DNA from: Pseudomonas tensinigenes | GTDB taxonomy: Bacteria; Pseudomonadota; Gammaproteobacteria; Pseudomonadales; Pseudomonadaceae | Direction of reading: 5' to 3' | DNA length: 64,000 nucleotides | NCBI RefSeq assembly: GCF_014268445.2 | Contig: NZ_CP077089.1 | Span: 424,501 to 488,500 of the forward strand | In this document: piece after piece, positions 1-64,000 of the stretch | Layout of the letters: every line of letters begins with the position of its first letter | Position numbering within the stretch: position 1 is the stretch's first letter | Notes under the pieces: model-generated | Told to the model about the DNA's origin: nothing | Database searches by the model: none | Seen by the model: the letters and a program-made list of their open reading frames with translations, nothing else | Program-made: the position numbers and the translations under genes

Positions 1-1
1 G

Positions 2-703
2 CTGTTCCGTTTGTCGATGTTGCTGGCGAAACCGGTTGATCAGTTGCCCGCCGGCACCGCGACCTGCGCCGAGTTGCCGAAAATCGCCCAATTGGTGCCG
101 GTCGGCGATGGCGCTGCGCTGCTCAAACGTCGCCCGGACATTCGCCAGGCCGAACGTCGTCTGGCCGCTTCGACCGCCGGGATCGGCGTCGCCACGGGCG
201 AGTTGTATCCGGACATCAGTATCGGCGCGACCATCGGCACTGTTGGTCTCATCGATGACTTGGGTGATCCGTCGACCAACCGCTGGGGCTTTGGCCCGTC
301 GCTGAGCTGGAAGGTGCCGACCAACGGCGCCCGTGCGCGAATCCGCGAGGCAGAGGCGGCGACCCAAGGCGCATTGGCGCATTTCGACGGCGTGGTGCTC
401 AACGCCATTCGCGAAACCCAGACCGGCTTGGCCCAGTACAGTGCGCTGCTGCAACGCCGCGATGCGCTGGCCGATGCCGAGCAATCTGCAAAACTGGCCG
501 CCGACCAGACCCACCGCTTCTTCCAGGCCGGCCGCGAGTCGTTCCTCGCCGACCTGCAAGCGACCCGCACCTACACCGATGTCACCGCGCAACTGGCCGC
601 CGCCAACACCCAGGTTGCGATGAGCCAGATCGATTTGTTCCTCGCCTTGGGCGGCGGCTGGGAAAGCGGACGAACGCACGCTCCAAGCCCCAGCAAACCC
701 TGA
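2..703 (+). CDS. NodT/OprM-type efflux outer-membrane protein, 3' part only
   Basis: The C-terminal 233 residues of an outer-membrane channel of the TolC/OprM/NodT family, the exit duct of an RND or similar tripartite efflux pump. The reading frame is open through the left edge of the window, so the true start, signal peptide and first half are missing; an internal TTG at position 11 is not a credible start. What remains shows the family's repeat pattern: the segment LLKRRPDIRQAERRLAA is the hallmark before the second beta-strand pair, followed by long alpha-helical stretches rich in Ala, Gln and Glu (helical barrel), ending in a short variable tail. The pump partners should lie upstream, outside the window. 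Family assignment is firm; the substrate is unknown. Confidence 0.85.
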   Translation: MFRLSMLLAKPVDQLPAGTATCAELPKIAQLVPVGDGAALLKRRPDIRQAERRLAASTAGIGVATGELYPDISIGATIGTVGLIDDLGDPSTNRWGFGPSLSWKVPTNGARARIREAEAATQGALAHFDGVVLNAIRETQTGLAQYSALLQRRDALADAEQSAKLAADQTHRFFQAGRESFLADLQATRTYTDVTAQLAAANTQVAMSQIDLFLALGGGWESGRTHAPSPSKP

Positions 704-796
704 GGCCGTTGCTATGCTTTGAAGTGTTGAAGGGGCGCCCCGTGCAAAGCGCCCCTTCAGCGCACATTGCTAGCGCTGGTCTAGGGGAAACCAATA

Positions 797-1432
797 ATGA
801 AAAACCCTTACGCTCTCGGCTTCTGGTGCGCCCTCGCAGCGCTGGTGCTGCTTTCGGCCACCTATTTCTACGGCATCATGCTGGCCCACCAGATCGACAA
901 GGCCATGGTTTTCCTCGACAGCGCCGTCGCGCTGATTGCGGTCATGGCAATCGTCGTGGTCGCCTGGGCGTCGCTCCAGGTGCAGCGGGTGAAGAAACGG
1001 CAGCTTGAACAGGGCAAGACCCTGGTGCTGATCTGGGACACCAAAGTCGCCCTGCGTCGGGTCGAAACCGTGTTCGACCGGTATTTCTGGGGCAGTTACT
1101 GGCAGCCGGGGCGCACCTTCGCCGAAGTCATGGGCGAACTCACCGGCACGCCGCTGGAAAAAAGCCTCGAAGCGCTGAAAAAGCAGTGTCTGGAACTCGA
1201 CAAGCAGATTGATGGCGAGGGCTGGCACTGGCTCAACAATGCCCGGGAATTGTCCGATGTCGCTACAGCCATGGCCCGCGAGCGCTATCAACTGGATTTC
1301 TGCGATCCGCGCGCCGACGGGCCGGGCGGGGCGGTGATCGATCGGGACTTTGAAGTGCTGGTGTACACCTGGACCGCGCGGCTGAAAAGCTTTGATCATC
1401 AACTGGATGAGATTGAGGTTCAGTATTCCTGA
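797..1432 (+). CDS. Small membrane protein of unknown function
   Basis: A 211-residue protein with two predicted N-terminal membrane segments (about residues 7-29 and 36-58), followed by a soluble, charged region of about 150 residues with many Trp, Glu and Arg residues. Its start is supported by an AGGGGAAA ribosome-binding site a few bases upstream of the ATG. I recognise no enzymatic motif. The topology (two-helix hairpin, then a cytoplasmic domain) is common among uncharacterised Pseudomonas membrane proteins. It stands alone: 93 bp after the efflux gene, and followed by a REP-like hairpin, so it is probably its own transcription unit or the tail of the efflux operon. Confidence 0.75.
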   Translation: MKNPYALGFWCALAALVLLSATYFYGIMLAHQIDKAMVFLDSAVALIAVMAIVVVAWASLQVQRVKKRQLEQGKTLVLIWDTKVALRRVETVFDRYFWGSYWQPGRTFAEVMGELTGTPLEKSLEALKKQCLELDKQIDGEGWHWLNNARELSDVATAMARERYQLDFCDPRADGPGGAVIDRDFEVLVYTWTARLKSFDHQLDEIEVQYS

Positions 1433-1455
1433 TTCTCGCTGAATCGACCTGCCTC

Positions 1456-1520
1456 ATCGCGAGCAGGCTCACTCCTACATTTGGAATGCGTTTCCCTGTA
1501 GGAGTGAGCCTGCTCGCGAT
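1456..1520. repeat. REP-like inverted repeat (GTAGGAGTGAGCCTGCTCGCGA type)
   Basis: Two near-perfect inverted arms of about 23 bp (ATCGCGAGCAGGCTCACTCC and its complement) around a short loop form a long hairpin just downstream of the preceding gene. The same sequence recurs at 30704-30792, and a close variant (GTGGGAGCGAGCCTGCTCGC) occurs at six more places in the window. This is a typical Pseudomonas REP doublet (REPIN). Confidence 0.85.
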
Positions 1521-1724
1521 AGCGCCCTAAAAAACAGCGAAACTCTTCCAGCCTGGCGACTGTCCACTCTCCCCATAGACACTCTTTAACCTTTAAACAT
1601 TGGGCCGTCTTGCGCGCCCGGTGCTAATCTCCACCGTTGAATTCAGCGCAGTCGAGCCGCGACCCGGTCACGGGTTCAGGGAAGACGACCACACTCACAG
1701 CCACGGAAATCGATCAGGTCATTC

Positions 1725-3230
1725 ATGAATAAATCAGCAGGCGTGCTTCTCGGAATTGTTGTTGCCATCGGCGCGATCAGCGCAGGCGGGGCCTGGTACA
1801 CCGGGACCAAGATCGAAGGCGTGCTCAACAACGCCGTTAGCAATGCCAACCAAGAGCTGCAAACGGCCATGGCCGGTTCCAATGGCACTGCGTCGCTGGA
1901 ACTGGTGTCGCTGGAGCGCCACACCTTCACCAGCACCGCGCACTACCGCCTCAAAGGTGAAGGCGAGATGTTCGGCGATGCACCGGTCGAACTGCTGTTC
2001 GTTGACCACATCGAACATGGCCCGCTGCCGTTCTCGCGTCTGGTTTCGCTGAAATGGCTGCCGGTCATGGCCACCAGCAACTACGAGCTGGAAAAGAATC
2101 CGGCCACCGAGAAATGGTTCGCCGCGACCAAGGGCGCCGCGCCGCTCAAAGGCGTGACCAGCATCGGCTACGACGAATCCACCACCAGCACCCTCGATCT
2201 GCTGCCGTTCGAAACCGCACTGGATGAGCAGTCGAGCCTGAAATTCTCCGGCCTGACCATGAACATCTCCGCTAACGCCAAAGCGCAGAAGGTCAAGGCA
2301 GACGGCTACATGGACAACCTGAAACTGGTCACCGTCGCTGAAGATCAGGCGCCGGTGCAGGTCGAACTCAACGGTCTGACCCTGGCCAGCAACCTCGCCA
2401 AGAGCAGCTATGGCTACTACACCGGGGAAAACACTCTGGTGCTGACCAACATCAAAACCACTTTCGGCACCAAGCAGTCGGTCCTCGGTGTGAAGAACTT
2501 CGAAATGAAGAACCTCACCGAAGAGAACGGCAGCAATGCCTCGGGTCGTGCGGACTACAAGATTGGCGAAGTCAGCCTCAACGACAAGAAAATCGGCTCG
2601 GCGAACATGGCCATGAGCCTGAAAAACCTCGATATCCCGTCGACTATGTCGCTGATGCAGATTTACCAGACCAAACTGCAGCCTTATGAAAAAGCCGCCG
2701 CCGAAGCTGCGGCCCAGGGCTTGCCAGCGCCGGAGCTGAACCTGACCGAAGCGGAAAATGCACAAGTCAAAGCCGATCTGCAAAAACTGCTGGCCGCCGG
2801 CCCACAGTTTGCGCTGGAAAACCTCTCGTTCAATACCGCCAACGGTGAGAGCAAGGCCAATCTGGTCATTGACCTGACCAAACCGCAATCGATGGATCTG
2901 CCGCCGGATCAGTTGGGCAAACAACTGATCGCGTTGCTCGACCTGAATATCCAGGTATCGAAGCCGATGCTGGTCGATCTGCTCAGCGTGCAGGCACAGC
3001 TGGATGGTCAGACCGATGCCAAAGCCATCGTCGATCAGTCCAAGGAAGCGGCCGATATGTTCGCGGGCATGGCGGTCGGTTCGCAGTTGGCAGTCGTCGA
3101 CGGCAGCAACGTCGTGACCAAGCTGCATTACGCCGCCAATCAGGTCGAATTCAACGGCCAGAAGATGACCGTCGAGCAGTTCATCGGCTTCCTGATGAGC
3201 AAGTTCGCAGGCGTCACGCAAGTGCAGTGA
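1725..3230 (+). CDS. DUF945 (YdgA-like) periplasmic/inner-membrane protein
   Basis: A 501-residue protein with one N-terminal hydrophobic segment (residues 5-24, uncleaved signal-anchor or signal peptide) followed by GAWYTGTKIE, the usual opening of the DUF945/YdgA family. The remainder is a long repetitive beta-rich periplasmic domain with alternating polar and hydrophobic residues, like E. coli YdgA/YihF, whose function is not established. Length matches the family. A rho-independent terminator follows about 20 bp after the stop, and upstream there is only a repeat and a promoter-sized gap, so it appears monocistronic. The family call is good; the role is unknown. Confidence 0.85.
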   Translation: MNKSAGVLLGIVVAIGAISAGGAWYTGTKIEGVLNNAVSNANQELQTAMAGSNGTASLELVSLERHTFTSTAHYRLKGEGEMFGDAPVELLFVDHIEHGPLPFSRLVSLKWLPVMATSNYELEKNPATEKWFAATKGAAPLKGVTSIGYDESTTSTLDLLPFETALDEQSSLKFSGLTMNISANAKAQKVKADGYMDNLKLVTVAEDQAPVQVELNGLTLASNLAKSSYGYYTGENTLVLTNIKTTFGTKQSVLGVKNFEMKNLTEENGSNASGRADYKIGEVSLNDKKIGSANMAMSLKNLDIPSTMSLMQIYQTKLQPYEKAAAEAAAQGLPAPELNLTEAENAQVKADLQKLLAAGPQFALENLSFNTANGESKANLVIDLTKPQSMDLPPDQLGKQLIALLDLNIQVSKPMLVDLLSVQAQLDGQTDAKAIVDQSKEAADMFAGMAVGSQLAVVDGSNVVTKLHYAANQVEFNGQKMTVEQFIGFLMSKFAGVTQVQ

Positions 3231-3249
3231 TTCTGCGTTCTTGATAGCA

Positions 3250-3287
3250 ACGCCCGGCCTCCGTATCGCACGGACGCCGGGCGTTTT
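3250..3287 (+). terminator. Rho-independent terminator after the DUF945 gene
   Basis: An ACGCCCGGC / GCCGGGCGT stem, extended by inner pairing, is followed by TTTT and lies 20 bp after the stop codon. Confidence 0.8.
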
Positions 3288-3480
3288 GCTGTCTGGCGTT
3301 CGGGTTTTCGGCTGAACCGCCAGCACGATTCTGAACAATTATTGTGTTCTGGATATTGCTCTGCGCTTGCGTGCAAGACTGCCTGACTAAGCTTGGCCGT
3401 TGCATGTGCATTGGCGGCCACCGTTACGAAAGGGCAAGGAGGGCATTGCGACCCGGCTGGCCATGTAAGGATGCTGACGA

Positions 3481-5961
3481 ATGCCGCGGATTGATGTTCC
3501 CGTATTACATCGTGGTTTACGCCCTTTGTTTCGAGTCGCGCTGTGCAGCCAATTGCTCTGGCCGGCACTGGCGTTTGCCGACACACCCTACGATCAGATG
3601 GTGCGCGACGCCCGTGCCGGGCAAACCACGCCCGCACTGACGGTCTTGCGTCAGGTGCCGCCCGGCCAGTCGACCACCGGGCAGATCAGCGATCACCTGC
3701 AGATCGCCAGTTGGGCCGGACTCGACGCCGAAGTGGTGCAGGTCTATGAAACCCAGGGACGCGACCGCGTCCTGCCGGTTCAGGCGCTGACCGCCACTGC
3801 GCGCGCCTACCGCAACCTCAAACGCTGGGATCAAGCCACTCAGGTCTACAACAAGGCCCTGGCGCTGGAGCCGGATAACGCCGACCTGCAACTGGGCCTG
3901 GCCCTGACTCAGGCTGACGCCGGCAAACCCGACGAAGCGGTGACCCGCGCCAAAGTACTGGTGGCGGCCAAGCCTGATGATCCTTCCCGTCGTCTGGCGC
4001 TGGGCTACGCGTTGACCCGCGCCGGCAAACAGTACGACGCCCTGTTCGAATACGATCAAGCCTTCAAACGCGCCGGCAGCAAACCGGAAGTTGCCCGCGA
4101 ATATGTGGTCGCTCTGCAAAAGGCGCGTCTGCCGGAACCGGCGTTGCGTCTGGCCAATCAGCGTCCGGGTCTGATTGATCCGGTCACCCTGCGTCGCCTC
4201 GAAGGCGATCTGGCTGCCGAGCGCGTGCGTCTCGCCGAACTCGCCACCCGCAGTGAAAAAGAACGCTACGTCATCGCCGATCGCGCGCTGGCCGATTACG
4301 ACAAACTGCTCGCCACTTGGACGCCGGACGCGACCGCTCACGACGACGTGATTCGCTGGCGCATCGACTGTATGGGGGCGCTCAAGGCCCGGGCGCGCAC
4401 TGCCGACGTCATTACTGAATATCAGAAGCTGCAAGCCGAGGGCGTGAAGATTCCGACCTACGCCCTGCGCTGGGTAGCGGCGTCGTATCTGGATCAACGT
4501 CAGCCGGAAATCGCCACCGACCTGTATCGCCAAGTGCTGGCGGCGCCGGACGCCGATGTCGGTGATCGACTCGTAGACACCACTGCGCTGTACTACTCGC
4601 TGCTGGAAAGCGACCGCGCTGATGAGGCGCGCCAAGTCGCTGAGGACGCCGCCAAGTCCCAGCGTCCGCGTGTCGAACTCAAAGGGCTGCCTATCGGCAA
4701 CCCCAACGATGAATGGATGGACGCCCAGCAATTGGCCGCTCAGGCCGGCACTTACGGTTCCGACTTGCCTCACGGTGAGGAGCGTTTGCAGACCTTGGTC
4801 GATCAAGCGCCGGGTAACGTCGGTTTACGTCTGGCTCAGGCCGATCTGTACCTGGCCCGCCAATGGCCGCGTCGCGCGGAAAACCAGCTCAAGGAAACCG
4901 AGAGCATGGTGCCGCGCGACATGGGCCTGGAAGTCGCGCAGGCGCGCACCGCCATGACGCTGCAGGAATGGCGGCAGATGGATGCGCTGACCGACGACGT
5001 CGTCGCGCGTTACCCGGACAACCGCCAAGTGCAGCGTCTGGCCCGCGAACGCGAAGTGCATGACATGTCTGAACTGCGCGTCGAAGCCTACGGCGGCAAG
5101 GCCAACGGTGGCGGCAGTGGCGATGCCGGAGCCGTCAGCGGCAGCCGCGATTTCGGCATCCAGACCACCCTGTACAGCCCGCCGATCGATGAAGACTGGC
5201 GCGTGTTCGCCGGGGCCGGGTATGCCACCGGCGACTTCGCCGAAGGCACCGGGCACCACCGCTTCCAGCGCGTTGGCCTGGAGCGGCGCACCCGCGATAT
5301 GACCCTCGAAGCTGAAGTGTCCAACCACGATTACGGTTTCGGCGACAAACAAGGCGCGCGTCTGGCGATCGCTCGCGACATCAATGACCACTGGCAGTAC
5401 GGCGGCAGCCTCGAATACCTCTCGGCCGAGACACCATTGCGCGCGCTCAACAGTGACATCAAGGCCAACGGCGGCAGCGGTTTCATCCGCTGGCGCGCCA
5501 ACGAAAGCCGTGAGTGGCGCCTGTCGGTAAGCCCGTCGCACTTCAGCGACGGTAACAACCGCGTCGAGGCTTTGCTCACCGGCCGCGAGGGCGTCTACAG
5601 TGCGCCGAACGTGCAGGTCGACGCCGGTCTGGAGGTCGGCACCAGCCACAACTCCAAGTCCGATGACGTGCCGTACTTCAACCCGAAATCCGACTTCAGC
5701 GTGATGCCGCTGGTCAACGTCAATCACGTGCTCTACCACCGCTACGAAACTTCGTGGAGCCAGCAGTTCCAGGCCGGCGCGGGTACGTACAGCCAGCGTG
5801 ATCACGGCACCGGTGGCATGGCCCTGCTCGGTTACGGCCAGCGTTATGCCTGGAACGACGTGTTCGAGGTGGGCGCTCTGTTCAGTGTGATCAACCGGCC
5901 TTACGACGGTGATCGGGAGACCGATCTGCGTCTGCTCGTCGACCTCACTTTCCGCTTCTAG
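3481..5961 (+). CDS. pgaA: PgaA, outer-membrane exporter of poly-beta-1,6-GlcNAc
   Basis: An 826-residue protein: signal peptide (cleavage likely after ALAFA, residue 33), a long helical tetratricopeptide region (about residues 90-520, e.g. YNKALALEPDNADLQLGLAL) and a C-terminal beta-barrel from about residue 525 to a terminal Phe, typical of an outer-membrane porin. This is the PgaA architecture: periplasmic TPR domain binding PgaB and partly deacetylated PNAG, and a barrel that secretes the polymer. It is the first gene of pgaABCD; pgaB follows within 12 bp. The start ATG has an AAGGA site 9 bases upstream. The 250-bp upstream gap carries the previous gene's terminator and presumably the operon promoter. 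Confidence 0.95.
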   Translation: MPRIDVPVLHRGLRPLFRVALCSQLLWPALAFADTPYDQMVRDARAGQTTPALTVLRQVPPGQSTTGQISDHLQIASWAGLDAEVVQVYETQGRDRVLPVQALTATARAYRNLKRWDQATQVYNKALALEPDNADLQLGLALTQADAGKPDEAVTRAKVLVAAKPDDPSRRLALGYALTRAGKQYDALFEYDQAFKRAGSKPEVAREYVVALQKARLPEPALRLANQRPGLIDPVTLRRLEGDLAAERVRLAELATRSEKERYVIADRALADYDKLLATWTPDATAHDDVIRWRIDCMGALKARARTADVITEYQKLQAEGVKIPTYALRWVAASYLDQRQPEIATDLYRQVLAAPDADVGDRLVDTTALYYSLLESDRADEARQVAEDAAKSQRPRVELKGLPIGNPNDEWMDAQQLAAQAGTYGSDLPHGEERLQTLVDQAPGNVGLRLAQADLYLARQWPRRAENQLKETESMVPRDMGLEVAQARTAMTLQEWRQMDALTDDVVARYPDNRQVQRLAREREVHDMSELRVEAYGGKANGGGSGDAGAVSGSRDFGIQTTLYSPPIDEDWRVFAGAGYATGDFAEGTGHHRFQRVGLERRTRDMTLEAEVSNHDYGFGDKQGARLAIARDINDHWQYGGSLEYLSAETPLRALNSDIKANGGSGFIRWRANESREWRLSVSPSHFSDGNNRVEALLTGREGVYSAPNVQVDAGLEVGTSHNSKSDDVPYFNPKSDFSVMPLVNVNHVLYHRYETSWSQQFQAGAGTYSQRDHGTGGMALLGYGQRYAWNDVFEVGALFSVINRPYDGDRETDLRLLVDLTFRF

Positions 5962-5973
5962 AAGAGTTTGAAG

Positions 5974-7971
5974 ATGCCTTTGATTTCGCGTTTCATCCTT
6001 CTGCTGGGAGCGCTGCTGGTCAGCGCCTGCGCCCAGCAAGCTCCGGCCTTCGCGCCGCCGTCCGAGCGTCCGCTGGCGGCCAGCGAAAAACCGTGGCCGA
6101 AAAACCACGTGCTCGGCATCGCCTATCACGATGTTGAAGACCGTGACCCCGATCAGGCGGTGGTGGCGGTGCGCACCGAGCGTATGATCGAACAGCTCGC
6201 GTGGCTGCGTGAGAACGGCTACAAACCGGTCACGGTCGACCAGATCATGGCCGCGCGCAAGGGCGGCCCGGAACTGCCGGCGAAAGCGATTCTGCTCAGC
6301 TTCGACGATGGTTATTCGAGCTTCTATACCCGCGTCCTGCCGGTGCTGCGCGCCTATAACTGGCACGCGCTGCTGGCGCCGGTCGGCAGCTGGATCGACA
6401 CGCCGCTCAATCAACCGGTGGACTTCGCCGGTGCCCCGCGCGCACGTTCCGACTTCCTGACCTGGGATCAGATTCGCGAAATCTCGCAATCGGGTCTGGT
6501 GGAAATCGCCGCGCACACCGACGCCAATCACAAAGGTATTTTGGCCAACCCGCAGGGCAACTTGCAGCCTGCCGCCGCGACGCGGCGCTACGATCCGCTG
6601 ACCAAACGCTATGAATCCGAGGTCGATTTTCAGGCGCGGATCCGCACTGACGTGAACAACATCTCGGAAAAAATCCGCAAGGTCACCGGCAAGAAACCAC
6701 GCGTCTGGGTCTGGCCGTATGGCGCGGCGGACGGCACATCGCTGACGGTGGTCGGGGAGGAGGGCTACGAAATGGCCCTGACCCTCGAAGACGGTCTCGA
6801 CGCCCTCGACAACCTGATGAGCAGCCCGCGCTTTCTTGTCGCTTCGGATCCTGACGGCGAGCGTTTCGCCAACAGTATCGTCGACGTGCAGTCGGATTTC
6901 GTCATGCGCGTTGTGCATGTTGATCTGGACAACGTTTACGACCCGGATCCGGCGCAGCAGGACATCAACCTCGGAAAACTGGTGCAGCGCATCGCTGACT
7001 TGGGTGCCAACACGGTGTTCCTGCAAGCCTTCGCCGATCCCAAGGGCGATGGCCTGGTGCATTCGCTGTATTTCCCCAACCGTCACTTGCCGGTGCGTGC
7101 GGATATTTTTAACCGCGTCGCCTGGCAACTGCGTACCCGCGCTAACGTGAAGGTCTTCGCGTGGATGCCGGTGCTGAGTTTTGGTCTCGACTCGAAACTG
7201 CCGCGCGTGACCCGTTGGGACCCGAAAACCGGCATCACCTCGGTGGATCCGGATCAGTACCAACGCTTGTCGCCGTTCGATCCTGAAGTGCGACGGATCA
7301 TCGGTGAAATCTACGAAGACGTGGCGCGCCTGACCTCGGTCAACGGCATTCTTTACCACGACGACGCGGTACTGTCGGATTTCGAAGATGCCGGCCCTGA
7401 AGCCTTGAAAGCCTACGCTGCCCACGGCTTGCCGGGTTCGATTGCCGCATTGCGCGACGATCCGGCAGCGATGCAGCGCTGGACGCGCTTCAAGAGCCAA
7501 TACCTCATCGACTTCACCAACGAGCTGACCGCCAAAGTCCGTGCGATTCGCGGCCCGCAGGTGCTGACAGCACGCAACATCTTCGCCGAACCGATGCTCA
7601 ACCCCGAGAGCGAAGCGTGGTACGCACAGAACCTCGATGACTTCCTCGCGACCTACGACTGGACGGCGCCGATGGCCATGCCGCTGATGGAAAAACAGAC
7701 CCAGGCAGAGTCCGGCCCGTGGCTGGAAGTGCTGGTGGCCACGGTCAAGAAACGCCCCGGCGCGCTGGATCGCACGGTGTTCGAGTTGCAGGCGCGGGAC
7801 TGGACGAAAAAGGATCAGGCCGACATCGACGGTGCGCATCTGGCGGACTGGATGGGCCGTCTCAAGCGTCAGGGCGCGACCAGTTTCGGCTACTACCCGG
7901 ACAACTTCCTCGACAACCTGCCGGACCTGAAAACCGTAAGGCCTGCGCTCTCCAACAAATGGAATCCATAA
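5974..7971 (+). CDS. pgaB: PgaB, PNAG N-deacetylase / glycoside hydrolase lipoprotein
   Basis: A 665-residue outer-membrane lipoprotein (LVSAC lipobox, Cys19). The N-terminal half is a polysaccharide deacetylase (CE4-type) domain: the [10 protein letters not shown] motif supplies Asp111 and Asp112, and HTDANH is the metal-binding histidine motif. The C-terminal half (from about residue 300, beginning [11 protein letters not shown]) is the PgaB glycoside-hydrolase-like domain. Together they partly deacetylate and trim PNAG before export through PgaA. I chose the ATG at 5974 over a TTG two codons upstream because AGAAG lies about 9 bases before it and leaves only 3 bases to the TTG. One base separates its stop from pgaC. 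Confidence 0.95.
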
Positions 7972-7972
7972 C

Positions 7973-9328
7973 ATGCTGGATAGACTGTTAGCCCTGCTTG
8001 TTCTGGCGCTCGTCCTCGGCGTGCCGCTGGGCCTGATCTTCCTGGTCACCGGGCAGTTCCTGATGGACTTCGTGTTCTTCTACCCACTGTTCATGTCCGG
8101 GTTGTGGATCGCCGGTGGCCTGTATTTCTGGCTGCACTGGGAGCGTCACTGGCCATGGAAAGACGACACGCTACCGCCGCCACTGGAAGGCGAGCCGCTG
8201 ATCTCGATCCTGATCCCTTGCTACAACGAAGGTGACAACGCCGCCGACACCATCCATGCGGCGCTGGCCCAGCATTATCCGAACATCGAAGTTATCGCGA
8301 TCAACGACGGCTCAAAGGACAACACTGCTGAAGTGCTCGATGCGCTGGCCAAGGAAGATCCACGTCTGCGCGTGCTGCATCTGGCGGAAAACCAGGGCAA
8401 GGCTGTCGCGCTGCGTATGGGGGCGATCGCTGCGCGCAGTGAGTATCTGGTGTGCATCGACGGTGACGCACTGCTGGCGCCGAACACCGCGGCGTATCTG
8501 GTTGCGCCGATGCTGGATAACGCGCGTCTCGGCGCGGTGACCGGTAACCCACGGATACGCACACGCTCGACGCTGGTCGGACGGGTGCAGGTGGGTGAGT
8601 TCTCGTCGATCATCGGGCTCATTAAGCGTACGCAACGGGTGTTCGGGCGGATCTTTACTGTGTCCGGCGTGATCGTCGCGTTCCGCCGTACCGCGCTGAA
8701 CCGCGTCGGTTATTGGAGCCCGGACATGATCACCGAGGACATCGACATCAGCTGGAAGCTGCAACTCGATCACTGGAGCATCTTCTACGAGCCACGCGCG
8801 CTGTGCTGGATTCTGATGCCGGAAACCCTCGGCGGGCTATGGAAGCAACGACTGCGCTGGGCTCAGGGCGGCGCCGAAGTGTTGTTCAAGAACATCCGTG
8901 GCATCTGGCAGTACCGCCATCGTTACCTGTGGCCGCTGCTGTTCGAATACTGCCTGTCGACCGGTTGGGCGTTCACCTTCCTCTTGTCGGTGATTTTCTG
9001 GGGCGTCGGCAAATTCGTGGTCATGCCGGAAGCCATCGCGGTGGATCACCTGATGCCGCCGGCATTTACCGGGTTGCTGCTGGCCTTCGTCTGCCTCGTG
9101 CAGTTCGCGGTCAGCATCGTCATCGACCGGCGCTATGAGCCGGGATTGGGCCGCACGATGTTCTGGGTGGTCTGGTATCCGTTGGTGTTCTGGCTTATCA
9201 GCCTGCTGACCACGCTGGTCAGCTTCCCCAAAGTGCTGTTCGGCCAACATCAGAAACGTGCGCGTTGGGTCAGTCCTGATCGGGGCATCAAACCGATCGG
9301 CGACGACGAAGAGGAGGTCATCAAATGA
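7973..9328 (+). CDS. pgaC: PgaC, PNAG synthase glycosyltransferase
   Basis: A 451-residue inner-membrane family-2 glycosyltransferase that polymerises UDP-GlcNAc into beta-1,6 chains. Two N-terminal membrane segments precede the GT-A domain: [16 protein letters not shown], the DGD (DxD) metal motif, TED in [10 protein letters not shown], and QRLRWAQGG (the Q-x-x-R-W acceptor/processivity motif). Further membrane helices close the C-terminus. PgaC forms a complex with PgaD, which in E. coli is activated by cyclic-di-GMP. The gene starts one base after pgaB ends and overlaps pgaD by 4 bases (ATGA), showing translational coupling. Confidence 0.96.
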
Positions 9329-9855
9329 AAATCATCCGGACTCGCCAGCGGCCCTTTCTGGTAGTGATCGATGTGATCCTCACCGTGGTGGCCTGGGTTG
9401 GCCTGCTGTTTCTGCTGATCCGTGGCTTGTGGCCGCTGGTCGAAACTCACGCGGGCGGGCAGCTGATCGATAAATCGGCGTTCGACGCGCTGGGCACCCT
9501 GCAGATTTATCTGTGGATTGCCTTGGTCAACGCGGTGATTCTGATTGGTTGGGCGCGTTATCAACAGCGCAAGAGTCGCAGTTTCGCTCAGCGGCGGTTG
9601 CCTTCACCGGTGATTGACGATGAAGGCCTGAGCAGGAGTTTCAAACTCTGCGATGACCGCTTGCAGAAACTGCGCACACCTGGGGTGATGACCATTCATA
9701 ACGATCAGGAAGGTGATATCAGCCACGTGGTGACGCATTTCTGGCCGGTGCAAAAGGAAGAGTTGCCTCCACCATTGGCACCGCTCGAGCATCCACGGGT
9801 GATCTTTCTGCATGCCGAGGATGACGATAATCGCGAACCCCTTACCCGGCTTTGA
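9325..9855 (+). CDS. pgaD: PgaD, PNAG synthase accessory subunit
   Basis: A 176-residue protein with two membrane helices (about residues 15-36 and 59-78), cytoplasmic ends, and the position expected of PgaD, last in the operon. In E. coli, PgaD stabilises PgaC and together they bind cyclic-di-GMP. The C-terminal tail is about 40 residues longer and more charged than in E. coli PgaD (about 137 aa), as is usual in Pseudomonas. Its ATG overlaps the pgaC stop. A large REP-like hairpin follows directly after the stop and may serve as the operon's 3' end. Confidence 0.9.
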
Positions 9856-9956
9856 TCGTTCCCACGCTCCGCGTGGGAATGCCTCTTGGGACGCTCCGCG
9901 TCCAGTGACGCGGAGCGTCACGGGCTGCATTCCCACGCAGGAGCGTGGGAACGATC
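9854..9956. repeat. REP-like palindrome, GTTCCCACGCTCCGCGTGGGAA family
   Basis: A roughly 100-bp palindrome with outer arms GATCGTTCCCACGC and its complement and an inner stem GACGCTCCGCGTC / GACGCGGAGCGTC. It sits between the convergent pgaD and oxidoreductase genes. A related copy lies at 24861-24936. Confidence 0.85.
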
Positions 9957-9965
9957 AATCGGCCG

Positions 9966-11489
9966 CTAATCGCGGATCAGTTCCCAAGCCTCTTCCATCG
10001 GCAGCGGTTGCTTCATGCGCTCGGTGAGTAACGCCATCGCTCTTTCTTTCTCGCAAGCCACGGCGGCGACTACCATACCGTTTCTACCGAACAGACCAAT
10101 AAATGGCGGATGTTCAGGCTCGCCGAGAAACTCCACCTCATCCCAGTGCTCAGCGTGGCCGAGATAGTCGTAATTCTTGCCGAAATGCCAAGTCCAGAAG
10201 AACGGCACGTCGAGGTAATGCTCCTCGCCACCCAACATGTTGGCCGCGGCGATACGCGCGTGTTGCTGAGCCAGGCGCCAGTGCTCGATGCGTTGCAACT
10301 GGCCGTGGAGCGGAAACGTAGCGATATCGCCGATGGCCCACAGATTTTCGCTCACACGCAGGCCGTCATCGACGCGCAATGACTGATCCTTTTCCCTCGG
10401 CAGTGACGCGAACGCCTCGGTGGCCGGGTGCACGCCGACCCCTGCCAGCACCAGATCCGCCGAAAGACGCAGGCCATTGTCCAGCAATACGGCCTCGACT
10501 TTGCCATCGCCAATGATTTCGGTGGCTGCGTGCTCGGTGATGAATTTCACCCCGTTCTGTTCGTGCAGCGCGCGAATCGTTTTGCCCACGGCTTCGCCGA
10601 ACTGGGCAGCGAAAGGAATCGCGTGGCGAGCCAGTACCGTGACGTCGAGGCCATACTGGCGCAGGGCCGAGGCGCACTCGAGGGCGATGAAACTGTCGCC
10701 GATGATCACCGCGCGGTGCTCGGGTTTGGCGGCATTCATTATTTGCTCTGCCTGGGATTTTGAGCGCAGGACGAAGACCTGCGGCAGGTCGGCGCCGGGC
10801 AATTCCAACGGATTGGGTTCACCGCCGGTGGCGAGCACGGCCGCGTCATAGCGCAGGGACTGACCGTCGCTCAGATGCAACGTCTGGTTTGCAGCATCCA
10901 GCGAGGTGATTTGGTTTTCCAGCCGCTCGATGCGCTGCTCTTTATAGAAGGTTTCATCTCGCAGCGGCGGCGCTTCCTCGGGTGGCATTTCCCCAGCGAG
11001 GACAAATTTGCTCAGCACCGTGCGGTCGTAACCGGCATCGGCCTCGCGGTCAATCATCACGATCCGGCCACCGAAACCCTTTTCCCGCAGCGCCGCTGCA
11101 CACGCGGTGCCTGCCGCCCCGGCACCGACGATTACAAAAGTCCGCGAATCATCCGCCGGCGGCGTATGCGGATCCGGCAACGGCTGATCATCGACCCAAA
11201 CCTCATCGCCACGCAGTTCCAGCGGATAACGCTTGAGGCTGTCGAGCGCCGGTGGCTCGCACAACGCGCCGTCCTCCGCGCGAAACGCAGCCTTGTGCCA
11301 CGGGCAGATCAGCCGTCCGTGACACAACGCACCGTCAGCCAACGGCGCGCCGGCATGTGGGCATTCGCCCTGAAAGGCACGTAACTCACCGTTCGTGCGC
11401 AACAGCACAATCTTGCACTCGCCGATTTCAACTTGCAGGCCACGGTCTTCAGGGACATCGGCGATACGGGCGACACGGTGCAGGGACAT
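9966..11489 (-). CDS. Rieske-FAD/NAD oxidoreductase (ferredoxin reductase-like, AIF-like)
   Basis: A 507-residue fusion of an N-terminal Rieske [2Fe-2S] domain (C43-P-H45 and C62-P-W-H65 ligands) and a two-dinucleotide-fold reductase: FAD motif VGAGAAGTACAAAL, NAD motif IIGDSFIALECASAL (a Ser variant of GxGxxG), the ATGGEPN segment and a C-terminal reductase dimerisation domain (HFGKNYDYLGH). Such proteins resemble AIFL and nitrite/ferredoxin reductase-type NAD(P)H-dependent enzymes; the substrate is unknown. I chose the ATG at 11489 because AGGAAG sits 6 bases upstream; an in-frame ATG 7 codons earlier has a weaker site. It is monocistronic and divergent from the PEBP gene, with 139 bp between them. 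Confidence 0.85.
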   Translation of the reverse strand: MSLHRVARIADVPEDRGLQVEIGECKIVLLRTNGELRAFQGECPHAGAPLADGALCHGRLICPWHKAAFRAEDGALCEPPALDSLKRYPLELRGDEVWVDDQPLPDPHTPPADDSRTFVIVGAGAAGTACAAALREKGFGGRIVMIDREADAGYDRTVLSKFVLAGEMPPEEAPPLRDETFYKEQRIERLENQITSLDAANQTLHLSDGQSLRYDAAVLATGGEPNPLELPGADLPQVFVLRSKSQAEQIMNAAKPEHRAVIIGDSFIALECASALRQYGLDVTVLARHAIPFAAQFGEAVGKTIRALHEQNGVKFITEHAATEIIGDGKVEAVLLDNGLRLSADLVLAGVGVHPATEAFASLPREKDQSLRVDDGLRVSENLWAIGDIATFPLHGQLQRIEHWRLAQQHARIAAANMLGGEEHYLDVPFFWTWHFGKNYDYLGHAEHWDEVEFLGEPEHPPFIGLFGRNGMVVAAVACEKERAMALLTERMKQPLPMEEAWELIRD

Positions 11490-11628
11490 GATCGGCTTCC
11501 TCGCGGGCATTTCTCTTGTGAGTTTGCGCCGCAGGGCGAGGTTCAGCCATTTGCCACTGCCACGGCACGAACGGTACAGCTATAGTTTGCAGGCCGACGA
11601 CGGCCCCACTGCACAAGGTGCTCCCGGA

Positions 11629-12189
11629 ATGACCCGATTGACCTCTCTCAACCCCTGGCTTGCGGCCCTCGCCGTCACCCTTTGCGTGCAGTTTCCAGCG
11701 CAGGCCCAGGAGCGTTTCACCCTGAGCATCCCGGGTGTTTCCGATAACCGCCTGTTCACCTCGGCAGCGGCCAGCGATGCGCCCGGTTGCGGTGGCAAGA
11801 ACCAGTCGCCGGCCCTGAGCTGGAACGCAGGTCCTGCTGGTACCCAGAGTTATGCGATCGTCATGCACGACCCGGACGGCCAGAAAGGCCTGGGCGTCGA
11901 TCACTGGATTCACTACGGCATCAAATCCACTACACGGCAGATTGCAGCGGGCGTCGGCGCTAAATCCGCATTCGAAGGTGTCGGCGGCACCAACAGCAAG
12001 GGCAACACCCACTACATGGGGCCGTGCCCGCCAGTGGGCGACAGTGCGCACCACTACATCATCCAGATCTACGCGCTGGATCTGGCGCCGGATGCCTTGC
12101 CGGCCGGCTTGACCCGCGCCGAGCTGATGGAAAAAATCAAAGGTCACGTGCTGCGTAACAGCAGTGCGGTGCGGCGTTATCACCGCTGA
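11629..12189 (+). CDS. Secreted PEBP-family (YbhB/YbcL-like) protein
   Basis: A 186-residue protein with a cleavable signal peptide (about residues 1-25, ending FPAQAQ) and a phosphatidylethanolamine-binding-protein fold: NQSPALSWNAGPAGTQSYAIVMHDPDG contains the DPD anion-site motif, and GxxHWIHYGI and MGPCPPVGDSAHHYIIQIYALD are the other conserved blocks. Bacterial YbhB/YbcL homologues have no settled function. The reading frame extends upstream to 11395, but that part is antisense to the Rieske gene and lacks a start signal, whereas ATG 11629 has CCGGA upstream and begins a clean signal peptide. It appears monocistronic. Confidence 0.88.
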   Translation: MTRLTSLNPWLAALAVTLCVQFPAQAQERFTLSIPGVSDNRLFTSAAASDAPGCGGKNQSPALSWNAGPAGTQSYAIVMHDPDGQKGLGVDHWIHYGIKSTTRQIAAGVGAKSAFEGVGGTNSKGNTHYMGPCPPVGDSAHHYIIQIYALDLAPDALPAGLTRAELMEKIKGHVLRNSSAVRRYHR

Positions 12190-12276
12190 AAATATTTTTA
12201 GCGGCGTTTAACCCGAACTGAAAGGGCTGCCCGTCTCAGTGGATGAATGATCAATTTCATCCCGAGGTCAGCCCCC

Positions 12277-13956
12277 ATGTCACTTCCTCTCTTGCGTCCT
12301 GTTGCGGTTGCTGTGCTACTGGCGCTCGCCGGTTGCGGTGCTTCGTCCACACCCGATTCCGTCGCTGTGCCAGCGCCGGCGCAGCCTGAGGTGCTGGTTC
12401 AGCAGGAAGCGGTCATGGCTGACACCTCAATGGCCAAGCGCGCGCTGTACAGGATGCCCAATGCGGGCAGTGCGCCGATGCCGTTGAGTGAAAGTTATCC
12501 ACAGGGCTATCGCGATACCCAGCGCGAGCAGTATCAGGCGCTGGCCGACAACCCGATCCATAGCGTCGTCGAAACCCCGGTTTCAACGTTCAGTGCTGAC
12601 GTCGATACGGGCGCTTATGCCAATGTCCGTCGCCTGCTCAATCAAGGCCGATTGCCGCCGGAAGGCGCGGTGCGGCTGGAGGAAATGGTCAATTACTTCC
12701 CCTACGAGTACGCGCTGCCCAGCGACGGCTCGCCGTTTGGCGTGACCACAGAATTGGCTGCGTCACCGTGGAACCCGCACACTCGCTTGTTGCGCATCGG
12801 CATCAAGGCGTCCGACCGTGCCGTGACGGAACTGGCCCCGGCCAATCTGGTGTTTCTGGTCGACGTGTCCGGCTCGATGGATCGCCGCGAAGGCCTGCCG
12901 ATGGTCAAAAGCACGCTGAAATTGCTGGTCGATCAGTTACGCGATCAGGATCGCGTTTCGTTGGTGGTGTATGCCGGCGAATCGAGAGTGGTGCTGGAGC
13001 CGACTTCTGGACGTGAAAAAGCGAAAATTCGTACAGCCATTGAGCAATTGACTGCGGGCGGTTCGACCGCTGGTGCCTCCGGTATCGAACTGGCCTACCA
13101 AATGGCGCAGCAGGCCTTCATTCCCAAAGGCATCAACCGCATCCTCCTGGCCACCGATGGCGATTTCAATGTCGGCGTCAGCGACTTCGATAGCCTCAAA
13201 CAAATGGCTGTGGATAAATGCAAAACCGGGATTTCGCTGACAACCCTGGGTTTTGGTGTGGATAACTACAATGAACACTTGATGGAACAACTGGCCGACG
13301 CCGGCGACGGTAACTACGCCTATATCGATAATCTGCGCGAGGCGCGCAAAGTGTTGGTGGATCAGTTGAGTTCGACCCTCGCCGTGGTGGCAAAAAACGT
13401 CAAACTGCAGGTGGAATTCAACCCGGCGCAGGTCAGCGAATATCGCCTGCTCGGCTACGAAAACCGTGCGTTGAAGCGTGAGGATTTCAGCAATGACAAG
13501 GTCGATGCCGGCGAAATCGGCGCAGGACACACGGTCACCGCGCTGTACGAAATTGTTCCGGCGGGTGAGAAGGGCTGGTTGGAGCCGCTGCGTTACGGCA
13601 AGTCGGAGCCGGTTGTTTCCGGGAAAAGCGGAGAATTGGCGATGCTGCGTGTGCGTTATCAACAGCCTGAAGGTGGGAAAAGTCTGCTGATCGAGCGGCC
13701 GATAGCCAATCAGACCGCGCCGGCTAGCGAGGATCTGCGTTTTGCTGCTGCCGTTGCCGCGTTTTCCCAGCAGCTCAAGGATGGCCGTTACACCGGCGAC
13801 TTCAGCCTGAAAGACACGGAGACACTGGCCCGTGGTGCTCGTGGCGATGATCGCTTCGGTTTGCGTAACGAGTTCGTGCAATTGGTCGAATTGGCGCAAA
13901 GTCTGCGCACCTCGATCGCTTCGAACGCGCTGGCCACTGAACGACGGATTGAATAA
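12277..13956 (+). CDS. VWA-domain lipoprotein (YfbK-like, DUF3520)
   Basis: A 559-residue lipoprotein (lipobox LALAGC near residue 19) with a von Willebrand factor A domain. A region rich in Pro, Ala and Gln precedes a segment conserved in YfbK proteins (FSADVDTGAYANVRRLLNQG, residues 95-115), then the VWA domain with the MIDAS motif DVSGSMD and ATDGDFNVG, and the DUF3520 C-terminal domain. GAGG lies 9 bases before ATG 12277; an ATG 10 codons earlier would bury the signal peptide. The gene abuts the ECF sigma factor (0 bp gap) and so forms a three-gene unit with it and its anti-sigma factor. It may act as a surface adhesion or stress-sensing component; the function is inferred only. Confidence 0.85.
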   Translation: MSLPLLRPVAVAVLLALAGCGASSTPDSVAVPAPAQPEVLVQQEAVMADTSMAKRALYRMPNAGSAPMPLSESYPQGYRDTQREQYQALADNPIHSVVETPVSTFSADVDTGAYANVRRLLNQGRLPPEGAVRLEEMVNYFPYEYALPSDGSPFGVTTELAASPWNPHTRLLRIGIKASDRAVTELAPANLVFLVDVSGSMDRREGLPMVKSTLKLLVDQLRDQDRVSLVVYAGESRVVLEPTSGREKAKIRTAIEQLTAGGSTAGASGIELAYQMAQQAFIPKGINRILLATDGDFNVGVSDFDSLKQMAVDKCKTGISLTTLGFGVDNYNEHLMEQLADAGDGNYAYIDNLREARKVLVDQLSSTLAVVAKNVKLQVEFNPAQVSEYRLLGYENRALKREDFSNDKVDAGEIGAGHTVTALYEIVPAGEKGWLEPLRYGKSEPVVSGKSGELAMLRVRYQQPEGGKSLLIERPIANQTAPASEDLRFAAAVAAFSQQLKDGRYTGDFSLKDTETLARGARGDDRFGLRNEFVQLVELAQSLRTSIASNALATERRIE

Positions 13957-14568
13957 GTGAGTCGTCTGAAAGGCTTCATCAGTCAGCTGTTTGCCTCGGC
14001 AGACAGCTCAACCGCCAGCAGCGATGAGTCGCTGCTGGCGCGTTATCGCGAGGGCGACGGCGCGGCGTTCGAGATCTTGTACGCGCGGCATCGTCAGGGT
14101 TTGTATTGTTTTCTGCTTGGATTAAGCGGCAAACCGGAATTGGCCGACGAGGTGTTTCAGGAGACCTGGCTGAGCCTGATCCGCAGCAGCAGTCAGCCAC
14201 AAGGCCGGGCGACATTTCGTACATGGCTATTCCAGATCGCCCGCAATCGCTTGATCGATCACTGGCGTAAACACGGCGCCCGACAACCGCTGCACGACAG
14301 CTACGACGAGCAGGCACATGCCGTCAGCGATGAAGCGAATGATCCCGAACAACTGCTCAGCCTCAGCCGTGACAGCCAGCGCCTGGAAAATGCCTTGCAA
14401 ACCCTGCCCGCCGACCAGCGCGAAGTGTTCCTGCTGCGCGCCCACGGCGACCTCGATCTGGCGCAAATCGCCAGCCTCACCGAAACACCGCTGGAAACCG
14501 TCAAAAGCCGCTTGCGCTATGCCCAGCAAAAACTGCGTCGGCTGCTGGCCGAGGAGGTACTGACATGA
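13957..14568 (+). CDS. ECF-type RNA polymerase sigma factor
   Basis: A 203-residue sigma-70-family factor with region 2 (EGDGAAFEILYARHRQGLYCFLLGL, DEVFQETWLSLI, FRTWLFQIARNRLIDHWRK) and region 4 (LPADQREVFLLRAHGDLDLAQIASLTETPLETVKSRLRYAQQKL, a helix-turn-helix for the -35 element). It starts at a GTG directly after the stop of the VWA gene, and its own stop overlaps the next ATG. It should direct transcription of an unknown stress or envelope regulon under control of the downstream anti-sigma protein. The target genes are not evident in the window, except perhaps this operon itself. Confidence 0.93.
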   Translation: MSRLKGFISQLFASADSSTASSDESLLARYREGDGAAFEILYARHRQGLYCFLLGLSGKPELADEVFQETWLSLIRSSSQPQGRATFRTWLFQIARNRLIDHWRKHGARQPLHDSYDEQAHAVSDEANDPEQLLSLSRDSQRLENALQTLPADQREVFLLRAHGDLDLAQIASLTETPLETVKSRLRYAQQKLRRLLAEEVLT

Positions 14569-15161
14569 CTGACGCCCGCCAGACACCGGAAGATCCGCTG
14601 ATCAAGCATGTGCGTGAACAGCACAATGCCGAACCGCCAGCGCACCTTGATGCGTTGATCCTCAACGCTGCGCAGCGTCAAACCCCGGCGCCGAAACCAA
14701 GCCTGTTGCAACGCTGGCTGGAGATCTGCCGCAAACCACGCTGGCAAGTCGCGTTCGCCAGCCTCGTCGGCGTGGCACTGATGTTGTCGCTGGTACAGCG
14801 CGCCCCTGAACCGCTGCGCCAGTACGACTACGCCCCAGCCCCCGAACTTGCCGTACCCATGACCGAAACGGACTCAGCGCAACTGCACCGATTGTCCGCC
14901 CCGGCCGGCGCCATGCCGGCACCTGTGCCGATGATGGAAATGGCCGCGCCGATGCAAGATCAAGCCATCAGCGCCGATGAAGCCAAATTCAGCAAGCGCG
15001 CCGCCGCCCCGGCCAACGGCCTCGACGCACAACTGCGCGAAGTCCTGCGCCTGCGCGAATCCGGCCAATCGCAAGCCGCCGACAGCCTGTTCAACAACCT
15101 GCACAAACGCTACCCGAACGCTGATCTCGACGCCCGACTTGAGCAGTTGCGGAAAAAATGA
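14565..15161 (+). CDS. Probable anti-sigma factor (single-pass membrane protein)
   Basis: A 198-residue protein overlapping the sigma gene by 4 bases (ATGA). Residues 1-60 form a short cytoplasmic domain, residues about 62-82 (WQVAFASLVGVALMLSLVQ) a membrane helix, and the remainder a periplasmic domain rich in Ala, Pro and Met with a C-terminal helical segment (REVLRLRESGQSQAADSLFNNL, TPR-like). That layout and its coupling to an ECF sigma gene are the usual signs of an anti-sigma factor, although I see no canonical zinc anti-sigma HxxxCxxC motif. The role is inferred from position. Confidence 0.75.
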   Translation: MTDARQTPEDPLIKHVREQHNAEPPAHLDALILNAAQRQTPAPKPSLLQRWLEICRKPRWQVAFASLVGVALMLSLVQRAPEPLRQYDYAPAPELAVPMTETDSAQLHRLSAPAGAMPAPVPMMEMAAPMQDQAISADEAKFSKRAAAPANGLDAQLREVLRLRESGQSQAADSLFNNLHKRYPNADLDARLEQLRKK

Positions 15162-15241
15162 CCACTTGATCCACCAGCCATTTGGCATTGCCCCGCAAAA
15201 ACGCGCACTATCGGGCTATTGCCAATGCGCTGGAGGACAAC

Positions 15242-15448
15242 GTGGCAGCAAAAATTGACCGCATCGCCCAACTGCTCAACTGCCCGGAGAAGGGCGAAGA
15301 GATGCGGCGCGCGATTACCGAGACGCGTAAGGAGTTTCTGCTTAACCAGTCGGAAGAGGAAGTCGTCGATGAAGGCGACGTTTTTGAGGAGGTTGAGGAG
15401 GAAGAAGACGACGATGATTACGACGAGTTCGACTGGACGACGGAGTGA
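15242..15448 (+). CDS. Small acidic-tail protein, unknown function
   Basis: A 68-residue protein starting at GTG 15242, with GGAGG 5 bases upstream; an in-frame TTG 60 bases earlier lacks such a site. The N-terminal half is a helix-forming region ([33 protein letters not shown]). The last 25 residues are almost entirely Asp and Glu with two aromatic residues (e.g. [17 protein letters not shown]). Acidic tails of this type often mimic nucleic acid or bind basic partners, but nothing here identifies the function. It lies 80 bp after the anti-sigma gene and before the bidirectional terminator next to tRNA-Arg. Confidence 0.7.
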
Positions 15449-15477
15449 CGTCGTTCGAGAACCATCGCATCGCCCAC

Positions 15478-15513
15478 AAAAAAGCCCCGGACCATCACAG
15501 TCCGGGGCTTTCT
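15478..15513 (-). terminator. Terminator between the small acidic gene and tRNA-Arg (likely bidirectional)
   Basis: A perfect AAAGCCCCGGAC / GTCCGGGGCTTT stem with a 7-base loop. On the minus strand it is followed by a TTTTTT run, fitting the end of the tRNA-Arg transcript; on the plus strand a shorter TTT tract follows and could end the upstream operon. Confidence 0.85.
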
Positions 15514-15525
15514 CGTTTAAATCAA

Positions 15526-15602
15526 TGGCGCACCAGGCGGGATTCGAACCCACGACCCCTGCCTTCGGAGGGCAGTACTCTATCCAGCTGAGCTACTGGT
15601 GC
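15526..15602 (-). tRNA. tRNA-Arg (anticodon CCG)
   Basis: On the minus strand the sequence begins GCACCAGTAGCTCAGCTGG and ends CCTGGTGCGCCA. The acceptor stem GCACCAG/CTGGTGC pairs fully, the D-arm AGCTCAGCTGGATAGAGT, the anticodon stem CTGCC/GGCAG with loop CTCCGAA (anticodon CCG) and the T-arm GTGGGTTCGAATCCCGC are all present, and CCA is encoded. A TATGAT hexamer about 11 bp upstream of the mature 5' end may be the -10 box. The terminator at 15478-15513 follows. This tRNA reads CGG arginine codons. Confidence 0.97.
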
Positions 15603-16044
15603 AGCGGGCGACATCATACCTAGGTCGGCTCGGGGCGTCCATGCTGGGTTTCGGCGTGGATTGTCAGTGCGCGTGTCGGCGCAAATCGCTGCATTCCATA
15701 AAGCTGTAACGTCCTGCAAAACCCTCGCTTGGCGCTTTCTCGGGACTGTTCTATGGTTTTGTTGCGGCTGAGGCTTTTGGCTCGTTGATCTGAAAAATTC
15801 CACAAACACGCCGTTTTTGTTCTTTTTTTCGAACGACCTATTGTCCTTTAACCCCTTTGATCCTACGATCCGTTTGAGATTTCAAACGCTCGTTGAGCGG
15901 ATGTTGAAGCGCCAGTGGTTCGAATCGTCCACGGTTGATGCGCCACACCCGGTCACTGATTTCCCTGACGGCAGCCTTGCGAGGCGCCTTTCTACAATCA
16001 TAATTTGCTCCGCGCAGGCCGCGGTGCTGTTAAGGAAAGCCGAC
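15603..16044. other. 442-bp non-coding region between tRNA-Arg and gabD
   Basis: No credible gene is visible. The left end should hold the tRNA promoter (minus strand) and the right end the gabD promoter; TACAAT occurs near 15993, but I see no well-spaced -35 partner. A T-rich stretch lies around 15814-15831. An open frame runs through from 15817 into gabD but has no start signal before 16045. Confidence 0.6.
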
Positions 16045-17487
16045 ATGCAGCTTAAAGACACCCTGTTGTTCCGCCAGCAAGCCTTCATTGATGGCGCTTG
16101 GGTCGATGCGGACAGCGGTCAGACGATCAAGGTCAACAACCCGGCCACCGGCGAAATCCTCGGTACCGTGCCGAAAATGGGCGCTGCCGAAACCCGCCGC
16201 GCCATCGAAGCCGCTGACAAAGCGCTGCCGGCCTGGCGTGCCCTGACCGCCAAAGAGCGCGCTGGCAAGCTGCGTCGCTGGTTCGAATTGATGATCGAGA
16301 ACCAGGACGACCTCGCGCGCCTGATGACTCTCGAGCAGGGCAAGCCGCTGGCCGAAGCCAAGGGCGAAATCGTTTACGCCGCTTCGTTTATCGAGTGGTT
16401 CGCCGAAGAAGCCAAGCGCATCTACGGTGACGTGATTCCGGGCCATCAGCCAGACAAGCGTCTGATCGTGATCAAGCAGCCAATCGGCGTGACCGCTGCG
16501 ATCACCCCGTGGAACTTCCCGGCGGCGATGATCACCCGTAAAGCCGGCCCGGCGCTGGCTGCCGGTTGCACCATGGTGCTCAAGCCTGCTTCGCAAACTC
16601 CGTTCTCCGCTTTCGCCTTGGCCGAACTGGCTCAGCGCGCGGGCATTCCTGCGGGCGTGTTCAGCGTGGTGTCGGGCAGTGCCGGCGACATCGGCAGCGA
16701 GCTGACCAGCAACCCGATCGTACGCAAACTGTCCTTCACCGGTTCGACCGAAATCGGTCGTCAACTGATGTCGGAATGCGCCAAGGACATCAAGAAAGTC
16801 TCGCTGGAACTGGGCGGCAACGCGCCGTTCATCGTGTTCGACGATGCGGACCTGGATAAGGCCGTCGAAGGCGCGATCATTTCCAAGTACCGCAACAACG
16901 GCCAGACCTGCGTCTGCGCCAACCGTCTGTACATTCAGGATTCGGTCTACGACGCGTTCGCCGAGAAGCTGAAAGTGGCTGTGGCCAAACTGAAGATCGG
17001 CAACGGTCTGGAAGACGGCACCACCACTGGCCCGCTGATCGACGAAAAAGCCGTGGCCAAGGTGCAAGAGCACATCGCTGACGCTGTAGCCAAAGGCGCA
17101 ACCGTGCTGGCTGGCGGCAAGGCGATGGAAGGCAACTTCTTCGAGCCGACCATCCTCACCAACGTGCCGAAAAACGCCGCCGTGGCCAAGGAAGAAACCT
17201 TCGGTCCACTGGCGCCGCTGTTCCGCTTCAAAGATGAAGCCGAAGTGATCGCGATGTCCAACGACACTGAGTTCGGTCTGGCCTCCTACTTCTACGCTCG
17301 TGACCTCGGTCGTGTGTTCCGTGTCGCGGAAGCGCTGGAATACGGCATGGTCGGCGTCAACACCGGGCTGATCTCCAACGAAGTCGCGCCGTTCGGCGGC
17401 ATCAAGGCCTCGGGCCTGGGCCGTGAAGGCTCCAAGTACGGCATCGAAGATTACCTGGAAATCAAATACCTCTGCCTGGGCATCTAA
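16045..17487 (+). CDS. gabD: Succinate-semialdehyde dehydrogenase (NADP+), GabD
   Basis: A 480-residue aldehyde dehydrogenase that oxidises succinate semialdehyde to succinate in the last step of GABA catabolism. Conserved features: ITPWNFPAAMITRK (cofactor binding), FTGSTEIGRQL, the catalytic Glu in LELGGNAPFIVF, the catalytic Cys in GQTCVCANR and the C-terminal APFGGIKASGLGREG. The long upstream in-frame extension is not used: ATG 16045 has TAAGGAAA about 8 bases upstream and gives the usual GabD length. gabT follows 185 bp later in the same direction, the standard Pseudomonas order. Confidence 0.96.
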   Translation: MQLKDTLLFRQQAFIDGAWVDADSGQTIKVNNPATGEILGTVPKMGAAETRRAIEAADKALPAWRALTAKERAGKLRRWFELMIENQDDLARLMTLEQGKPLAEAKGEIVYAASFIEWFAEEAKRIYGDVIPGHQPDKRLIVIKQPIGVTAAITPWNFPAAMITRKAGPALAAGCTMVLKPASQTPFSAFALAELAQRAGIPAGVFSVVSGSAGDIGSELTSNPIVRKLSFTGSTEIGRQLMSECAKDIKKVSLELGGNAPFIVFDDADLDKAVEGAIISKYRNNGQTCVCANRLYIQDSVYDAFAEKLKVAVAKLKIGNGLEDGTTTGPLIDEKAVAKVQEHIADAVAKGATVLAGGKAMEGNFFEPTILTNVPKNAAVAKEETFGPLAPLFRFKDEAEVIAMSNDTEFGLASYFYARDLGRVFRVAEALEYGMVGVNTGLISNEVAPFGGIKASGLGREGSKYGIEDYLEIKYLCLGI

Positions 17488-17672
17488 GCCCTGCAAGAGA
17501 TCGCTGTAAACGCAAAGGGCACGAGAGCGCTGTCCCTTTGCGTGGTTTCAAACCGGAATTTTCTCTGCGGCCAGGAACGCCGTGGCAGTCGATCATCGCA
17601 TGCTGCCACCGTCGATTTCTCCCGCTTAATCCTTGAACCACGCCGCCCGATGAGCGGCGAATGAGGACTGTA

Positions 17673-18950
17673 ATGAGCAAGACTAACGCTGAACTGATGG
17701 CCCGTCGTACCGCAGCTGTTCCACGTGGTGTTGGCCAGATTCACCCGATCTTCGCTGAGTCGGCAAAAAACGCTACCGTGACTGACGTTGAAGGTCGTGA
17801 GTTCATCGACTTCGCTGGCGGCATCGCTGTACTGAACACCGGCCACGTGCACCCGAAAATCATCGCCGCCGTGACCGAACAGCTGAACAAGCTGACCCAC
17901 ACCTGCTTCCAGGTGCTGGCTTACGAGCCGTACGTTGAGCTGTGCGAAAAAATCAACGCCAAGGTGCCAGGTGATTTCGCCAAGAAAACCCTGCTGGTGA
18001 CCACCGGTTCCGAAGCCGTGGAAAACGCCGTAAAAATCGCCCGTGCCGCCACTGGCCGTGCCGGCGTGATCGCCTTCACCGGCGCTTACCACGGTCGCAC
18101 CATGATGACCCTGGGCCTGACCGGTAAAGTCGTGCCGTACTCGGCCGGCATGGGCCTGATGCCAGGCGGCATCTTCCGCGCGCTGTACCCGAACGAACTG
18201 CACGGCGTGAGCATCGACGACTCGATCGCTTCCATCGAACGCATCTTCAAGAACGACGCCGAGCCGAAAGACATCGCCGCGATCATCATCGAGCCGGTTC
18301 AGGGTGAAGGTGGTTTCTACGTTGCGCCGAAAGAATTCATGAAGCGTCTGCGAGCGCTGTGTGACCAGCACGGCATCCTGCTGATCGCTGACGAAGTACA
18401 GACCGGCGCTGGCCGTACCGGTACGTTCTTCGCCATGGAACAGATGGGCGTTGCTGCCGACCTGACCACCTTCGCCAAATCCATCGCTGGCGGCTTCCCG
18501 CTGGCCGGTGTTTGCGGCAAGGCCGAATACATGGACGCCATCGCTCCAGGCGGTCTGGGCGGCACCTACGCCGGTAGCCCGATTGCTTGCGCCGCTGCAC
18601 TGGCGGTGATGGAAGTGTTCGAAGAAGAGCAACTGCTGGACCGCTGCAAGGCTGTCGGCGAGCGTCTGGTCACTGGCCTGAAAGCTATCCAAGCCAAGTA
18701 CCCGGTGATCGGTGAAGTCCGCGCCCTGGGCGCGATGATCGCAGTCGAGCTGTTCGAAAACGGCGACAGCCACAAGCCGAACGCTGCTGCTGTAGCGTCG
18801 GTGGTGGCCAAGGCGCGCGACAAGGGTCTGATCCTGCTGTCCTGCGGCACCTACGGCAACGTTCTGCGCGTCCTCGTACCGCTGACTTCGCCGGACGAGC
18901 AACTGGACAAAGGTCTGGCGATCATCGAAGAGTGCTTCTCCGAGCTCTGA
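17673..18950 (+). CDS. gabT: 4-aminobutyrate aminotransferase, GabT
   Basis: A 425-residue class-III PLP aminotransferase converting GABA and 2-oxoglutarate to succinate semialdehyde and glutamate; the product is the substrate of GabD upstream. Visible motifs: VTTGSEAVENAVKIAR (phosphate-binding), GAYHGRTMMTLGLTG, IIEPVQGEGGFYV, LIADEVQTGAGRTG with the PLP-binding Asp, and FAKSIAGGFPLAG with the Schiff-base Lys. I chose ATG 17673 (MSKTNAELMARR) because GAGGA lies 7 bases upstream; a preceding in-frame ATG overlaps that site. A strong terminator follows within 25 bp. Confidence 0.96.
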   Translation: MSKTNAELMARRTAAVPRGVGQIHPIFAESAKNATVTDVEGREFIDFAGGIAVLNTGHVHPKIIAAVTEQLNKLTHTCFQVLAYEPYVELCEKINAKVPGDFAKKTLLVTTGSEAVENAVKIARAATGRAGVIAFTGAYHGRTMMTLGLTGKVVPYSAGMGLMPGGIFRALYPNELHGVSIDDSIASIERIFKNDAEPKDIAAIIIEPVQGEGGFYVAPKEFMKRLRALCDQHGILLIADEVQTGAGRTGTFFAMEQMGVAADLTTFAKSIAGGFPLAGVCGKAEYMDAIAPGGLGGTYAGSPIACAAALAVMEVFEEEQLLDRCKAVGERLVTGLKAIQAKYPVIGEVRALGAMIAVELFENGDSHKPNAAAVASVVAKARDKGLILLSCGTYGNVLRVLVPLTSPDEQLDKGLAIIEECFSEL

Positions 18951-18973
18951 TCTGCCCGTGTGACCTGATCGAC

Positions 18974-19000
18974 AAAAAACCCGCTTCGGCGGGTTTTTTT
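18974..19000 (+). terminator. Rho-independent terminator of gabT
   Basis: A CCCGC-TTCG-GCGGG hairpin with an A-run before and TTTTTTT after, 24 bp downstream of the gabT stop. Confidence 0.92.
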
Positions 19001-19087
19001 ATGCCCTTTGAAACACATCGGGCGCTTTAGCGCTGTATCGAATGGCCAGCATTGGCTAAGGTTCAGGCATTGCAAGGGAGAGCGCGC

Positions 19088-20299
19088 ATGACTGCCGTTG
19101 ATTTACCCGCTGTACCACGAGTGTTGATTGCCGAAGCTGACCCGTGGTCGCGCGACCTGCTCAAACAAGTGTTGCTGAACGTGCGTTGCGATGCCCGGCT
19201 GGACCTGTGTGCCGATGGCCAGCAAGCCCTGTCGATGCTCAGCGAAATTCCTTATGACCTGGCCATCGTCGATTGGGAGCTACCCGGCGTCGATGGCTTG
19301 AGCGTGTTGCGCAGCGTGCGTCAGCGCAAACGCAACCCACCGCTGCCGTTCATTCTGATGAGCAGCCGTAACGACAGTGCCAGCGTGCGCGAAGCGATTC
19401 CGCTGGCGCCCACGGCCTATCTGACCAAACCGCTGAACATGGAAAACCTGACCGAGCGTTTGCAGGGTTTACTGCTCAATGCCGGTGAAGAAGTGTTCTG
19501 TGAGGTGCCGGCATTGGCGCCGGGCATGACCTTGTCAGTGTTTCTTGAGCGTCGACGTGAGCAGGCCGACGGCGCGCCGTTGATGACCGATGTGCAGGTG
19601 GCGGTGAAGCGCAGTCTCAATCCCAATGGCCTCGATCTGAAGCTGCTGGAAGACGAGATCAAAACCGATCCACAAATCACTGCCGTGTTGATCGCTGCGG
19701 CCAACAGCGCGGCGCAGCACCATGGCGCGCCGGTGCAAACACTGGCGCAGGCCCTGCATCGTCTGGGCACCGGACAGAGCATGAACCTGATTCTGGGGCT
19801 GGCACTCAAGCGCAGCGCCAGGCTCAGTGATCCGTGTCTGGCGGACTATGCCGAACGTTATTGGGGGCTATCGCTGCACACCGCTGAATACGCGCGGACG
19901 TTGGCACGTCTGCTCGATCTCGATCAGGAGCGCTGCTATTGCGCGGGCATGCTCCATCGCTTGGGCGATCTGGCGCTGTTGCGCTGTTTGCAGGAATGGC
20001 AGCAGGCCGGCGGTGCGCTGGATGAGCTGGAGGAGGTCGGCGAGGCGCTGGCGGAGTTTGGTGCAGCTTACGGTTCGGCCTTGCGCACACGCTGGCGCTT
20101 GCCGCTGGAGCTGCGTGAGCTGATTGCGTCGGTGTATCAGCTCGGTGGTGGGGTGTATTCCCGTGAGGCGCTGGTGATGAACATGGCGGCGCAGATGGCG
20201 CGTCTGACGGAGCATGAGGGCGTTGAGGAGCTGGCGAAGAGTCGCACGGCGCGGTTGTTGAAGATCGGCTTGCCGGAATTGATGCGGATGCGCAAATAA
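19088..20299 (+). CDS. Receiver-HDOD signalling protein
   Basis: A 403-residue protein with an N-terminal response-regulator receiver domain (residues 8-125; phospho-acceptor Asp62 in LAIVDWELPG, conserved Lys in YLTKPL) joined to an HDOD domain (about 170-380, LLEDEIKTDPQITAVLIAAANSA and AGMLHRLGDLALL). It is related to HD-GYP proteins but lacks their catalytic HD/GYP residues. HDOD proteins usually act in signal transduction by protein-protein contact. ATG 19088 has AGGGAGAG upstream. No kinase gene adjoins it. In this genome region it lies between gabT and c-di-GMP genes, suggesting but not proving a role in that network. Confidence 0.88.
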   Translation: MTAVDLPAVPRVLIAEADPWSRDLLKQVLLNVRCDARLDLCADGQQALSMLSEIPYDLAIVDWELPGVDGLSVLRSVRQRKRNPPLPFILMSSRNDSASVREAIPLAPTAYLTKPLNMENLTERLQGLLLNAGEEVFCEVPALAPGMTLSVFLERRREQADGAPLMTDVQVAVKRSLNPNGLDLKLLEDEIKTDPQITAVLIAAANSAAQHHGAPVQTLAQALHRLGTGQSMNLILGLALKRSARLSDPCLADYAERYWGLSLHTAEYARTLARLLDLDQERCYCAGMLHRLGDLALLRCLQEWQQAGGALDELEEVGEALAEFGAAYGSALRTRWRLPLELRELIASVYQLGGGVYSREALVMNMAAQMARLTEHEGVEELAKSRTARLLKIGLPELMRMRK

Positions 20300-20323
20300 C
20301 CCTGACTCACCCACATTCCAAAT

Positions 20324-20410
20324 GTGGGAGCGAGCCTGCTCGCGAAGGCGCAGTGTCATTTAGTACATCATTGTCTGATACGACGCTTTCGCGAGCAGGC
20401 TCGCTCCCAC
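20324..20410. repeat. REP doublet, GTGGGAGCGAGCCTGCTCGC type
   Basis: Inverted 23-bp arms (GTGGGAGCGAGCCTGCTCGC and its complement) separated by about 40 bp. It lies between the convergent HDOD and diguanylate cyclase genes. Confidence 0.9.
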
Positions 20411-20441
20411 AGTGGGTTTGTGTTGAGGCGGGAGGACGGGG

Positions 20442-21431
20442 TCAGGCAGAAATAATCCGGTTCTTGCCCTGTCGCTTGGCCTCATACATGGCCGCATCCG
20501 CGCGGGCGAACAGGCTGTCGAGACTGTCGTCTTCCCCGGTAAGGCTGGTCAGCCCCTGGCTCACGGTGATGCCAAACGTCTGCCCGTCATGGCTGAAACT
20601 CAACCGCTGAATCTCCTGCTGCAGCCGCTCGGCCACCTGCATGGCCATGTCCGGTGCGCACCCTGGAAACACCGCTGCAAATTCTTCCCCGCCAATGCGT
20701 CCGAACAGATCCCCTCGACGTAACGACCCACGTCCACATTCGGCAATCCGCTGCAGCACGTTGTCGCCCTCCGGATGGCCGTAGGTGTCGTTGATCACTT
20801 TGAAGTCATCGATATCCAGCAGCAAAAACGCCATCTGCGAACCATGCACACGTGCCTCTTCGAACTCGCGGTTGGCGCATTCGAAGAAGTGGCGGCGATT
20901 GCTGCTTTGCGTCAGTACGTCGGTGGTCGCCAAACGATGCAGTTCGGTTTCCATCTGCTTCTTGTCAGTGATGTCTTCGGCAATGCCGACGATGATTACC
21001 GGTTGCCCCGGTTCGTCCTGACGGTTGATGAAACACTTGTCGCTGACCCAGCGCACCTGACCGTCGGCGGCGATGATGCGGTATTCGCGATCTTCCACCG
21101 CACCTTTGTGCAGCACTTCGGCAAGGCTGCGTTCGGCGTATTCCAGGTCGTCGGGGTAGATGCTGTCGCGCCATTGGTTGTAGTCGGCGAGCAGGAGGCC
21201 GGCGGAGCGACCGAAAATCCGTTCATAGGCGGGACTGACGTACAGCACCTGACGGGTTTCCCAGTTGAAAGCCCAAAGCACGGCGTTGACGCTGACCAGC
21301 AGCGAGCTGAACAGCTGCTCGCGTTCGCTCAGGCGGGCGACCTCGCCTTGGGCGTGCATCAACGCCATGAGGGTTTGCGCGGCCTCGGGCCACTGCGGGA
21401 AGGATGAGTCTTTTTGATTGTTGTTGACCAT
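20442..21431 (-). CDS. PAS-domain diguanylate cyclase (GGEEF)
   Basis: A 329-residue protein, soluble by appearance. Residues 35-165 form a PAS/PAC sensor (NAVLWAFNWETRQVLYVSP ... GIAEDITDKKQMETELH) and residues 165-329 a GGDEF domain with the active-site motif GGEEF at 247-251 and a product-inhibition I-site RRGD at 238-241, exactly five residues before it. It should make cyclic-di-GMP from GTP, controlled by the PAS domain. I chose ATG 21431 (MVNNNQKD) because the 46-residue upstream extension has no sensible composition. c-di-GMP from such enzymes could activate PgaCD encoded in this window, but that link is inference. Confidence 0.9.
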   Translation of the reverse strand: MVNNNQKDSSFPQWPEAAQTLMALMHAQGEVARLSEREQLFSSLLVSVNAVLWAFNWETRQVLYVSPAYERIFGRSAGLLLADYNQWRDSIYPDDLEYAERSLAEVLHKGAVEDREYRIIAADGQVRWVSDKCFINRQDEPGQPVIIVGIAEDITDKKQMETELHRLATTDVLTQSSNRRHFFECANREFEEARVHGSQMAFLLLDIDDFKVINDTYGHPEGDNVLQRIAECGRGSLRRGDLFGRIGGEEFAAVFPGCAPDMAMQVAERLQQEIQRLSFSHDGQTFGITVSQGLTSLTGEDDSLDSLFARADAAMYEAKRQGKNRIISA

Positions 21432-21574
21432 CGGCACAGATCTCAAAGGACGTGCCGCAATTCGACAACGGCCACAGTACAGCCCGCCGGGATGGCGAAG
21501 TGTCTTTGAGATAGGCGATTTTTGGCGAAGTTCCGAAGGGTGCACCCGGGAGCCGGGTGCACCGATCAACGGTC

Positions 21575-22759
21575 TCAGACCGCCGCAGGACGCAGCGAGT
21601 AGGTTTTCAGCTGGTCAGCGAATTCACGCAGGGACTGGATGCCACTGGCTTCTGCCTCGTGAATCCACTCTTTGATGGCGGCGAGCATGTCGTGGCCATT
21701 TGCGCTGGTCTTGACCCAGATCTGCTGCAGGGCCAGGCGTTTTTCGTAAATTACCTTCAACGCCTGACTGTGCTCGAGCATGGTCTGGATGCGCAAGTGA
21801 TGACGGTCTTCCAGCAGGCTGGTTTCCCGTGACAGCAGGCGTTTGGCGCGGTGGAACTGGTGGCGCACCGAATGATCGACCTTGGCCAGCTCTTGCTTGA
21901 CCAGCGGACCGATCACCAACTTGCGGTACTGGGCCATGATCTGGAAGCGGTTGTTGAGGATCGCCATGGCGGTGTCCATGTCCAGACTGCCCTTGCCTTC
22001 AACGCGGTGGGCAATCGGCGCTACACGCTGAACCTTGGCCAGACGCAGGAAGCAGAAGACTTTGATCCACGCCCAACCGAGGTCGAACTCCCACTTCTTC
22101 ACCGACAGCTTGGCCGAGTTAGGGTAGGTGTGATGGTTGTTGTGCAGTTCTTCGCCGCCGATCAGGATGCCCCAAGGCACCAGATTGGTCGCCGCGTCGC
22201 GGCATTCGAAGTTGCGGTAGCCAACGGCATGGCCCAGACCGTTGATCACGCCGGCAGCCCAAACCGGGATCCACATCATCTGGATCGCCCAGATGGTGAT
22301 GCCGATGGTGCCGAACAGCAGCAGGTCGATGATGCCCATGATTGCCACGCCCAGCAGCGGGTAGCGGCTGTAGACGTTGCGTTCGATCCAGTCTTCGGGG
22401 CAGTTTTTGCCGTAGATGCGCAGGGTCTCCGGGTTCTGCGCTTCGGCGCGGTACAGCTCGGCACCGGTACGCAGCACAGTGGAAAGACCTTTGATGACCG
22501 GGCTGTGCGGGTCGTCTTCGGTTTCGCATTTGGCGTGGTGTTTACGGTGGATGGCAGTCCACTCGCGGGTGTTCTGCGCCGTGGTCAGCCACAGCCAGAA
22601 ACGGAAAAAGTGCTTCAGGCCGGCATTCAGCTCCAGCGAGCGATGGGCCGAGTAGCGGTGCAGATAGACCGTGACGGCAACAATCGTCACGTGGGTCATC
22701 AGCAGGGTGACTGCGACCAGAGACCAGGCCGACAAGCCAAGAAAACCTTCGTACCACAT
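21575..22759 (-). CDS. desA: Acyl-lipid/acyl-CoA delta-9 desaturase, DesA type
   Basis: A 394-residue membrane di-iron desaturase. All three histidine boxes are present: HRYSAHR (residues 34-40), HRKHH (71-75) and HNNHH (206-210), with four predicted membrane helices between them. Pseudomonas DesA introduces a delta-9 double bond into membrane phospholipid acyl chains under oxygen. The C-terminal 100 residues form a charged helical extension typical of the Pseudomonas protein. It is divergent from the PAS-GGDEF-EAL gene (134 bp between starts), the same arrangement I recall for P. aeruginosa desA and PA0285. Confidence 0.92.
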   Translation of the reverse strand: MWYEGFLGLSAWSLVAVTLLMTHVTIVAVTVYLHRYSAHRSLELNAGLKHFFRFWLWLTTAQNTREWTAIHRKHHAKCETEDDPHSPVIKGLSTVLRTGAELYRAEAQNPETLRIYGKNCPEDWIERNVYSRYPLLGVAIMGIIDLLLFGTIGITIWAIQMMWIPVWAAGVINGLGHAVGYRNFECRDAATNLVPWGILIGGEELHNNHHTYPNSAKLSVKKWEFDLGWAWIKVFCFLRLAKVQRVAPIAHRVEGKGSLDMDTAMAILNNRFQIMAQYRKLVIGPLVKQELAKVDHSVRHQFHRAKRLLSRETSLLEDRHHLRIQTMLEHSQALKVIYEKRLALQQIWVKTSANGHDMLAAIKEWIHEAEASGIQSLREFADQLKTYSLRPAAV

Positions 22760-22893
22760 AGGCTATAGGGCCCTCGATAAAGATAAAAACAGCCGTTGCA
22801 TTATCACCAAGCACACAGATAAAACCAGTCGCCCTTTCAGATAAGAGTCGCTGGATGTTTCTTGACCTATAATTCCAACCTTTTTGTAAGGAC

Positions 22894-24825
22894 ATGGACA
22901 GCCGAATGCCTGCCACTTACCGCGATGCATTGCGTGCAGCGCTGCTCTATCTCGTGCTTGCCGCTATATGGCTGCAGGGCACTGATCATTTATTAAACAA
23001 TTTCTTCGATAACTCCGTCGATCTTGCCCGATGGCAACTGATCAACGGTTACTTCTTTGCGGCACTCAGCGCTGGGCTGATTTTTCTTGCGCGAGCGCGT
23101 TTGTGCACGTTCCTCGGAATCGGTGCACGGTTGCGCGAGCGCCACGTCGATCGCGAACGCTTGCGTCAGGCCGCGGCGGTATTCGATTGCACCCGCGAAG
23201 GCGTGTTGGTGACCAACCATCATGGGCTGATCGTGCACGTCAATCGCGCGTTCATGGAGATCACCGGTTATCAGCGTGAAGAAGTCATTGGGCAGCAGCC
23301 GAGTCTGTTCAAATCCGGCCATCATCCGCCAGGTTTCTATCAGGCAATGTTTGCCACCCTTGAGTCGCAGGGCGAATGGAGCGGTGAAATCTGGAATCGC
23401 CGAAAAAGCGGCGAGATTTATCCACAGTGGCAGACCATTCGGATTATTCACGATGATCAGGGCCGGCTCAGCCACTATGTCGCGGTGTTCTCCGATATCA
23501 GTGCGATCAAGGATTCCGAGCATGAGCTCAAACATCTCGCGCACCACGACCCGCTGACCGATCTGCCCAATCGTCTGCTGTTCAGCGATCGCGCCGAACA
23601 GGCGCTGGCCTCGGCGCAAAATCATAAGCGCGGCTGTGCATTGCTGATGCTGGATCTCGATCACTTCAAAATGATCAACGACAGCCTCGGACATAACATC
23701 GGCGATCACTTGCTCAAGGCAGTAGCGGCGCGCCTGCAAGAACTGTTTGGCCCCGGCATTACCCTGGCGCGGCTGGGCGGCGACGAGTTCGCGGTGTTGG
23801 CAGAGAGTTGTCCTCAGCCGGTGCAGGCAGCAGCGCTGGCGCAACGGATTCTCGATGCACTGAAGGAGCCGTTCAGCATTGATGGCAATCAGTTGTTCAT
23901 CAACGCCAGCCTCGGCATCAGCCTGTTCCCCAGCGACGCGTTGAGTGCTGATCAACTCCTGCGCAATGCCGATGCGGCGCTGTTCAAGGCCAAGAGCAGC
24001 GGGCGCAACGGGTACGCCTTGTACACCGAAGAACTCACCGCCCACGCCCAACAACGGGTGGAAATCGCTTTCGAACTGCGCCGGGCGCTGGAGCAGCAGG
24101 AGCTGCGGGTTTACTACCAGCCCGTGCATGACTTGAAAGCCAGCCGCCTGATTGGCGTCGAAGCGTTGGTGCGCTGGCAGCATCCGGTGCGTGGTCTGGT
24201 CTCGCCGGCGGAGTTCATCCCGATAGCCGAGCGCACCGGTCTGATTGCCGAAATCGATGCCTTGGTGATGCGGCAGGCATGTCGGCAGATGTGTGAGTGG
24301 CAGCAGGCCGGGGTCGTGCTGTCGTTTGTCGCGGTGAATGTTTCGTCACGATTGTTCGCCCGGCGTGAGTTGTATCAACAAGTCGCGCAGGTGCTGCATG
24401 ACACCGGTCTGGATCCGGCGTATCTGGAGCTGGAGGTGACGGAAAGCGCGGTGATGGATGATCCGGAGGTGGCGCTGGAGCAGATGCATCGTTTGCGTGA
24501 ATTGGGCATTCGTCTGGCGATTGATGATTTCGGTACCGGTTATTCGTCGCTGTTGCGGCTCAAGCGCTTGCCGGTGCAGAAACTGAAAATCGATCAGGGC
24601 TTCGTCGCCGGACTGCCGTGGGATGAGGACGACGCGGCGATTGTCCGGGTGATCATCGCGCTGGCCCGGAGCATGGGCATGCAGGTGCATGCCGAGGGTA
24701 TCGAGCAGGTTGAGCAGGCGGCGTTTTTGCTGGGACAGGAATGTGATTTGGGGCAGGGGTACTGGTTTGGGCGGCCGAGTCCGGCAAAGGCGATTGATTG
24801 GGCAAGGGCGCCGTTGATTAGCTAA
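22894..24825 (+). CDS. Membrane PAS-GGDEF-EAL cyclic-di-GMP protein
   Basis: A 643-residue protein with two N-terminal membrane helices (about 13-30 and 48-68), a PAS domain (95-205), a GGDEF domain with intact GGDEF at 295-299, and an EAL domain (EALVRW at 423-425, the DDFGTGYSSL motif and KIDQGFV) carrying phosphodiesterase residues. Both active motifs look intact, so it may be bifunctional or use GGDEF as a GTP-sensing module; the EAL side probably dominates, as for the P. aeruginosa counterpart next to desA. The ATG at 22894 follows GTAAGGAC closely; another ATG four codons downstream (22906) is an alternative start. Confidence 0.92.
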   Translation: MDSRMPATYRDALRAALLYLVLAAIWLQGTDHLLNNFFDNSVDLARWQLINGYFFAALSAGLIFLARARLCTFLGIGARLRERHVDRERLRQAAAVFDCTREGVLVTNHHGLIVHVNRAFMEITGYQREEVIGQQPSLFKSGHHPPGFYQAMFATLESQGEWSGEIWNRRKSGEIYPQWQTIRIIHDDQGRLSHYVAVFSDISAIKDSEHELKHLAHHDPLTDLPNRLLFSDRAEQALASAQNHKRGCALLMLDLDHFKMINDSLGHNIGDHLLKAVAARLQELFGPGITLARLGGDEFAVLAESCPQPVQAAALAQRILDALKEPFSIDGNQLFINASLGISLFPSDALSADQLLRNADAALFKAKSSGRNGYALYTEELTAHAQQRVEIAFELRRALEQQELRVYYQPVHDLKASRLIGVEALVRWQHPVRGLVSPAEFIPIAERTGLIAEIDALVMRQACRQMCEWQQAGVVLSFVAVNVSSRLFARRELYQQVAQVLHDTGLDPAYLELEVTESAVMDDPEVALEQMHRLRELGIRLAIDDFGTGYSSLLRLKRLPVQKLKIDQGFVAGLPWDEDDAAIVRVIIALARSMGMQVHAEGIEQVEQAAFLLGQECDLGQGYWFGRPSPAKAIDWARAPLIS

Positions 24826-24860
24826 GACAGGGGCAAACTTGTTCCTGCGCTCAGCAAAGG

Positions 24861-24936
24861 GGCGCTCTGCGTCGGCCCAAAATCGCGGCGCAGAGCGCCG
24901 CCGGCTGCATTCCCACGCGGAGCGTGGGAACGATCA
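24861..24936. repeat. REP-like palindrome, related to 9854-9956
   Basis: A GGCGCTCTGCG / CGCAGAGCGCC stem followed by a second stem TCCCACGC / GCGTGGGA ending in GGGAACGATC. It is the right half of the same repeat family seen after pgaD. Confidence 0.75.
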
Positions 24937-24955
24937 GTTTTTCAGTTATATAAAC

Positions 24956-24980
24956 ATTCTTAAATAGTCTTTTTAAGAAT
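24956..24980. promoter_or_regulatory. Perfect 9-bp inverted repeat upstream of oscA
   Basis: ATTCTTAAA (24956-24964) and TTTAAGAAT (24972-24980) are perfectly complementary, with a 7-bp spacer, in an unusually AT-rich stretch 82 bp before the oscA start. The element CTCTTAT follows at 24991-24997. This is the expected position of a sulfur-starvation regulator site or promoter; which protein binds is not known from the sequence. Confidence 0.5.
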
Positions 24981-25062
24981 ATCCGTGCCTCTCTTATATT
25001 GCTCCCACGCCGAACGCAGTGCCGCCCACTGCCAGGCATATCCCATTCAAAGGAGCAGCACC

Positions 25063-25245
25063 ATGAGCGCATCCCTTCGCAGCGTTGACGGTCAGGACGA
25101 AAGCACCATCTTGCGTGAAATCCAGAGCGCTCTGCGCGATCTGCGTTTCGGCGCGGTGGAGATCACTGTGCACAACGCACAAGTCGTGCAGATCGAACGC
25201 AAAGAGAAATTCCGTTTGCAGCAACCGGGTAAACAACCGGGCTGA
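25063..25245 (+). CDS. oscA: OscA, small YezD-family (DUF2292) protein
   Basis: A 60-residue protein with the YezD/DUF2292 pattern (ILREIQSALRDLRFGAVEITVHNAQVVQIERKEKFR, residues 16-52). In Pseudomonas, OscA is induced by sulfate limitation, is needed for use of organosulfur compounds and affects chromate resistance; its biochemical role is not known. The ATG at 25063 follows AAAGGAG by 8 bases. It precedes sbp-cysTWA as in P. aeruginosa and other species, separated from sbp by a REP hairpin. Confidence 0.92.
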   Translation: MSASLRSVDGQDESTILREIQSALRDLRFGAVEITVHNAQVVQIERKEKFRLQQPGKQPG

Positions 25246-25256
25246 GTTGAAGATCA

Positions 25257-25324
25257 AAAGATCGCAGCCTGCGGCAGCTCCTACAGGGGGCTGTGTGTAG
25301 GAGCTGCCGAAGGCTGCGATCTTT
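25257..25324. repeat. REP doublet, GATCGCAGCCTGCGGCAGCTCCTACA type
   Basis: Inverted arms of about 28 bp (AAAGATCGCAGCC... and the complement ending GGCTGCGATCTTT) between oscA and sbp. A second copy lies at 40472-40550 and a fragment at 63832-63857. Confidence 0.88.
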
Positions 25325-25391
25325 AGCCGGCACACCGATTCCAGATATTCATAAGAAAAAGCCACCACCCAGAATTCCAGGAGCTTTCACC

Positions 25392-26405
25392 ATGTCGTCG
25401 ATTCGCCGTTACGCTTTGGCCGCCCTGGCCAGCGCTGTGTTTGCCGGTTCCGCGGTTGCCAAGGATTACGAACTGCTCAACGTGTCGTATGACCCGACGC
25501 GCGAGCTGTATCAGGACTACAACGCTGAATTCATCAAGTTCTGGCAGAAAGACCACGCTGGCGACACTGTGAAAATCCAGCAATCCCATGGCGGTTCGGG
25601 CAAGCAGGGCCGTGCGGTGATCGACGGTCTGCGCGCTGACGTGGTGACCCTGGCCCTGGCCGGTGACATCGACGAAATTGCCAAACTCGGCAAGACCCTG
25701 CCTGCCGACTGGCAGAAGCGTCTGCCGGAAGCGAGCACGCCGTACACCTCGACCATCGTCTTCCTGGTGCGCAAGGGCAACCCGAAAGGTATCAAGGACT
25801 GGGGCGATCTGGTCAAGAACGACGTCTCGGTGATCACCCCGAACCCGAAAACCTCCGGCGGTGCGCGCTGGAACTTCCTCGCCGCGTGGGCCTACGGCCT
25901 GAAAGCCAACGGCGGTGACGAAGCCAAAGCCAAAGAATATGTGCAGACCCTGTTCAAGCACGTGCCGATCCTCGACACCGGTGCACGCGGTTCGACCATT
26001 ACCTTCGTCAACAACGGTCAGGGTGACGTGTTGCTGGCCTGGGAAAACGAAGCGTTCCTGGCCCTGAAAGAAGATGGTGGCGCCGACAAGTTCGACATCG
26101 TCGTGCCTTCGCTGTCGATCCTCGCCGAGCCGCCAGTGGCCGTGGTCGACAAGAACGCCGAGAAGAAGGGTAACGAGCAGATCGCCGAAGCCTATCTGAA
26201 GCACCTGTACAGCCCGGCCGGTCAGGAAATCGCCGCGAAGAACTTCTACCGTCCGCGTGACAAGGATGTAGCTGCCAAGTACGCCCAGCAGTTCCCGAAA
26301 CTGGACCTGGTGACCATCGACAAGGACTTCGGCGGCTGGAAAACCGCGCAGCCGAAATTCTTCAACGACGGTGGCGTGTTCGACCAGATTTATCAGGCGC
26401 AGTAA
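25392..26405 (+). CDS. sbp: Periplasmic sulfate-binding protein Sbp
   Basis: A 337-residue protein with a signal peptide (ending AVAKD near residue 24), the solute-binding component of the sulfate/thiosulfate ABC transporter. Family blocks are clear: [34 protein letters not shown] (anion-binding loop), [22 protein letters not shown] and GAGxx-type repeats near the C-terminus. Its start follows CAGGAG. The cysT permease gene begins 173 bp downstream after a REP doublet; such spacing probably allows higher expression of the binding protein than of the membrane parts. Confidence 0.95.
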
Positions 26406-26450
26406 TCTGACTTCAGCCTCACATCAAGCCTGAAGCCAGGCGCGGAAAAT

Positions 26451-26537
26451 GTGGGAGCGAGCTTGCTCGCGAAAGCGGAGTGTCAGACGACGTAGAGTTG
26501 GCTGATACTCCCTCTTCGCGAGCAAGCTCGCTCCCAC
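26451..26537. repeat. REP doublet between sbp and cysT
   Basis: Inverted arms GTGGGAGCGAGCTTGCTCGC and the complement about 40 bp apart. Like the copy at 20324, but with a compensatory C-to-T change in both arms, which preserves pairing. Confidence 0.9.
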
Positions 26538-26578
26538 ATTGGTGCGTTCAGCGGAATGCTTTTTAACCAAGGACTTTT

Positions 26579-27397
26579 ATGTCGCGTCGTATCTCCCCCG
26601 TCATACCCGGCTTCGGGCTGACGCTGGGCTACACCTTGGTGTACCTCAGCCTGATTGTGCTTATCCCGCTGGCGGCGATGTTCGTCCACGCCGCCCAACT
26701 CACCTGGGATCAGTTCTGGACGATCATTTCCGCACCACGGGTGCTGGCCGCGTTGAAGCTGAGCTTTGGCACCGCGCTGTGTGCGGCGATCATCAACGGC
26801 ATCATCGGCACGCTGCTGGCCTGGGTGCTGGTGCGCTACACCTTCCCGGGGCGCAAGGTGATCGACGCGATGATCGATCTGCCGTTCGCCCTGCCGACCG
26901 CCGTGGCCGGTATCGCGTTGACTGCGTTGTACGCGCCGGCTGGACTGGTCGGCCAATTCGCCGCTGACCTCGGTTTCAAGATTGCCTATACCCCGCTGGG
27001 TATCACCCTCGCGCTGACCTTCGTCACTCTGCCGTTCGTGGTGCGCACGGTGCAGCCGGTGCTGGCCGACATTCCCCGTGAAGTCGAAGAAGCTGCCGCG
27101 TGCCTCGGCGCGAAACCGTTGCAGGTGTTCCGCCACATCCTCGTCCCGGCGCTGTTGCCCGCCTGGCTCACCGGTTTTGCCTTGGCCTTTGCCCGTGGCG
27201 TCGGCGAGTACGGCTCGGTGATTTTCATCGCCGGCAACATGCCGATGAAAACCGAGATCCTGCCGCTGCTGATCATGGTCAAACTCGACCAATACGATTA
27301 CACCGGCGCTACCGCCATCGGCGTGCTGATGCTGGTGGTTTCCTTCGTCCTGTTGCTGCTGATCAACTTGCTGCAGCGGCGCATCGAAACCCCATAA
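26579..27397 (+). CDS. cysT: Sulfate ABC transporter permease CysT (CysU)
   Basis: A 272-residue inner-membrane protein with about six membrane helices and the binding-protein-dependent permease signature [22 protein letters not shown] (EAA loop, contacts CysA). Blocks [19 protein letters not shown] and [13 protein letters not shown] are typical of CysT. It forms the channel with CysW; Sbp delivers sulfate. AAGGA lies 6 bases before the start. cysW begins 13 bp after its stop. Confidence 0.95.
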
Positions 27398-27410
27398 GGA
27401 GGCGCGAACC

Positions 27411-28283
27411 ATGTCCCAATCGTCTATTGCGGCCGCCTCTTCGGCCAACGCTGCACGCCGTGGCAGCGCCACTTCGCGCAGAATCCTGATCGGCCTTGGC
27501 TGGCTGGTCTTTTTCCTGTTTCTGCTGCTGCCGTTGTTCATCGTCGTATCGCAGGGTTTGAAGAATGGCCTCGGCGCTTTCTTCACCGCGATCTTTGAAC
27601 CGGATGCACTGTCGGCACTGAAACTCACCGTGTTCGCCGTGCTGATTTCGGTGCCGTTGAACCTGGTGTTCGGCGTCAGCGCCGCGTGGTGCGTGAGCAA
27701 ATACTCGTTCCGTGGCAAGAGCATGCTGGTGACGCTGATCGACCTGCCGTTCTCGGTATCGCCGGTGATCGCTGGCCTGGTCTACGTGTTGATGTTCGGT
27801 GCGCAGGGCCTGTTCGGGCCGTGGCTGCAGGATCACGACATCCAGATCGTCTTCGCCCTGCCGGGCATCGTGCTGGCGACGATTTTCGTCACCGTGCCGT
27901 TTGTGGCCCGTGAGCTGATCCCGCTGATGCAGGAACAAGGCACGCAGGAAGAGGAAGCCGCGCGCCTGCTCGGCGCCAATGGCTGGCAGATGTTCTGGCA
28001 TGTCACTGTGCCGAACATCAAGTGGGGCCTGATCTATGGCGTGGTGCTGTGTACCGCCCGGGCCATGGGTGAATTCGGTGCGGTGTCGGTGGTCTCCGGG
28101 CACATTCGCGGGGTGACCAACACCTTGCCGCTGCACGTCGAGATCCTCTACAACGAATACAACCACGTGGCCGCGTTCGCCGTGGCGAGCCTGTTGCTGA
28201 TCCTGGCGCTCTTCATCCTGCTGCTCAAGCAGTGGAGCGAAAACCGTATCAACCGCCTGCGCGCCAGCGCCGCGGAGGAATAA
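27411..28283 (+). CDS. cysW: Sulfate ABC transporter permease CysW
   Basis: A 290-residue partner permease of CysT: about six membrane helices, the EAA loop [24 protein letters not shown], and the CysW-typical [24 protein letters not shown] and [13 protein letters not shown] blocks. The start follows AAGGAGG. It is 3 bp from cysA, hence translationally linked. Confidence 0.95.
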
Positions 28284-28286
28284 TTC

Positions 28287-29276
28287 ATGTCGATCGAAGT
28301 GCGTAACGTCAGCAAGAATTTCAATGCCTTCAAGGCGCTGGACAACATCAGCCTGGACATCCACAGCGGTGAGCTGGTCGCGCTGCTCGGCCCGTCGGGC
28401 TGCGGCAAGACCACGCTGCTGCGGATTATCGCCGGCCTGGAAACCCCGGATAACGGCAACATTGTCTTCCACGGCGAAGACGTCTCCGGCCACGATGTGC
28501 GTGATCGCAACGTCGGTTTCGTGTTTCAGCACTACGCGTTGTTCCGCCACATGACCGTATTCGACAACGTCGCCTTCGGCCTGCGCATGAAACCGAAGAA
28601 CCAGCGCCCGAGCGAAAGCCAGATCGCCACCAAGGTGCATGAACTGCTGAACATGGTGCAGCTGGATTGGTTGTCAGATCGTTATCCGGAGCAGTTGTCC
28701 GGCGGTCAGCGTCAGCGTATTGCTTTGGCCCGCGCACTGGCGGTGGAGCCTAAAGTGCTGCTGCTCGATGAGCCCTTCGGCGCCCTCGATGCCAAGGTGC
28801 GTAAGGAGCTGCGTCGCTGGCTCGCCCGCCTGCACGAAGATATCAACCTGACCTCGGTGTTCGTGACCCACGACCAGGAAGAGGCGATGGAGGTCGCTGA
28901 CCGTATCGTGGTGATGAACAAGGGTGTGATCGAGCAGATCGGCTCACCGGGCGACGTCTACGAAAACCCGGCCAGCGATTTCGTTTATCACTTCCTCGGC
29001 GACTCGAACCGCTTGCTGTTGAGCGACGACAACCACGTGCTGTTCCGCCCGCATGAGGTGTCTTTGTCCAAGCATGAGCTGGAAGATCACCATGCGGCTG
29101 AGGTGCGTGATATCCGGCCGTTGGGTGCGACCACGCGGGTGACGTTGAAGGTTGAGGGGCAGACGGATTTGATCGAGGCCGAAGTGGTGAAAGATCACGA
29201 CAGCCTGATCGGGTTGGCCAAGGGCGAAACGCTGTTCTTCAAACCCAAGGTCTGGCAGAAAGTCGCCAGCCTCTAA
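28287..29276 (+). CDS. cysA: Sulfate ABC transporter ATPase CysA
   Basis: A 329-residue ATP-binding protein driving sulfate/thiosulfate import. Walker [10 protein letters not shown] (residues 35-43), Q-loop [18 protein letters not shown] signature [15 protein letters not shown], Walker [13 protein letters not shown] and the H-loop [11 protein letters not shown] are all present; the C-terminal 90 residues are the regulatory TOBE-like domain (RPHEVSL). It is the last gene of the sbp-cysTWA unit, followed by a REP doublet rather than a classical terminator. Confidence 0.97.
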
Positions 29277-29305
29277 AGTCAAAAGCTTCGTCGGATCGCC
29301 GCCCG

Positions 29306-29392
29306 GAGCAGGCTCGCTCCCACAGTGGATGAGTGTTGAGCACAAAATGTGTGAACAACCAAAATCCCTGTGGGAGCGAGCCTGCTCGCGAA
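29306..29392. repeat. REP doublet between cysA and the DUF962 gene
   Basis: GAGCAGGCTCGCTCCCAC and the complementary GTGGGAGCGAGCCTGCTCGC are inverted about 46 bp apart, between convergent genes. The left arm is slightly shortened. Confidence 0.85.
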
Positions 29393-29398
29393 TGCGGT

Positions 29399-29923
29399 CT
29401 AGACAGCCGCACGATTCGGATTGACTCGCACCACTCCCGCCCGCGCCTCGATCTGCTCTTTCAATTCATGCCGCATCCCAAGCATGAACGCCAACTCGGC
29501 CACGACAAACAACGGCCCGACAATCAGCCCCGACACGTCATCGACAAACGCCGGTTTGCGCCCTTCATAGTGATGCCCGACAAACTGGATCACCCAGCCG
29601 ACAACAAACATCGTCAGGCCGCTGCTCAGCCAGACCATGGTGCTCTGCTGCGCCAAAACATGCCCGGCCCAGACCGACAGGCCTATCAGTACCGTCATCA
29701 ACATCCCGAGCTTCATTTCCAGGCGCAGATAAAACCACGCCGAGGCCAAAGCCACGATAACCGCTGGAGATATCCACAACCCGCCCAGCGACCATTCCGG
29801 ACGCGACAACAACACCGCCACGGCCACCACAATCAGCGGAATGCCGATAAAGTGGCTGGCGATATTGCGCGGATCACGGTGGTAGGCGGCGTATTGACTG
29901 AGATGGTCGACGAGGCTTTTCAT
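29399..29923 (-). CDS. DUF962 / Mpo1-like membrane protein
   Basis: A 174-residue protein with four membrane helices. It begins MKSLVDHLSQYAAYHRDPRNIASHFIGIPLI, the hallmark of the DUF962/Mpo1 family (H-R-x-x-x-N-x-x-x-H-x-x-G metal-binding pattern), and has a second conserved segment WVIQFVGHHYEGRKPAFVDD. The yeast member Mpo1 is an iron-dependent 2-hydroxy-fatty-acid dioxygenase; whether the bacterial proteins share the activity is not settled. The start is fixed by a strong GGAGGAAC site. It is divergent from the Crp/Fnr gene. Confidence 0.88.
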   Translation of the reverse strand: MKSLVDHLSQYAAYHRDPRNIASHFIGIPLIVVAVAVLLSRPEWSLGGLWISPAVIVALASAWFYLRLEMKLGMLMTVLIGLSVWAGHVLAQQSTMVWLSSGLTMFVVGWVIQFVGHHYEGRKPAFVDDVSGLIVGPLFVVAELAFMLGMRHELKEQIEARAGVVRVNPNRAAV

Positions 29924-30007
29924 TGTTGTTCCTCCGGTAGGGTTGATCGCATCATCCCTCGGGATCAGGGTTCGCTCTGTCAGGCAGGCGACAATCCAGG
30001 AGTGTTT

Positions 30008-30685
30008 ATGCAAATTCGTTCGCGATTGATGAGCGGCCAGTGGTTTAGTCATCTGCCGGTGTCCTTTCAGGATAGTCTGCTGGCGGCGGCCCGGGAGCGG
30101 CGGCTGACGACAGGGCAGCGCTTGTTTCAGCGTGGTGATGCGCCGTGCGGCTTGTACGCGGTGCTCGATGGCGCCGTGCGCATCGGGGCGGTGAGTGAGC
30201 AGGGTAAGGAGGCGCTGTTGAGTCTGGTCGAGGCGCCGCACTGGTTCGGCGAAATCTGCCTGTTCGATGGCCAGCCGCGAACCCATGACGCTTATGCGGT
30301 CGGGCCGTGCACGCTGCTCAATATCCCGCAGGCACCGTTACTGAAGCTACTTGATGAAAATCCAGTGTACTGGCGACATCTGGCGTTGCTGATGAGCCAC
30401 AAACTGCGCCTGGCCTTTATCAATCTGGAACAACTGAGCCTGCTGCCAGCGCCGGCGCGTCTGGCTCATCGCTTGCTGATGATTGCCGAAGGCTACGGCG
30501 AACTCGACGCGCCACGTCGCGTGCTGCAATTGCCTCAGGAGCAGTTGGCGTCGATGCTGTCGCTGTCGCGGCAGACCACTAACCAGATTCTCAAGGATTT
30601 GCAGGGGCAGGGGATTATCGGGCTTGGGTATGGCGAGATCGAGATCTTTGATGCCGTGCGATTGCGCGCCCTGGCCACGATCTAG
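30008..30685 (+). CDS. Crp/Fnr-family transcriptional regulator
   Basis: A 225-residue regulator: cyclic-nucleotide-binding-like sensor domain (about residues 15-130, with QRLFQRGDAPCGLYAVLDGAVRIG and GEICLFDGQPRTHDAYA) and a C-terminal winged helix (QLPQEQLASMLSLSRQTTNQILKDLQGQGII). No Cys cluster for an iron-sulfur centre is visible, so it is not an FNR-type oxygen sensor; ligand and targets are unknown. Its start, ATG 30008, follows CCAGGAG. It is divergent from the DUF962 gene, 84 bp between starts, which may be its target. Confidence 0.88.
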   Translation: MQIRSRLMSGQWFSHLPVSFQDSLLAAARERRLTTGQRLFQRGDAPCGLYAVLDGAVRIGAVSEQGKEALLSLVEAPHWFGEICLFDGQPRTHDAYAVGPCTLLNIPQAPLLKLLDENPVYWRHLALLMSHKLRLAFINLEQLSLLPAPARLAHRLLMIAEGYGELDAPRRVLQLPQEQLASMLSLSRQTTNQILKDLQGQGIIGLGYGEIEIFDAVRLRALATI

Positions 30686-30703
30686 GATCCAACGCCGAAC
30701 CAT

Positions 30704-30792
30704 TGTAGGAGTGAGCCTGCTCGCGATAGCAATCTATCAGTTGATCAATCTGTGACTGACAGATTGCTATCGCGAGCAGGCTCACTCCTACA
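30704..30792. repeat. REP doublet, GTAGGAGTGAGCCTGCTCGCGATAGC type
   Basis: Inverted arms of about 31 bp (TGTAGGAGTGAGCCTGCTCG... and complement) between convergent genes; same subtype as 1456-1520. Confidence 0.9.
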
Positions 30793-30810
30793 GGGGGATT
30801 TGTGTAGGGC

Positions 30811-31221
30811 TCAGGAACCGCGATAGGTCGAGAAACCATACGGGCTGAGCAGCAGCGGGATGTGGTAATGCTGATCGGTCTGCTTCACTTCAAAAATCAC
30901 CGGAATCTCCGGGAAGAACGTGTCGTGCTTGACCTTCTTGAAGTACTCGCCAGTCTTGAACACCACGCGGTATTCGCCCGCCTCAAAAGGTTGCTTGGCC
31001 GGGAACAGCTCGGCAATCCGCCCTTGCTCATTGGTCGTGCCCTGCGCCAACGGCTGCCAGTTCTGGCCGACGTGTTTTTCCAGGGTCACGTTAATGCCCG
31101 GCGACGGCAGGCCATTTTCCAGATTGAGCACGTGCACGCTCAATGGGTTGCCGGCGGCCAGGGCCAGGCTCGTAAAAGCGCTCAGGCCGAGCGCGGCAAG
31201 GGTCATGCGCATAGTCGTCAT
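30811..31221 (-). CDS. uraH: Periplasmic 5-hydroxyisourate hydrolase (transthyretin-like)
   Basis: A 136-residue protein with a signal peptide (about 1-22, ending LALAAG) and a transthyretin-related domain: NPLSVHVLNLENGLPSPGI at its start and the family-defining C-terminus YHIPLLLSPYGFSTYRGS. It hydrolyses 5-hydroxyisourate to OHCU in urate degradation; secreted forms like E. coli HiuH exist. The start has AAGGAG 8 bases upstream. It follows the GlcG/HbpS-like gene by 12 bp, so both are one operon divergent from a two-component system. No other uricolytic gene is nearby, hinting at a stress role rather than purine catabolism. Confidence 0.92.
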   Translation of the reverse strand: MTTMRMTLAALGLSAFTSLALAAGNPLSVHVLNLENGLPSPGINVTLEKHVGQNWQPLAQGTTNEQGRIAELFPAKQPFEAGEYRVVFKTGEYFKKVKHDTFFPEIPVIFEVKQTDQHYHIPLLLSPYGFSTYRGS

Positions 31222-31233
31222 GAGTGAAACTCC

Positions 31234-31719
31234 TTATTGGGAACGGGTTATGGCCAGACCGGTTTTCCCGGCAGCCTTGATCGCACAGTTTTCGTCTTGC
31301 TCGCCGCCGCCGGAACCGGCCACGCCCATCGCGCCGACCAGCTCATCAGCGGCGAACAACGGAATCCCGCCGCCAAGCAACAGCAACTCATCGAGGGTGT
31401 TGAGGTTGGCGGTTTCCGGATTGCTGCGAGCACGTTCGGCGAACAACCGGGTGGCGGTTTTGGTCGACAGCGCGGTGTACGCCTTGCGCTGGCTGGCGGC
31501 GGTGTTGTGCGGGCCGACGCCATCGCCGCGCAGGGTCACTAGCAGATTGCCGCCCCGATCAAGCACCGACACCGTGCCGGTGCAGTTGGCCATTGCCGTG
31601 TCGGCGAGCAGCCGTGCAGTTTTCAGGTCGAGATCAGCGTGACGCGGCAGCTCAGGACTGGCGACAGCGACGCCACTGAGGCCGATCATCAGGCTTGCAA
31701 CGAAGTATTTGACGGTCAT
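31234..31719 (-). CDS. Secreted GlcG/HbpS-family (DUF336) protein
   Basis: A 161-residue protein with a signal peptide (to about residue 20, VAVAS) and a GlcG/HbpS domain: TVSVLDRGGNLLVTLRGDG, the ASQRKAYTAL helix and GGGIPLFAADELVGAMGVAGSGGGEQDENCA. Some members (Streptomyces HbpS) bind haem extracellularly and tune a two-component sensor kinase under redox stress. It is the first gene of an operon with hydroxyisourate hydrolase and divergent from such a kinase pair, which fits an accessory sensor role; that is inference from family and position. Confidence 0.88.
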   Translation of the reverse strand: MTVKYFVASLMIGLSGVAVASPELPRHADLDLKTARLLADTAMANCTGTVSVLDRGGNLLVTLRGDGVGPHNTAASQRKAYTALSTKTATRLFAERARSNPETANLNTLDELLLLGGGIPLFAADELVGAMGVAGSGGGEQDENCAIKAAGKTGLAITRSQ

Positions 31720-31785
31720 GGGCAGGCTCCAAAAGCTGAGGTCGCCACCTTAATCGCCGGTCTTCGTCAGAACCTCGTCAGTCTG

Positions 31786-31801
31786 ATTACAAGTTTGTAA
31801 T
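31786..31801. promoter_or_regulatory. Perfect palindrome ATTACAA-GT-TTGTAAT, probable response-regulator box
   Basis: A 16-bp region of 7-bp perfect arms with a 2-bp centre, in the 135-bp divergent promoter between the HbpS-like gene (starts 31719) and the response regulator gene (starts 31855). The form ATTACAAnnTTGTAAT is that of the box I recall for the E. coli HprR/CusR regulators. One site could control both transcripts. Confidence 0.7.
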
Positions 31802-31854
31802 GGGCAACGCCGCCGAAGGCGCCTAGCCTGTGTGTCTATCAATCGAGGTGTGCC

Positions 31855-32535
31855 ATGCGTTTGCTGGTCGTAGAAGATGAAGCCAAAACCGCGAATTTCC
31901 TCGCCAAGGGCCTGGGCGAGTCGGGTTTTGCCGTGGACGTGGCGCTCAATGGCCTCGATGGGCGCTACTTTATCGAGCAACAGGAATATGACCTGATCAT
32001 CCTCGACGTGATGCTCCCCGGCCTCAATGGCTGGCAATTGCTGCAGCTGATCCGCCAGCGCGGCGCCACGCCGGTGTTGTTCCTGACCGCCAAGGACGCC
32101 ATTGAAGACCGCGTGCGCGGGCTCGAACTGGGCGCCGACGATTACTTGCTCAAACCCTTCGCCTTCGCCGAATTGCTCGCGCGGGTACGCACGTTGCTGC
32201 GGCGCGGGCCGATGCGCGAAGCCGAGTCGTACACCATCGCCGATCTGGAAATCGACGTACTGCGCCGTCGTGTCAGCCGTGGTGGCCAGCGCATCGCCCT
32301 GACCAACAAGGAGTTCGCGTTGCTGCAATTGCTCGCCAGTCGCCAGGGCGAAGTGCTGTCGCGCACGCTGATCGCCTCGCAGGTGTGGAACCTGAATTTC
32401 GACAGCGACACCAACATGGTCGAGGTTGCAGTGCGCCGTTTGCGCTCCAAGGTCGATGATCCCTACATGCCGAAGCTGATCCACACCGTGCGCGGTGTCG
32501 GTTATCAACTGGAAGCCCCTGACGATGCGCTCTAG
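31855..32535 (+). CDS. OmpR-family response regulator, HprR/CusR/CopR-like
   Basis: A 226-residue two-component regulator: receiver (acidic DE at 8-9 in VVEDEAK, phospho-acceptor Asp in [13 protein letters not shown] at about residue 51, conserved Lys in LLKPF) and an OmpR-type winged helix ([30 protein letters not shown], then [17 protein letters not shown]). The sequence is nearest by eye to the heavy-metal/oxidative-stress group (CopR, CusR, HprR). It overlaps the kinase gene by 11 bp and is divergent from the secreted hydroxyisourate hydrolase operon. Confidence 0.93.
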
Positions 32536-33910
32536 GTCGATCGCCTGGCGTCTGGCGCTGGCGTTCGCATTGGTCTGCGCCTTGGTGTTGAGTGCTATCG
32601 GCGTATTTCTCTACCGCTCGCTGGCCTCGGAAATCGCCTGGCGCGATGACCTCGCGTTGCTCGGTCGACTGGAGCAGGTGCGCGCCTTGCTCGCCGACAG
32701 CGATAGCTTGGGCGCCTTGCAGGCACGGCCGCGGCTCTATCAGAACATGCTCGGCAATCTCGACAGCCTGCTACTGGTGCGCCGTGCCGATGGCTCCAGT
32801 GTGATCGCTATCAACCCGCGTCAGCGCGATCTGCCAACCCTCAACGCGATCCCCCGCGAGCAAACGCCGCAGCGCCGCGACGTGCTGACGTGGCAAGCGT
32901 CGGACGGTGCTGCGCTAGCGCTGTTGTCCGGCGAAGCGCAAGGTCCTAACGGTGAGCCGCTGACCGTCATCGCCGGCAAGGTACTGAGTGAACGCGAACA
33001 GATGCTCGCCAGTTACCGGTTACGCCTTTATCTGGCAGTTGGCCTCGGTGCATTGCTCGCCTTTGCCCTGGGCTTGCTGTTGCTGCGCCGTGGCCTACGA
33101 CCGTTAAGGCAGTTGAGCGAAGCGGTGCGCGGCATCGATCTGCGCAGCCTCGATCAACGGTTGCCCGCCCATGGCACGCCCGCTGAACTGCTTGAACCGG
33201 TACAGGCGCTCAACGGCATGCTCGCGCGGCTGGACGACAGCGTGCAGCGTCTCTCGCAGTTTTCCGCCGACCTCGCCCATGAAATCCGCACGCCATTGCA
33301 TACCTTGCTGGCGAGCAATGGGCAGGCGCTGAATCATCCGCGCAGCACCGAGGAGTATCAGGAAGTGCTGGCCTCGAACATGGAAGAGTTCGAACGGCTC
33401 AAACGCATGGCGGAGAACTTGATGTTTCTTGCCCGCGCGGAGCAGGCCGAGAGGGCGCTTAATCTGCAAACGCTGGATTTGCACAGCGTTGGCAGTGAAC
33501 TGTGCGATTACTTTGAAGCCTTGGCGGATGACCGCGATCTGCGGCTGGACAATCAACTGCACGGCGAGTTGCTCGCCGATCAGCAGTTGCTGCAACGGGC
33601 GCTTGGCAACTTGCTGGCGAATGCCGTGCGCCACGCTGACTCCGGAACCGTGATCAGCCTGCGTCGCCGCGATGAGGCGGGTTGGTGCTGGTTGCAGGTG
33701 CACAACCATGGCCCGGCCATTGCGCCGGAGCATCTGGGCAAACTGTTCGACCGTTTCTACCGTGTCGATCCTTCACGGGCGGAGCCGGGGGATTCGGGAG
33801 GACTGGGGTTGGCGATTGTGCAGTCGATCATGCTGTTGCATGGCGGGCGGGTGCGGGTGGACAGTGATGCGGCGGGTACGGTGTTTGAGCTGGGTTTTGC
33901 GTTGAATTAA
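32525..33910 (+). CDS. Heavy-metal-type sensor histidine kinase
   Basis: A 461-residue membrane kinase: TM1 about 10-30, a periplasmic sensor of about 135 residues, TM2 about 168-188, HAMP ([23 protein letters not shown]), the phospho-acceptor H252 in [14 protein letters not shown] and ATPase motifs (N-box [12 protein letters not shown]1 and F boxes, [14 protein letters not shown]). The HAMP sequence pattern is that of the CusS/CopS/HprS family. I chose ATG 32525 (overlapping the regulator's end) over an earlier ATG that would add 10 residues from inside the upstream gene. Its periplasmic stimulus may involve the secreted HbpS-like protein. Confidence 0.93.
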
Positions 33911-33918
33911 AGGGCCCC

Positions 33919-33984
33919 TTCGCGAGCAGGCTCGCTCCCACATTTGGAATGCGTTTCCCCTGTGGGAGCGAGCCTGCTCGCGAA
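33919..33984. repeat. REP doublet between kinase and AraC genes
   Basis: TTCGCGAGCAGGCTCGCTCC and its complement inverted with a 20-bp loop; compact copy of the common subtype, between convergent genes. Confidence 0.9.
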
Positions 33985-34018
33985 GGCGCCGGATCTGACG
34001 ACCCAGCGTTGGGATCAA

Positions 34019-35023
34019 TCAGCGCAACCCATCACGAAACTGCCCCGGCGTCAGCCCCGTCCAGCGCTTGAACGCGCGGCTGAAGCTGCTGGTATCGGCA
34101 AACCCGAGCAAATAACTCACCTCACTCAATGAGCACTGCGGATCGCGCAGGTGCAGCAGCGCCAGATTTTCGCGGCTCTCATTGAGCAATGTGTCGAAGC
34201 GACAACCCTCATCCGCCAGATGCCTTTGCAGGCTGCGCAAACTCAGGTGCAACGCCTGAGCAATGCGTTCTGCACTCGGCTCACCTTCCGGCAATTGTTC
34301 TTCAATCGCATCGCGCACCTTGCGCTCCCAAGTCAGCGGCTGGAGCTGGGCCATGGTGCGTTTGAGCACCGCTTCATTGTGTTCGGCGAGTTCCGGGTTG
34401 GCGTCGTCGAGGTGGCTGTCGAAGTCGGCGAGGGCGAACTCCAGGCGATCCTCCGTACAACCGAAATGCACTGGCGCGCGAAAGACTTTGTGCCATTGGT
34501 GCGCATCGCTCGGCTCCGGGCGGCGCAGGTAAACCGCCAGCGGTGCGTAGTCGCGGCCGAGGCGATTGCGGCAGGTGCGCACGTAGATCGCGGTAAACGC
34601 ATCGATGGCTTCGAAGGCTGGTGCCGGATTGCCTGACGGAATTTTCAGACGGAATTGGTAGCGGTCGTCGCCACGATTCAGCTCCAGTTCCAGCGCATCG
34701 CTGACCACCGGGTGATAGCGCACGATGCGCTCGAACACCTCGCGCAGACTGCCACTGGCGACCAGCGCATAACCGAGGGCATGAAAGGTGGTCGGGCTGA
34801 CGAAGCGCGACACGCGCAGACCAAGCGCCGGGTCGCCGCTGACCTGCACGGCGATTTCCCACAGGCGCGTAGTGCCGGACAGCGGATAGCGCGCGTTGGG
34901 GTCGTCCATCAAATTCGGGTCGAGCCCGGCCTGTTGGCACAAGGCAATGCTGTCCAGCCCCAGCGCATCGAGTTGTTTGCGCAAGGCACGGGTCCAGCTG
35001 GCGAGGGAGGTCGGTTCCTTCAT
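34019..35023 (-). CDS. AraC-family transcriptional regulator
   Basis: A 334-residue regulator of the group with an arabinose-binding-like (AraC_binding_2/OruR-type) N-terminal domain (MDDPNARYPLSGTTRLWEIAVQVSGDPALGLRVS) and a C-terminal double helix-turn-helix (IAQALHLSLRSLQRHLADEG and LSEVSYLLGFADTSSFSRAFKRWTG). It starts 100 bp from the divergent desaturase gene at 35124, so it probably controls it, perhaps in response to a fatty acid; the ligand is unknown. Confidence 0.9.
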   Translation of the reverse strand: MKEPTSLASWTRALRKQLDALGLDSIALCQQAGLDPNLMDDPNARYPLSGTTRLWEIAVQVSGDPALGLRVSRFVSPTTFHALGYALVASGSLREVFERIVRYHPVVSDALELELNRGDDRYQFRLKIPSGNPAPAFEAIDAFTAIYVRTCRNRLGRDYAPLAVYLRRPEPSDAHQWHKVFRAPVHFGCTEDRLEFALADFDSHLDDANPELAEHNEAVLKRTMAQLQPLTWERKVRDAIEEQLPEGEPSAERIAQALHLSLRSLQRHLADEGCRFDTLLNESRENLALLHLRDPQCSLSEVSYLLGFADTSSFSRAFKRWTGLTPGQFRDGLR

Positions 35024-35123
35024 GCTGATTGGCGCTTCCGGTCAACAGGTTGGCGTTCTCGGCTACCGCAATTGAAGCCTTGGCGAGGCACGATGCGAAC
35101 ATCATAAACCCGAGGATGGAAGC

Positions 35124-36194
35124 ATGGACGGTACTTCTGCAAGTCCCCAGCGACACAATGCGGCCCAGCGATCAGCGCATATTCGCGAAGTGGTGCTGGC
35201 CAAAGGCGTCGAACTGCGCGAGCGCTACCCGATTCTCAAGCATCAGGATGCGCTGGGGGCGGGGATTCTGGCCTTTGCCCTGATCGGGATGATTGGCTCG
35301 GCAGCGCTGTACATCAGCGGCTACATGGCGTGGTGGGTGTGCCTGTTGCTCAACGCGTTTTTTGCTTCGCTGACCCATGAGCTGGAACACGATCTGATCC
35401 ACAGCATGTACTTCCGCAAGCAGCGTGTGCCGCACAATTTGATGATGGGCCTGGTCTGGCTGGCGCGGCCGAGCACGATCAACCCGTGGATTCGCCGGCA
35501 TCTGCACCTCAATCACCACAAGGTCTCCGGCACTGAAACCGACATGGAAGAACGTGCGATCACCAACGGCGAGCCGTGGGGCTTCGCGCGCTTGCTGATG
35601 GTTGGCGACAACGTCATGTCAGCGTTCATCCGCATGCTGCGGGCCAAGACCTGGGCGCACAAGTTCAGCATCATCAAGCGCACGTTGAAGGTCTACGCGC
35701 CGCTGGCGCTGGTGCATTGGGGCGCGTGGTATGTGTTTCTCGGTTTTCACGCGGCCAATGGCATCGCCTATCTGCTGGGCGCGCCGATCGAATGGTCAGC
35801 GACCACATTGTCGGTGATGCAGGTGATCGATATCGCTGCTGTGGTGATTATCGGCCCGAACGTGTTGCGCACGTTTTGCCTGCACTTCATCAGCTCGAAC
35901 ATGCATTACTACGGCGACGTCGAACTGGGCAATGTGCTGCAGCAGTGTCAGGTGCTCAACCCTTGGTGGCTGTGGCCGCTGCAGGCGTTTTGCTTCAACT
36001 TTGGCAGCAGTCACGGGATCCATCATTTTGTGGTGAAGGAGCCGTTTTACATCCGCCAGATGACCGTGCCGGTGGCGCATAAGGTGATGCGTGAGATGGG
36101 GGTGCGGTTTAATGATTTTGGGACGTTCGGGCGGGCGAACCGGTTTGTTCGTCGGGATGAAGTTGCGGTGTCTGGGGAGGCGGTGGAGGCCTGA
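35124..36194 (+). CDS. Membrane fatty-acid desaturase
   Basis: A 356-residue membrane desaturase with the three histidine motifs HELEHD (residues 85-90), HLHLNHH (126-132) and HGIHH near residue 296, and four to five membrane helices. This histidine-box pattern differs from that of DesA at 21575-22759, so it belongs to another desaturase/hydroxylase subgroup. It may act on acyl chains or a related lipid, inserting a double bond or hydroxyl. It is divergent from an AraC regulator that is the obvious control candidate. A large repeat follows the stop. Confidence 0.88.
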   Translation: MDGTSASPQRHNAAQRSAHIREVVLAKGVELRERYPILKHQDALGAGILAFALIGMIGSAALYISGYMAWWVCLLLNAFFASLTHELEHDLIHSMYFRKQRVPHNLMMGLVWLARPSTINPWIRRHLHLNHHKVSGTETDMEERAITNGEPWGFARLLMVGDNVMSAFIRMLRAKTWAHKFSIIKRTLKVYAPLALVHWGAWYVFLGFHAANGIAYLLGAPIEWSATTLSVMQVIDIAAVVIIGPNVLRTFCLHFISSNMHYYGDVELGNVLQQCQVLNPWWLWPLQAFCFNFGSSHGIHHFVVKEPFYIRQMTVPVAHKVMREMGVRFNDFGTFGRANRFVRRDEVAVSGEAVEA

Positions 36195-36200
36195 CAAGCG

Positions 36201-36379
36201 GCCCTCACCCTAACCCTCTCCCGGAGGGAGAGGGGACTGATTGGGGGATATTGGGGAAGTACGCCGACCTGAATGTTTTTCATCGAACCCATAATCGACC
36301 CAATTTTTCAGGTCGATGTATAGCGAAAGACACCTCGGTCAGCTCCCTCTCCCTCTGGGAGAGGGCTGGGGTGAGGGGC
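36201..36379. repeat. Large inverted repeat element, CCCTCACCC...GGGTGAGGG family (one unit)
   Basis: About 180 bp, beginning CCCTCACCCTAACCCTCTCC and ending with the complementary GGAGAGGGCTGGGGTGAGGG. Between the ends are GGGGACTGATTGGGGGA, TACGCCGACCTGAA, CCATAATCGAC and TTCAGGTCGATG. Same family at 43982-44161, 54174-54330, 57081-58910 (split by an insertion sequence) and 62286-62592. No coding potential. Confidence 0.85.
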
Positions 36380-36393
36380 TTTTGATCTTCCCC

Positions 36394-38830
<2,437 letters not shown>

Positions 38831-38834
<4 letters not shown>

Positions 38835-40429
38835 GCGTGTCTCCAGCGGGTCGCGCGAATTTCCAGGCGTTGGCCAATGAGGTTGAGCAGGGCGCCGGTG
38901 AGACCGACGAAAAGCATGCCGGCCATGATCAGATCCATGCGCAACAACTGTTGTGCGCCGATCATCTGGCTGCCGATGCCGCCATTGGACGGCATGAAAT
39001 ATTCCGCACCGATGGTGCCGAGCCAGGCGTAGATCAGGCTCAGTCTGAGGCCTGCGAAAATCCCCGGCGCGGCGCCCGGCAATACCAATCGGCGCAGACG
39101 TTGGCCAAGGCTCAGGCGCAACACTTGTGCGGCTTCATTGAGTTGTGGCGAGAGGTTGGCGACGCTGCGTTGCGTGGCGATAAACAGCGGAAAGAATGCA
39201 GCAAGGGCGACGAACACCCACTTGGCCAGTTCGCCGAGACCGAACCAGGCAGTGAGCAGCGGCACCCAGGCGAAAATTGCAATTTGGCGGATAGCCGCGA
39301 GGGTCGGACCGAGCAGGCGTTCGCTGGTGCGGGACAGCCCGAGCAACAGGCCGAGGGCGAAACCGAGTCCGCCGCCCAACAGCAAACCGCCGAGGGTGCG
39401 ACCGAGGCTGAGCGCCATGCCGCTGATCAACGTGCCATCAAGCAGACCGTCCCATGCCGTGTTCAAAACGGCCAGCGGGCTGACCAGAATGTTGGCATCG
39501 ACCCACTGCAGTTCGTTCGCCAGTTGCCATAACGCCAGGAAGCCCAGCGGCAGCAGCCACGGCTGCAGACGTTGCCAGCCTGCATAACGCGGGCCGCGGC
39601 GAATTTCAGCAGTGGCCGGGTGCGGCCAGTGCACCAGTTTCTTGTCCAGCAGGCCGATACCGCGATCCATCGCCACACCGATCAAACCGATCACCACGAT
39701 GCAGACGAACACGATGTCGAGCATGAACAACTGCCGCGCCCAGACCATCAGGTAACCGATGCCTTCGCTGGAGGCCAGCAGCTCGACTGCCAGCAATGAG
39801 GTCCACCCTGCGGCCAGTGCCAGACGCACGCCAGCCATGAACGCGGGGAGGGCGGCGGGCAACACCAGGCGACGGATCAGCAGGGGTGGCGGCAAACGTA
39901 AAACAGCGGCGGCTTCGCGCAGTTTTGGTTGTGCATCTCTCACGCCGACCAGTGTGTGCAAGGTCACCGGCACCACGATCGCTTTGATCAGCACCACCAG
40001 TTTCAGCACCTCGCCGATGCCGAAAAACACCATGAACAGTGGAATCCACGCCAGCGTCGGCACCTGCGACAGACCGGCGAAGGTCGGGAAGACCAAACGC
40101 TCCAGACGGCGACTGAAACCCAGTGCTGCACCGAGCACCGCTCCCGCTGTAATCCCCGCGAGCAAGCCCCAGAACAAGCGTTGCAGGCTGATCCACAGGT
40201 GGCTCCACAACTCGCCTTGCGCCAGCTCGACGGCGCTGTTCCACACCAATGAGGGCGCGGGCAAGATCTGTTCGCTCATCCACTCATTACGCGCGGCCAG
40301 CCACCACAGCGCGAACAGGCTGAGCGGCAGGAGCCATGGCAACAGGCGTTGGTTCAGGCTTGGCCAGATGCGGCGGCTTTTCAGCGGCGGCGCGGGAAGT
40401 GGGAGACTGAGCAAGGATTGGCGGGCCAT
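38831..40429 (-). CDS. atsB: AtsB, double-length sulfate-ester ABC permease
   Basis: A 532-residue permease that is roughly twice the usual length: two tandem binding-protein-dependent permease domains (about residues 30-270 and 285-530), each with its own EAA-type loop (REAAAVLRLPPPLLIRRLVLPAALP and NEAAQVLRLSLGQRLRRLVLPGAAP). A single polypeptide thus replaces the usual homodimer, as described for AtsB of Pseudomonas. It works with AtsC and the divergently encoded AtsR. Upstream lies a 395-bp region shared with atsR. Confidence 0.93.
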
Positions 40430-40824
40430 GGATGACCTCCGTTGTCGGGTTGGCTCAAGATCAAGATCAAAAGATCGCAGCCTTCGGCAGCTCCTACGGG
40501 GGAATGCGTCCTTGAATTACCCTTGTAGGAGCTGCCGAAGACTGCGATCTCTAGCGGTATTAACTAAGAGCTAATGGTTATAAATAATCTTTAATAAGTT
40601 AGTTTTAGAGATAAGCAGCGCCATTTAAGGCTTCCAGCCCACACGCATCCAATGCATTCGAAGAATATTTTCGATGCTGTTAATGCATACGCCGCTGCAA
40701 GCCCCGTTAATGCTTGCTTAGCGTTAAAAGCTATAAAAATGTGCATTTATAGTATTTAAGCGAAGGTATCCATTCGGCCTACTTTCGGTTCCTCAACGCC
40801 CGTCGTGATCAAGGAGCTGCACTC
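40430..40824. promoter_or_regulatory. Divergent atsB/atsR intergenic region
   Basis: A 395-bp stretch with no gene. It holds a REP hairpin (40472-40550), then a very AT-rich region (about 40560-40765) expected to carry sulfur-regulated promoters. Within it are near-palindromic CGAAGAATATTTTCG (40668-40682) and the arms CTATAAA/TTTATAG (40731-40737, 40746-40752). They may be sites for the LysR-type regulator(s) encoded nearby; binding is not shown by sequence alone. Confidence 0.5.
40472..40550. repeat. REP doublet, GATCGCAGCC...GGCTGCGATC type
   Basis: Inverted arms AGATCGCAGCCTTCGGCAGC and a near-complement ending GACTGCGATCT upstream of atsB; same family as 25257-25324. Confidence 0.85.
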
Positions 40825-41838
40825 ATGAACCTTCCCTTTAAACGCGTTTTCAGCCTGTTTGCCGTGCCTGCTCTGGCGGGCCTGCTGGCGTTCACCGCGC
40901 ATGCCGACGAACTCAAGGAAATCAGAATCGCCGTGCCCGACCTGAGCGCCGGAACCCAGCACAGCGGCGGCGGTGTGGTGGATGTGCTGCGCGATCAGCA
41001 GATTTTTGAAAAAGCTTTCGCCGATCAGGGCATCAAGATTCAGTGGAGTTTCTTCAAAGGTGCCGGGCCGGTGATCAACGAGGCATTTGCCAACGGTCAG
41101 GTTGATCTGGCGTATCTGGGCGATCTGGCGGCGATCATCGGCAAGTCCAATGGCCTGGATACGCGTTTGCTCAGCGCCAGTGCGCGTGGGGTAAAACAGT
41201 ATTTGGGCGTGGTACCGGGCTCCGGAATCAAGACTCTGCAGGACCTGAAAGGTAAACGCGTGGCGATCTTCCGCGGCACAGCAACCCAGTTGTCGTTTGA
41301 CGCGGCGCTGGCCAGTCAGGGCTTGAGCGAGAAGGATCTGAAAGTCATCAATCTGGATTTCAACGCAGCGGTCGCAGCGCTGGCGGCGAAGCAGATCGAT
41401 GCGTCATGGGGCAGCTCCGGGTTGACCGCATTGCAGGCCAAAGGTCTGGCCGAGCTACCGCTCAATACCAAGGATCTCGGCGGCGCGGGTAGTGTGCAGT
41501 CGGTGCTGGTCGGCACCGGCAAGTTTGTCGATGCGCATCCGGAGGCGGTGGCGAAATTGCTCAAGGCGCAACAGCAGGCGGTTGAGTGGCTGACCGAGGA
41601 CAGCAACAAGGCGGCTTACGTGCAACTGGTCTCGGGTTTGGCCAGTTATCCACCGGTGATCCTGACCCAGGATCTGCAGGATCAGAAATTGAGCGAAGTG
41701 TTCCCGTCGACACTGGATCCGGTGTTCCTCGGCAGCTTGCAGGACAAGGTGGATCTGGCGGCGCAGCAGAAGCTGATTCGCAAGCCGTTCAAGGTCAACG
41801 ATTGGGTGGCGCCTGAGTTGGCGGCGGCCAAACTCTGA
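40825..41838 (+). CDS. atsR: AtsR, periplasmic sulfate-ester/sulfonate-binding protein
   Basis: A 337-residue solute-binding protein with a signal peptide (to about residue 27, AHADE) and the aliphatic sulfonate/nitrate-binding (SsuA-like) fold: IAVPDLSAGTQHSGGG, FEKAFADQGIKIQWSFFKGAGPVINEAFANGQVDLAYLGDLAAIIGKS and LKGKRVAIFRGTATQLSFDAALASQG. It is the binding component for AtsBC and delivers sulfate esters. AAGGAG lies 9 bases upstream of the ATG. Here it is divergent from atsBCA rather than the first gene of one operon. Confidence 0.92.
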   Translation: MNLPFKRVFSLFAVPALAGLLAFTAHADELKEIRIAVPDLSAGTQHSGGGVVDVLRDQQIFEKAFADQGIKIQWSFFKGAGPVINEAFANGQVDLAYLGDLAAIIGKSNGLDTRLLSASARGVKQYLGVVPGSGIKTLQDLKGKRVAIFRGTATQLSFDAALASQGLSEKDLKVINLDFNAAVAALAAKQIDASWGSSGLTALQAKGLAELPLNTKDLGGAGSVQSVLVGTGKFVDAHPEAVAKLLKAQQQAVEWLTEDSNKAAYVQLVSGLASYPPVILTQDLQDQKLSEVFPSTLDPVFLGSLQDKVDLAAQQKLIRKPFKVNDWVAPELAAAKL

Positions 41839-41862
41839 ATCTTTAGCGCCTGCTCTGGCCTC

Positions 41863-41954
41863 TTCGCGAGCAGGCTCGCTCCCACAGAGTTCTTCGGTGA
41901 ACACAGATTCTGCATTCACCACCGAACCACTGTGGGAGCGAGCCTGCTCGCGAA
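41863..41954. repeat. REP doublet between atsR and the LysR gene
   Basis: TTCGCGAGCAGGCTCGCTCC and its complement, about 46 bp apart, between convergent genes. The loop itself contains the inner inverted pair TTCGGTGAA / TTCACCACCGAA. Confidence 0.9.
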
Positions 41955-41960
41955 AGGGCC

Positions 41961-42881
41961 CTAAACAGCAACGCTGATCTCCTGCCGGTCCACCGCCACC
42001 AACGTCTCGATCAGCGCCCGCGCCGCCGGCGACAGGCGAAACCCGGTGCGACTGACGATCCCGCAGCGCGCATTCATGCTCTCCAGGTTCTGCGGCAGAT
42101 TGCGCCAGTGCAGCAACACCAGCGAACCCTTGGCAATGTCCTCGACAAACGCCTCTTCCGTGCCCACGCCAATTGCATTCGATTGCAGCACCACTTTGAC
42201 CAGCGCCGGAAAATGCTCGGTCTCGATGGTCGGGGAAAAATCGATGCGCCCACTGAGGTTCGCCAGCAATTTGCGAATCCCCGGCGGGATCAGCGTCGTC
42301 GCCAACGGGTAGTCGAACATGTCGTTGGTCGACAGGCTTTCCTTGGCCAGCAACGGATGCCCCGGCCGGCAGAAAAACACCCCGCGCTTGGGCGTCAGCG
42401 CCTGCGTCTGGAAGTTCGGATCCGACTCGAAATGACGGATGTCGGCGATGAAGAATTCGATCTCTTCACGGCTCAGCGCGCGGCTGAGTTTTTCCCAGTT
42501 ATCCACCTGAAAACAGGTGCGCACTTTCGGGTGCTCGTTGATGAATTGCGCCACCGCATCCGGCACCAGTTTCACCGCTGGCGCCGGGCCGCAACCGAAG
42601 TGCACCTCGCCGGCGTCGAGCTTGGTCATCTGCGTCACTTCAGCACTGAGCAGCGCCGCGCCTTGCACCAGGCTCAAGGCGTGTTGCAGCACCACCTGAC
42701 CCTCGGGCGTGGGGCGCAGGTCCTTGTTGCCGCGATCTACCAGCACGCAGCCGAACTCCTGCTCCAGCCCTTGAATACTGCGGCTGAACGCCGGTTGAGT
42801 GATGCCCATCGCATCCGCCGCGCGGACAAAACTGCGGTGTTCGTTGAGGGCGATGAAGTAGCGCAACTGGCGAAGATCCAT
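41961..42881 (-). CDS. LysR-type regulator divergent from atsK (SftR-like candidate)
   Basis: A 306-residue LysR regulator: N-terminal winged helix (DLRQLRYFIALNEHRSFVRAADAMGITQPAFSRSIQGLEQEFG) and an effector-binding domain. I chose the second ATG (MDLRQLRYF) because GGAA lies 8 bases before it and LysR proteins begin this way; the ATG five codons upstream touches an AGG. It is divergent from atsK with 181 bp between starts. In P. putida S-313 a LysR-type regulator, SftR, controls sulfate-ester genes; position suggests an equivalent, but the name is not proved. Confidence 0.9.
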   Translation of the reverse strand: MDLRQLRYFIALNEHRSFVRAADAMGITQPAFSRSIQGLEQEFGCVLVDRGNKDLRPTPEGQVVLQHALSLVQGAALLSAEVTQMTKLDAGEVHFGCGPAPAVKLVPDAVAQFINEHPKVRTCFQVDNWEKLSRALSREEIEFFIADIRHFESDPNFQTQALTPKRGVFFCRPGHPLLAKESLSTNDMFDYPLATTLIPPGIRKLLANLSGRIDFSPTIETEHFPALVKVVLQSNAIGVGTEEAFVEDIAKGSLVLLHWRNLPQNLESMNARCGIVSRTGFRLSPAARALIETLVAVDRQEISVAV

Positions 42882-42948
42882 ATGCTTTTCCGGCATCCTA
42901 AAAATAGCTCGAAGGCATTTGCGACGAGGGTTGCTAGAGGTTTTAAAT

Positions 42949-42963
42949 GCAAGCTCTTATTCC
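42949..42963 (+). promoter_or_regulatory. Shared element GCAAGCTCTTATTCC upstream of atsK
   Basis: GCAAGCTCTTATTCC lies about 100 bp before the atsK start. GCAATCTCTTAT, matching 11 of the first 12 bases, lies about 92 bp before the TonB-receptor start, and CTTATTCC recurs at 54390 and 59134. It is a candidate sulfur-starvation promoter or regulator site. Confidence 0.5.
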
Positions 42964-42981
42964 GTCAACGAAGCATGTGAA

Positions 42982-43011
42982 TATCTATTAGATGTAAATG
43001 GAATATAGATA
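42982..43011. promoter_or_regulatory. Inverted repeat TATCTAT-N16-ATAGATA upstream of atsK
   Basis: Perfect 7-bp arms (42982-42988 and 43005-43011) separated by 16 bp, 52 bp before the atsK ATG and in the promoter shared with the divergent LysR gene. It has the dyad character of LysR-type binding sites (T-N11-A is not exact), or could be fortuitous in this AT-rich stretch. Confidence 0.4.
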
Positions 43012-43062
43012 GAGCGTTGTTTCGCTGCCGTCCAACCGTAAGCAGTCGATGAGGGTCTACCC

Positions 43063-43971
43063 ATGAGCAATGCCGCACTCGCAGTAAAACCCGCTGTCCA
43101 CGCGCTGGAGATTCATCCGGTCGCCGGTCGTATCGGCGCCGAGATCCGTGGCGTGCATTTGTCCGGTGAGCTGGACGCCGCCACCGTCGAAGCTATCCAG
43201 CAGGCGCTGGTTCAGTACAAAGTCGTGTTCTTCCGTGAGCAGACCCAGCTTGATGATCAGCGTCAGGAAGCCTTCGCCCATCTGCTCGGCGAGCCAGTGG
43301 CGCACCCGACCGTCCCGTCCCGTGAGGGCACCCGTTATCTGCTGGAACTGGACGGCGCTGAAGGCCAGCGTGCCAACTCCTGGCACACCGACGTGACCTT
43401 CGTCGACGCCTACCCGAAAGCCTCGATCCTGCGCTCGGTGGTGGCCCCGGCCTTCGGCGGCGACACCCTGTGGGCGAACACCGCGACGGCGTACAACGGC
43501 TTGCCAGCCGAGCTGCGTGAGCTGGCCGACAAACTGGTCGCCGTGCACAGCAACGAATACGACTATGCCAGCGCCAAGCCGGACGTCTCGGCGGAGAAGC
43601 TTGAGCGCTATCGCAAGGTCTTCACCTCTACCGTTTACGAGACTGAGCACCCGGTGGTCCGCGTGCATCCGATCAGTGGCGAAAAGAGCTTGCTGCTGGG
43701 GCATTTCGTCAAACGTATCAAGGGTTATTCGCAGGCGGATTCGGCGCATCTGTTCGGGCTGTTGCAGAGCCATGTGATCCGCCAGGAAAACACCGTGCGC
43801 TGGCGCTGGAAGACGGGTGATGTGGCGATCTGGGATAACCGTTCGACGCAGCACTATGCGATTGATGATTACGGCACTCAGGATCGGGTGGTGCGTCGGG
43901 TGACGCTCAAGGGGGAAGTGCCGGTGGGCGCGAATGGGCAGCGTAGTCAGACCATCAAAGGTCGTGACTGA
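43063..43971 (+). CDS. atsK: AtsK, 2-oxoglutarate-dependent alkylsulfatase
   Basis: A 302-residue Fe(II)/2-oxoglutarate dioxygenase of the TauD/AtsK family. The metal triad is H108-x-D110 (in SWHTDVTF) and H264 (in STQHYAIDD); Arg275 and Arg279 (DRVVRRV) are placed as the cosubstrate-binding arginines of P. putida AtsK, and the overall sequence reads nearly collinearly with that enzyme as I remember it. It oxidatively cleaves alkyl sulfate esters (e.g. 2-ethylhexyl sulfate) to aldehyde and sulfate. It is monocistronic, divergent from a LysR gene. GAGGG lies 7 bases before the start. Confidence 0.95.
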   Translation: MSNAALAVKPAVHALEIHPVAGRIGAEIRGVHLSGELDAATVEAIQQALVQYKVVFFREQTQLDDQRQEAFAHLLGEPVAHPTVPSREGTRYLLELDGAEGQRANSWHTDVTFVDAYPKASILRSVVAPAFGGDTLWANTATAYNGLPAELRELADKLVAVHSNEYDYASAKPDVSAEKLERYRKVFTSTVYETEHPVVRVHPISGEKSLLLGHFVKRIKGYSQADSAHLFGLLQSHVIRQENTVRWRWKTGDVAIWDNRSTQHYAIDDYGTQDRVVRRVTLKGEVPVGANGQRSQTIKGRD

Positions 43972-43981
43972 AGATCAACAT

Positions 43982-44161
43982 CCCCTCACCCCAGCCCTCT
44001 CCCAGAGGGAGAGGGAGCCGACCGAGTTGTCTCCCGTTATGCATCGACCTGAAAGATCTTTATCGATTATGGATTCGGTGAGGCACGATCAGGTCGGTGT
44101 ACCTCTGAAATATCCCCCATTCAGTCCCCTCTCCCTCTGGGAGAGGGTTAGGGTGAGGGGC
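43982..44161. repeat. Large inverted repeat element (one unit)
   Basis: CCCCTCACCCCAGCCCTCTC at the left pairs with GAGAGGGTTAGGGTGAGGGG at the right, with GAGCCGACCGAG, CATCGACCTGAAAGA, GATTATGGATTC and CAGGTCGGTGTACC inside. Same family as 36201-36379 but in opposite orientation. No gene. Confidence 0.85.
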
Positions 44162-44169
44162 TCTTCCCG

Positions 44170-45786
44170 CTACCAAACACCAATCTGAACAACCTTCTCG
44201 GTCTCCGGCTCACCGTAGCGAAACCGCTGCCCGCGCAAATCTATCTCCCGATGACTGATCGTGGTGCGCCGCTTCAACCCGCGCACCCACTCAAACAAAT
44301 ACGCCGCATGTTCCTCGCGCACCGCCGCGAATTCCGGGTCATCGCCCAAGTCGCGCAACTCCTGCGGGTCATTCAACAGGTCAAACAACTGCGGTCGGAA
44401 ACCGTCGTACGCCAGGTATTTCCAGCGCTCGCTACGCACCATGGTCATGCGGCAACGGTCGATCGGCTGGCCCAAACGCTCACGCGCCGGCGCCTGGAAG
44501 GCGTAGTCGTATTCACTGATTGCATAGCGGCGCCAGTCCGGATGTTCACCGTGCAGAAGCGGGATCAACGAACGCCCTTCAAGCCGATGCTCCGCCCCCG
44601 GCAATCCCAATGCCTGAAGAAACGTCGGCAACGCATCGATGGTTTCCGCCAGTCGATCATCCACCGTTCCGCGCGTGACATCCGCCGCCGCCCGAGGGTC
44701 GCGCACGATCAACGGCACGCCCACCGCCTGCTCCAGCAAAAATTCCTTCTCGCCCAGCCAGTGATCACCGAGAAAGTCGCCGTGATCGCTGGTAAACACG
44801 ATCAGCGTGTCATCCCAGCGTCCGTTGCTTTGCAGAAAATCGAACAGCCGTCCGAGTTGATCATCCACTTGCTTGATCAGGCCCATGTACGTAGGGATTA
44901 CAGTCAATCGTACTGAATCGCGGGAAAAGTTGAGGCTTTCCTCATGCTGGCGAAAAGCAGTGTATACGGGGTGTTTGCTGGCTTCGGAGGGCGTCGCCCG
45001 GACCGCTTCGAGAATCGATTTCGTACTGTACAAGGCGTGGTACGGAGCTGGTACGATGTAGGGCCAGTGCGGTTTGATATAGGAAAGGTGTAAACACCAC
45101 GATTTCTCGCCTTGCTCGGTGATGAAGTCGATGGCTCGATTTGTAGTGTAGACAGTCTCTGAGTGTTGCTCGGGAATTCGTGCTGGCAAATTCGCATGAC
45201 GCATTTTCCAGCCGCTGAGGATTTCGCCGTTTTCGCCTTCGGCGGCATTGACCCAGTCGTGCCAGGGGTTTTTGCCGTCGAAGCCGTGTTCACGCAGGTA
45301 ATGGGTGTAGGGCGCGGATTCGCGTTTGTCGTCGAACAGCGGGTCGTCGGGGTAGATGCCGTCGTGGCGCATGTAGGGTTCGAAACCGACTTCGTTGAGG
45401 ATTTCGGCCTGTTCGCTCTCGGGGTTGATCGCCAGACGCTGCAAGGCATCGACATTCGCCGTGGCGTGGGTCTTGCCTACCAGCGCGGTACGAATGCCGT
45501 GCGGGCGCAGGTAATCGCCAATCGTCAGTTCTTCCAGCGGCAGCGGCACGGCGTTCCACGCCACTTGATGGCTGCTGACATAACGTCCGGTGTAGGCCGA
45601 CATCCGCGATGGGCCGCAGATCGTGCCTTGGGTGTAGGCGCGGCTGAAACGAACGCCGGCAGCGGCGAGGCGATCGATATTTGGTGTGTGCAGATGCGGA
45701 TGGCCGTAGCAGGACAGGTAATCGCGGCGCAGTTGATCGCACATGATGTACAGCACGTTGCGCACGGGGTTTGGCGGGGTGGGCAT
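44170..45786 (-). CDS. Type-I sulfatase / phosphonate monoester hydrolase-like protein
   Basis: A 538-residue alkaline-phosphatase-superfamily hydrolase. DQLRRD near the N-terminus supplies metal-binding Asp residues; Cys57 in GTICGPSRMSAYTGR is the formylglycine site (CxPxR), and FTSDHGDFLGDHWLGEKEF gives further ligands. By length and Cys57 position it resembles phosphonate monoester hydrolases/choline-sulfatase-type enzymes more than AtsA. Substrate unknown; location in the ats cluster argues for a sulfate ester. No signal peptide. GTG 45795 is an alternative start; I preferred ATG 45786. Codons between about 44880 and 45210 are A/T-richer than the rest, suggesting a mosaic segment. Confidence 0.9.
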   Translation of the reverse strand: MPTPPNPVRNVLYIMCDQLRRDYLSCYGHPHLHTPNIDRLAAAGVRFSRAYTQGTICGPSRMSAYTGRYVSSHQVAWNAVPLPLEELTIGDYLRPHGIRTALVGKTHATANVDALQRLAINPESEQAEILNEVGFEPYMRHDGIYPDDPLFDDKRESAPYTHYLREHGFDGKNPWHDWVNAAEGENGEILSGWKMRHANLPARIPEQHSETVYTTNRAIDFITEQGEKSWCLHLSYIKPHWPYIVPAPYHALYSTKSILEAVRATPSEASKHPVYTAFRQHEESLNFSRDSVRLTVIPTYMGLIKQVDDQLGRLFDFLQSNGRWDDTLIVFTSDHGDFLGDHWLGEKEFLLEQAVGVPLIVRDPRAAADVTRGTVDDRLAETIDALPTFLQALGLPGAEHRLEGRSLIPLLHGEHPDWRRYAISEYDYAFQAPARERLGQPIDRCRMTMVRSERWKYLAYDGFRPQLFDLLNDPQELRDLGDDPEFAAVREEHAAYLFEWVRGLKRRTTISHREIDLRGQRFRYGEPETEKVVQIGVW

Positions 45787-45902
45787 GGGGTTCACCGGTC
45801 AATGGGACAGGCGAGGGTTTTCGCTTTCGGTGGGGGTTTTCGGCAAGTGCATTTGGGGAATGGGTTTTATGCAGGAAATGCATCGTTGCCTGTGCTGGCC
45901 TC

Positions 45903-45992
45903 TTCGCGAGCAGGCTCGCTCCCACAATGGATTGTGGTGAATGCCGCATGTGTGATCGCCACTAACCCTGTGGGAGCGAGCCTGCTCGCGAA
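45903..45992. repeat. REP doublet between sulfatase and LysR genes
   Basis: TTCGCGAGCAGGCTCGCTCC and its complement inverted about 45 bp apart. It follows the LysR gene and precedes the sulfatase in transcriptional order (both minus strand). Confidence 0.9.
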
Positions 45993-46001
45993 AGCGTCAT
46001 C

Positions 46002-46946
46002 TCAGACAGCAAAATTCTCCAGTGAACAGACTTCCTCATCCACCGCATCAATCGCCTTGATCTGCTCAATCATCGCCTCGGCCAACGGCGACAACCGATA
46101 CCCCGCCCGGCTGACAATCCCATAGCGGGTGTACAGCTCCTCAAGATCATCGGCCAACCCTTCAATGCGCAAACACACCAGCTCACCCTTGGCTTGATGC
46201 AGCGCATCGGAATACGCCCCGACAATTCCGATCGCATCCGAACGCAGCACCACGCTGAGCAGGCTCGAGCTGTTTTCACACTCCACATTGGGTGTGAAAT
46301 CCGGCCGCCCACTGAGGTCGACTATGACTTTGCGCAGGTTCGGCGGACGAATACTTACCGCCAAGGGATAGCTCATCAATTGCTCGGCGGTGACCCGCTC
46401 AAACCCGGCCAAAGGGTGGCCGGCACGGCAACAGAAATGCCATTTACGCGGCCGCAACCGGTGGGTCTGGTAATCCGGATCCGCCTCGAAGTGCCGAGTG
46501 TCCGCGACGAAAAATTCAAACTCTTCGCTGAGTAACCGCTTGCTCAGACTCTGCCAGTCATCGACCTGAAACTGCACCCGCGCTTTCGGATAGCGGCCGA
46601 TGAAGCTGCCAATCGCCCGAGGGATCAAACCCGCCGCCGGCGCCGGCCCACAACCGAAGCGTAATTCCCCCGCTTCCAGCCCATTGAACTGGCTGATCTC
46701 GTTGGCCATCTGCTGCGCGCCACTGACCAGTCGCCGTGCGTGCTCCAGCAGCACCTGGCCCTGTTTGGTCGGCGGTAATTCCTTGCGCCCGCGATCAACC
46801 AACTGACAGCCGACGCTGTGCTCCAGCGCCTGAATGCTGCGGCTGAACGCCGACTGCGACAGGTTCACCGCCTGCGCGCCGGCGACGAAGCTGCGTTGTT
46901 CAGCCAAGGCGATGAAGTGACGAAGTTGGCGCAAGTCGATATGCAT
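46002..46946 (-). CDS. LysR-type regulator divergent from the TonB-dependent receptor
   Basis: A 314-residue LysR regulator beginning MHIDLRQLRHFIALAEQRSFVAGAQAVNLSQSAFSRSIQALE (winged helix), with an effector domain whose layout (FGCGPAPAAGLIPRAIGSF, VADTRHFEADPDYQTH, RAGHPLAGF) closely parallels that of the LysR protein at 41961-42881 (FGCGPAPAVKLVPDAVAQF, IADIRHFESDPNFQTQ, RPGHPLLAK). The two are therefore paralogues likely sensing related ligands. It is divergent from the receptor gene (165 bp between starts), which it probably regulates. Confidence 0.93.
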   Translation of the reverse strand: MHIDLRQLRHFIALAEQRSFVAGAQAVNLSQSAFSRSIQALEHSVGCQLVDRGRKELPPTKQGQVLLEHARRLVSGAQQMANEISQFNGLEAGELRFGCGPAPAAGLIPRAIGSFIGRYPKARVQFQVDDWQSLSKRLLSEEFEFFVADTRHFEADPDYQTHRLRPRKWHFCCRAGHPLAGFERVTAEQLMSYPLAVSIRPPNLRKVIVDLSGRPDFTPNVECENSSSLLSVVLRSDAIGIVGAYSDALHQAKGELVCLRIEGLADDLEELYTRYGIVSRAGYRLSPLAEAMIEQIKAIDAVDEEVCSLENFAV

Positions 46947-46971
46947 TTTTCACATAAAAAATATCCGGGAA

Positions 46972-46988
46972 ATGCATTGGATATGCAT
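46972..46988. promoter_or_regulatory. Direct ATGCAT repeats in the LysR/TonB-receptor promoter
   Basis: ATGCAT at 46972-46977 and again at 46983-46988, 11 bp apart (one helical turn), with a third copy at the LysR start (46942-46947). ATGCAT is self-complementary, so the pair forms a dyad typical of an autoregulatory LysR site. Unproven. Confidence 0.4.
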
Positions 46989-47008
46989 TACGTCGACTCC
47001 TTATAAAG

Positions 47009-47020
47009 GCAATCTCTTAT
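47009..47020 (+). promoter_or_regulatory. Shared element GCAATCTCTTAT upstream of the TonB receptor
   Basis: It differs at one base from GCAAGCTCTTAT upstream of atsK and lies at a similar distance (about 92 bp) from the receptor start; see 42949-42963. Confidence 0.5.
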
Positions 47021-47111
47021 GCAGTAAATATTTGTAAAACCATAAATAAATAACTTAAAAGAATATGCAGCGCTGATGATGTCTGTGTGTTTTTTGACCA
47101 GGAGCCGCGTC

Positions 47112-49472
47112 ATGAGTCCGTTGAACCTTGCGTCACCCTTAACGCCACGACGGCTCAAACGCCTGCCTCTGGCCCTGTTGCTGGCAGGGAGCGCGAGCTG
47201 GACTCACGGTTACGCCGCCGAAGCAGAAACCCCGGCGCCAGTGCCGGCTGGCAAGCCTGCCGCCAACAGTTCACAACTGGAAACCGTGACCGTCACCACC
47301 CGCCGCCGCGAGGAAAGTTCGCAGGACGTACCGACGCCCATGAGCGTGGTCAGCGGGCAGAATCTGGAGACGCAGCGGGTCTACCGGATTCAGGATTTGC
47401 AACAACTGGTGCCCAGCGTCAACGTCGCCTACATGCACGCACGCCAGTCCAGCGTGTCGATCCGGGGCTTGGGTAATAACCCTGCAAGTGATGGACTGGA
47501 AGGCAGCGTCGGCCTGTACATCGACAACGTCTATCTGGGCCGCCCGGGGATGGCGGTGTTTGACTTGATGGACATCGAACAGCTTGAAGTCTTGCGGGGG
47601 CCGCAGGGCACGCTGTTCGGCAAAAACACCACCGCCGGGGTGATCAACATCAGCACCCGCGCGCCAACCTTCACGCCTGAGCGCAGCATCGAAACCTCGG
47701 TCGGCGAGGACGGGTATTTCCAGACCAAGGGCACGATTTCCGGCCCGCTCAACGATCAACTGGCCGGGCGTTTTTCGGCCTATCGCACCCGTAGCGACGG
47801 CGACATCAAAAACGAATACGACGGCCATGATCTCAACGGTGGCTCGCGCGAGGGCTTCCGCGCGCAAATGCTGTTCAAGCCCAACGAAGATTTCAACCTG
47901 CGCTGGATCGGTGACTACAACGAAGAGGATTCCAGCGCCGGCACCCGCGTGCTCTACAACACCGGGCCGACCATCAACGGCGTCAACCTGTACCAATCGC
48001 GCGCCAACGCGGCCGGGGCAACATTGGTCAACGGTTCGCACCGCAAGGTCAATCTGGACAACGACCAGCATGTCACCGTGCATCAGGGCGGCACGTCGGT
48101 GGAGGCCAACTGGACGCTGCCGAGCGACTTCACACTGACCTCGATCAGCTCCTATCGCTTCTGGAATTTCACCCCGCGCAACGACGACGGCCTCAACGTA
48201 CCGGCGAGTTACAACGCCGGGGTGTCGGTGGAAGACAAACAGTATTCGCAGGAATTTCGCTTGGCCTCGCCCAAGGGTGAGTTCTTCGATTACGTCGTCG
48301 GCGCCTATTACTTCGGTTCGGACCTGGACAACAAATCCTTCGCCTATTACGGCCCGCAAGCCGATATCTGGAATGGCACGCCGGCCGGTGCGCTGGCCAA
48401 CGTCACCAGTGTTGGCAACGGCCATATCAAGACCGACAGCTTTGCGCTGTTCGCCCAAGGCACATGGCACCTCACCGAGCGGCTGGATTTCACCGCCGGG
48501 GTGCGTGGCACCTATGAAGAAAAAAACGCCTGGGTCACGCGCAATGCGCCGGTCGGCGGCGCGTCAGTCACGGGCGCTGCGGCCACGGCGCGACGCGGTC
48601 GTGCCGGCGCTTACGATTCCGGCGACTTGAATCAGTACAGCTCCAGTCCTTCCGGGTTGCTCAACCTCAGCTATCGCATCACCGATGATGTGCTCGGTTA
48701 CGCCACGCTGTCCCACGGCGAGAAATCCGGCGGGGTCAACCTCGCCGTCGGTTCCGCTCCGGTGGCCGGCGCCGACTCGCTGCTGATCGGCACCGAACGT
48801 GCGAACAACGCCGAACTCGGCTTCAAGAGCACGCTGTGGGACCACCGTCTGCAGCTCAACGCCAACGTCTTCTGGACCCAGGTCAACGCTTACCAGACCA
48901 ATGCCTACGACGCAGAAAATCGCGTGCAGTACCTGACCAACGCCGGTTCCGTGCGTTCGCGCGGCGTCGAGTTCGAAAGCACGGTGATCCCGCTGCGCGG
49001 CCTGACCCTGAACATCAACGGCTCCTACAACGACGTCAGCTACCTCTCGTACAAAGATGCCCCGTGCCCGCCGGAAGTCAGCCAGGCGCCGGGCGCTCCA
49101 GCGTCTTGCGATCTCAGCGGCCATCAAGTGGTCGGCGCTTCGAAGTGGATCGGTAACGCCAACGGCGAATACAAATGGAATCTGGATAACGGCTTCGAAC
49201 CTTACGTCACCGCGAGCTATGCATTCCGTTCGAAAGCCGTCGGCACGGTCGAGGATTCCGACTACGGCCAGATCCCGAGTTACGCCGTGGTCAACTTCTC
49301 CACCGGCCTGCGCGGCGACTTCAACCAAGGTCAGTGGGACGTGTCGCTGTGGCTGAAAAACGCCTTCGACAAAACCTACTACACAACCCTGTGGACGGGC
49401 GGCAACGGCGGCTATGAAGGCCTGCTCGGCACACCGCGCACGCTAGGCGTCACCGGTCGCTACGACTTCTGA
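47112..49472 (+). CDS. TonB-dependent outer-membrane receptor (probable sulfate-ester uptake)
   Basis: A 786-residue receptor: signal peptide (to about residue 36), TonB box-like LETVTVTTRRREE (near residues 55-67), plug domain (QDVPTPMSVVSGQNLE, RGLGNNPASDG, LRGPQGTLFGKNTTAGVINI) and a 22-stranded barrel ending in Phe (VTGRYDF). It imports a substrate too large or scarce for porins, using proton-motive force via TonB. ATG 47112 follows CAGGAG; an ATG 12 codons upstream lacks a good site. Its divergent LysR gene, the arylsulfotransferase 23 bp downstream and the ats neighbourhood point to a sulfated compound; the substrate is inferred. Confidence 0.92.
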   Translation: MSPLNLASPLTPRRLKRLPLALLLAGSASWTHGYAAEAETPAPVPAGKPAANSSQLETVTVTTRRREESSQDVPTPMSVVSGQNLETQRVYRIQDLQQLVPSVNVAYMHARQSSVSIRGLGNNPASDGLEGSVGLYIDNVYLGRPGMAVFDLMDIEQLEVLRGPQGTLFGKNTTAGVINISTRAPTFTPERSIETSVGEDGYFQTKGTISGPLNDQLAGRFSAYRTRSDGDIKNEYDGHDLNGGSREGFRAQMLFKPNEDFNLRWIGDYNEEDSSAGTRVLYNTGPTINGVNLYQSRANAAGATLVNGSHRKVNLDNDQHVTVHQGGTSVEANWTLPSDFTLTSISSYRFWNFTPRNDDGLNVPASYNAGVSVEDKQYSQEFRLASPKGEFFDYVVGAYYFGSDLDNKSFAYYGPQADIWNGTPAGALANVTSVGNGHIKTDSFALFAQGTWHLTERLDFTAGVRGTYEEKNAWVTRNAPVGGASVTGAAATARRGRAGAYDSGDLNQYSSSPSGLLNLSYRITDDVLGYATLSHGEKSGGVNLAVGSAPVAGADSLLIGTERANNAELGFKSTLWDHRLQLNANVFWTQVNAYQTNAYDAENRVQYLTNAGSVRSRGVEFESTVIPLRGLTLNINGSYNDVSYLSYKDAPCPPEVSQAPGAPASCDLSGHQVVGASKWIGNANGEYKWNLDNGFEPYVTASYAFRSKAVGTVEDSDYGQIPSYAVVNFSTGLRGDFNQGQWDVSLWLKNAFDKTYYTTLWTGGNGGYEGLLGTPRTLGVTGRYDF

Positions 49473-49495
49473 TTCGTCACTCAAGGAGCTGCATC

Positions 49496-50839
49496 ATGTT
49501 GCGTATCAAAACCGCTTTGCCGGTGTTGCTGTCCGGCGCAGTGCTCAGTGCCGGCGCCTTCGCCGCACCGAGTGTTTACCCGACGGGTGTTACTCGTTAC
49601 GACCCGACCAAGGCGTTCAACCAGTACGTGATTTTCAGCGGTGCGGACAAACAGACGCACCTGATCGACATGAACGGCAACGAGGTGAAAACCTGGCCAC
49701 AGGCAGGTTTCCCGTCGGCGATCATCGATCCAAAACTGGTCGGCGGCGAGCGCGGGCATGTGTTGCTGCAACTGAGTGAAAAGGATCCCGGCAAACTCGG
49801 TTCGGCCGGCAATGGTCTGGGCAATCAGAGCATCGGTGAGCTGGACTGGAACGGTAAAGTTGTCTGGCAGTGGGGCGACAAGGCCCCCGGTGGCGCGGCG
49901 CAACAGCACCATGATCAGCGCCGGCTGAGCAACGGCAACACCGTGGTGCTGGCGAACAAGGTGCACAAGGTCAAAGGCTTCAAAGTGCCCGAGGTGATCG
50001 ACGATGCGATCTATGAAGTCAGCCCCGACGGCGCGGTGAAATGGCAGTGGCTGGCCTCGGAGCATCTCAATGAATTCGGTTTCACCGCCGAGCAATTGAA
50101 ACTGGTGCGCGCCAGTGAAAATCCGGATTACCTGCACATCAACAACCTCAGCCTGGTGGGGCCGAACAAGTGGTTTGATGCCGGTGACAAGCGCTTCAAT
50201 CCGGACAACCTGTTGATCGATTCACGCAACGCCAACTTCATCGCGATCATCGATAAAAACAGCGGCAAAGTGGTCTGGCGCCTCGGGCCGAATTTGCCGC
50301 TGAGCAACCCGAAAACCGCGCAGAAATTGCCGCGTCCGGTGGATCAGTTTGTCGGTCAGCATGATGCCCACATCATTCCGGCAGGATTGCCTGGAGCCGG
50401 TAACGTGCTGGTGTTCGATAACCAGGGATCGGCGGGTTATCCGAACGTCACCCTCGGGCTGATTTCCGGTTCGCGGGTATTGGAAATCGACCCGGTGAAA
50501 AACGAAATCGTCTGGCAGTACAGCGCGGTGAATTCGAAGCAGCCGGGGTGGGCGTTCTACAGCTCGTTTATCAGCAGCGCGCGACGCTTGCCCAACGGCA
50601 ACACGCTGATCGACGAAGGCATGAACGGACGGTTTTTCCAAGTGACAGCCAGCGGTGAAAACGTCTGGGAATACGTCAGTCCCTATCTCGGCAAGGCGCC
50701 GGGCAGCGACGCGATCAGCAACTGGGTGTATCGGGCGCTGCCTGTGAGTTATGACTGGGTGCCAACGGGTACGCCACGCTCCGAGACAGCGGTTAATGCC
50801 CCGGTTGTCAGTGTGCAGCAAACCAATGCCAGTCGTTAG
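49496..50839 (+). CDS. Periplasmic arylsulfotransferase-like protein (ASST family)
   Basis: A 447-residue protein with a signal peptide (AGAFA, cleavage near residue 23) and the beta-propeller ASST (Arylsulfotran) fold: blade repeats of the type GNEVKTWPQAGFPSA, ELDWNGKVVWQWGDKAPGG, HHDQRRLSNGNTVVLAN and QHDAHIIPAGLPGAGNVLVFDNQG, NGNTLIDEGMNGRFF. ASST enzymes move a sulfuryl group between phenols through a histidine, without PAPS. It starts 23 bp after the TonB-receptor stop, so receptor and enzyme are co-transcribed; the AAGGAG site is just before the ATG. No dsbL/dsbI partner gene is present. Confidence 0.88.
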   Translation: MLRIKTALPVLLSGAVLSAGAFAAPSVYPTGVTRYDPTKAFNQYVIFSGADKQTHLIDMNGNEVKTWPQAGFPSAIIDPKLVGGERGHVLLQLSEKDPGKLGSAGNGLGNQSIGELDWNGKVVWQWGDKAPGGAAQQHHDQRRLSNGNTVVLANKVHKVKGFKVPEVIDDAIYEVSPDGAVKWQWLASEHLNEFGFTAEQLKLVRASENPDYLHINNLSLVGPNKWFDAGDKRFNPDNLLIDSRNANFIAIIDKNSGKVVWRLGPNLPLSNPKTAQKLPRPVDQFVGQHDAHIIPAGLPGAGNVLVFDNQGSAGYPNVTLGLISGSRVLEIDPVKNEIVWQYSAVNSKQPGWAFYSSFISSARRLPNGNTLIDEGMNGRFFQVTASGENVWEYVSPYLGKAPGSDAISNWVYRALPVSYDWVPTGTPRSETAVNAPVVSVQQTNASR

Positions 50840-51028
50840 TTGAAATGGAATTAGTGCTCGAACGAACGGCGATAAGTTATGACCGAGTTGAACAGTGCAT
50901 ATTGCAATTTCGTTAGTAACTCGCGTGGACAATAGTTGAATGTCCAACCATCCTGACTGTCGTGAGTTTCCAGGAGGAAACTTGCTCTCATCGGAAGACA
51001 CTTATCCAACGATAAAGGAAATCTCGTT

Positions 51029-51355
51029 ATGTCGAGCATTAATGGCAATTATGTAAACGCTAACGCTGGCGCCAAACTGACGATTACCGATGGCAACGAT
51101 TCCAACGGCACCTTCAGCGGTAAATTCAGTCAGAACGGCGTGAATTACGACATTGCTTACGGGCACTACCATTTCCAGAATAGCACTGGGCAGCCTACGA
51201 TCATCACGTTCACGGCTCTGAATGACGGCACTGGTTATCAGTCCTGGACATTGTTCTCGCCGGATCACAATTATTCAAAAGTTCGTGCGGTTGGTTCGCG
51301 CACAAACTTTGATGGTGATGTTGTTGGCGTGGCAGGGGAATTCGTCAAACAGTAA
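51029..51355 (+). CDS. Small beta-rich protein, faintly avidin-like
   Basis: A 108-residue protein with no signal peptide, low GC for this genome, and AAGGAA upstream of the ATG. It reads as about eight short beta strands: NGNYVNANAGAKLTITDG, NGTFSGKFSQNG, YDIAYGHYHF, TIITFTALND, YQSWTLFS, KVRAVGSRTNF. Strand order, the opening G-x-Y-x-N and the T-x-F/S-W-T pattern recall avidin/streptavidin, but most biotin-contacting Trp residues are missing and the match is by eye only. Function unknown. Followed by a strong terminator; it forms its own unit between the arylsulfotransferase and a second small gene. Confidence 0.75.
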   Translation: MSSINGNYVNANAGAKLTITDGNDSNGTFSGKFSQNGVNYDIAYGHYHFQNSTGQPTIITFTALNDGTGYQSWTLFSPDHNYSKVRAVGSRTNFDGDVVGVAGEFVKQ

Positions 51356-51367
51356 CGGTGGCTAAAG

Positions 51368-51405
51368 AAGCCGCCACGCCTTTTTCGGGCGTGGCGGCTT
51401 TTTTA
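51368..51405 (+). terminator. Terminator of the small avidin-like gene
   Basis: An AAGCCGCCACGCC / GGCGTGGCGGCTT stem followed by TTTTTT, 12 bp after the stop. Confidence 0.92.
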
Positions 51406-51446
51406 TACCCCTCGAGAAAATCGCGGCTACGATCAACGGCGATTAA

Positions 51447-51761
51447 TTAATTGCCTGTAATTAACACACAGGTTTGCGCTTTGCAGCCTTTTGCGTGACT
51501 AAGCGTCACAAATTTGATTGCCGCCTCGGGTGTCGATGTAGCGACTGTCACAGCTGACTCTTTGTAGTCCTTGGTCTGAATACGTTCGCCCGGCAACACA
51601 ACTTTGCGCCACTCGTTTTGAAATACATAAAGGGGGAAGCTGGTTTTGTTGCTGATCTCCAGTTGCGCAGGCAGTGTGATCTTCGTCGCGGCCGAGGCCA
51701 CCGATAAGGGCGCCAGTAACAGCACCATGTAAATCATTGTCCGTTTGGTTAATTGCATCAT
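51447..51761 (-). CDS. Small secreted protein with a Cys pair, unknown
   Basis: A 104-residue protein: signal peptide (MVLLLAPLSVASAA, cleavage near residue 24) and a beta-rich domain (TKITLPAQLEISNKTSFPLYVFQNEWRKVVLPGERIQT) ending in KGCKAQTCVLITGN with two Cys residues five apart, probably a disulfide. The start chosen is ATG 51761, since AGGA lies 6 bases upstream; an earlier in-frame start adds 12 residues. The composition is A/T-richer than flanking genes. I recognise no family. The pilus-chaperone-like opening (leucine-rich, 'isnkTsfpl') is suggestive only. Confidence 0.65.
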   Translation of the reverse strand: MMQLTKRTMIYMVLLLAPLSVASAATKITLPAQLEISNKTSFPLYVFQNEWRKVVLPGERIQTKDYKESAVTVATSTPEAAIKFVTLSHAKGCKAQTCVLITGN

Positions 51762-51797
51762 TACTCTTCCTGAGTCGATTTTAGAATGCGCTGACAT

Positions 51798-52115
51798 CTA
51801 ATGCGCCCACGGCATGTCAATCAACTCGATTGTTGTAAGCAGGAATGTAGTGCTGCCCCATACCTTCAGCGAATACTTTTAATGCTTGAAAAGCATGGCG
51901 TTTTGGACGCTGGGCTGCGGCCCTTGATTGGCGTGGCTTTGCGAGAAGTGATCAGTTTTAATATATCCAAATGATCTATCCATAACTTGAAAGATTACTT
52001 TCGGAGATAAGTCTCAGGCCCAATCATTCACCCATCGATTCGCCGTGGGGGATTCAACAAACGGTCGATCGGCAGTTTTTGTAGAGAACGCAAAAAGACC
52101 GCAGGGAGTGAATCA
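51798..52115. promoter_or_regulatory. Non-coding region upstream of tonB
   Basis: A 318-bp stretch with no gene visible; A/T-rich from about 51950 to 52010. It should contain the promoters of the divergent small gene and the tonB operon. I see no Fur-box-like 19-bp dyad, which fits sulfur rather than iron control, but the absence is by eye. Confidence 0.5.
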
Positions 52116-52925
52116 ATGGGCAATGTCCAGACCGCCGCCAGCGCAGAGGAATTGCTGTGGCGTCAGACGCCGGGTGGCGAGTTGGTCGATCTCGGCCGGC
52201 CGCATCGTGTGCCGCTGGGGCAGTTGCGTTTGCAGCGTGCACCCAAAGGCATTTTGAGCCGACGCGAAACCCTTCTGCTCGGCGTGCTCGCGCTGGTGGT
52301 GCATGGCGCGGTGATCTATTGGATCAGCCAGAAGCCGACGCCGGTGCTGCCGATCGTGCCGCCGGAAATTCCGCCGATGACCATCGAGTTCTCGCGCCCG
52401 GCACCGCCGGCGCCACCGGTTGTCGAGCCGCCGCCACCTGCGCCAGTGGTTGAACCGCCACCGCCGGTGGAAGACGAGCTGGCGGTAAAACCACCGCCGC
52501 CAAAACCCGTTCCGAAACCCAAACCGGTGGTTAAACAGGCACCCAAACCAGCACCGAAAACGGTCGAGCAACCACCGGCGCCGCCACAACCGGCTGCCCC
52601 GGTTGCAGCGCCAGCGCCACCTGCGCCTCCCGCGCCGGCACCGGTAACCCCGGCCTCAGCGAATGCTGCGTACCTGAAAAACCCGGCGCCGGAATACCCG
52701 TCGCTGGCTCAGCGTCGCGGTTGGGAAGGCACGGTGTTGCTGCGCGTGCATGTGTTGGCCAGCGGCAAACCGGGTGAGATCCAGATAGCCAAAAGCAGCG
52801 GCCGGCAACAGCTCGACGACGCGGCGCTGAACGCCGTGAAGCGTTGGAGTTTCGTCCCGGCCAAGCAGGGTGATGTCGCCCAGGACGGCTGGGTCAGCGT
52901 GCCCATCGATTTCAAGATTCATTAA
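52116..52925 (+). CDS. tonB: TonB energy-transducing protein
   Basis: A 269-residue TonB: an unusual 49-residue cytoplasmic N-terminus, a membrane anchor (about 51-70, LLLGVLALVVHGAVIYW), a Pro-rich periplasmic stalk (about 73-185, with PPAPVVEPPPPVEDE and KPVPKPKPVVKQ) and the C-terminal TonB domain (EYPSLAQRRGWEGTVLLRVHV ... ALNAVKRWSFVPA). It transmits proton-motive force from ExbBD to outer-membrane receptors. The start follows AGGGAG. First in a tonB-exbB-exbD operon placed 2.6 kb downstream of a TonB-dependent receptor, implying a dedicated partnership. Confidence 0.94.
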   Translation: MGNVQTAASAEELLWRQTPGGELVDLGRPHRVPLGQLRLQRAPKGILSRRETLLLGVLALVVHGAVIYWISQKPTPVLPIVPPEIPPMTIEFSRPAPPAPPVVEPPPPAPVVEPPPPVEDELAVKPPPPKPVPKPKPVVKQAPKPAPKTVEQPPAPPQPAAPVAAPAPPAPPAPAPVTPASANAAYLKNPAPEYPSLAQRRGWEGTVLLRVHVLASGKPGEIQIAKSSGRQQLDDAALNAVKRWSFVPAKQGDVAQDGWVSVPIDFKIH

Positions 52926-52970
52926 ACCGAAACCAAATTCGCGCAAAACGTTTACACGAGGGAATACATC

Positions 52971-53696
52971 ATGACGTTACTGGCATCTCCACTGGAATCC
53001 ATCGAAAGCGCGGTGATCTGGCTGTTGGTGGTTTTTTCCGTCGCCACTTGGGGCCTGGCATTGCTCAAGGCTGTGCAGTTCGGGCGTCTGAAGGCACAGG
53101 ACCGGCGTTTTCATAAACGCTTCTGGGCGGCGTCGAGTCTCGATTCCGCCGCTGAATTGAGCGAAACCCAACCCGGCGCTGCGGCGCGGGTGGCGCAGGC
53201 CGGTTACGCGGCGATTCAGGTGGGCGAGGCGCCACAGGCCAATGATTTGAGCCAGGCGATCAACCATCAGGATCGACTGGAGCGCGCTTTGCGTCAGCAA
53301 ATTGTCCGCGAACGCCGTTCGCTGGAAACAGGCTTGGCAGTGGTCGCCAGTATTGGCAGTACCTCGCCGTTCATTGGTTTGTTCGGCACGGTGTGGGGAA
53401 TCATGGAAGCGTTGAAAGGCATCAGCGCGGCCGGTTCGGCGAGCCTGGAAACGGTGGCCGGGCCGATCGGTGCGGCACTGGTCGCCACGGGTGTGGGGAT
53501 CGCCGTCGCGGTGCCGGCGGTGCTGGTTTACAACTATTTTTTGCGTCGGTTGAAACTGACGGCGGCGGATCTCGATGACTTCGCCCACGACTTCTACAGC
53601 CTGGCGCAGAAGAGTGCGTTCCGCGTGTTGATCCATCCCACCGCGCACAAGGTCGCTGCGCCGGGCAACGCAGCAAAAGTGAAGGAGGCGTCCTGA
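52971..53696 (+). CDS. exbB: ExbB, TonB-complex proton channel subunit
   Basis: A 241-residue MotA/TolQ/ExbB-family protein with three membrane helices: one at residues 10-30, then a long cytoplasmic loop, then TSPFIGLFGTVWGIMEAL and ETVAGPIGAALVATGVGIAVAVPAVLVYNYF, the conserved channel motifs. It forms the pentameric channel that powers TonB. The ATG lies 45 bp after tonB, with GAGGGAA upstream; exbD begins 1 bp after its stop. Confidence 0.95.
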   Translation: MTLLASPLESIESAVIWLLVVFSVATWGLALLKAVQFGRLKAQDRRFHKRFWAASSLDSAAELSETQPGAAARVAQAGYAAIQVGEAPQANDLSQAINHQDRLERALRQQIVRERRSLETGLAVVASIGSTSPFIGLFGTVWGIMEALKGISAAGSASLETVAGPIGAALVATGVGIAVAVPAVLVYNYFLRRLKLTAADLDDFAHDFYSLAQKSAFRVLIHPTAHKVAAPGNAAKVKEAS

Positions 53697-53697
53697 T

Positions 53698-54099
53698 ATG
53701 GCCTTCTCCACGCAAGACAGTGATGAGGTACTCAGCGAGATCAACGTGACGCCGCTGGTGGATGTGATGCTGGTGCTGCTGGTGGTGTTTATCGTCACCG
53801 CGCCGCTGCTGACCAACGCGATCCCGATCAACCTGCCGAAGACTGAGGCGGTGGCGCCGGTCGAGCAGAAGGATCCGCTGGTGGTGAGCATCGACGGCGC
53901 GGGCAAACTGTTTATCAACAAGGATGAGATTCAGCCGGACTTGCTGGAATTCAACCTCAAGTCGGCCAAGGCCAAGGACCCGGAAGTGCGCGTGCAGTTG
54001 CAGGCCGATGACGGGGTGAACTACGGCGAAGTGGCGCGGGCGATGGCTTCGATTGAACGGGCGGGGATTACCAAGTTGTCGGTGATTACTGCGCGGTGA
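53698..54099 (+). CDS. exbD: ExbD, TonB-complex subunit
   Basis: A 133-residue protein with one N-terminal membrane helix that includes the proton-path Asp in INVTPLVDVMLVLLVVFIV, and a periplasmic domain. It completes the ExbBD motor. Starts 1 bp after exbB and is followed by a terminator. Confidence 0.95.
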   Translation: MAFSTQDSDEVLSEINVTPLVDVMLVLLVVFIVTAPLLTNAIPINLPKTEAVAPVEQKDPLVVSIDGAGKLFINKDEIQPDLLEFNLKSAKAKDPEVRVQLQADDGVNYGEVARAMASIERAGITKLSVITAR

Positions 54100-54118
54100 C
54101 AGATTCAACGTTTTTCCG

Positions 54119-54155
54119 GGGCCGTCTCCTTGGCAGGGTGCGGCCCTTTTTTTAT
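54119..54155 (+). terminator. Terminator of tonB-exbB-exbD
   Basis: A GGGCCG / CGGCCC stem with a 16-base loop, followed by TTTTTTTT, 19 bp after the exbD stop. Confidence 0.85.
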
Positions 54156-54173
54156 TTTTGGCAGGGAGAAAAG

Positions 54174-54330
54174 CCCCTCACCCTAGCCCTCTCCCGGAGG
54201 GAGAGGGGACTGACCGCGTTGTTTGGCCGCTATACGCCGACCTGAAATACCCAGTCGAACTCCGGATTTGAAAGGCCAGGTGATCGGCTCCCTTCCCCCT
54301 CGCCCCCTTGGGGGAGAGGGCAGTGAGGGG
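54174..54330. repeat. Large inverted repeat element (one, shorter unit)
   Basis: Begins CCCCTCACCCTAGCCCTCTC and ends GGGGGAGAGGGCAGTGAGGGG, with GGGGACTGACCGCG and TACGCCGACCTGAAATACCC inside. A divergent copy of the family at 36201-36379. Confidence 0.8.
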
Positions 54331-54381
54331 GAAAAGATTTCAAGCCATGCACACGTCTCATATTCAATTCAGGTCTTAATA

Positions 54382-54399
54382 AATAGCTTCTTATTCCTT
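54382..54399 (+). promoter_or_regulatory. Shared element AATAGC-TTCTTATTCCTT upstream of the hydrolase/AAA+ operon
   Basis: Identical to the 12-mer TTCTTATTCCTT, also preceded by AATAGC (one base different in spacing), at 59125-59143. It lies about 62 bp before the RBBP9-like hydrolase start. Candidate common control of the two operons. Confidence 0.55.
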
Positions 54400-54461
54400 A
54401 ACGAATATAAATCCCCTCCCTATACTCGTTCAGGAACAGACACGACGCAGGAGAGCTCCCC

Positions 54462-55043
54462 ATGCGCAACGAATCAATCCGCTACCTGATTGTGCCGGGC
54501 TGGCAAGGATCGCCAGATGATCATTGGCAAAGCCACTGGCAGAACAGCCTGCCAAACAGTGCGCGGGTCGAGCAGGCCGATTGGCTGACGCCGCGTCGTG
54601 AAGACTGGGTCGCGGCACTGGCCGAGGCGATTGCTGCCGACAGCACGCCGGTCATCCTTATCGCCCACAGCCTCGGCTGCATCACCGTTGCCCACTGGGC
54701 GGCCACGGCGCCGTTGCAATACCTGCGTCAGGTCCGCGGCGCCTTGCTGGTTGCGCCGGCCGATGTCGAGCGCCCGGCCTGCGCGCCGGCGCTGCGTAAC
54801 TTCGCACCGATTCCGACTGATCTGCTGCCGTTCCCAAGCCAGGTGGTCAGCTCCGACAACGACGCCGCCGTCAGCGCACCGCGCGCTCTGGAACTGGCGC
54901 GCAACTGGGGTGCCGAGGCGGGGATTCTCGCCGGTGCCGGACACATCAACGTCAAGTCCGGGCATCAGCGTTGGGAGCAGGGTTTTGCTTATCTATATCG
55001 CTTGCAAAACCGTATGGAACACCACGCTCGCCGCCGCGCCTGA
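54462..55043 (+). CDS. RBBP9/YdeN-family alpha/beta hydrolase
   Basis: A 193-residue serine hydrolase: YLIVPGWQGSPDDHWQSHWQ is the family's opening, the nucleophile Ser sits in LIAHSLGCITVAHW (AHSLG form of GxSxG), the catalytic Asp is in SQVVSSDNDAAVS, and the His in GAGHINVKSG. Substrates of bacterial RBBP9-like proteins are mostly unknown; members adjacent to sulfur-starvation genes occur in Pseudomonas. It leads a two-gene unit with the AAA+ regulator 54 bp downstream. The promoter region carries TTCTTATTCCTT. Confidence 0.9.
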   Translation: MRNESIRYLIVPGWQGSPDDHWQSHWQNSLPNSARVEQADWLTPRREDWVAALAEAIAADSTPVILIAHSLGCITVAHWAATAPLQYLRQVRGALLVAPADVERPACAPALRNFAPIPTDLLPFPSQVVSSDNDAAVSAPRALELARNWGAEAGILAGAGHINVKSGHQRWEQGFAYLYRLQNRMEHHARRRA

Positions 55044-55097
55044 TTTTTATTTCTTTCAACGCCCCCGTCTCCCGGCGGTTTTGGGCGGGAGTCTGCC

Positions 55098-56030
55098 ATG
55101 AGTTTCGAAACCTTCGGTCAGCCATTGCTGACCTTTCCTGACGCGGAAAAAAGCCCCCTGAGCATTCGCGCCAAGGCATTGGTGTTTGTCGACCCACGCT
55201 CGCGTCAGTTGCGTGAAGAGCTGGAGCAATTGGCGCCGCGCTCGACCTCGGTATTGATTCGTGGCGAGACCGGCACGGGTAAAGAATTGCTCGCCCGGCA
55301 CATCCATCGCGCCAGTGACCGCAGCGGTCTGTTCGTTTCGGTCAATTGCGGCGCGATCAGCCCTACCTACGCCGATGCCGAACTGTTCGGTTACGCCGCC
55401 GGCAGTTACAGCGGCTCGGCCAGCAGTCGTGCCGGATGGTTCGGTTCGGCCAATGGCGGCACCTTGTATCTGGATGAAATCGGCGACTTGCCGCTGCCGA
55501 TCCAGATCAAACTGCTCGCCGCCCTGGAGAACCACGAAGTCACTCGGGTCGGTGCGCATCAGCCGAGCCCGGTGGATGTGCGTCTGGTGGCCGCGACCAG
55601 CATCGATCTGGCGCAAGCAGTGGACGCCGGGAAATTCCACGAGCGGCTTTATCACTACCTCAGCGAAGGTCATCTCGAGTTGCCAGCGTTGCGCGCGCGT
55701 ATCGGCGATATCCTCTCGTTGGCCGAGTACTTCCTTGGCATCTATAGCCAGCGCCTCGACCTGCCTGTGCCGCTGATCAGCGAAGCAGCGCAACACGTGC
55801 TCGAACAACACAGCTGGCCGGGCAACACCCGCGAGCTGGAAAACGTCATTCACTTTGCCTTGCTGGTGAGCACCGGTGACGAGATTCTCCCAGAGCACCT
55901 GAACCTGCCCGAGGTGTCTGGGCCGCAGCTTCAGATCGAGCGACTGGTTGCACAAATCAACATCGGCGGCAGCGTCGATGAGCGTAAGGCATTGAAAGAT
56001 TTGCTGATTCGTTTGGGTGAGGCGTTGTAA
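55098..56030 (+). CDS. Sigma-54-type AAA+ regulator with altered GAFTGA and no visible DNA-binding domain
   Basis: A 310-residue sigma-54 interaction protein. The AAA+ core has Walker A GETGTGKE (56-63) and Walker B GGTLYLDEIGD (DE at 126-127), and sensor II-type AWPGNTREL-like SWPGNTRELENVIHF. The loop that contacts sigma-54, normally GAFTGA, reads GSYSGS (102-107). The C-terminus ends in VDERKALKDLLIRLGEAL without a Fis-type helix-turn-helix. The N-terminus has no sensor domain. SfnR, a sulfur-linked sigma-54 activator of Pseudomonas, is the nearest known type, but this one is shorter and altered. Second gene of the hydrolase operon; followed by a hairpin. Confidence 0.85.
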   Translation: MSFETFGQPLLTFPDAEKSPLSIRAKALVFVDPRSRQLREELEQLAPRSTSVLIRGETGTGKELLARHIHRASDRSGLFVSVNCGAISPTYADAELFGYAAGSYSGSASSRAGWFGSANGGTLYLDEIGDLPLPIQIKLLAALENHEVTRVGAHQPSPVDVRLVAATSIDLAQAVDAGKFHERLYHYLSEGHLELPALRARIGDILSLAEYFLGIYSQRLDLPVPLISEAAQHVLEQHSWPGNTRELENVIHFALLVSTGDEILPEHLNLPEVSGPQLQIERLVAQINIGGSVDERKALKDLLIRLGEAL

Positions 56031-56084
56031 CCGTTTCGTTCAACATGAACAAAATGGAATATGAAGCTGAATAAACGTTATTGT

Positions 56085-56104
56085 CCGGGAATAAAAAATC
56101 CCGG
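56085..56104 (+). terminator. Hairpin after the AAA+ regulator gene
   Basis: CCGGGA / TCCCGG with an 8-base A-rich loop. No T-tract of note follows, so termination is weakly supported. Confidence 0.5.
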
Positions 56105-56196
56105 TATTGTCCGACCCACGCCAGCGATATCACTTCACTGGCACACGTATTAATGCCGTCGTCGATGACGACCGTGATTTTCGATAAGGACACTGC

Positions 56197-56994
56197 ATGA
56201 AAAAGGTTCTGTTGTTTACCGCATTGGCGGCTGCTCTGACTGCTTCCCTGGCCAATGCCGGCGAGAAACTGGTGGTTGCTGCGACCCCGGTGCCGCACGC
56301 TGAAATCCTTGAGCTGATCAAACCGACCCTCGCCAAAGAAGGCGTGGATCTGGAAATCAAAGTCTTCACCGACTACGTTCAGCCGAACGTACAGGTTGGC
56401 GAGAAGCGTCTGGACGCCAACTACTTCCAGACCCTGCCGTACCTGAACAGCTTCAACCAGGGCAAATACAAGGACGACAAGTCCAAGTACCTGGTGACCG
56501 TGCAGGGCGTGCACGTTGAACCGTTCGGCGGCTACTCGAGCAAATACAAGACCCTGGCTGAATTGCCGGACGGCGCGACCATCGCCATCCCGAACGAAGG
56601 CAGCAACAGCGGCCGTGCCCTGATCCTGCTGCAGAAGGCAGGCCTGATCGAGCTGAAAGACCCGAAAAACGCTCTGGCAACGCCAAAAGACATCGCCAAG
56701 AACCCGCATAACTTCAAGTTCAAGGAACTGGAATCGGCCCTGCTACCACGCGTTCTGAAAGAAGTTGATCTGGACATGATCAACACCAACTACGCGCTGG
56801 AAGCCAAGTTGAACCCGCAGAAAGATGCGCTGGTGATTGAGGGCGCTGACTCGCCGTACGTGAACTTCCTGGTGGCCCGTGAGGACAACAAGAACAGCGA
56901 CGCGATCCAGAAACTGGCCAAAGCCCTGACCAGCCCGGAAGTCAAAGCGTTCATCGAGAAGAAATACAACGGCGCGGTACTGCCGGCGTTCTGA
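56197..56994 (+). CDS. MetQ/NlpA-family periplasmic binding protein (orphan)
   Basis: A 265-residue solute-binding protein: signal peptide (to about residue 21, SLANAGEK; no lipobox Cys) and the D-methionine-binding (MetQ/NlpA) fold, with VVAATPVPHAEILELIKP, EIKVFTDYVQPNVQVGEKRLDANYFQTLPYLNSFN and IPNEGSNSGRALILLQKAGLIEL. It should capture methionine or a related sulfur compound in the periplasm. No metN/metI genes adjoin, so the membrane partner must be elsewhere. It is monocistronic, with a terminator following. AAGGA is at 9 bases from the start. Confidence 0.9.
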   Translation: MKKVLLFTALAAALTASLANAGEKLVVAATPVPHAEILELIKPTLAKEGVDLEIKVFTDYVQPNVQVGEKRLDANYFQTLPYLNSFNQGKYKDDKSKYLVTVQGVHVEPFGGYSSKYKTLAELPDGATIAIPNEGSNSGRALILLQKAGLIELKDPKNALATPKDIAKNPHNFKFKELESALLPRVLKEVDLDMINTNYALEAKLNPQKDALVIEGADSPYVNFLVAREDNKNSDAIQKLAKALTSPEVKAFIEKKYNGAVLPAF

Positions 56995-57028
56995 TCTGAC
57001 GCTTGAGTGAACCCCTTCAAGGTGTGAA

Positions 57029-57064
57029 AACGCCGATGGCCAGCGATGGGCATCGGCGTTTTTG
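57029..57064 (+). terminator. Terminator of the MetQ-like gene
   Basis: AACGCCGATG / CATCGGCGTT stem with a 12-base loop, ending in TTTTT, 34 bp after the stop. Confidence 0.88.
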
Positions 57065-57080
57065 TGTGTGCGTTGAAAAG

Positions 57081-57179
57081 CCCCTCACCCTAGCCCTCTC
57101 CCGGAGGGAGAGGGGACTGATTGGGGGATGCTGTAGAGGTACGCCGATGTGAAAGATCTCCGCCGAATCCATAATCGGG
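57081..57179. repeat. Left part of the large repeat array, up to the insertion sequence
   Basis: Begins CCCCTCACCCTAGCCCTCTC and continues through GGGGACTGATTGGGGGATGC and TGTGAAAGATCTCCGCCG to CCATAATCGGG, where the insertion sequence starts. The missing continuation (GACTCGATCTTTCAGG) resumes at 58437. Confidence 0.85.
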
Positions 57180-57227
57180 TGATCTGGTCAAACGATACTG
57201 GACACGGTTATAGGGTTTTACCCTTTT

Positions 57228-58028
57228 TCATGCCGCCAGGGCCTCCATGTCCACCGGAGTTCGGTAGCCATTGTGACTGTGCAGCCTGATCCGATTGTAA
57301 TAATGGGTCAGGTAGCGCAACACATCGGTACTGGCCTCGTCTTCGTTTCGGTAGCCTGTCTTGGGTATCCATTCAGATTTCAAACTGCCAAAGAAACGCT
57401 CCATCGGCGCGTTATCCCAGCAGTTTCCTCGTCGACTCATGCTTTGTTTTATGCGCATGTCCGCCAGCGTTTCACGAAACACTTTACTACTGTAATGACA
57501 GCCCTGATCCGAATGGAACATTAGGTTTTCAGGGCGTCCTCGCGACTCGAAAGCCATCTTTAACGCTCGACAGGTCAGAGCTGAATCCGGACTTCTGGAC
57601 ATCGCCCAGCCGACGATGCGGCGGGCATGCAGATCAAGTACAGCAGCCAGATAAACCCAGTAAGTACCGGCCCAAATGTAAGTCACGTCGCCACACCACA
57701 CTCGATTGGGGGCCTCGACATTGAATTTACGCTCCAAATGATTGGGGGCGTATTGCGCCTCCGCACCGCTGGGTTTGTACCGATGCCTGCGCCGTTGCTG
57801 GCTCTTCAAACCGAGCTCGCGCATCAGGCTACGAGCCATGTAACGACCTACCGACTCTTTTTCGTTACACAGCGCTTTTGACAGGCTGCGCGCGCCCATT
57901 GAGCCGCGACTTTGCTCATGTAATTCGGCAGCCTTGATCTTTAGGCGATCGCGCCCGACATGCACTTTCGCCCGCTGTTTCAGACGCTCGTAATAACTGC
58001 TGCGGTTGATACCAAACACGCCACACAA
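57228..58028 (-). CDS. IS3-family transposase OrfB (DDE catalytic subunit)
   Basis: A 266-residue reading frame of an IS3 transposase catalytic domain: first Asp in WCGDVTYIW, second in FHSDQGCHYSS and Glu in NAPMERFFGSLKSEW, with exactly 35 residues between the second Asp and the Glu, i.e. DD(35)E. It is normally made as an OrfAB fusion: the frame continues open upstream from the TTG at 58028 to the slippery AAAAAAG at 58109-58115. Intact, so the element may be active. Confidence 0.92.
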   Translation of the reverse strand: MCGVFGINRSSYYERLKQRAKVHVGRDRLKIKAAELHEQSRGSMGARSLSKALCNEKESVGRYMARSLMRELGLKSQQRRRHRYKPSGAEAQYAPNHLERKFNVEAPNRVWCGDVTYIWAGTYWVYLAAVLDLHARRIVGWAMSRSPDSALTCRALKMAFESRGRPENLMFHSDQGCHYSSKVFRETLADMRIKQSMSRRGNCWDNAPMERFFGSLKSEWIPKTGYRNEDEASTDVLRYLTHYYNRIRLHSHNGYRTPVDMEALAA

Positions 58029-58069
58029 CTCGGATCTTGGATATTGCTCGCTTAACTCCTCGACCAGCC

Positions 58070-58369
58070 TTACCGATCGAGGGAATCCGACATCAAGAGA
58101 GCTGTAGCCTTTTTTAAAATTTCCTTCTCGCGCTCAATCCGTCGAATTGTTGCTTCCAGTTCTTGGATGCGTTGTTGGTCAACGGTCATGGCCTTGGACT
58201 TCTCAGGCGTCTTGCCGCTGCGCTCCGCACGCAGTTGCTCAACCCAGCGGCGCAGAGCTGTAGGGCCCACGCCCATTGCTTCACAGGCTTCACTCACCGA
58301 ATAGTCTTTATCCAAAACCAGGCAAGCCGCATCCCGTTTGAAATCTGTCGAAAAATATCGTCTGGTCAA
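58070..58369 (-). CDS. IS3-family transposase OrfA (DNA-binding)
   Basis: A 99-residue protein with a helix-turn-helix (FSTDFKRDAACLVLDKDYSVSEACEAMGVGPTALRRWVEQLR) followed by a coiled-coil/leucine-rich helix (QELEATIRRIEREKEILKKATALL). The frameshift heptamer A-AAA-AAG occurs near its end; ribosomes shifting -1 there produce the OrfAB transposase. Confidence 0.92.
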   Translation of the reverse strand: MTRRYFSTDFKRDAACLVLDKDYSVSEACEAMGVGPTALRRWVEQLRAERSGKTPEKSKAMTVDQQRIQELEATIRRIEREKEILKKATALLMSDSLDR

Positions 58370-58436
58370 ATCACACCTCGTCGTTGGGCGTAGATTAACG
58401 CCCTTTAGGGGTGTCCAGAATCATTAAGCCAGATCA

Positions 58437-58910
58437 GACTCGATCTTTCAGGTCGATGTTTGACGCAAGACACCTCGGTCGGCTCCCTCTCCCAGAGGGA
58501 GAGGGGACTGATTGGGGGATGCTGTAGAGGTACGCCGATGTGAAAGATCTCCGCCGAATCCATAATCGACTCGATCTTTCAGGTCGATGTTTGACGCAAG
58601 ACACCTCGGTCGGCTCCCTCTCCTAGAGGGAGAGGGGACTGATTGGGGGACGCTGTAGAGGTACGCCGATGTGAAAGATCTCCGCCGAATCCATAATCGA
58701 CTCGGTCTTTCAGGTCGATGTTTGACGCCAGACACCTCGGTCGGCTCCCTCTCCCAGAGGGAGAGGGGACTGATTGGGGGATGCTGTAGAGGTACGCCGA
58801 TGTGAAAGATCTCCGCCGAATCCATAATCGACTCGGTCTTTCAGGTCGATGTAAAACGCCAGACACCTCGGTCGGCCCCCTCTCCCTCCGGGAGAGGGCT
58901 GGGGTGAGGG
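58437..58910. repeat. Tandem array of 131-bp units, right side of the insertion
   Basis: Units start at 58437, 58568, 58699 and 58830, exactly 131 bp apart, each beginning GACTCG(A/G)TCTTTCAGGTCG and containing GACACCTCGGTCGG, AGAGGGAGAGGGGACTGATT, GATGTGAAAGATCTCCGCCG and CCATAATC. The last is cut short and ends with GGAGAGGGCTGGGGTGAGGG, the complement of the array's left end at 57081. Short open frames here arise from the repeat and are not genes. Confidence 0.9.
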
Positions 58911-58927
58911 TGCTGTTGATCTTGACC

Positions 58928-59020
58928 TCAGGCCACCTGAGCCTTCAACGCCCGCCTCAACGCTACCAACAATTTCACAATCTCCTGCGGATCCAGTCGC
59001 TGCGGCACTTTTACGTCCAT
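58928..59020 (-). CDS. Possible 30-residue small protein
   Basis: A 31-codon frame (ATG 59020 to TGA 58928) coding MDVKVPQRLDPQEIVKLLVA, then ten residues rich in Arg, Ala and Leu. GGAAGAG is 3-4 bases before the ATG, a strong site. Predicted amphipathic helix; no known family. It lies between the repeat array and the AT-rich promoter region that carries TTCTTATTCCTT, divergent from the ABC operon. Coding is supported by the ribosome-binding site and composition only. Confidence 0.45.
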   Translation of the reverse strand: MDVKVPQRLDPQEIVKLLVALRRALKAQVA

Positions 59021-59124
59021 GTTCTCTTCCTTGTTATGTAATTGGCCGGGGGGAGTCTGGCCAAAAGCTGTTCATCCTTGGAGGGCTTTCGTGAAAAAAA
59101 GATCCGTCCTACAGCGCAAAGGAA

Positions 59125-59143
59125 AATAGCCTTCTTATTCCTT
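59125..59143 (+). promoter_or_regulatory. Shared element AATAGC-C-TTCTTATTCCTT upstream of the ABC operon
   Basis: Exact 12-mer TTCTTATTCCTT as at 54388-54399, preceded by the same AATAGC. About 160 bp before the ABC permease start and about 105 bp from the divergent small frame. Between it and the operon the DNA is A/T-rich (to about 59220), fitting a promoter. Confidence 0.55.
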
Positions 59144-59303
59144 CCCGGCAAACCCACAAGATAGTTTTTTGGGTGATATCAATATGCTTTAACGGTATTT
59201 AAATTCTTGTTTTTATACCTATAAAGTCGGTGCTTGCCGGACAGCCATCCGCTGTCCATGGACTGCACCACCGTCGCTTACCGAGCGATGTCCAGGACGT
59301 TTC

Positions 59304-59969
59304 ATGACCTTCGATTACGCTTTTATCCTCAGCACCCTGCCGGCGTTTCTCAAAGCCGTGGGCGTGACGCTGCAGGTCGGTTTTATCGCCATAGGCACCT
59401 CGCTGCTGGTGGCGCTGCTCAACGCGACGATTCTGGTGTTCCGCACGCCGTACCTGCAAAAACTGGTCGGCCTGTATGTGGAGCTGGCGCGCAACACGCC
59501 GCTGTTGATCCAGTTGTTTTTCGTCTACTTCGCCTTGCCGGCAGTGGGGGTCCAGGTTTCCGGTTTCACCGCCGCGATCATCACCATGACCTTCCTCGGC
59601 GGCGCTTACCTCACCGAAGTGCTGCGTGCCGGCGTCGATGCGGTGCCGCAGGCGCAACTGGAATCAGGGCGCTCGATCGGCCTGTCCCACGGCCAGTTGC
59701 TGCGCTACGTGATCCTGCCGCAAGCGGGGATTCTCAGTCTGCCGTCGTTGTTTGCCAATTTCATTTTTCTGCTCAAGGAAACCACCGTGGTCTCGGCGGT
59801 GGCGGTGCCGGAAATTCTCTACACCACCAAGAGCTACATCGCGCTCTATTACAAAACCTACGAAATGCTCGCCGTGCTGACGCTGATCTGCGTGCTGCTG
59901 TTCCTGCCGCTGTCGCTATTGCTCAGCCGTTTGGAAAGGAGGCTCCAGCATGGCCAGTTCGGGTCTTGA
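59304..59969 (+). CDS. Polar amino-acid ABC transporter permease 1
   Basis: A 221-residue permease of the HisM/GlnP family with about five membrane helices and the EAA loop region (ESGRSIGLSHGQLLRYVILPQAGI); VELARNTPLLIQLFFVYF is the family's second signature. It forms half of the channel for an amino acid, possibly a sulfur-containing one given the neighbourhood. The next gene overlaps it by 20 bp; AGGAC lies upstream of the start. First of a four-gene operon. Confidence 0.93.
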   Translation: MTFDYAFILSTLPAFLKAVGVTLQVGFIAIGTSLLVALLNATILVFRTPYLQKLVGLYVELARNTPLLIQLFFVYFALPAVGVQVSGFTAAIITMTFLGGAYLTEVLRAGVDAVPQAQLESGRSIGLSHGQLLRYVILPQAGILSLPSLFANFIFLLKETTVVSAVAVPEILYTTKSYIALYYKTYEMLAVLTLICVLLFLPLSLLLSRLERRLQHGQFGS

Positions 59970-60609
59970 ACTGCTCTGGGTGTCGTTGCCGCAATTGGCC
60001 AAGGGCGCCGGACAAACCTTGTCGATCTCGTTTCTGAGCATTGCCATCAGCACTGTCGGCGGCGTGCTCTACGGCGTGTTGCGCACGCTCAACGTGACGT
60101 GGCTGAATGCGATTTTGCGGGTCTATCTGGAGCTGTTCCGGGCGATTCCGGTGCTGGTCTGGTTGTATCTGTTGTTCTTCGGTCTGCCGATTTTCTTCGG
60201 CCTGAGCATTCCCAGCTTTTGGTGCGCGGTGCTGGTGCTGTCGCTGTGGGGCGCCAGCGAGGTCGGCGAAGTGGCGCGTGGTGCGCTGCATTCGTTGCCA
60301 CGCGGACAGCGTGAAGCGGGGCTGTCGATCGGTCTGAACGCCGCGCAACTCTACGGCTACGTGTTGCTGCCGCAAGCACTGAAACGCATGACGCCGCCGA
60401 CCATCAACGTCTACACGCGAATCATCAAGACCAGTTCGCTGGCGGTGCTGATCGGTGTGGTCGACGTGATCAAGGTCGGCCAGCAGATCATCGAGCGCAC
60501 TTACGAATCGGTGCTGATCTACGGCGCGCTGTTCCTGTTTTTCTTTTTCATCTGCTACCCGCTGTCGGCCGCCTCGCGCGTGCTGGAGCGGCGCTGGACG
60601 CAAGCATGA
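59950..60609 (+). CDS. Polar amino-acid ABC transporter permease 2
   Basis: A 219-residue partner permease with the same family motifs (LELFRAIPVLVWLYLLFFGLP, REAGLSIGLNAAQLYGYVLLPQAL) and five membrane helices. Two different permeases imply a heterodimeric channel. It overlaps its neighbours by 20 bp (upstream) and 4 bp (ATGA, downstream), showing tight translational coupling. Confidence 0.93.
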   Translation: MASSGLELLWVSLPQLAKGAGQTLSISFLSIAISTVGGVLYGVLRTLNVTWLNAILRVYLELFRAIPVLVWLYLLFFGLPIFFGLSIPSFWCAVLVLSLWGASEVGEVARGALHSLPRGQREAGLSIGLNAAQLYGYVLLPQALKRMTPPTINVYTRIIKTSSLAVLIGVVDVIKVGQQIIERTYESVLIYGALFLFFFFICYPLSAASRVLERRWTQA

Positions 60610-61388
60610 GCGCATTGATCGAGTTTCACGGCTTCAACAAATTTTATGGTGAGCAGCAGGTGCTTAACGGCATCGATCTGCAGGTGCAGAGCGGTGAAGT
60701 GATCGTCATCCTCGGCCCCAGCGGCTGCGGCAAAAGCACCTTGCTGCGTTGCCTCAATGGTCTGGAAGAAGCCCACAGCGGCAGCCTGAAATTTCTCGGC
60801 CGTGAGCTGCTGGGCAAGGCCACCGACTGGCGCGAGATCCGTCAGCAGATCGGTATGGTGTTCCAGAGTTATCACCTGTTTCCGCACATGAGCGTGCTCG
60901 ACAACCTGCTGCTCGGCCCGCTCAAAGTGCAGAAGCGCCAGCGTCGCGAAGCGCAGCAGCAAGCCGAAGCCCTGCTCGAACGCGTTAGCTTGGCCGACAA
61001 GCGCGACGCCTTCCCGCGTCAGTTGTCCGGCGGCCAGCAGCAACGCATCGCCATCGTCCGCTCGTTGTGCATGAACCCACGGGTCATGCTCTTCGACGAA
61101 GTCACCGCCGCCCTTGACCCGGAGATGGTCAAGGAAGTTTTGCAGGTCATTCAGGGCTTGGCCCGCGAAGGCATGACCCTGTTGATCGTCACCCATGAAA
61201 TGGCCTTCGCCCGCGCGGTGGCCGACCGCATTGTGTTCATGGATGCCGGGCGCATCCTTGAACAGAACCCGCCCGAGATTTTCTTTACGAACCCGCAAAC
61301 CGCACGCGCGCAGCAGTTTCTGGAGAAGTTCTCCTTCGTTGCAACACTGCCAAAAACGAATCCGACAAAGGAACTGGAACTGTTATGA
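60606..61388 (+). CDS. Amino-acid ABC transporter ATPase
   Basis: A 260-residue ATPase of the GlnQ/HisP group: Walker A GPSGCGKST, Q-loop MVFQSYHLFPHMSVLDNLLLGP, signature LSGGQQQRIAIVRSL, Walker B VMLFDEVTAALD and H-loop LLIVTHEMAFARAVADRIVFM. Drives import with the two permeases. Overlaps the binding-protein gene by 4 bp. Confidence 0.95.
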   Translation: MSALIEFHGFNKFYGEQQVLNGIDLQVQSGEVIVILGPSGCGKSTLLRCLNGLEEAHSGSLKFLGRELLGKATDWREIRQQIGMVFQSYHLFPHMSVLDNLLLGPLKVQKRQRREAQQQAEALLERVSLADKRDAFPRQLSGGQQQRIAIVRSLCMNPRVMLFDEVTAALDPEMVKEVLQVIQGLAREGMTLLIVTHEMAFARAVADRIVFMDAGRILEQNPPEIFFTNPQTARAQQFLEKFSFVATLPKTNPTKELELL

Positions 61389-62257
61389 AAACTGCCGCTT
61401 TTTTACTGCCCCTGCTCAGCCTCGCCTTGCTTGCCGGTTGCAGCAAGACCGAAGAACCGCCAAAACCGAAAGTCGCCAGCGAAAGCACCGCGCCGGCTGG
61501 TTATCTGGACAAGATCAAGGCTCGCGACAAGTTGATTGTCGGCGTCTTCACCGATAAGCCGCCATTCGGCTTTGTCGATGAGGCCGGGCGCTACGTCGGC
61601 TTTGATACTGATATCGGCCGGCGTTTCGCCAAGGATCTGCTCGGCGATGAAAACAAGGTCGAGTTCGTTGCTGTTGAACCCGCGAGCCGCATCCCGTTCC
61701 TGCAAAGCGACAAGGTCGACCTGATCCTCGCCAACATGACCGTCACGCCTGAGCGCAAGGAAGCGGTGGAATTCACCAACCCGAACCTCAAGGTTGCGGT
61801 GCAGGCGTTGGTGCCGCAAAGCAGCTCGGTGAAAAGCCTCGATGATCTGGCGACCCGCACCACTATCGTCACCACCGGTACCACTGCGGATATCTGGCTG
61901 ACCAAGAATCATCCGGACTGGAAACTGCTCAAGTTCGAGAAAAACTCCGAATCGCTGCAAGCCTTGGCCAACGGCCGTGGCGATGCCTATGCGCAGGACA
62001 ACCTGGTGCTGTTCAGCTGGGCCAAGCAGAACCCGGGCTATCGCGTGCTGGATGAAAAGCTCGGTGCCGAAGCGCCGATTGCGCCGGCGGTGAAGAAGGG
62101 CAATATCGAGCTGCGTGACTGGGTGAATACAGAGCTGGTCAAGCTGGGTGAGGAGAAGTATCTGCTCAAGCTGTACGACCAATATGTGCGTAAAGAGCTG
62201 AGCGATGACACCAAGCCTGAGAGCGTGATTGTCGAGGGTGGCAAGTGGCAGGGGTGA
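61385..62257 (+). CDS. Amino-acid ABC transporter binding lipoprotein
   Basis: A 290-residue lipoprotein (LLAGC lipobox, Cys near residue 19) with a family-3 solute-binding fold: KIKARDKLIVGVFTDKPPFGFVDEAGRYVGFDTDIGRRFAKDLLGDENKVEFVAVEPASRIPFLQSDKVDLILANMTVTPERKEAVEF would be typical of a polar amino-acid receptor; the DKPPFGF and DLILANMTVTPER blocks are the clearest. Substrate unknown: sequence looks like acidic or cystine-type receptors, and the shared promoter element with a sulfur-linked operon favours cystine or another sulfur amino acid. A large repeat follows the stop. Confidence 0.92.
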   Translation: MKTAAFLLPLLSLALLAGCSKTEEPPKPKVASESTAPAGYLDKIKARDKLIVGVFTDKPPFGFVDEAGRYVGFDTDIGRRFAKDLLGDENKVEFVAVEPASRIPFLQSDKVDLILANMTVTPERKEAVEFTNPNLKVAVQALVPQSSSVKSLDDLATRTTIVTTGTTADIWLTKNHPDWKLLKFEKNSESLQALANGRGDAYAQDNLVLFSWAKQNPGYRVLDEKLGAEAPIAPAVKKGNIELRDWVNTELVKLGEEKYLLKLYDQYVRKELSDDTKPESVIVEGGKWQG

Positions 62258-62285
62258 TTGCCTGTTGAATCGGTGGTGAGGCCTG

Positions 62286-62592
62286 CCCCTCACCCCAGCC
62301 CTCTCCCGAGGGAGAGGGAGCCGACCGAGGTGTCCTGCGTCATACATCGACCTGAAAAACCGAGTCGATTATGGATTCACAGAGTCATTTTCAGGTCGGA
62401 GTAATTCAACAGCATTCCCCAATCAGTCCCTCTCCCGTAGCGAGAGGGAGCCGACCGAGGTGTCTTGCATCAGACATCGACCTGCGGAACCGAGTCGATT
62501 ATGGATTCACAGATGCATTTTCACGTCGGCGTAGTTCCCGAACATCCCCCGGTCAGTCCCCTCTCCCTCTGGGAGAGGGCTAGGGTGAGGGG
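62286..62592. repeat. Large inverted repeat element, two units
   Basis: Begins CCCCTCACCCCAGCCCTCTC and ends GGAGAGGGCTAGGGTGAGGGG; inside, GAGCCGACCGAGGTGTC and CGAGTCGATTATGGATTCAC each occur twice about 131 bp apart. Orientation is opposite to the array at 58437. Confidence 0.85.
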
Positions 62593-62608
62593 CTTTTGGC
62601 TGGAACGC

Positions 62609-63805
62609 TCAATCCGGCCAATGCCACGCCGGCTCATCCAGCACCCGCTGGCCGACAATCCCGGTCTGCCCCAGGGTTTTCTCCAGCACAATGCAATTGC
62701 ACTCGGGATCTTCCTGCAATGCCGAAATCAACCGCCGCGCATGTGACACCACCCACACCTGACATTGCTCCGAGGCACGGATAATCAACCGCGCCAACGC
62801 TGGCAACAGATCCGGATGCAGACTGGTTTCCGGTTCGTTCAGTACCATCAATGACGGTGGCCGTGGCGTCAGTAATGCCGCGACCAGCAGCAGATAGCGC
62901 AGCGTCCCGTCCGACAACTCCGCCGCCGATAACGGCCGCAACAAGCCTTCCTGATAAAACTCGATGGCAAACCGTCCACCAGCCTGCGCTTCGATATGCA
63001 CCCGCGCGCCAGGAAACGCATCGGTAATCGCCGCACGCATCGCATCCCCATCACCAATCTCGATGATGGTCTGCAACGCCGCCGCCAGATCCCGCCCGTC
63101 GTGATACAGCACCGGCGTGCGCGTGCCCAATTGCGGCTGGCGCACCGGTGCATCGGCATCGCTGCGAAAGTGATCGTAAAAGCGCCAGCGGCGAATGAAC
63201 TCACGCATCTGGAACACTTCCGGTGAGCTGCGCAGGCTGCCGACCTGATCGAACAGGCTGTCGAAGTTCGGCGTGTGTTGCGCCAGCACATCCCATTTTC
63301 GTTCGGTGCGTGCGCGGATCATCGGGCCGTCGCGATCGACCAGCAGGCTGGCGGGGCGGTAAAGCGGGCCGGCCCAGATGCATTCGCGCTTGATCTGCGG
63401 GTCGAGGCTGAAGCGCGAAGGGATTGGTCGCGAATGCTCGGGCAGCATGAAGTGACCGTTGGAATCGGGCAGCCCGAGGCTGATCGAATAACTGAAATCT
63501 TCCCCGGCGAACCCCAGGCGCAGTCGCTTCACCCCCTGGCGCACCGTCGACTGAATGGGCACTTCGCCGTTGCGCATACGCCGACTGATGGTTTCCGGCC
63601 CGGCCCAGAAGGTCGACTCCAGTCCGCCTTCACGGGCCAGCGCATTGACGACGCCACCCTGCGCGGTTTCCGCCAGCAAGCGCAAGGCGCGGTAGAGGTT
63701 GGACTTGCCGCTGCCGTTGGGGCCGGTGATCAGGTTCAGCCGGCCCAGCGGGATCACCAGTTTGTTGATCGAACGGTAATTGGCCACTGCCAGAGTGTTG
63801 AGCAT
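62609..63805 (-). CDS. AAA-family ATPase (RecF/SMC-like, COG4637 type)
   Basis: A 398-residue ATPase: Walker A GPNGSGKSN (28-36) directly after the opening beta strand (MLNTLAVANYRSINKLVIPL, the RecF/OLD N-terminus), signature-like LSAAELSDGTLRYLLLVAALL, Walker B LMVLNEPETSLHP and the late WVVSHARRLISAL (switch His). No nuclease (TOPRIM) domain is visible, so it is a stand-alone predicted ATPase rather than an OLD nuclease. Function unknown; DNA repair, defence or toxin roles are known for relatives. Divergent from a gene entering the window's right edge. Confidence 0.85.
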   Translation of the reverse strand: MLNTLAVANYRSINKLVIPLGRLNLITGPNGSGKSNLYRALRLLAETAQGGVVNALAREGGLESTFWAGPETISRRMRNGEVPIQSTVRQGVKRLRLGFAGEDFSYSISLGLPDSNGHFMLPEHSRPIPSRFSLDPQIKRECIWAGPLYRPASLLVDRDGPMIRARTERKWDVLAQHTPNFDSLFDQVGSLRSSPEVFQMREFIRRWRFYDHFRSDADAPVRQPQLGTRTPVLYHDGRDLAAALQTIIEIGDGDAMRAAITDAFPGARVHIEAQAGGRFAIEFYQEGLLRPLSAAELSDGTLRYLLLVAALLTPRPPSLMVLNEPETSLHPDLLPALARLIIRASEQCQVWVVSHARRLISALQEDPECNCIVLEKTLGQTGIVGQRVLDEPAWHWPD

Positions 63806-63831
63806 GGAATTCCTTCTCTTGAGGCGCCCAT

Positions 63832-63857
63832 TGTAGGAGCTGCCGAAGGCTCCTACA
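63832..63857. repeat. Short REP hairpin (TGTAGGAGC ... GCTCCTACA)
   Basis: A single 9-bp-arm hairpin from the same family as 25257-25324, between divergent genes. Confidence 0.75.
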
Positions 63858-63952
63858 GGGAAATGTTGTGATCGCGCAGGCGAAGGCGGAACCCTGTTCT
63901 AAGCTCACAGTCGTATCGTCACTTGCACGTTCGTACACAGGAAGGAGTCTGC

Positions 63953-64000
63953 ATGGCGAGTCCCGGTTTGAAAACAGCGGTCATGCTGAGTCTGTTCACC
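63953..64000 (+). CDS. Start of a gene cut by the right edge
   Basis: ATG 63953 with GGAAGGAG 6 bases upstream and 16 codons to the edge (MASPGLKTAVMLSLFT). The beginning looks like a signal-anchor or membrane segment (AVMLSLFT). Nothing further can be said. Confidence 0.7.
   Translation, partial: MASPGLKTAVMLSLFT

Follow-up and report, generated by a model that had tools for sequence, protein, structure and literature searches.

Gene content of the locus

The window examined here, that is, the whole 64,000-nucleotide stretch of DNA that was analysed, spans positions 424501-488500 of the 6.62 Mb single-contig genome of Pseudomonas tensinigenes. It carries the features of an ats/sft locus in synteny: an atsRBC transporter, a LysR-type regulator, atsK and a TonB-dependent receptor (Table 1). 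All genes named in an earlier note on this DNA, made from the letters alone, were found where it had placed them, and sequence and model matches confirmed the ats/sulfatase surroundings that it had claimed. The ats gene names were assigned by synteny, with most model scores lying below their cut-offs. For the atsA-like sulfatase all arylsulfatase-type models score below cut-off, and the gene occurs in relatives; the atsK-like gene is read, by synteny, as an alkylsulfatase gene. The receptor starts at 47076 or 47112, the latter being the in-frame ATG chosen by the earlier note. The receptor gene and lysR2 face apart across 129 bp, and 23 bp separate the receptor stop from the start of the arylsulfotransferase (ASST) gene on the same strand. 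A sulfate-type, sbp-cysTWA-like ABC transporter was also recognised by sequence at 25293-29276.

Table 1. Features of the sulfate-ester locus, in window coordinates.
Feature	Position	Strand	Basis or remark
atsA-like type I sulfatase	36394..38004	-	motif CSPTR; no signal peptide by eye
atsC-like ABC ATPase	38019..38834	-	sequence, position and conservation
atsB-like ABC permease	38831..40429	-	sequence; conserved in relatives
atsR-like periplasmic binding protein	40825..41838	+	SsuA family 157.8 bits (cut-off 163.5)
lysR1, SftR-type regulator by position	41961..42896	-	order atsCBR-lysR1-atsK
Divergent lysR1/atsK promoter	42897..43062	.	shared element TTTTAAATGCAAGCTCTTATTC
atsK-like Fe(II)/2-oxoglutarate dioxygenase	43063..43971	+	taurine dioxygenase model 251.9 bits (cut-off 313)
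Sulfatase 2 (type I sulfatase / PehA-like hydrolase)	44170..45795	-	PehA 338.7 bits (cut-off 900)
lysR2, related to lysR1, divergent from receptor	46002..46946	-	adjoins receptor in relatives too
Divergent lysR2/receptor promoter	46947..47075	.	AATGCATTGGATATGCATT at 46971-46989; CTTATAAAGGCAATCTCTTAT at 47000-47020
SftP-type TonB-dependent receptor	47076..49472	+	Pfam Plug and barrel; synteny with UW4 sftP
ASST type A, 447 aa	49496..50839	+	Pfam Arylsulfotrans 91.8 bits (cut-off 24.2)
smallA ORF	51029-51355	+	no Pfam family
smallB ORF	51447-51797	-	no Pfam family
tonB (tonB2 type by synteny)	52116..52925	+	Pfam TonB_C
exbB	52971..53696	+	Pfam MotA_ExbB
exbD	53698..54099	+	Pfam ExbD

In the excerpted report on strain UW4, a sulfate-ester cluster is given as atsACBR-sftR-atsK-sftP, with sftP encoding a TonB-dependent receptor (PMC3596284). 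The window has the same genes in the same order, with a TonB receptor after atsK; it differs in adding sulfatase 2 and lysR2 between atsK and the receptor and an ASST gene after the receptor, and the word sulfotransferase is absent from the UW4 text (PMC3596284). Two further loci without sulfatase 2 and lysR2 (L072 and L075) follow the UW4 order from atsC onwards. Their receptor is 89-90% identical to that of the window, which is therefore taken to be of the SftP type.

The receptor and its TonB-ExbBD partner

At E-values up to 1e-150, the receptor was found in 80 of 199 Pseudomonas genomes. For 81 receptor rows (one for each of the 80 genomes and a second for G013), exbB was scored as linked if it lay within 15 kb downstream of the receptor on the same strand; this table leaves out further receptor copies, counts only the ASST branch of the window (type A) as ASST, and has as its G157 row a receptor that does not adjoin its ASST. 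Among receptors at least 77% identical, exbB was linked in 52 of 56 genomes, and similarly with (21/22) and without (31/34) a type A ASST, which argues that tonB-exbBD is the partner of the receptor. Of the 18 genomes with receptors at 71-75% identity, several of them assemblies in many contigs, 0 showed a linked exbB; below 70% identity, it was found in 3 of 7 rows. We read the type A ASST as an accessory gene that lies between receptor and tonB-exbBD in one lineage. The earlier note had joined receptor, ASST and tonB-exbBD into a three-part system; this could not be upheld, since tonB-exbBD goes with the receptor irrespective of the ASST, and since in 18 genomes the receptor stands with another ASST and no linked exbB was found.

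Judged from synteny, tonB-exbBD of the window would be the PA0197-99 cluster (tonB2-exbB-exbD) of PAO1, and it resembles this cluster and its Pf-5 counterpart PFL_0225-27 in that these, by locus number, also lie near ats genes. A receptor for an iron-siderophore or another catechol, with the sulfur genes as mere neighbours, would agree with the best NCBIfam match of the window receptor, a TonB-siderophore receptor model (155.9 bits, below the cut-off of 223.5). However, position and promoter link the receptor to ats and atsK, the UW4 receptor at the same position is named SftP in the excerpted text (PMC3596284), and PA0197-99 is reported as strongly up under sulfate starvation and PFL_0225-27 as down under iron limitation (PMC3377617), so that a siderophore role seems very improbable. 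In PAO1, PA0193 is called tauD3, a dioxygenase, in the excerpted source (PMC12274486); this sets PAO1 apart from the window, and a reading of PA0193 as an ASST was discarded.

The arylsulfotransferase

A fold search from type A showed that the propeller fold of E. coli AssT (EcAST, 3elq/3ets) and of Cpz4 (9kf4/9kf6) is kept; the fold search reached EcAST, and a sequence search from type A reached Cpz4 and did not reach EcAST. In an alignment of 12 of the 81 type A, 5 type B and 2 type C sequences, the catalytic His436 of EcAST and its sulfuryl-binding Arg374 and His252 correspond to H289, R244 and H139 of the window protein, and these three residues are invariant in 81/81 type A sequences. The motif H214-x-N216 is likewise invariant in type A; the unguided alignment did not place H214/N216 on EcAST H356/N358, and it aligned EcAST T501 to I359. 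The His436 column is a gap in type C, and the one type B protein tested is EcAST-like (462 bits to 3elq by sequence). With the fold and the main catalytic residues kept, the ASST identity given in the earlier note stands, and sulfuryl transfer is the predicted activity.

Type A aligns with EcAST residues 117-571 only and so lacks the N-terminal domain of EcAST. It also differs from EcAST in having no cysteine. The EcAST-DsbL/DsbI type has an essential disulfide and dsb genes in its operon; the window ASST contains 0 cysteines, and no Dsb protein was found among 10 neighbouring proteins scanned at 46002-56030.

By eye, the window ASST starts with a Sec-type signal, MLRIKTALPVLLSGAVLSAGAFA-AP, and no signal peptide is visible in AtsA, AtsK or sulfatase 2 (motif CGPSR), so the ASST would be the sole exported sulfate-ester enzyme of the locus. 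Export would also suit a plain sulfatase that uses water as acceptor and whose periplasmic sulfate is taken up by the sbp-cysTWA-like transporter present in the same window (25293-29276), but characterised ASSTs are described as transferases in the excerpted 2026 review (PMC13426309), and we regard hydrolysis as decidedly unlikely. No signal peptide was seen by eye in type B (5 loci read) or type C (3 read), and the ASSTs of both types are probably cytoplasmic. Since these types are also paired with the receptor family, transfer in the periplasm would not apply to all pairs; sulfuryl transfer by them would come after inner-membrane uptake.

Receptor-ASST pairing across genomes

A search of the 199 Pseudomonas genomes with the Pfam Arylsulfotrans model found an ASST in 42 of the 80 genomes with the receptor, as against 0 of the 119 without it (Fisher p 4e-21, with kinship of genomes ignored); the other 38 receptor genomes have no ASST. 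The 50 ASST genes, counted with split pieces merged by hand and with receptor rows from the ASST genomes, fall into three branches, A, B and C, and 46 of them touch an SftP-family receptor. Type A is present in 22 genomes, the window's own included, and the receptor lies directly upstream in 22/22. Conserved receptor-ASST adjacency had been named beforehand as a test of the proposal, and it held; tonB-exbBD is tied to the receptor rather than to the ASST. Type B genes score about 409-424 bits against the Pfam model. The genomes that carry them are precisely the 18 whose receptors show 71-75% identity, and the gene comes after the receptor in 18/18; in 5 loci that were inspected, the earliest start codon open to it lies ~20 bp past the aligned receptor end. 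Type C shares 29-30% identity with type A; 6 of the 10 type C genes stand immediately upstream of an SftP-like receptor, and no such receptor is listed beside the remaining 4.

The pair was also followed among named relatives. The best 80 of 252 keep it in 74 cases, with the receptor upstream of the ASST in 52 (median gap 27 bp) and downstream in 22 (median gap about 354 bp); no receptor was detected in 6. Among these best 80, a sulfatase directly follows the receptor in all 22 receptor-downstream loci, which belong to Duganella, Massilia, Pseudoduganella, Rugamonas and one Burkholderiaceae MAG. Four sulfatases of this family were inspected, two from loci with the receptor (L135, L150) and two from loci in which none was detected (L148, L165), and all four carry CSATR as well as a Tat-like arginine run and lysine at the start. 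Acinetobacter, Azotobacter and a Rhodocyclaceae MAG have the receptor followed by the ASST, with ats-like genes nearby. In 9 genomes searched, with best-match places assigned to loci by hand, the neighbour of the ASST was the genome's best match to the window receptor in 6/6 pair-bearing genomes.

These distributions bear on whether the ASST is a passenger, left beside the receptor by an old, inherited insertion and functionally unconnected with it. Type A has one insertion site in Pseudomonas, and related genomes are not independent, as such a passenger would lead one to expect; yet the pairing involves three ASST branches, both gene orders, and Gamma- as well as Betaproteobacteria, no ASST occurs in the 119 receptor-less Pseudomonas genomes, and the adjoining receptor is the closest one of its genome in 6/6. 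We consider a passenger very improbable. For distant ASSTs in 6 plasmid contexts (of 26 records found), a receptor was absent from the gene table; one of these plasmid genes, in Paenibacillus, is followed by an ABC transporter.

A promoter element common to the receptor and atsK

In an alignment of 69 sequences, whose receptors range down to 70% identity, the lysR2-receptor promoter is largely conserved, and its core is found again in the lysR1-atsK promoter, where 22 of 28 bases are identical. This common core has a local score of 32, while the best of 200 shuffles scored 29, and at least 21 of the 28 bases are kept in 61 of 62 lysR1-atsK regions, whereas 1240 shuffles reach at most 20. Searched over the whole genome with up to 3 mismatches, the pattern TTWTAAAKGCAAKCTCTTATKC matches two places, the lysR1-atsK and lysR2-receptor promoters, a result that holds by construction because the pattern was derived from these two sites; there was no third site in the genome, and the reversed control gave none. 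Of the 28 bases, 20-21 are kept in five type B loci, always at the same offset, and 21 in two receptor-atsK loci, numbers that by themselves lie at the edge of chance. The common element would bring the receptor-ASST operon and the alkylsulfatase gene under the same type of control, and it counts in favour of the reading given in the earlier note.

The informative element is CTTATAAAGGCAATCTCTTAT rather than the perfect palindrome AATGCAT-N5-ATGCATT of the receptor promoter. The latter was rejected as a regulon mark, with 3 matches at up to 3 mismatches against 2.5 expected, and has no second close copy in the window. The bare arrangement CTTAT-N11-CTTAT was not above chance, and promoter and terminator scans stayed at chance level. 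When the receptor promoter was compared with the upstream regions of atsB-atsR and tonB, matches to their reverse strands outscored 200 shuffles, but these matches are gapped and patchy and are given no weight.

The element also helps to weigh the possibility that the ASST serves the acceptor, in that an imported aryl sulfate is used to sulfate a phenol or hydroxyl compound (for detoxification, masking or sulfuryl storage), while the sulfatases alone supply sulfur. According to the excerpted 2026 review, ASSTs are transferases of the ping-pong kind that take a broad range of acceptors and whose natural substrates are unknown (PMC13426309), and 38 of 80 receptor genomes manage without any ASST; both points suit such a role. 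On the other hand, the element held in common with atsK points to sulfate release, as does the sulfatase in third position in 22 of the best 80 of 252 named loci. We judge a role on the acceptor side unlikely, if less so than hydrolysis.

Proposed role of the receptor-ASST pair

We propose, at a probability of roughly 0.55, that the window holds the branch of the Pseudomonas locus for scavenging sulfate esters in which the receptor goes together with an ASST, with a periplasmic transfer that feeds AtsRBC. That this is a sulfate-ester scavenging operon is highly probable; the exact periplasmic relay is tentative, and we would put it at somewhat under even odds. Under sulfate shortage, a LysR-type regulator would switch on the operon of SftP-type receptor and secreted ASST through the promoter element common to the lysR1/atsK promoter, and the neighbouring TonB-ExbB-ExbD would energise the receptor, as suggested by homology, synteny, the promoter and the literature on relatives. 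The receptor would take up a sulfate ester that is poorly passed by porins (large, scarce or polyphenolic). The ASST may then, still in the periplasm, move the sulfuryl group onto H289 and from there to a small phenol, and the resulting small aryl sulfate could enter through AtsRBC to be cut by cytoplasmic AtsA, AtsK or sulfatase 2. The gene order, the homology, the main catalytic residues, the export signal (by eye), the common promoter element and the conserved, recurrent pairing are read from the sequence; we infer the ligand, the direction of transfer, the acceptor, the passing on to AtsRBC, the other steps after import, and what induces the operon in this strain. Points against the proposal are the 38 of 80 receptor genomes that have no ASST, the ASST genes beside which no receptor was found (6 plasmid contexts, 6 of the best 80 named loci and 4 of 10 type C genes), the probably cytoplasmic place of types B and C, the alignment gap at His436 in type C, and the EcAST residues His356/Asn358 and Thr501, which did not fall on matching residues.

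More speculatively, the ASSTs of these bacteria may be the half that deals with sulfur in a modular cassette for uptake across the outer membrane, one SftP-like receptor family having been combined with three ASST branches, in either gene order and with a sulfatase or AtsK as an additional or substitute partner. Such an enzyme might move the sulfuryl group of the imported compound to a phenolic carrier manageable for the cell, perhaps recycled or secreted, as a sulfate counterpart of a siderophore, an idea that we hold to be less likely than not.

The locus, the receptor, the regulator and the TonB set are already known. A search of titles and abstracts did not find the receptor-ASST pair, with a remark on Sutterella as the nearest hit; Kahnert 2002 and Tralau 2007 fell outside its scope. 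As to the earlier claim that the pairing had not been described as one system, SftP, SftR and the ats cluster have been described, and the pair itself may have been published outside the titles and abstracts searched. The literature searched showed no repeated combination of one receptor family with three ASST branches. The work of Kahnert et al. (2002) on the SftR regulon of P. putida S-313 reportedly describes LysR-type control of sulfate-ester metabolism, a likeness to the window, and is said to involve an arylsulfotransferase; if so, the pairing in P. putida would already be known, and it may already be in print. In Sutterella, 1 of 17 asst genes lies near a lysR and a TonB gene; the authors judge these genes to be isolated rather than in operons, and the excerpted text does not claim a receptor pairing (PMC10932419).

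The excerpted 2026 review states that little is understood of what ASSTs do physiologically and that none of their natural substrates has been identified (PMC13426309). The pairing hints at a natural purpose of these enzymes, and with three ASST branches tied to one receptor family the question of their natural role becomes testable: the receptor offers a handle on the ligand, the common promoter element on the condition, and single gene deletions in harmless soil Pseudomonas on the phenotype. TonB-dependent uptake is best known for iron, cobalamin and glycans, and the pairing suggests that it also serves organic sulfate. In soil, sulfate in inorganic form is scarce, according to the excerpted source (PMC8079746).

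The two small genes

The earlier note had listed the two small genes between the ASST and tonB in its row of genes. Twenty receptor loci without ASST, plus a few more, were examined for locus comparison, in which counts for lysR1 and lysR2 may contain cross-matches of one to the other. The smallA gene is present in 11 of 21 loci with a type A ASST and in 8 of 20 without, and smallB in 1 of 21 and 2 of 20, respectively; both come and go irrespective of the ASST and were ruled out as members. smallA is a Pseudomonas orphan, with 16 homologues found, and its predicted fold is streptavidin-like.

Arrangements of receptor and ASST genes in relatives

In each of five type B loci inspected (L175-L179), the receptor gene is followed immediately by an EcAST-like ASST gene, and no tonB gene is linked to the pair. 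PMC13426309 describes EcAST of E. coli as periplasmic, with a Dsb partner; in contrast, inspection of the five EcAST-like sequences revealed no visible signal peptide. ASST was absent from the receptor clusters of two loci (L180 and L181), which run from an SftP-like receptor through two atsK-like genes to tonB-exbB-exbD. A single Azotobacter vinelandii cluster carries two SftP-like receptors, one adjoining lysR1 and atsK and the other followed by a tandem pair of ASST genes. Searches of 199 Pseudomonas genomes also recovered disrupted genes: a receptor split into two pieces (G034), a receptor with an internal stop (G128) and an ASST with an internal stop (G073).

Small ORFs and other genes of the window

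Structure prediction gives the 108-aa protein a streptavidin-like barrel, with a pLDDT of 88.2 for the model, and a fold search with this model returned a streptavidin-like match with a TM of 0.73 normalised by query length, an E value of 1.2e-3 and a probability of 1.00. Its homologues often lie between an SftP-type receptor and tonB, and two loci (L104 and L106) hold a tandem run of three copies. The minus-strand ORF is rare, occurring in 3 of 41 Pseudomonas loci and in 2 of the 80 loci from the best 80 of 252 relatives. Of 21 type A loci, 16 have the sigma-54 activator, presumably SfnR-like, on their downstream side.

Small ORFs and further genes of the window
Feature	Position	Strand	Remarks
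Sulfate transporter, sbp-cysTWA type	25293-29276		Assigned from sequence
Small ORF, 108-aa product	51029-51355	+	Pseudomonas orphan; 16 homologues found
Small ORF	51447-51797	-	No Pfam family matched; product secreted-looking
Sigma-54 activator	55098-56030	+	Without receiver domain; immediately beyond receptor-ASST locus
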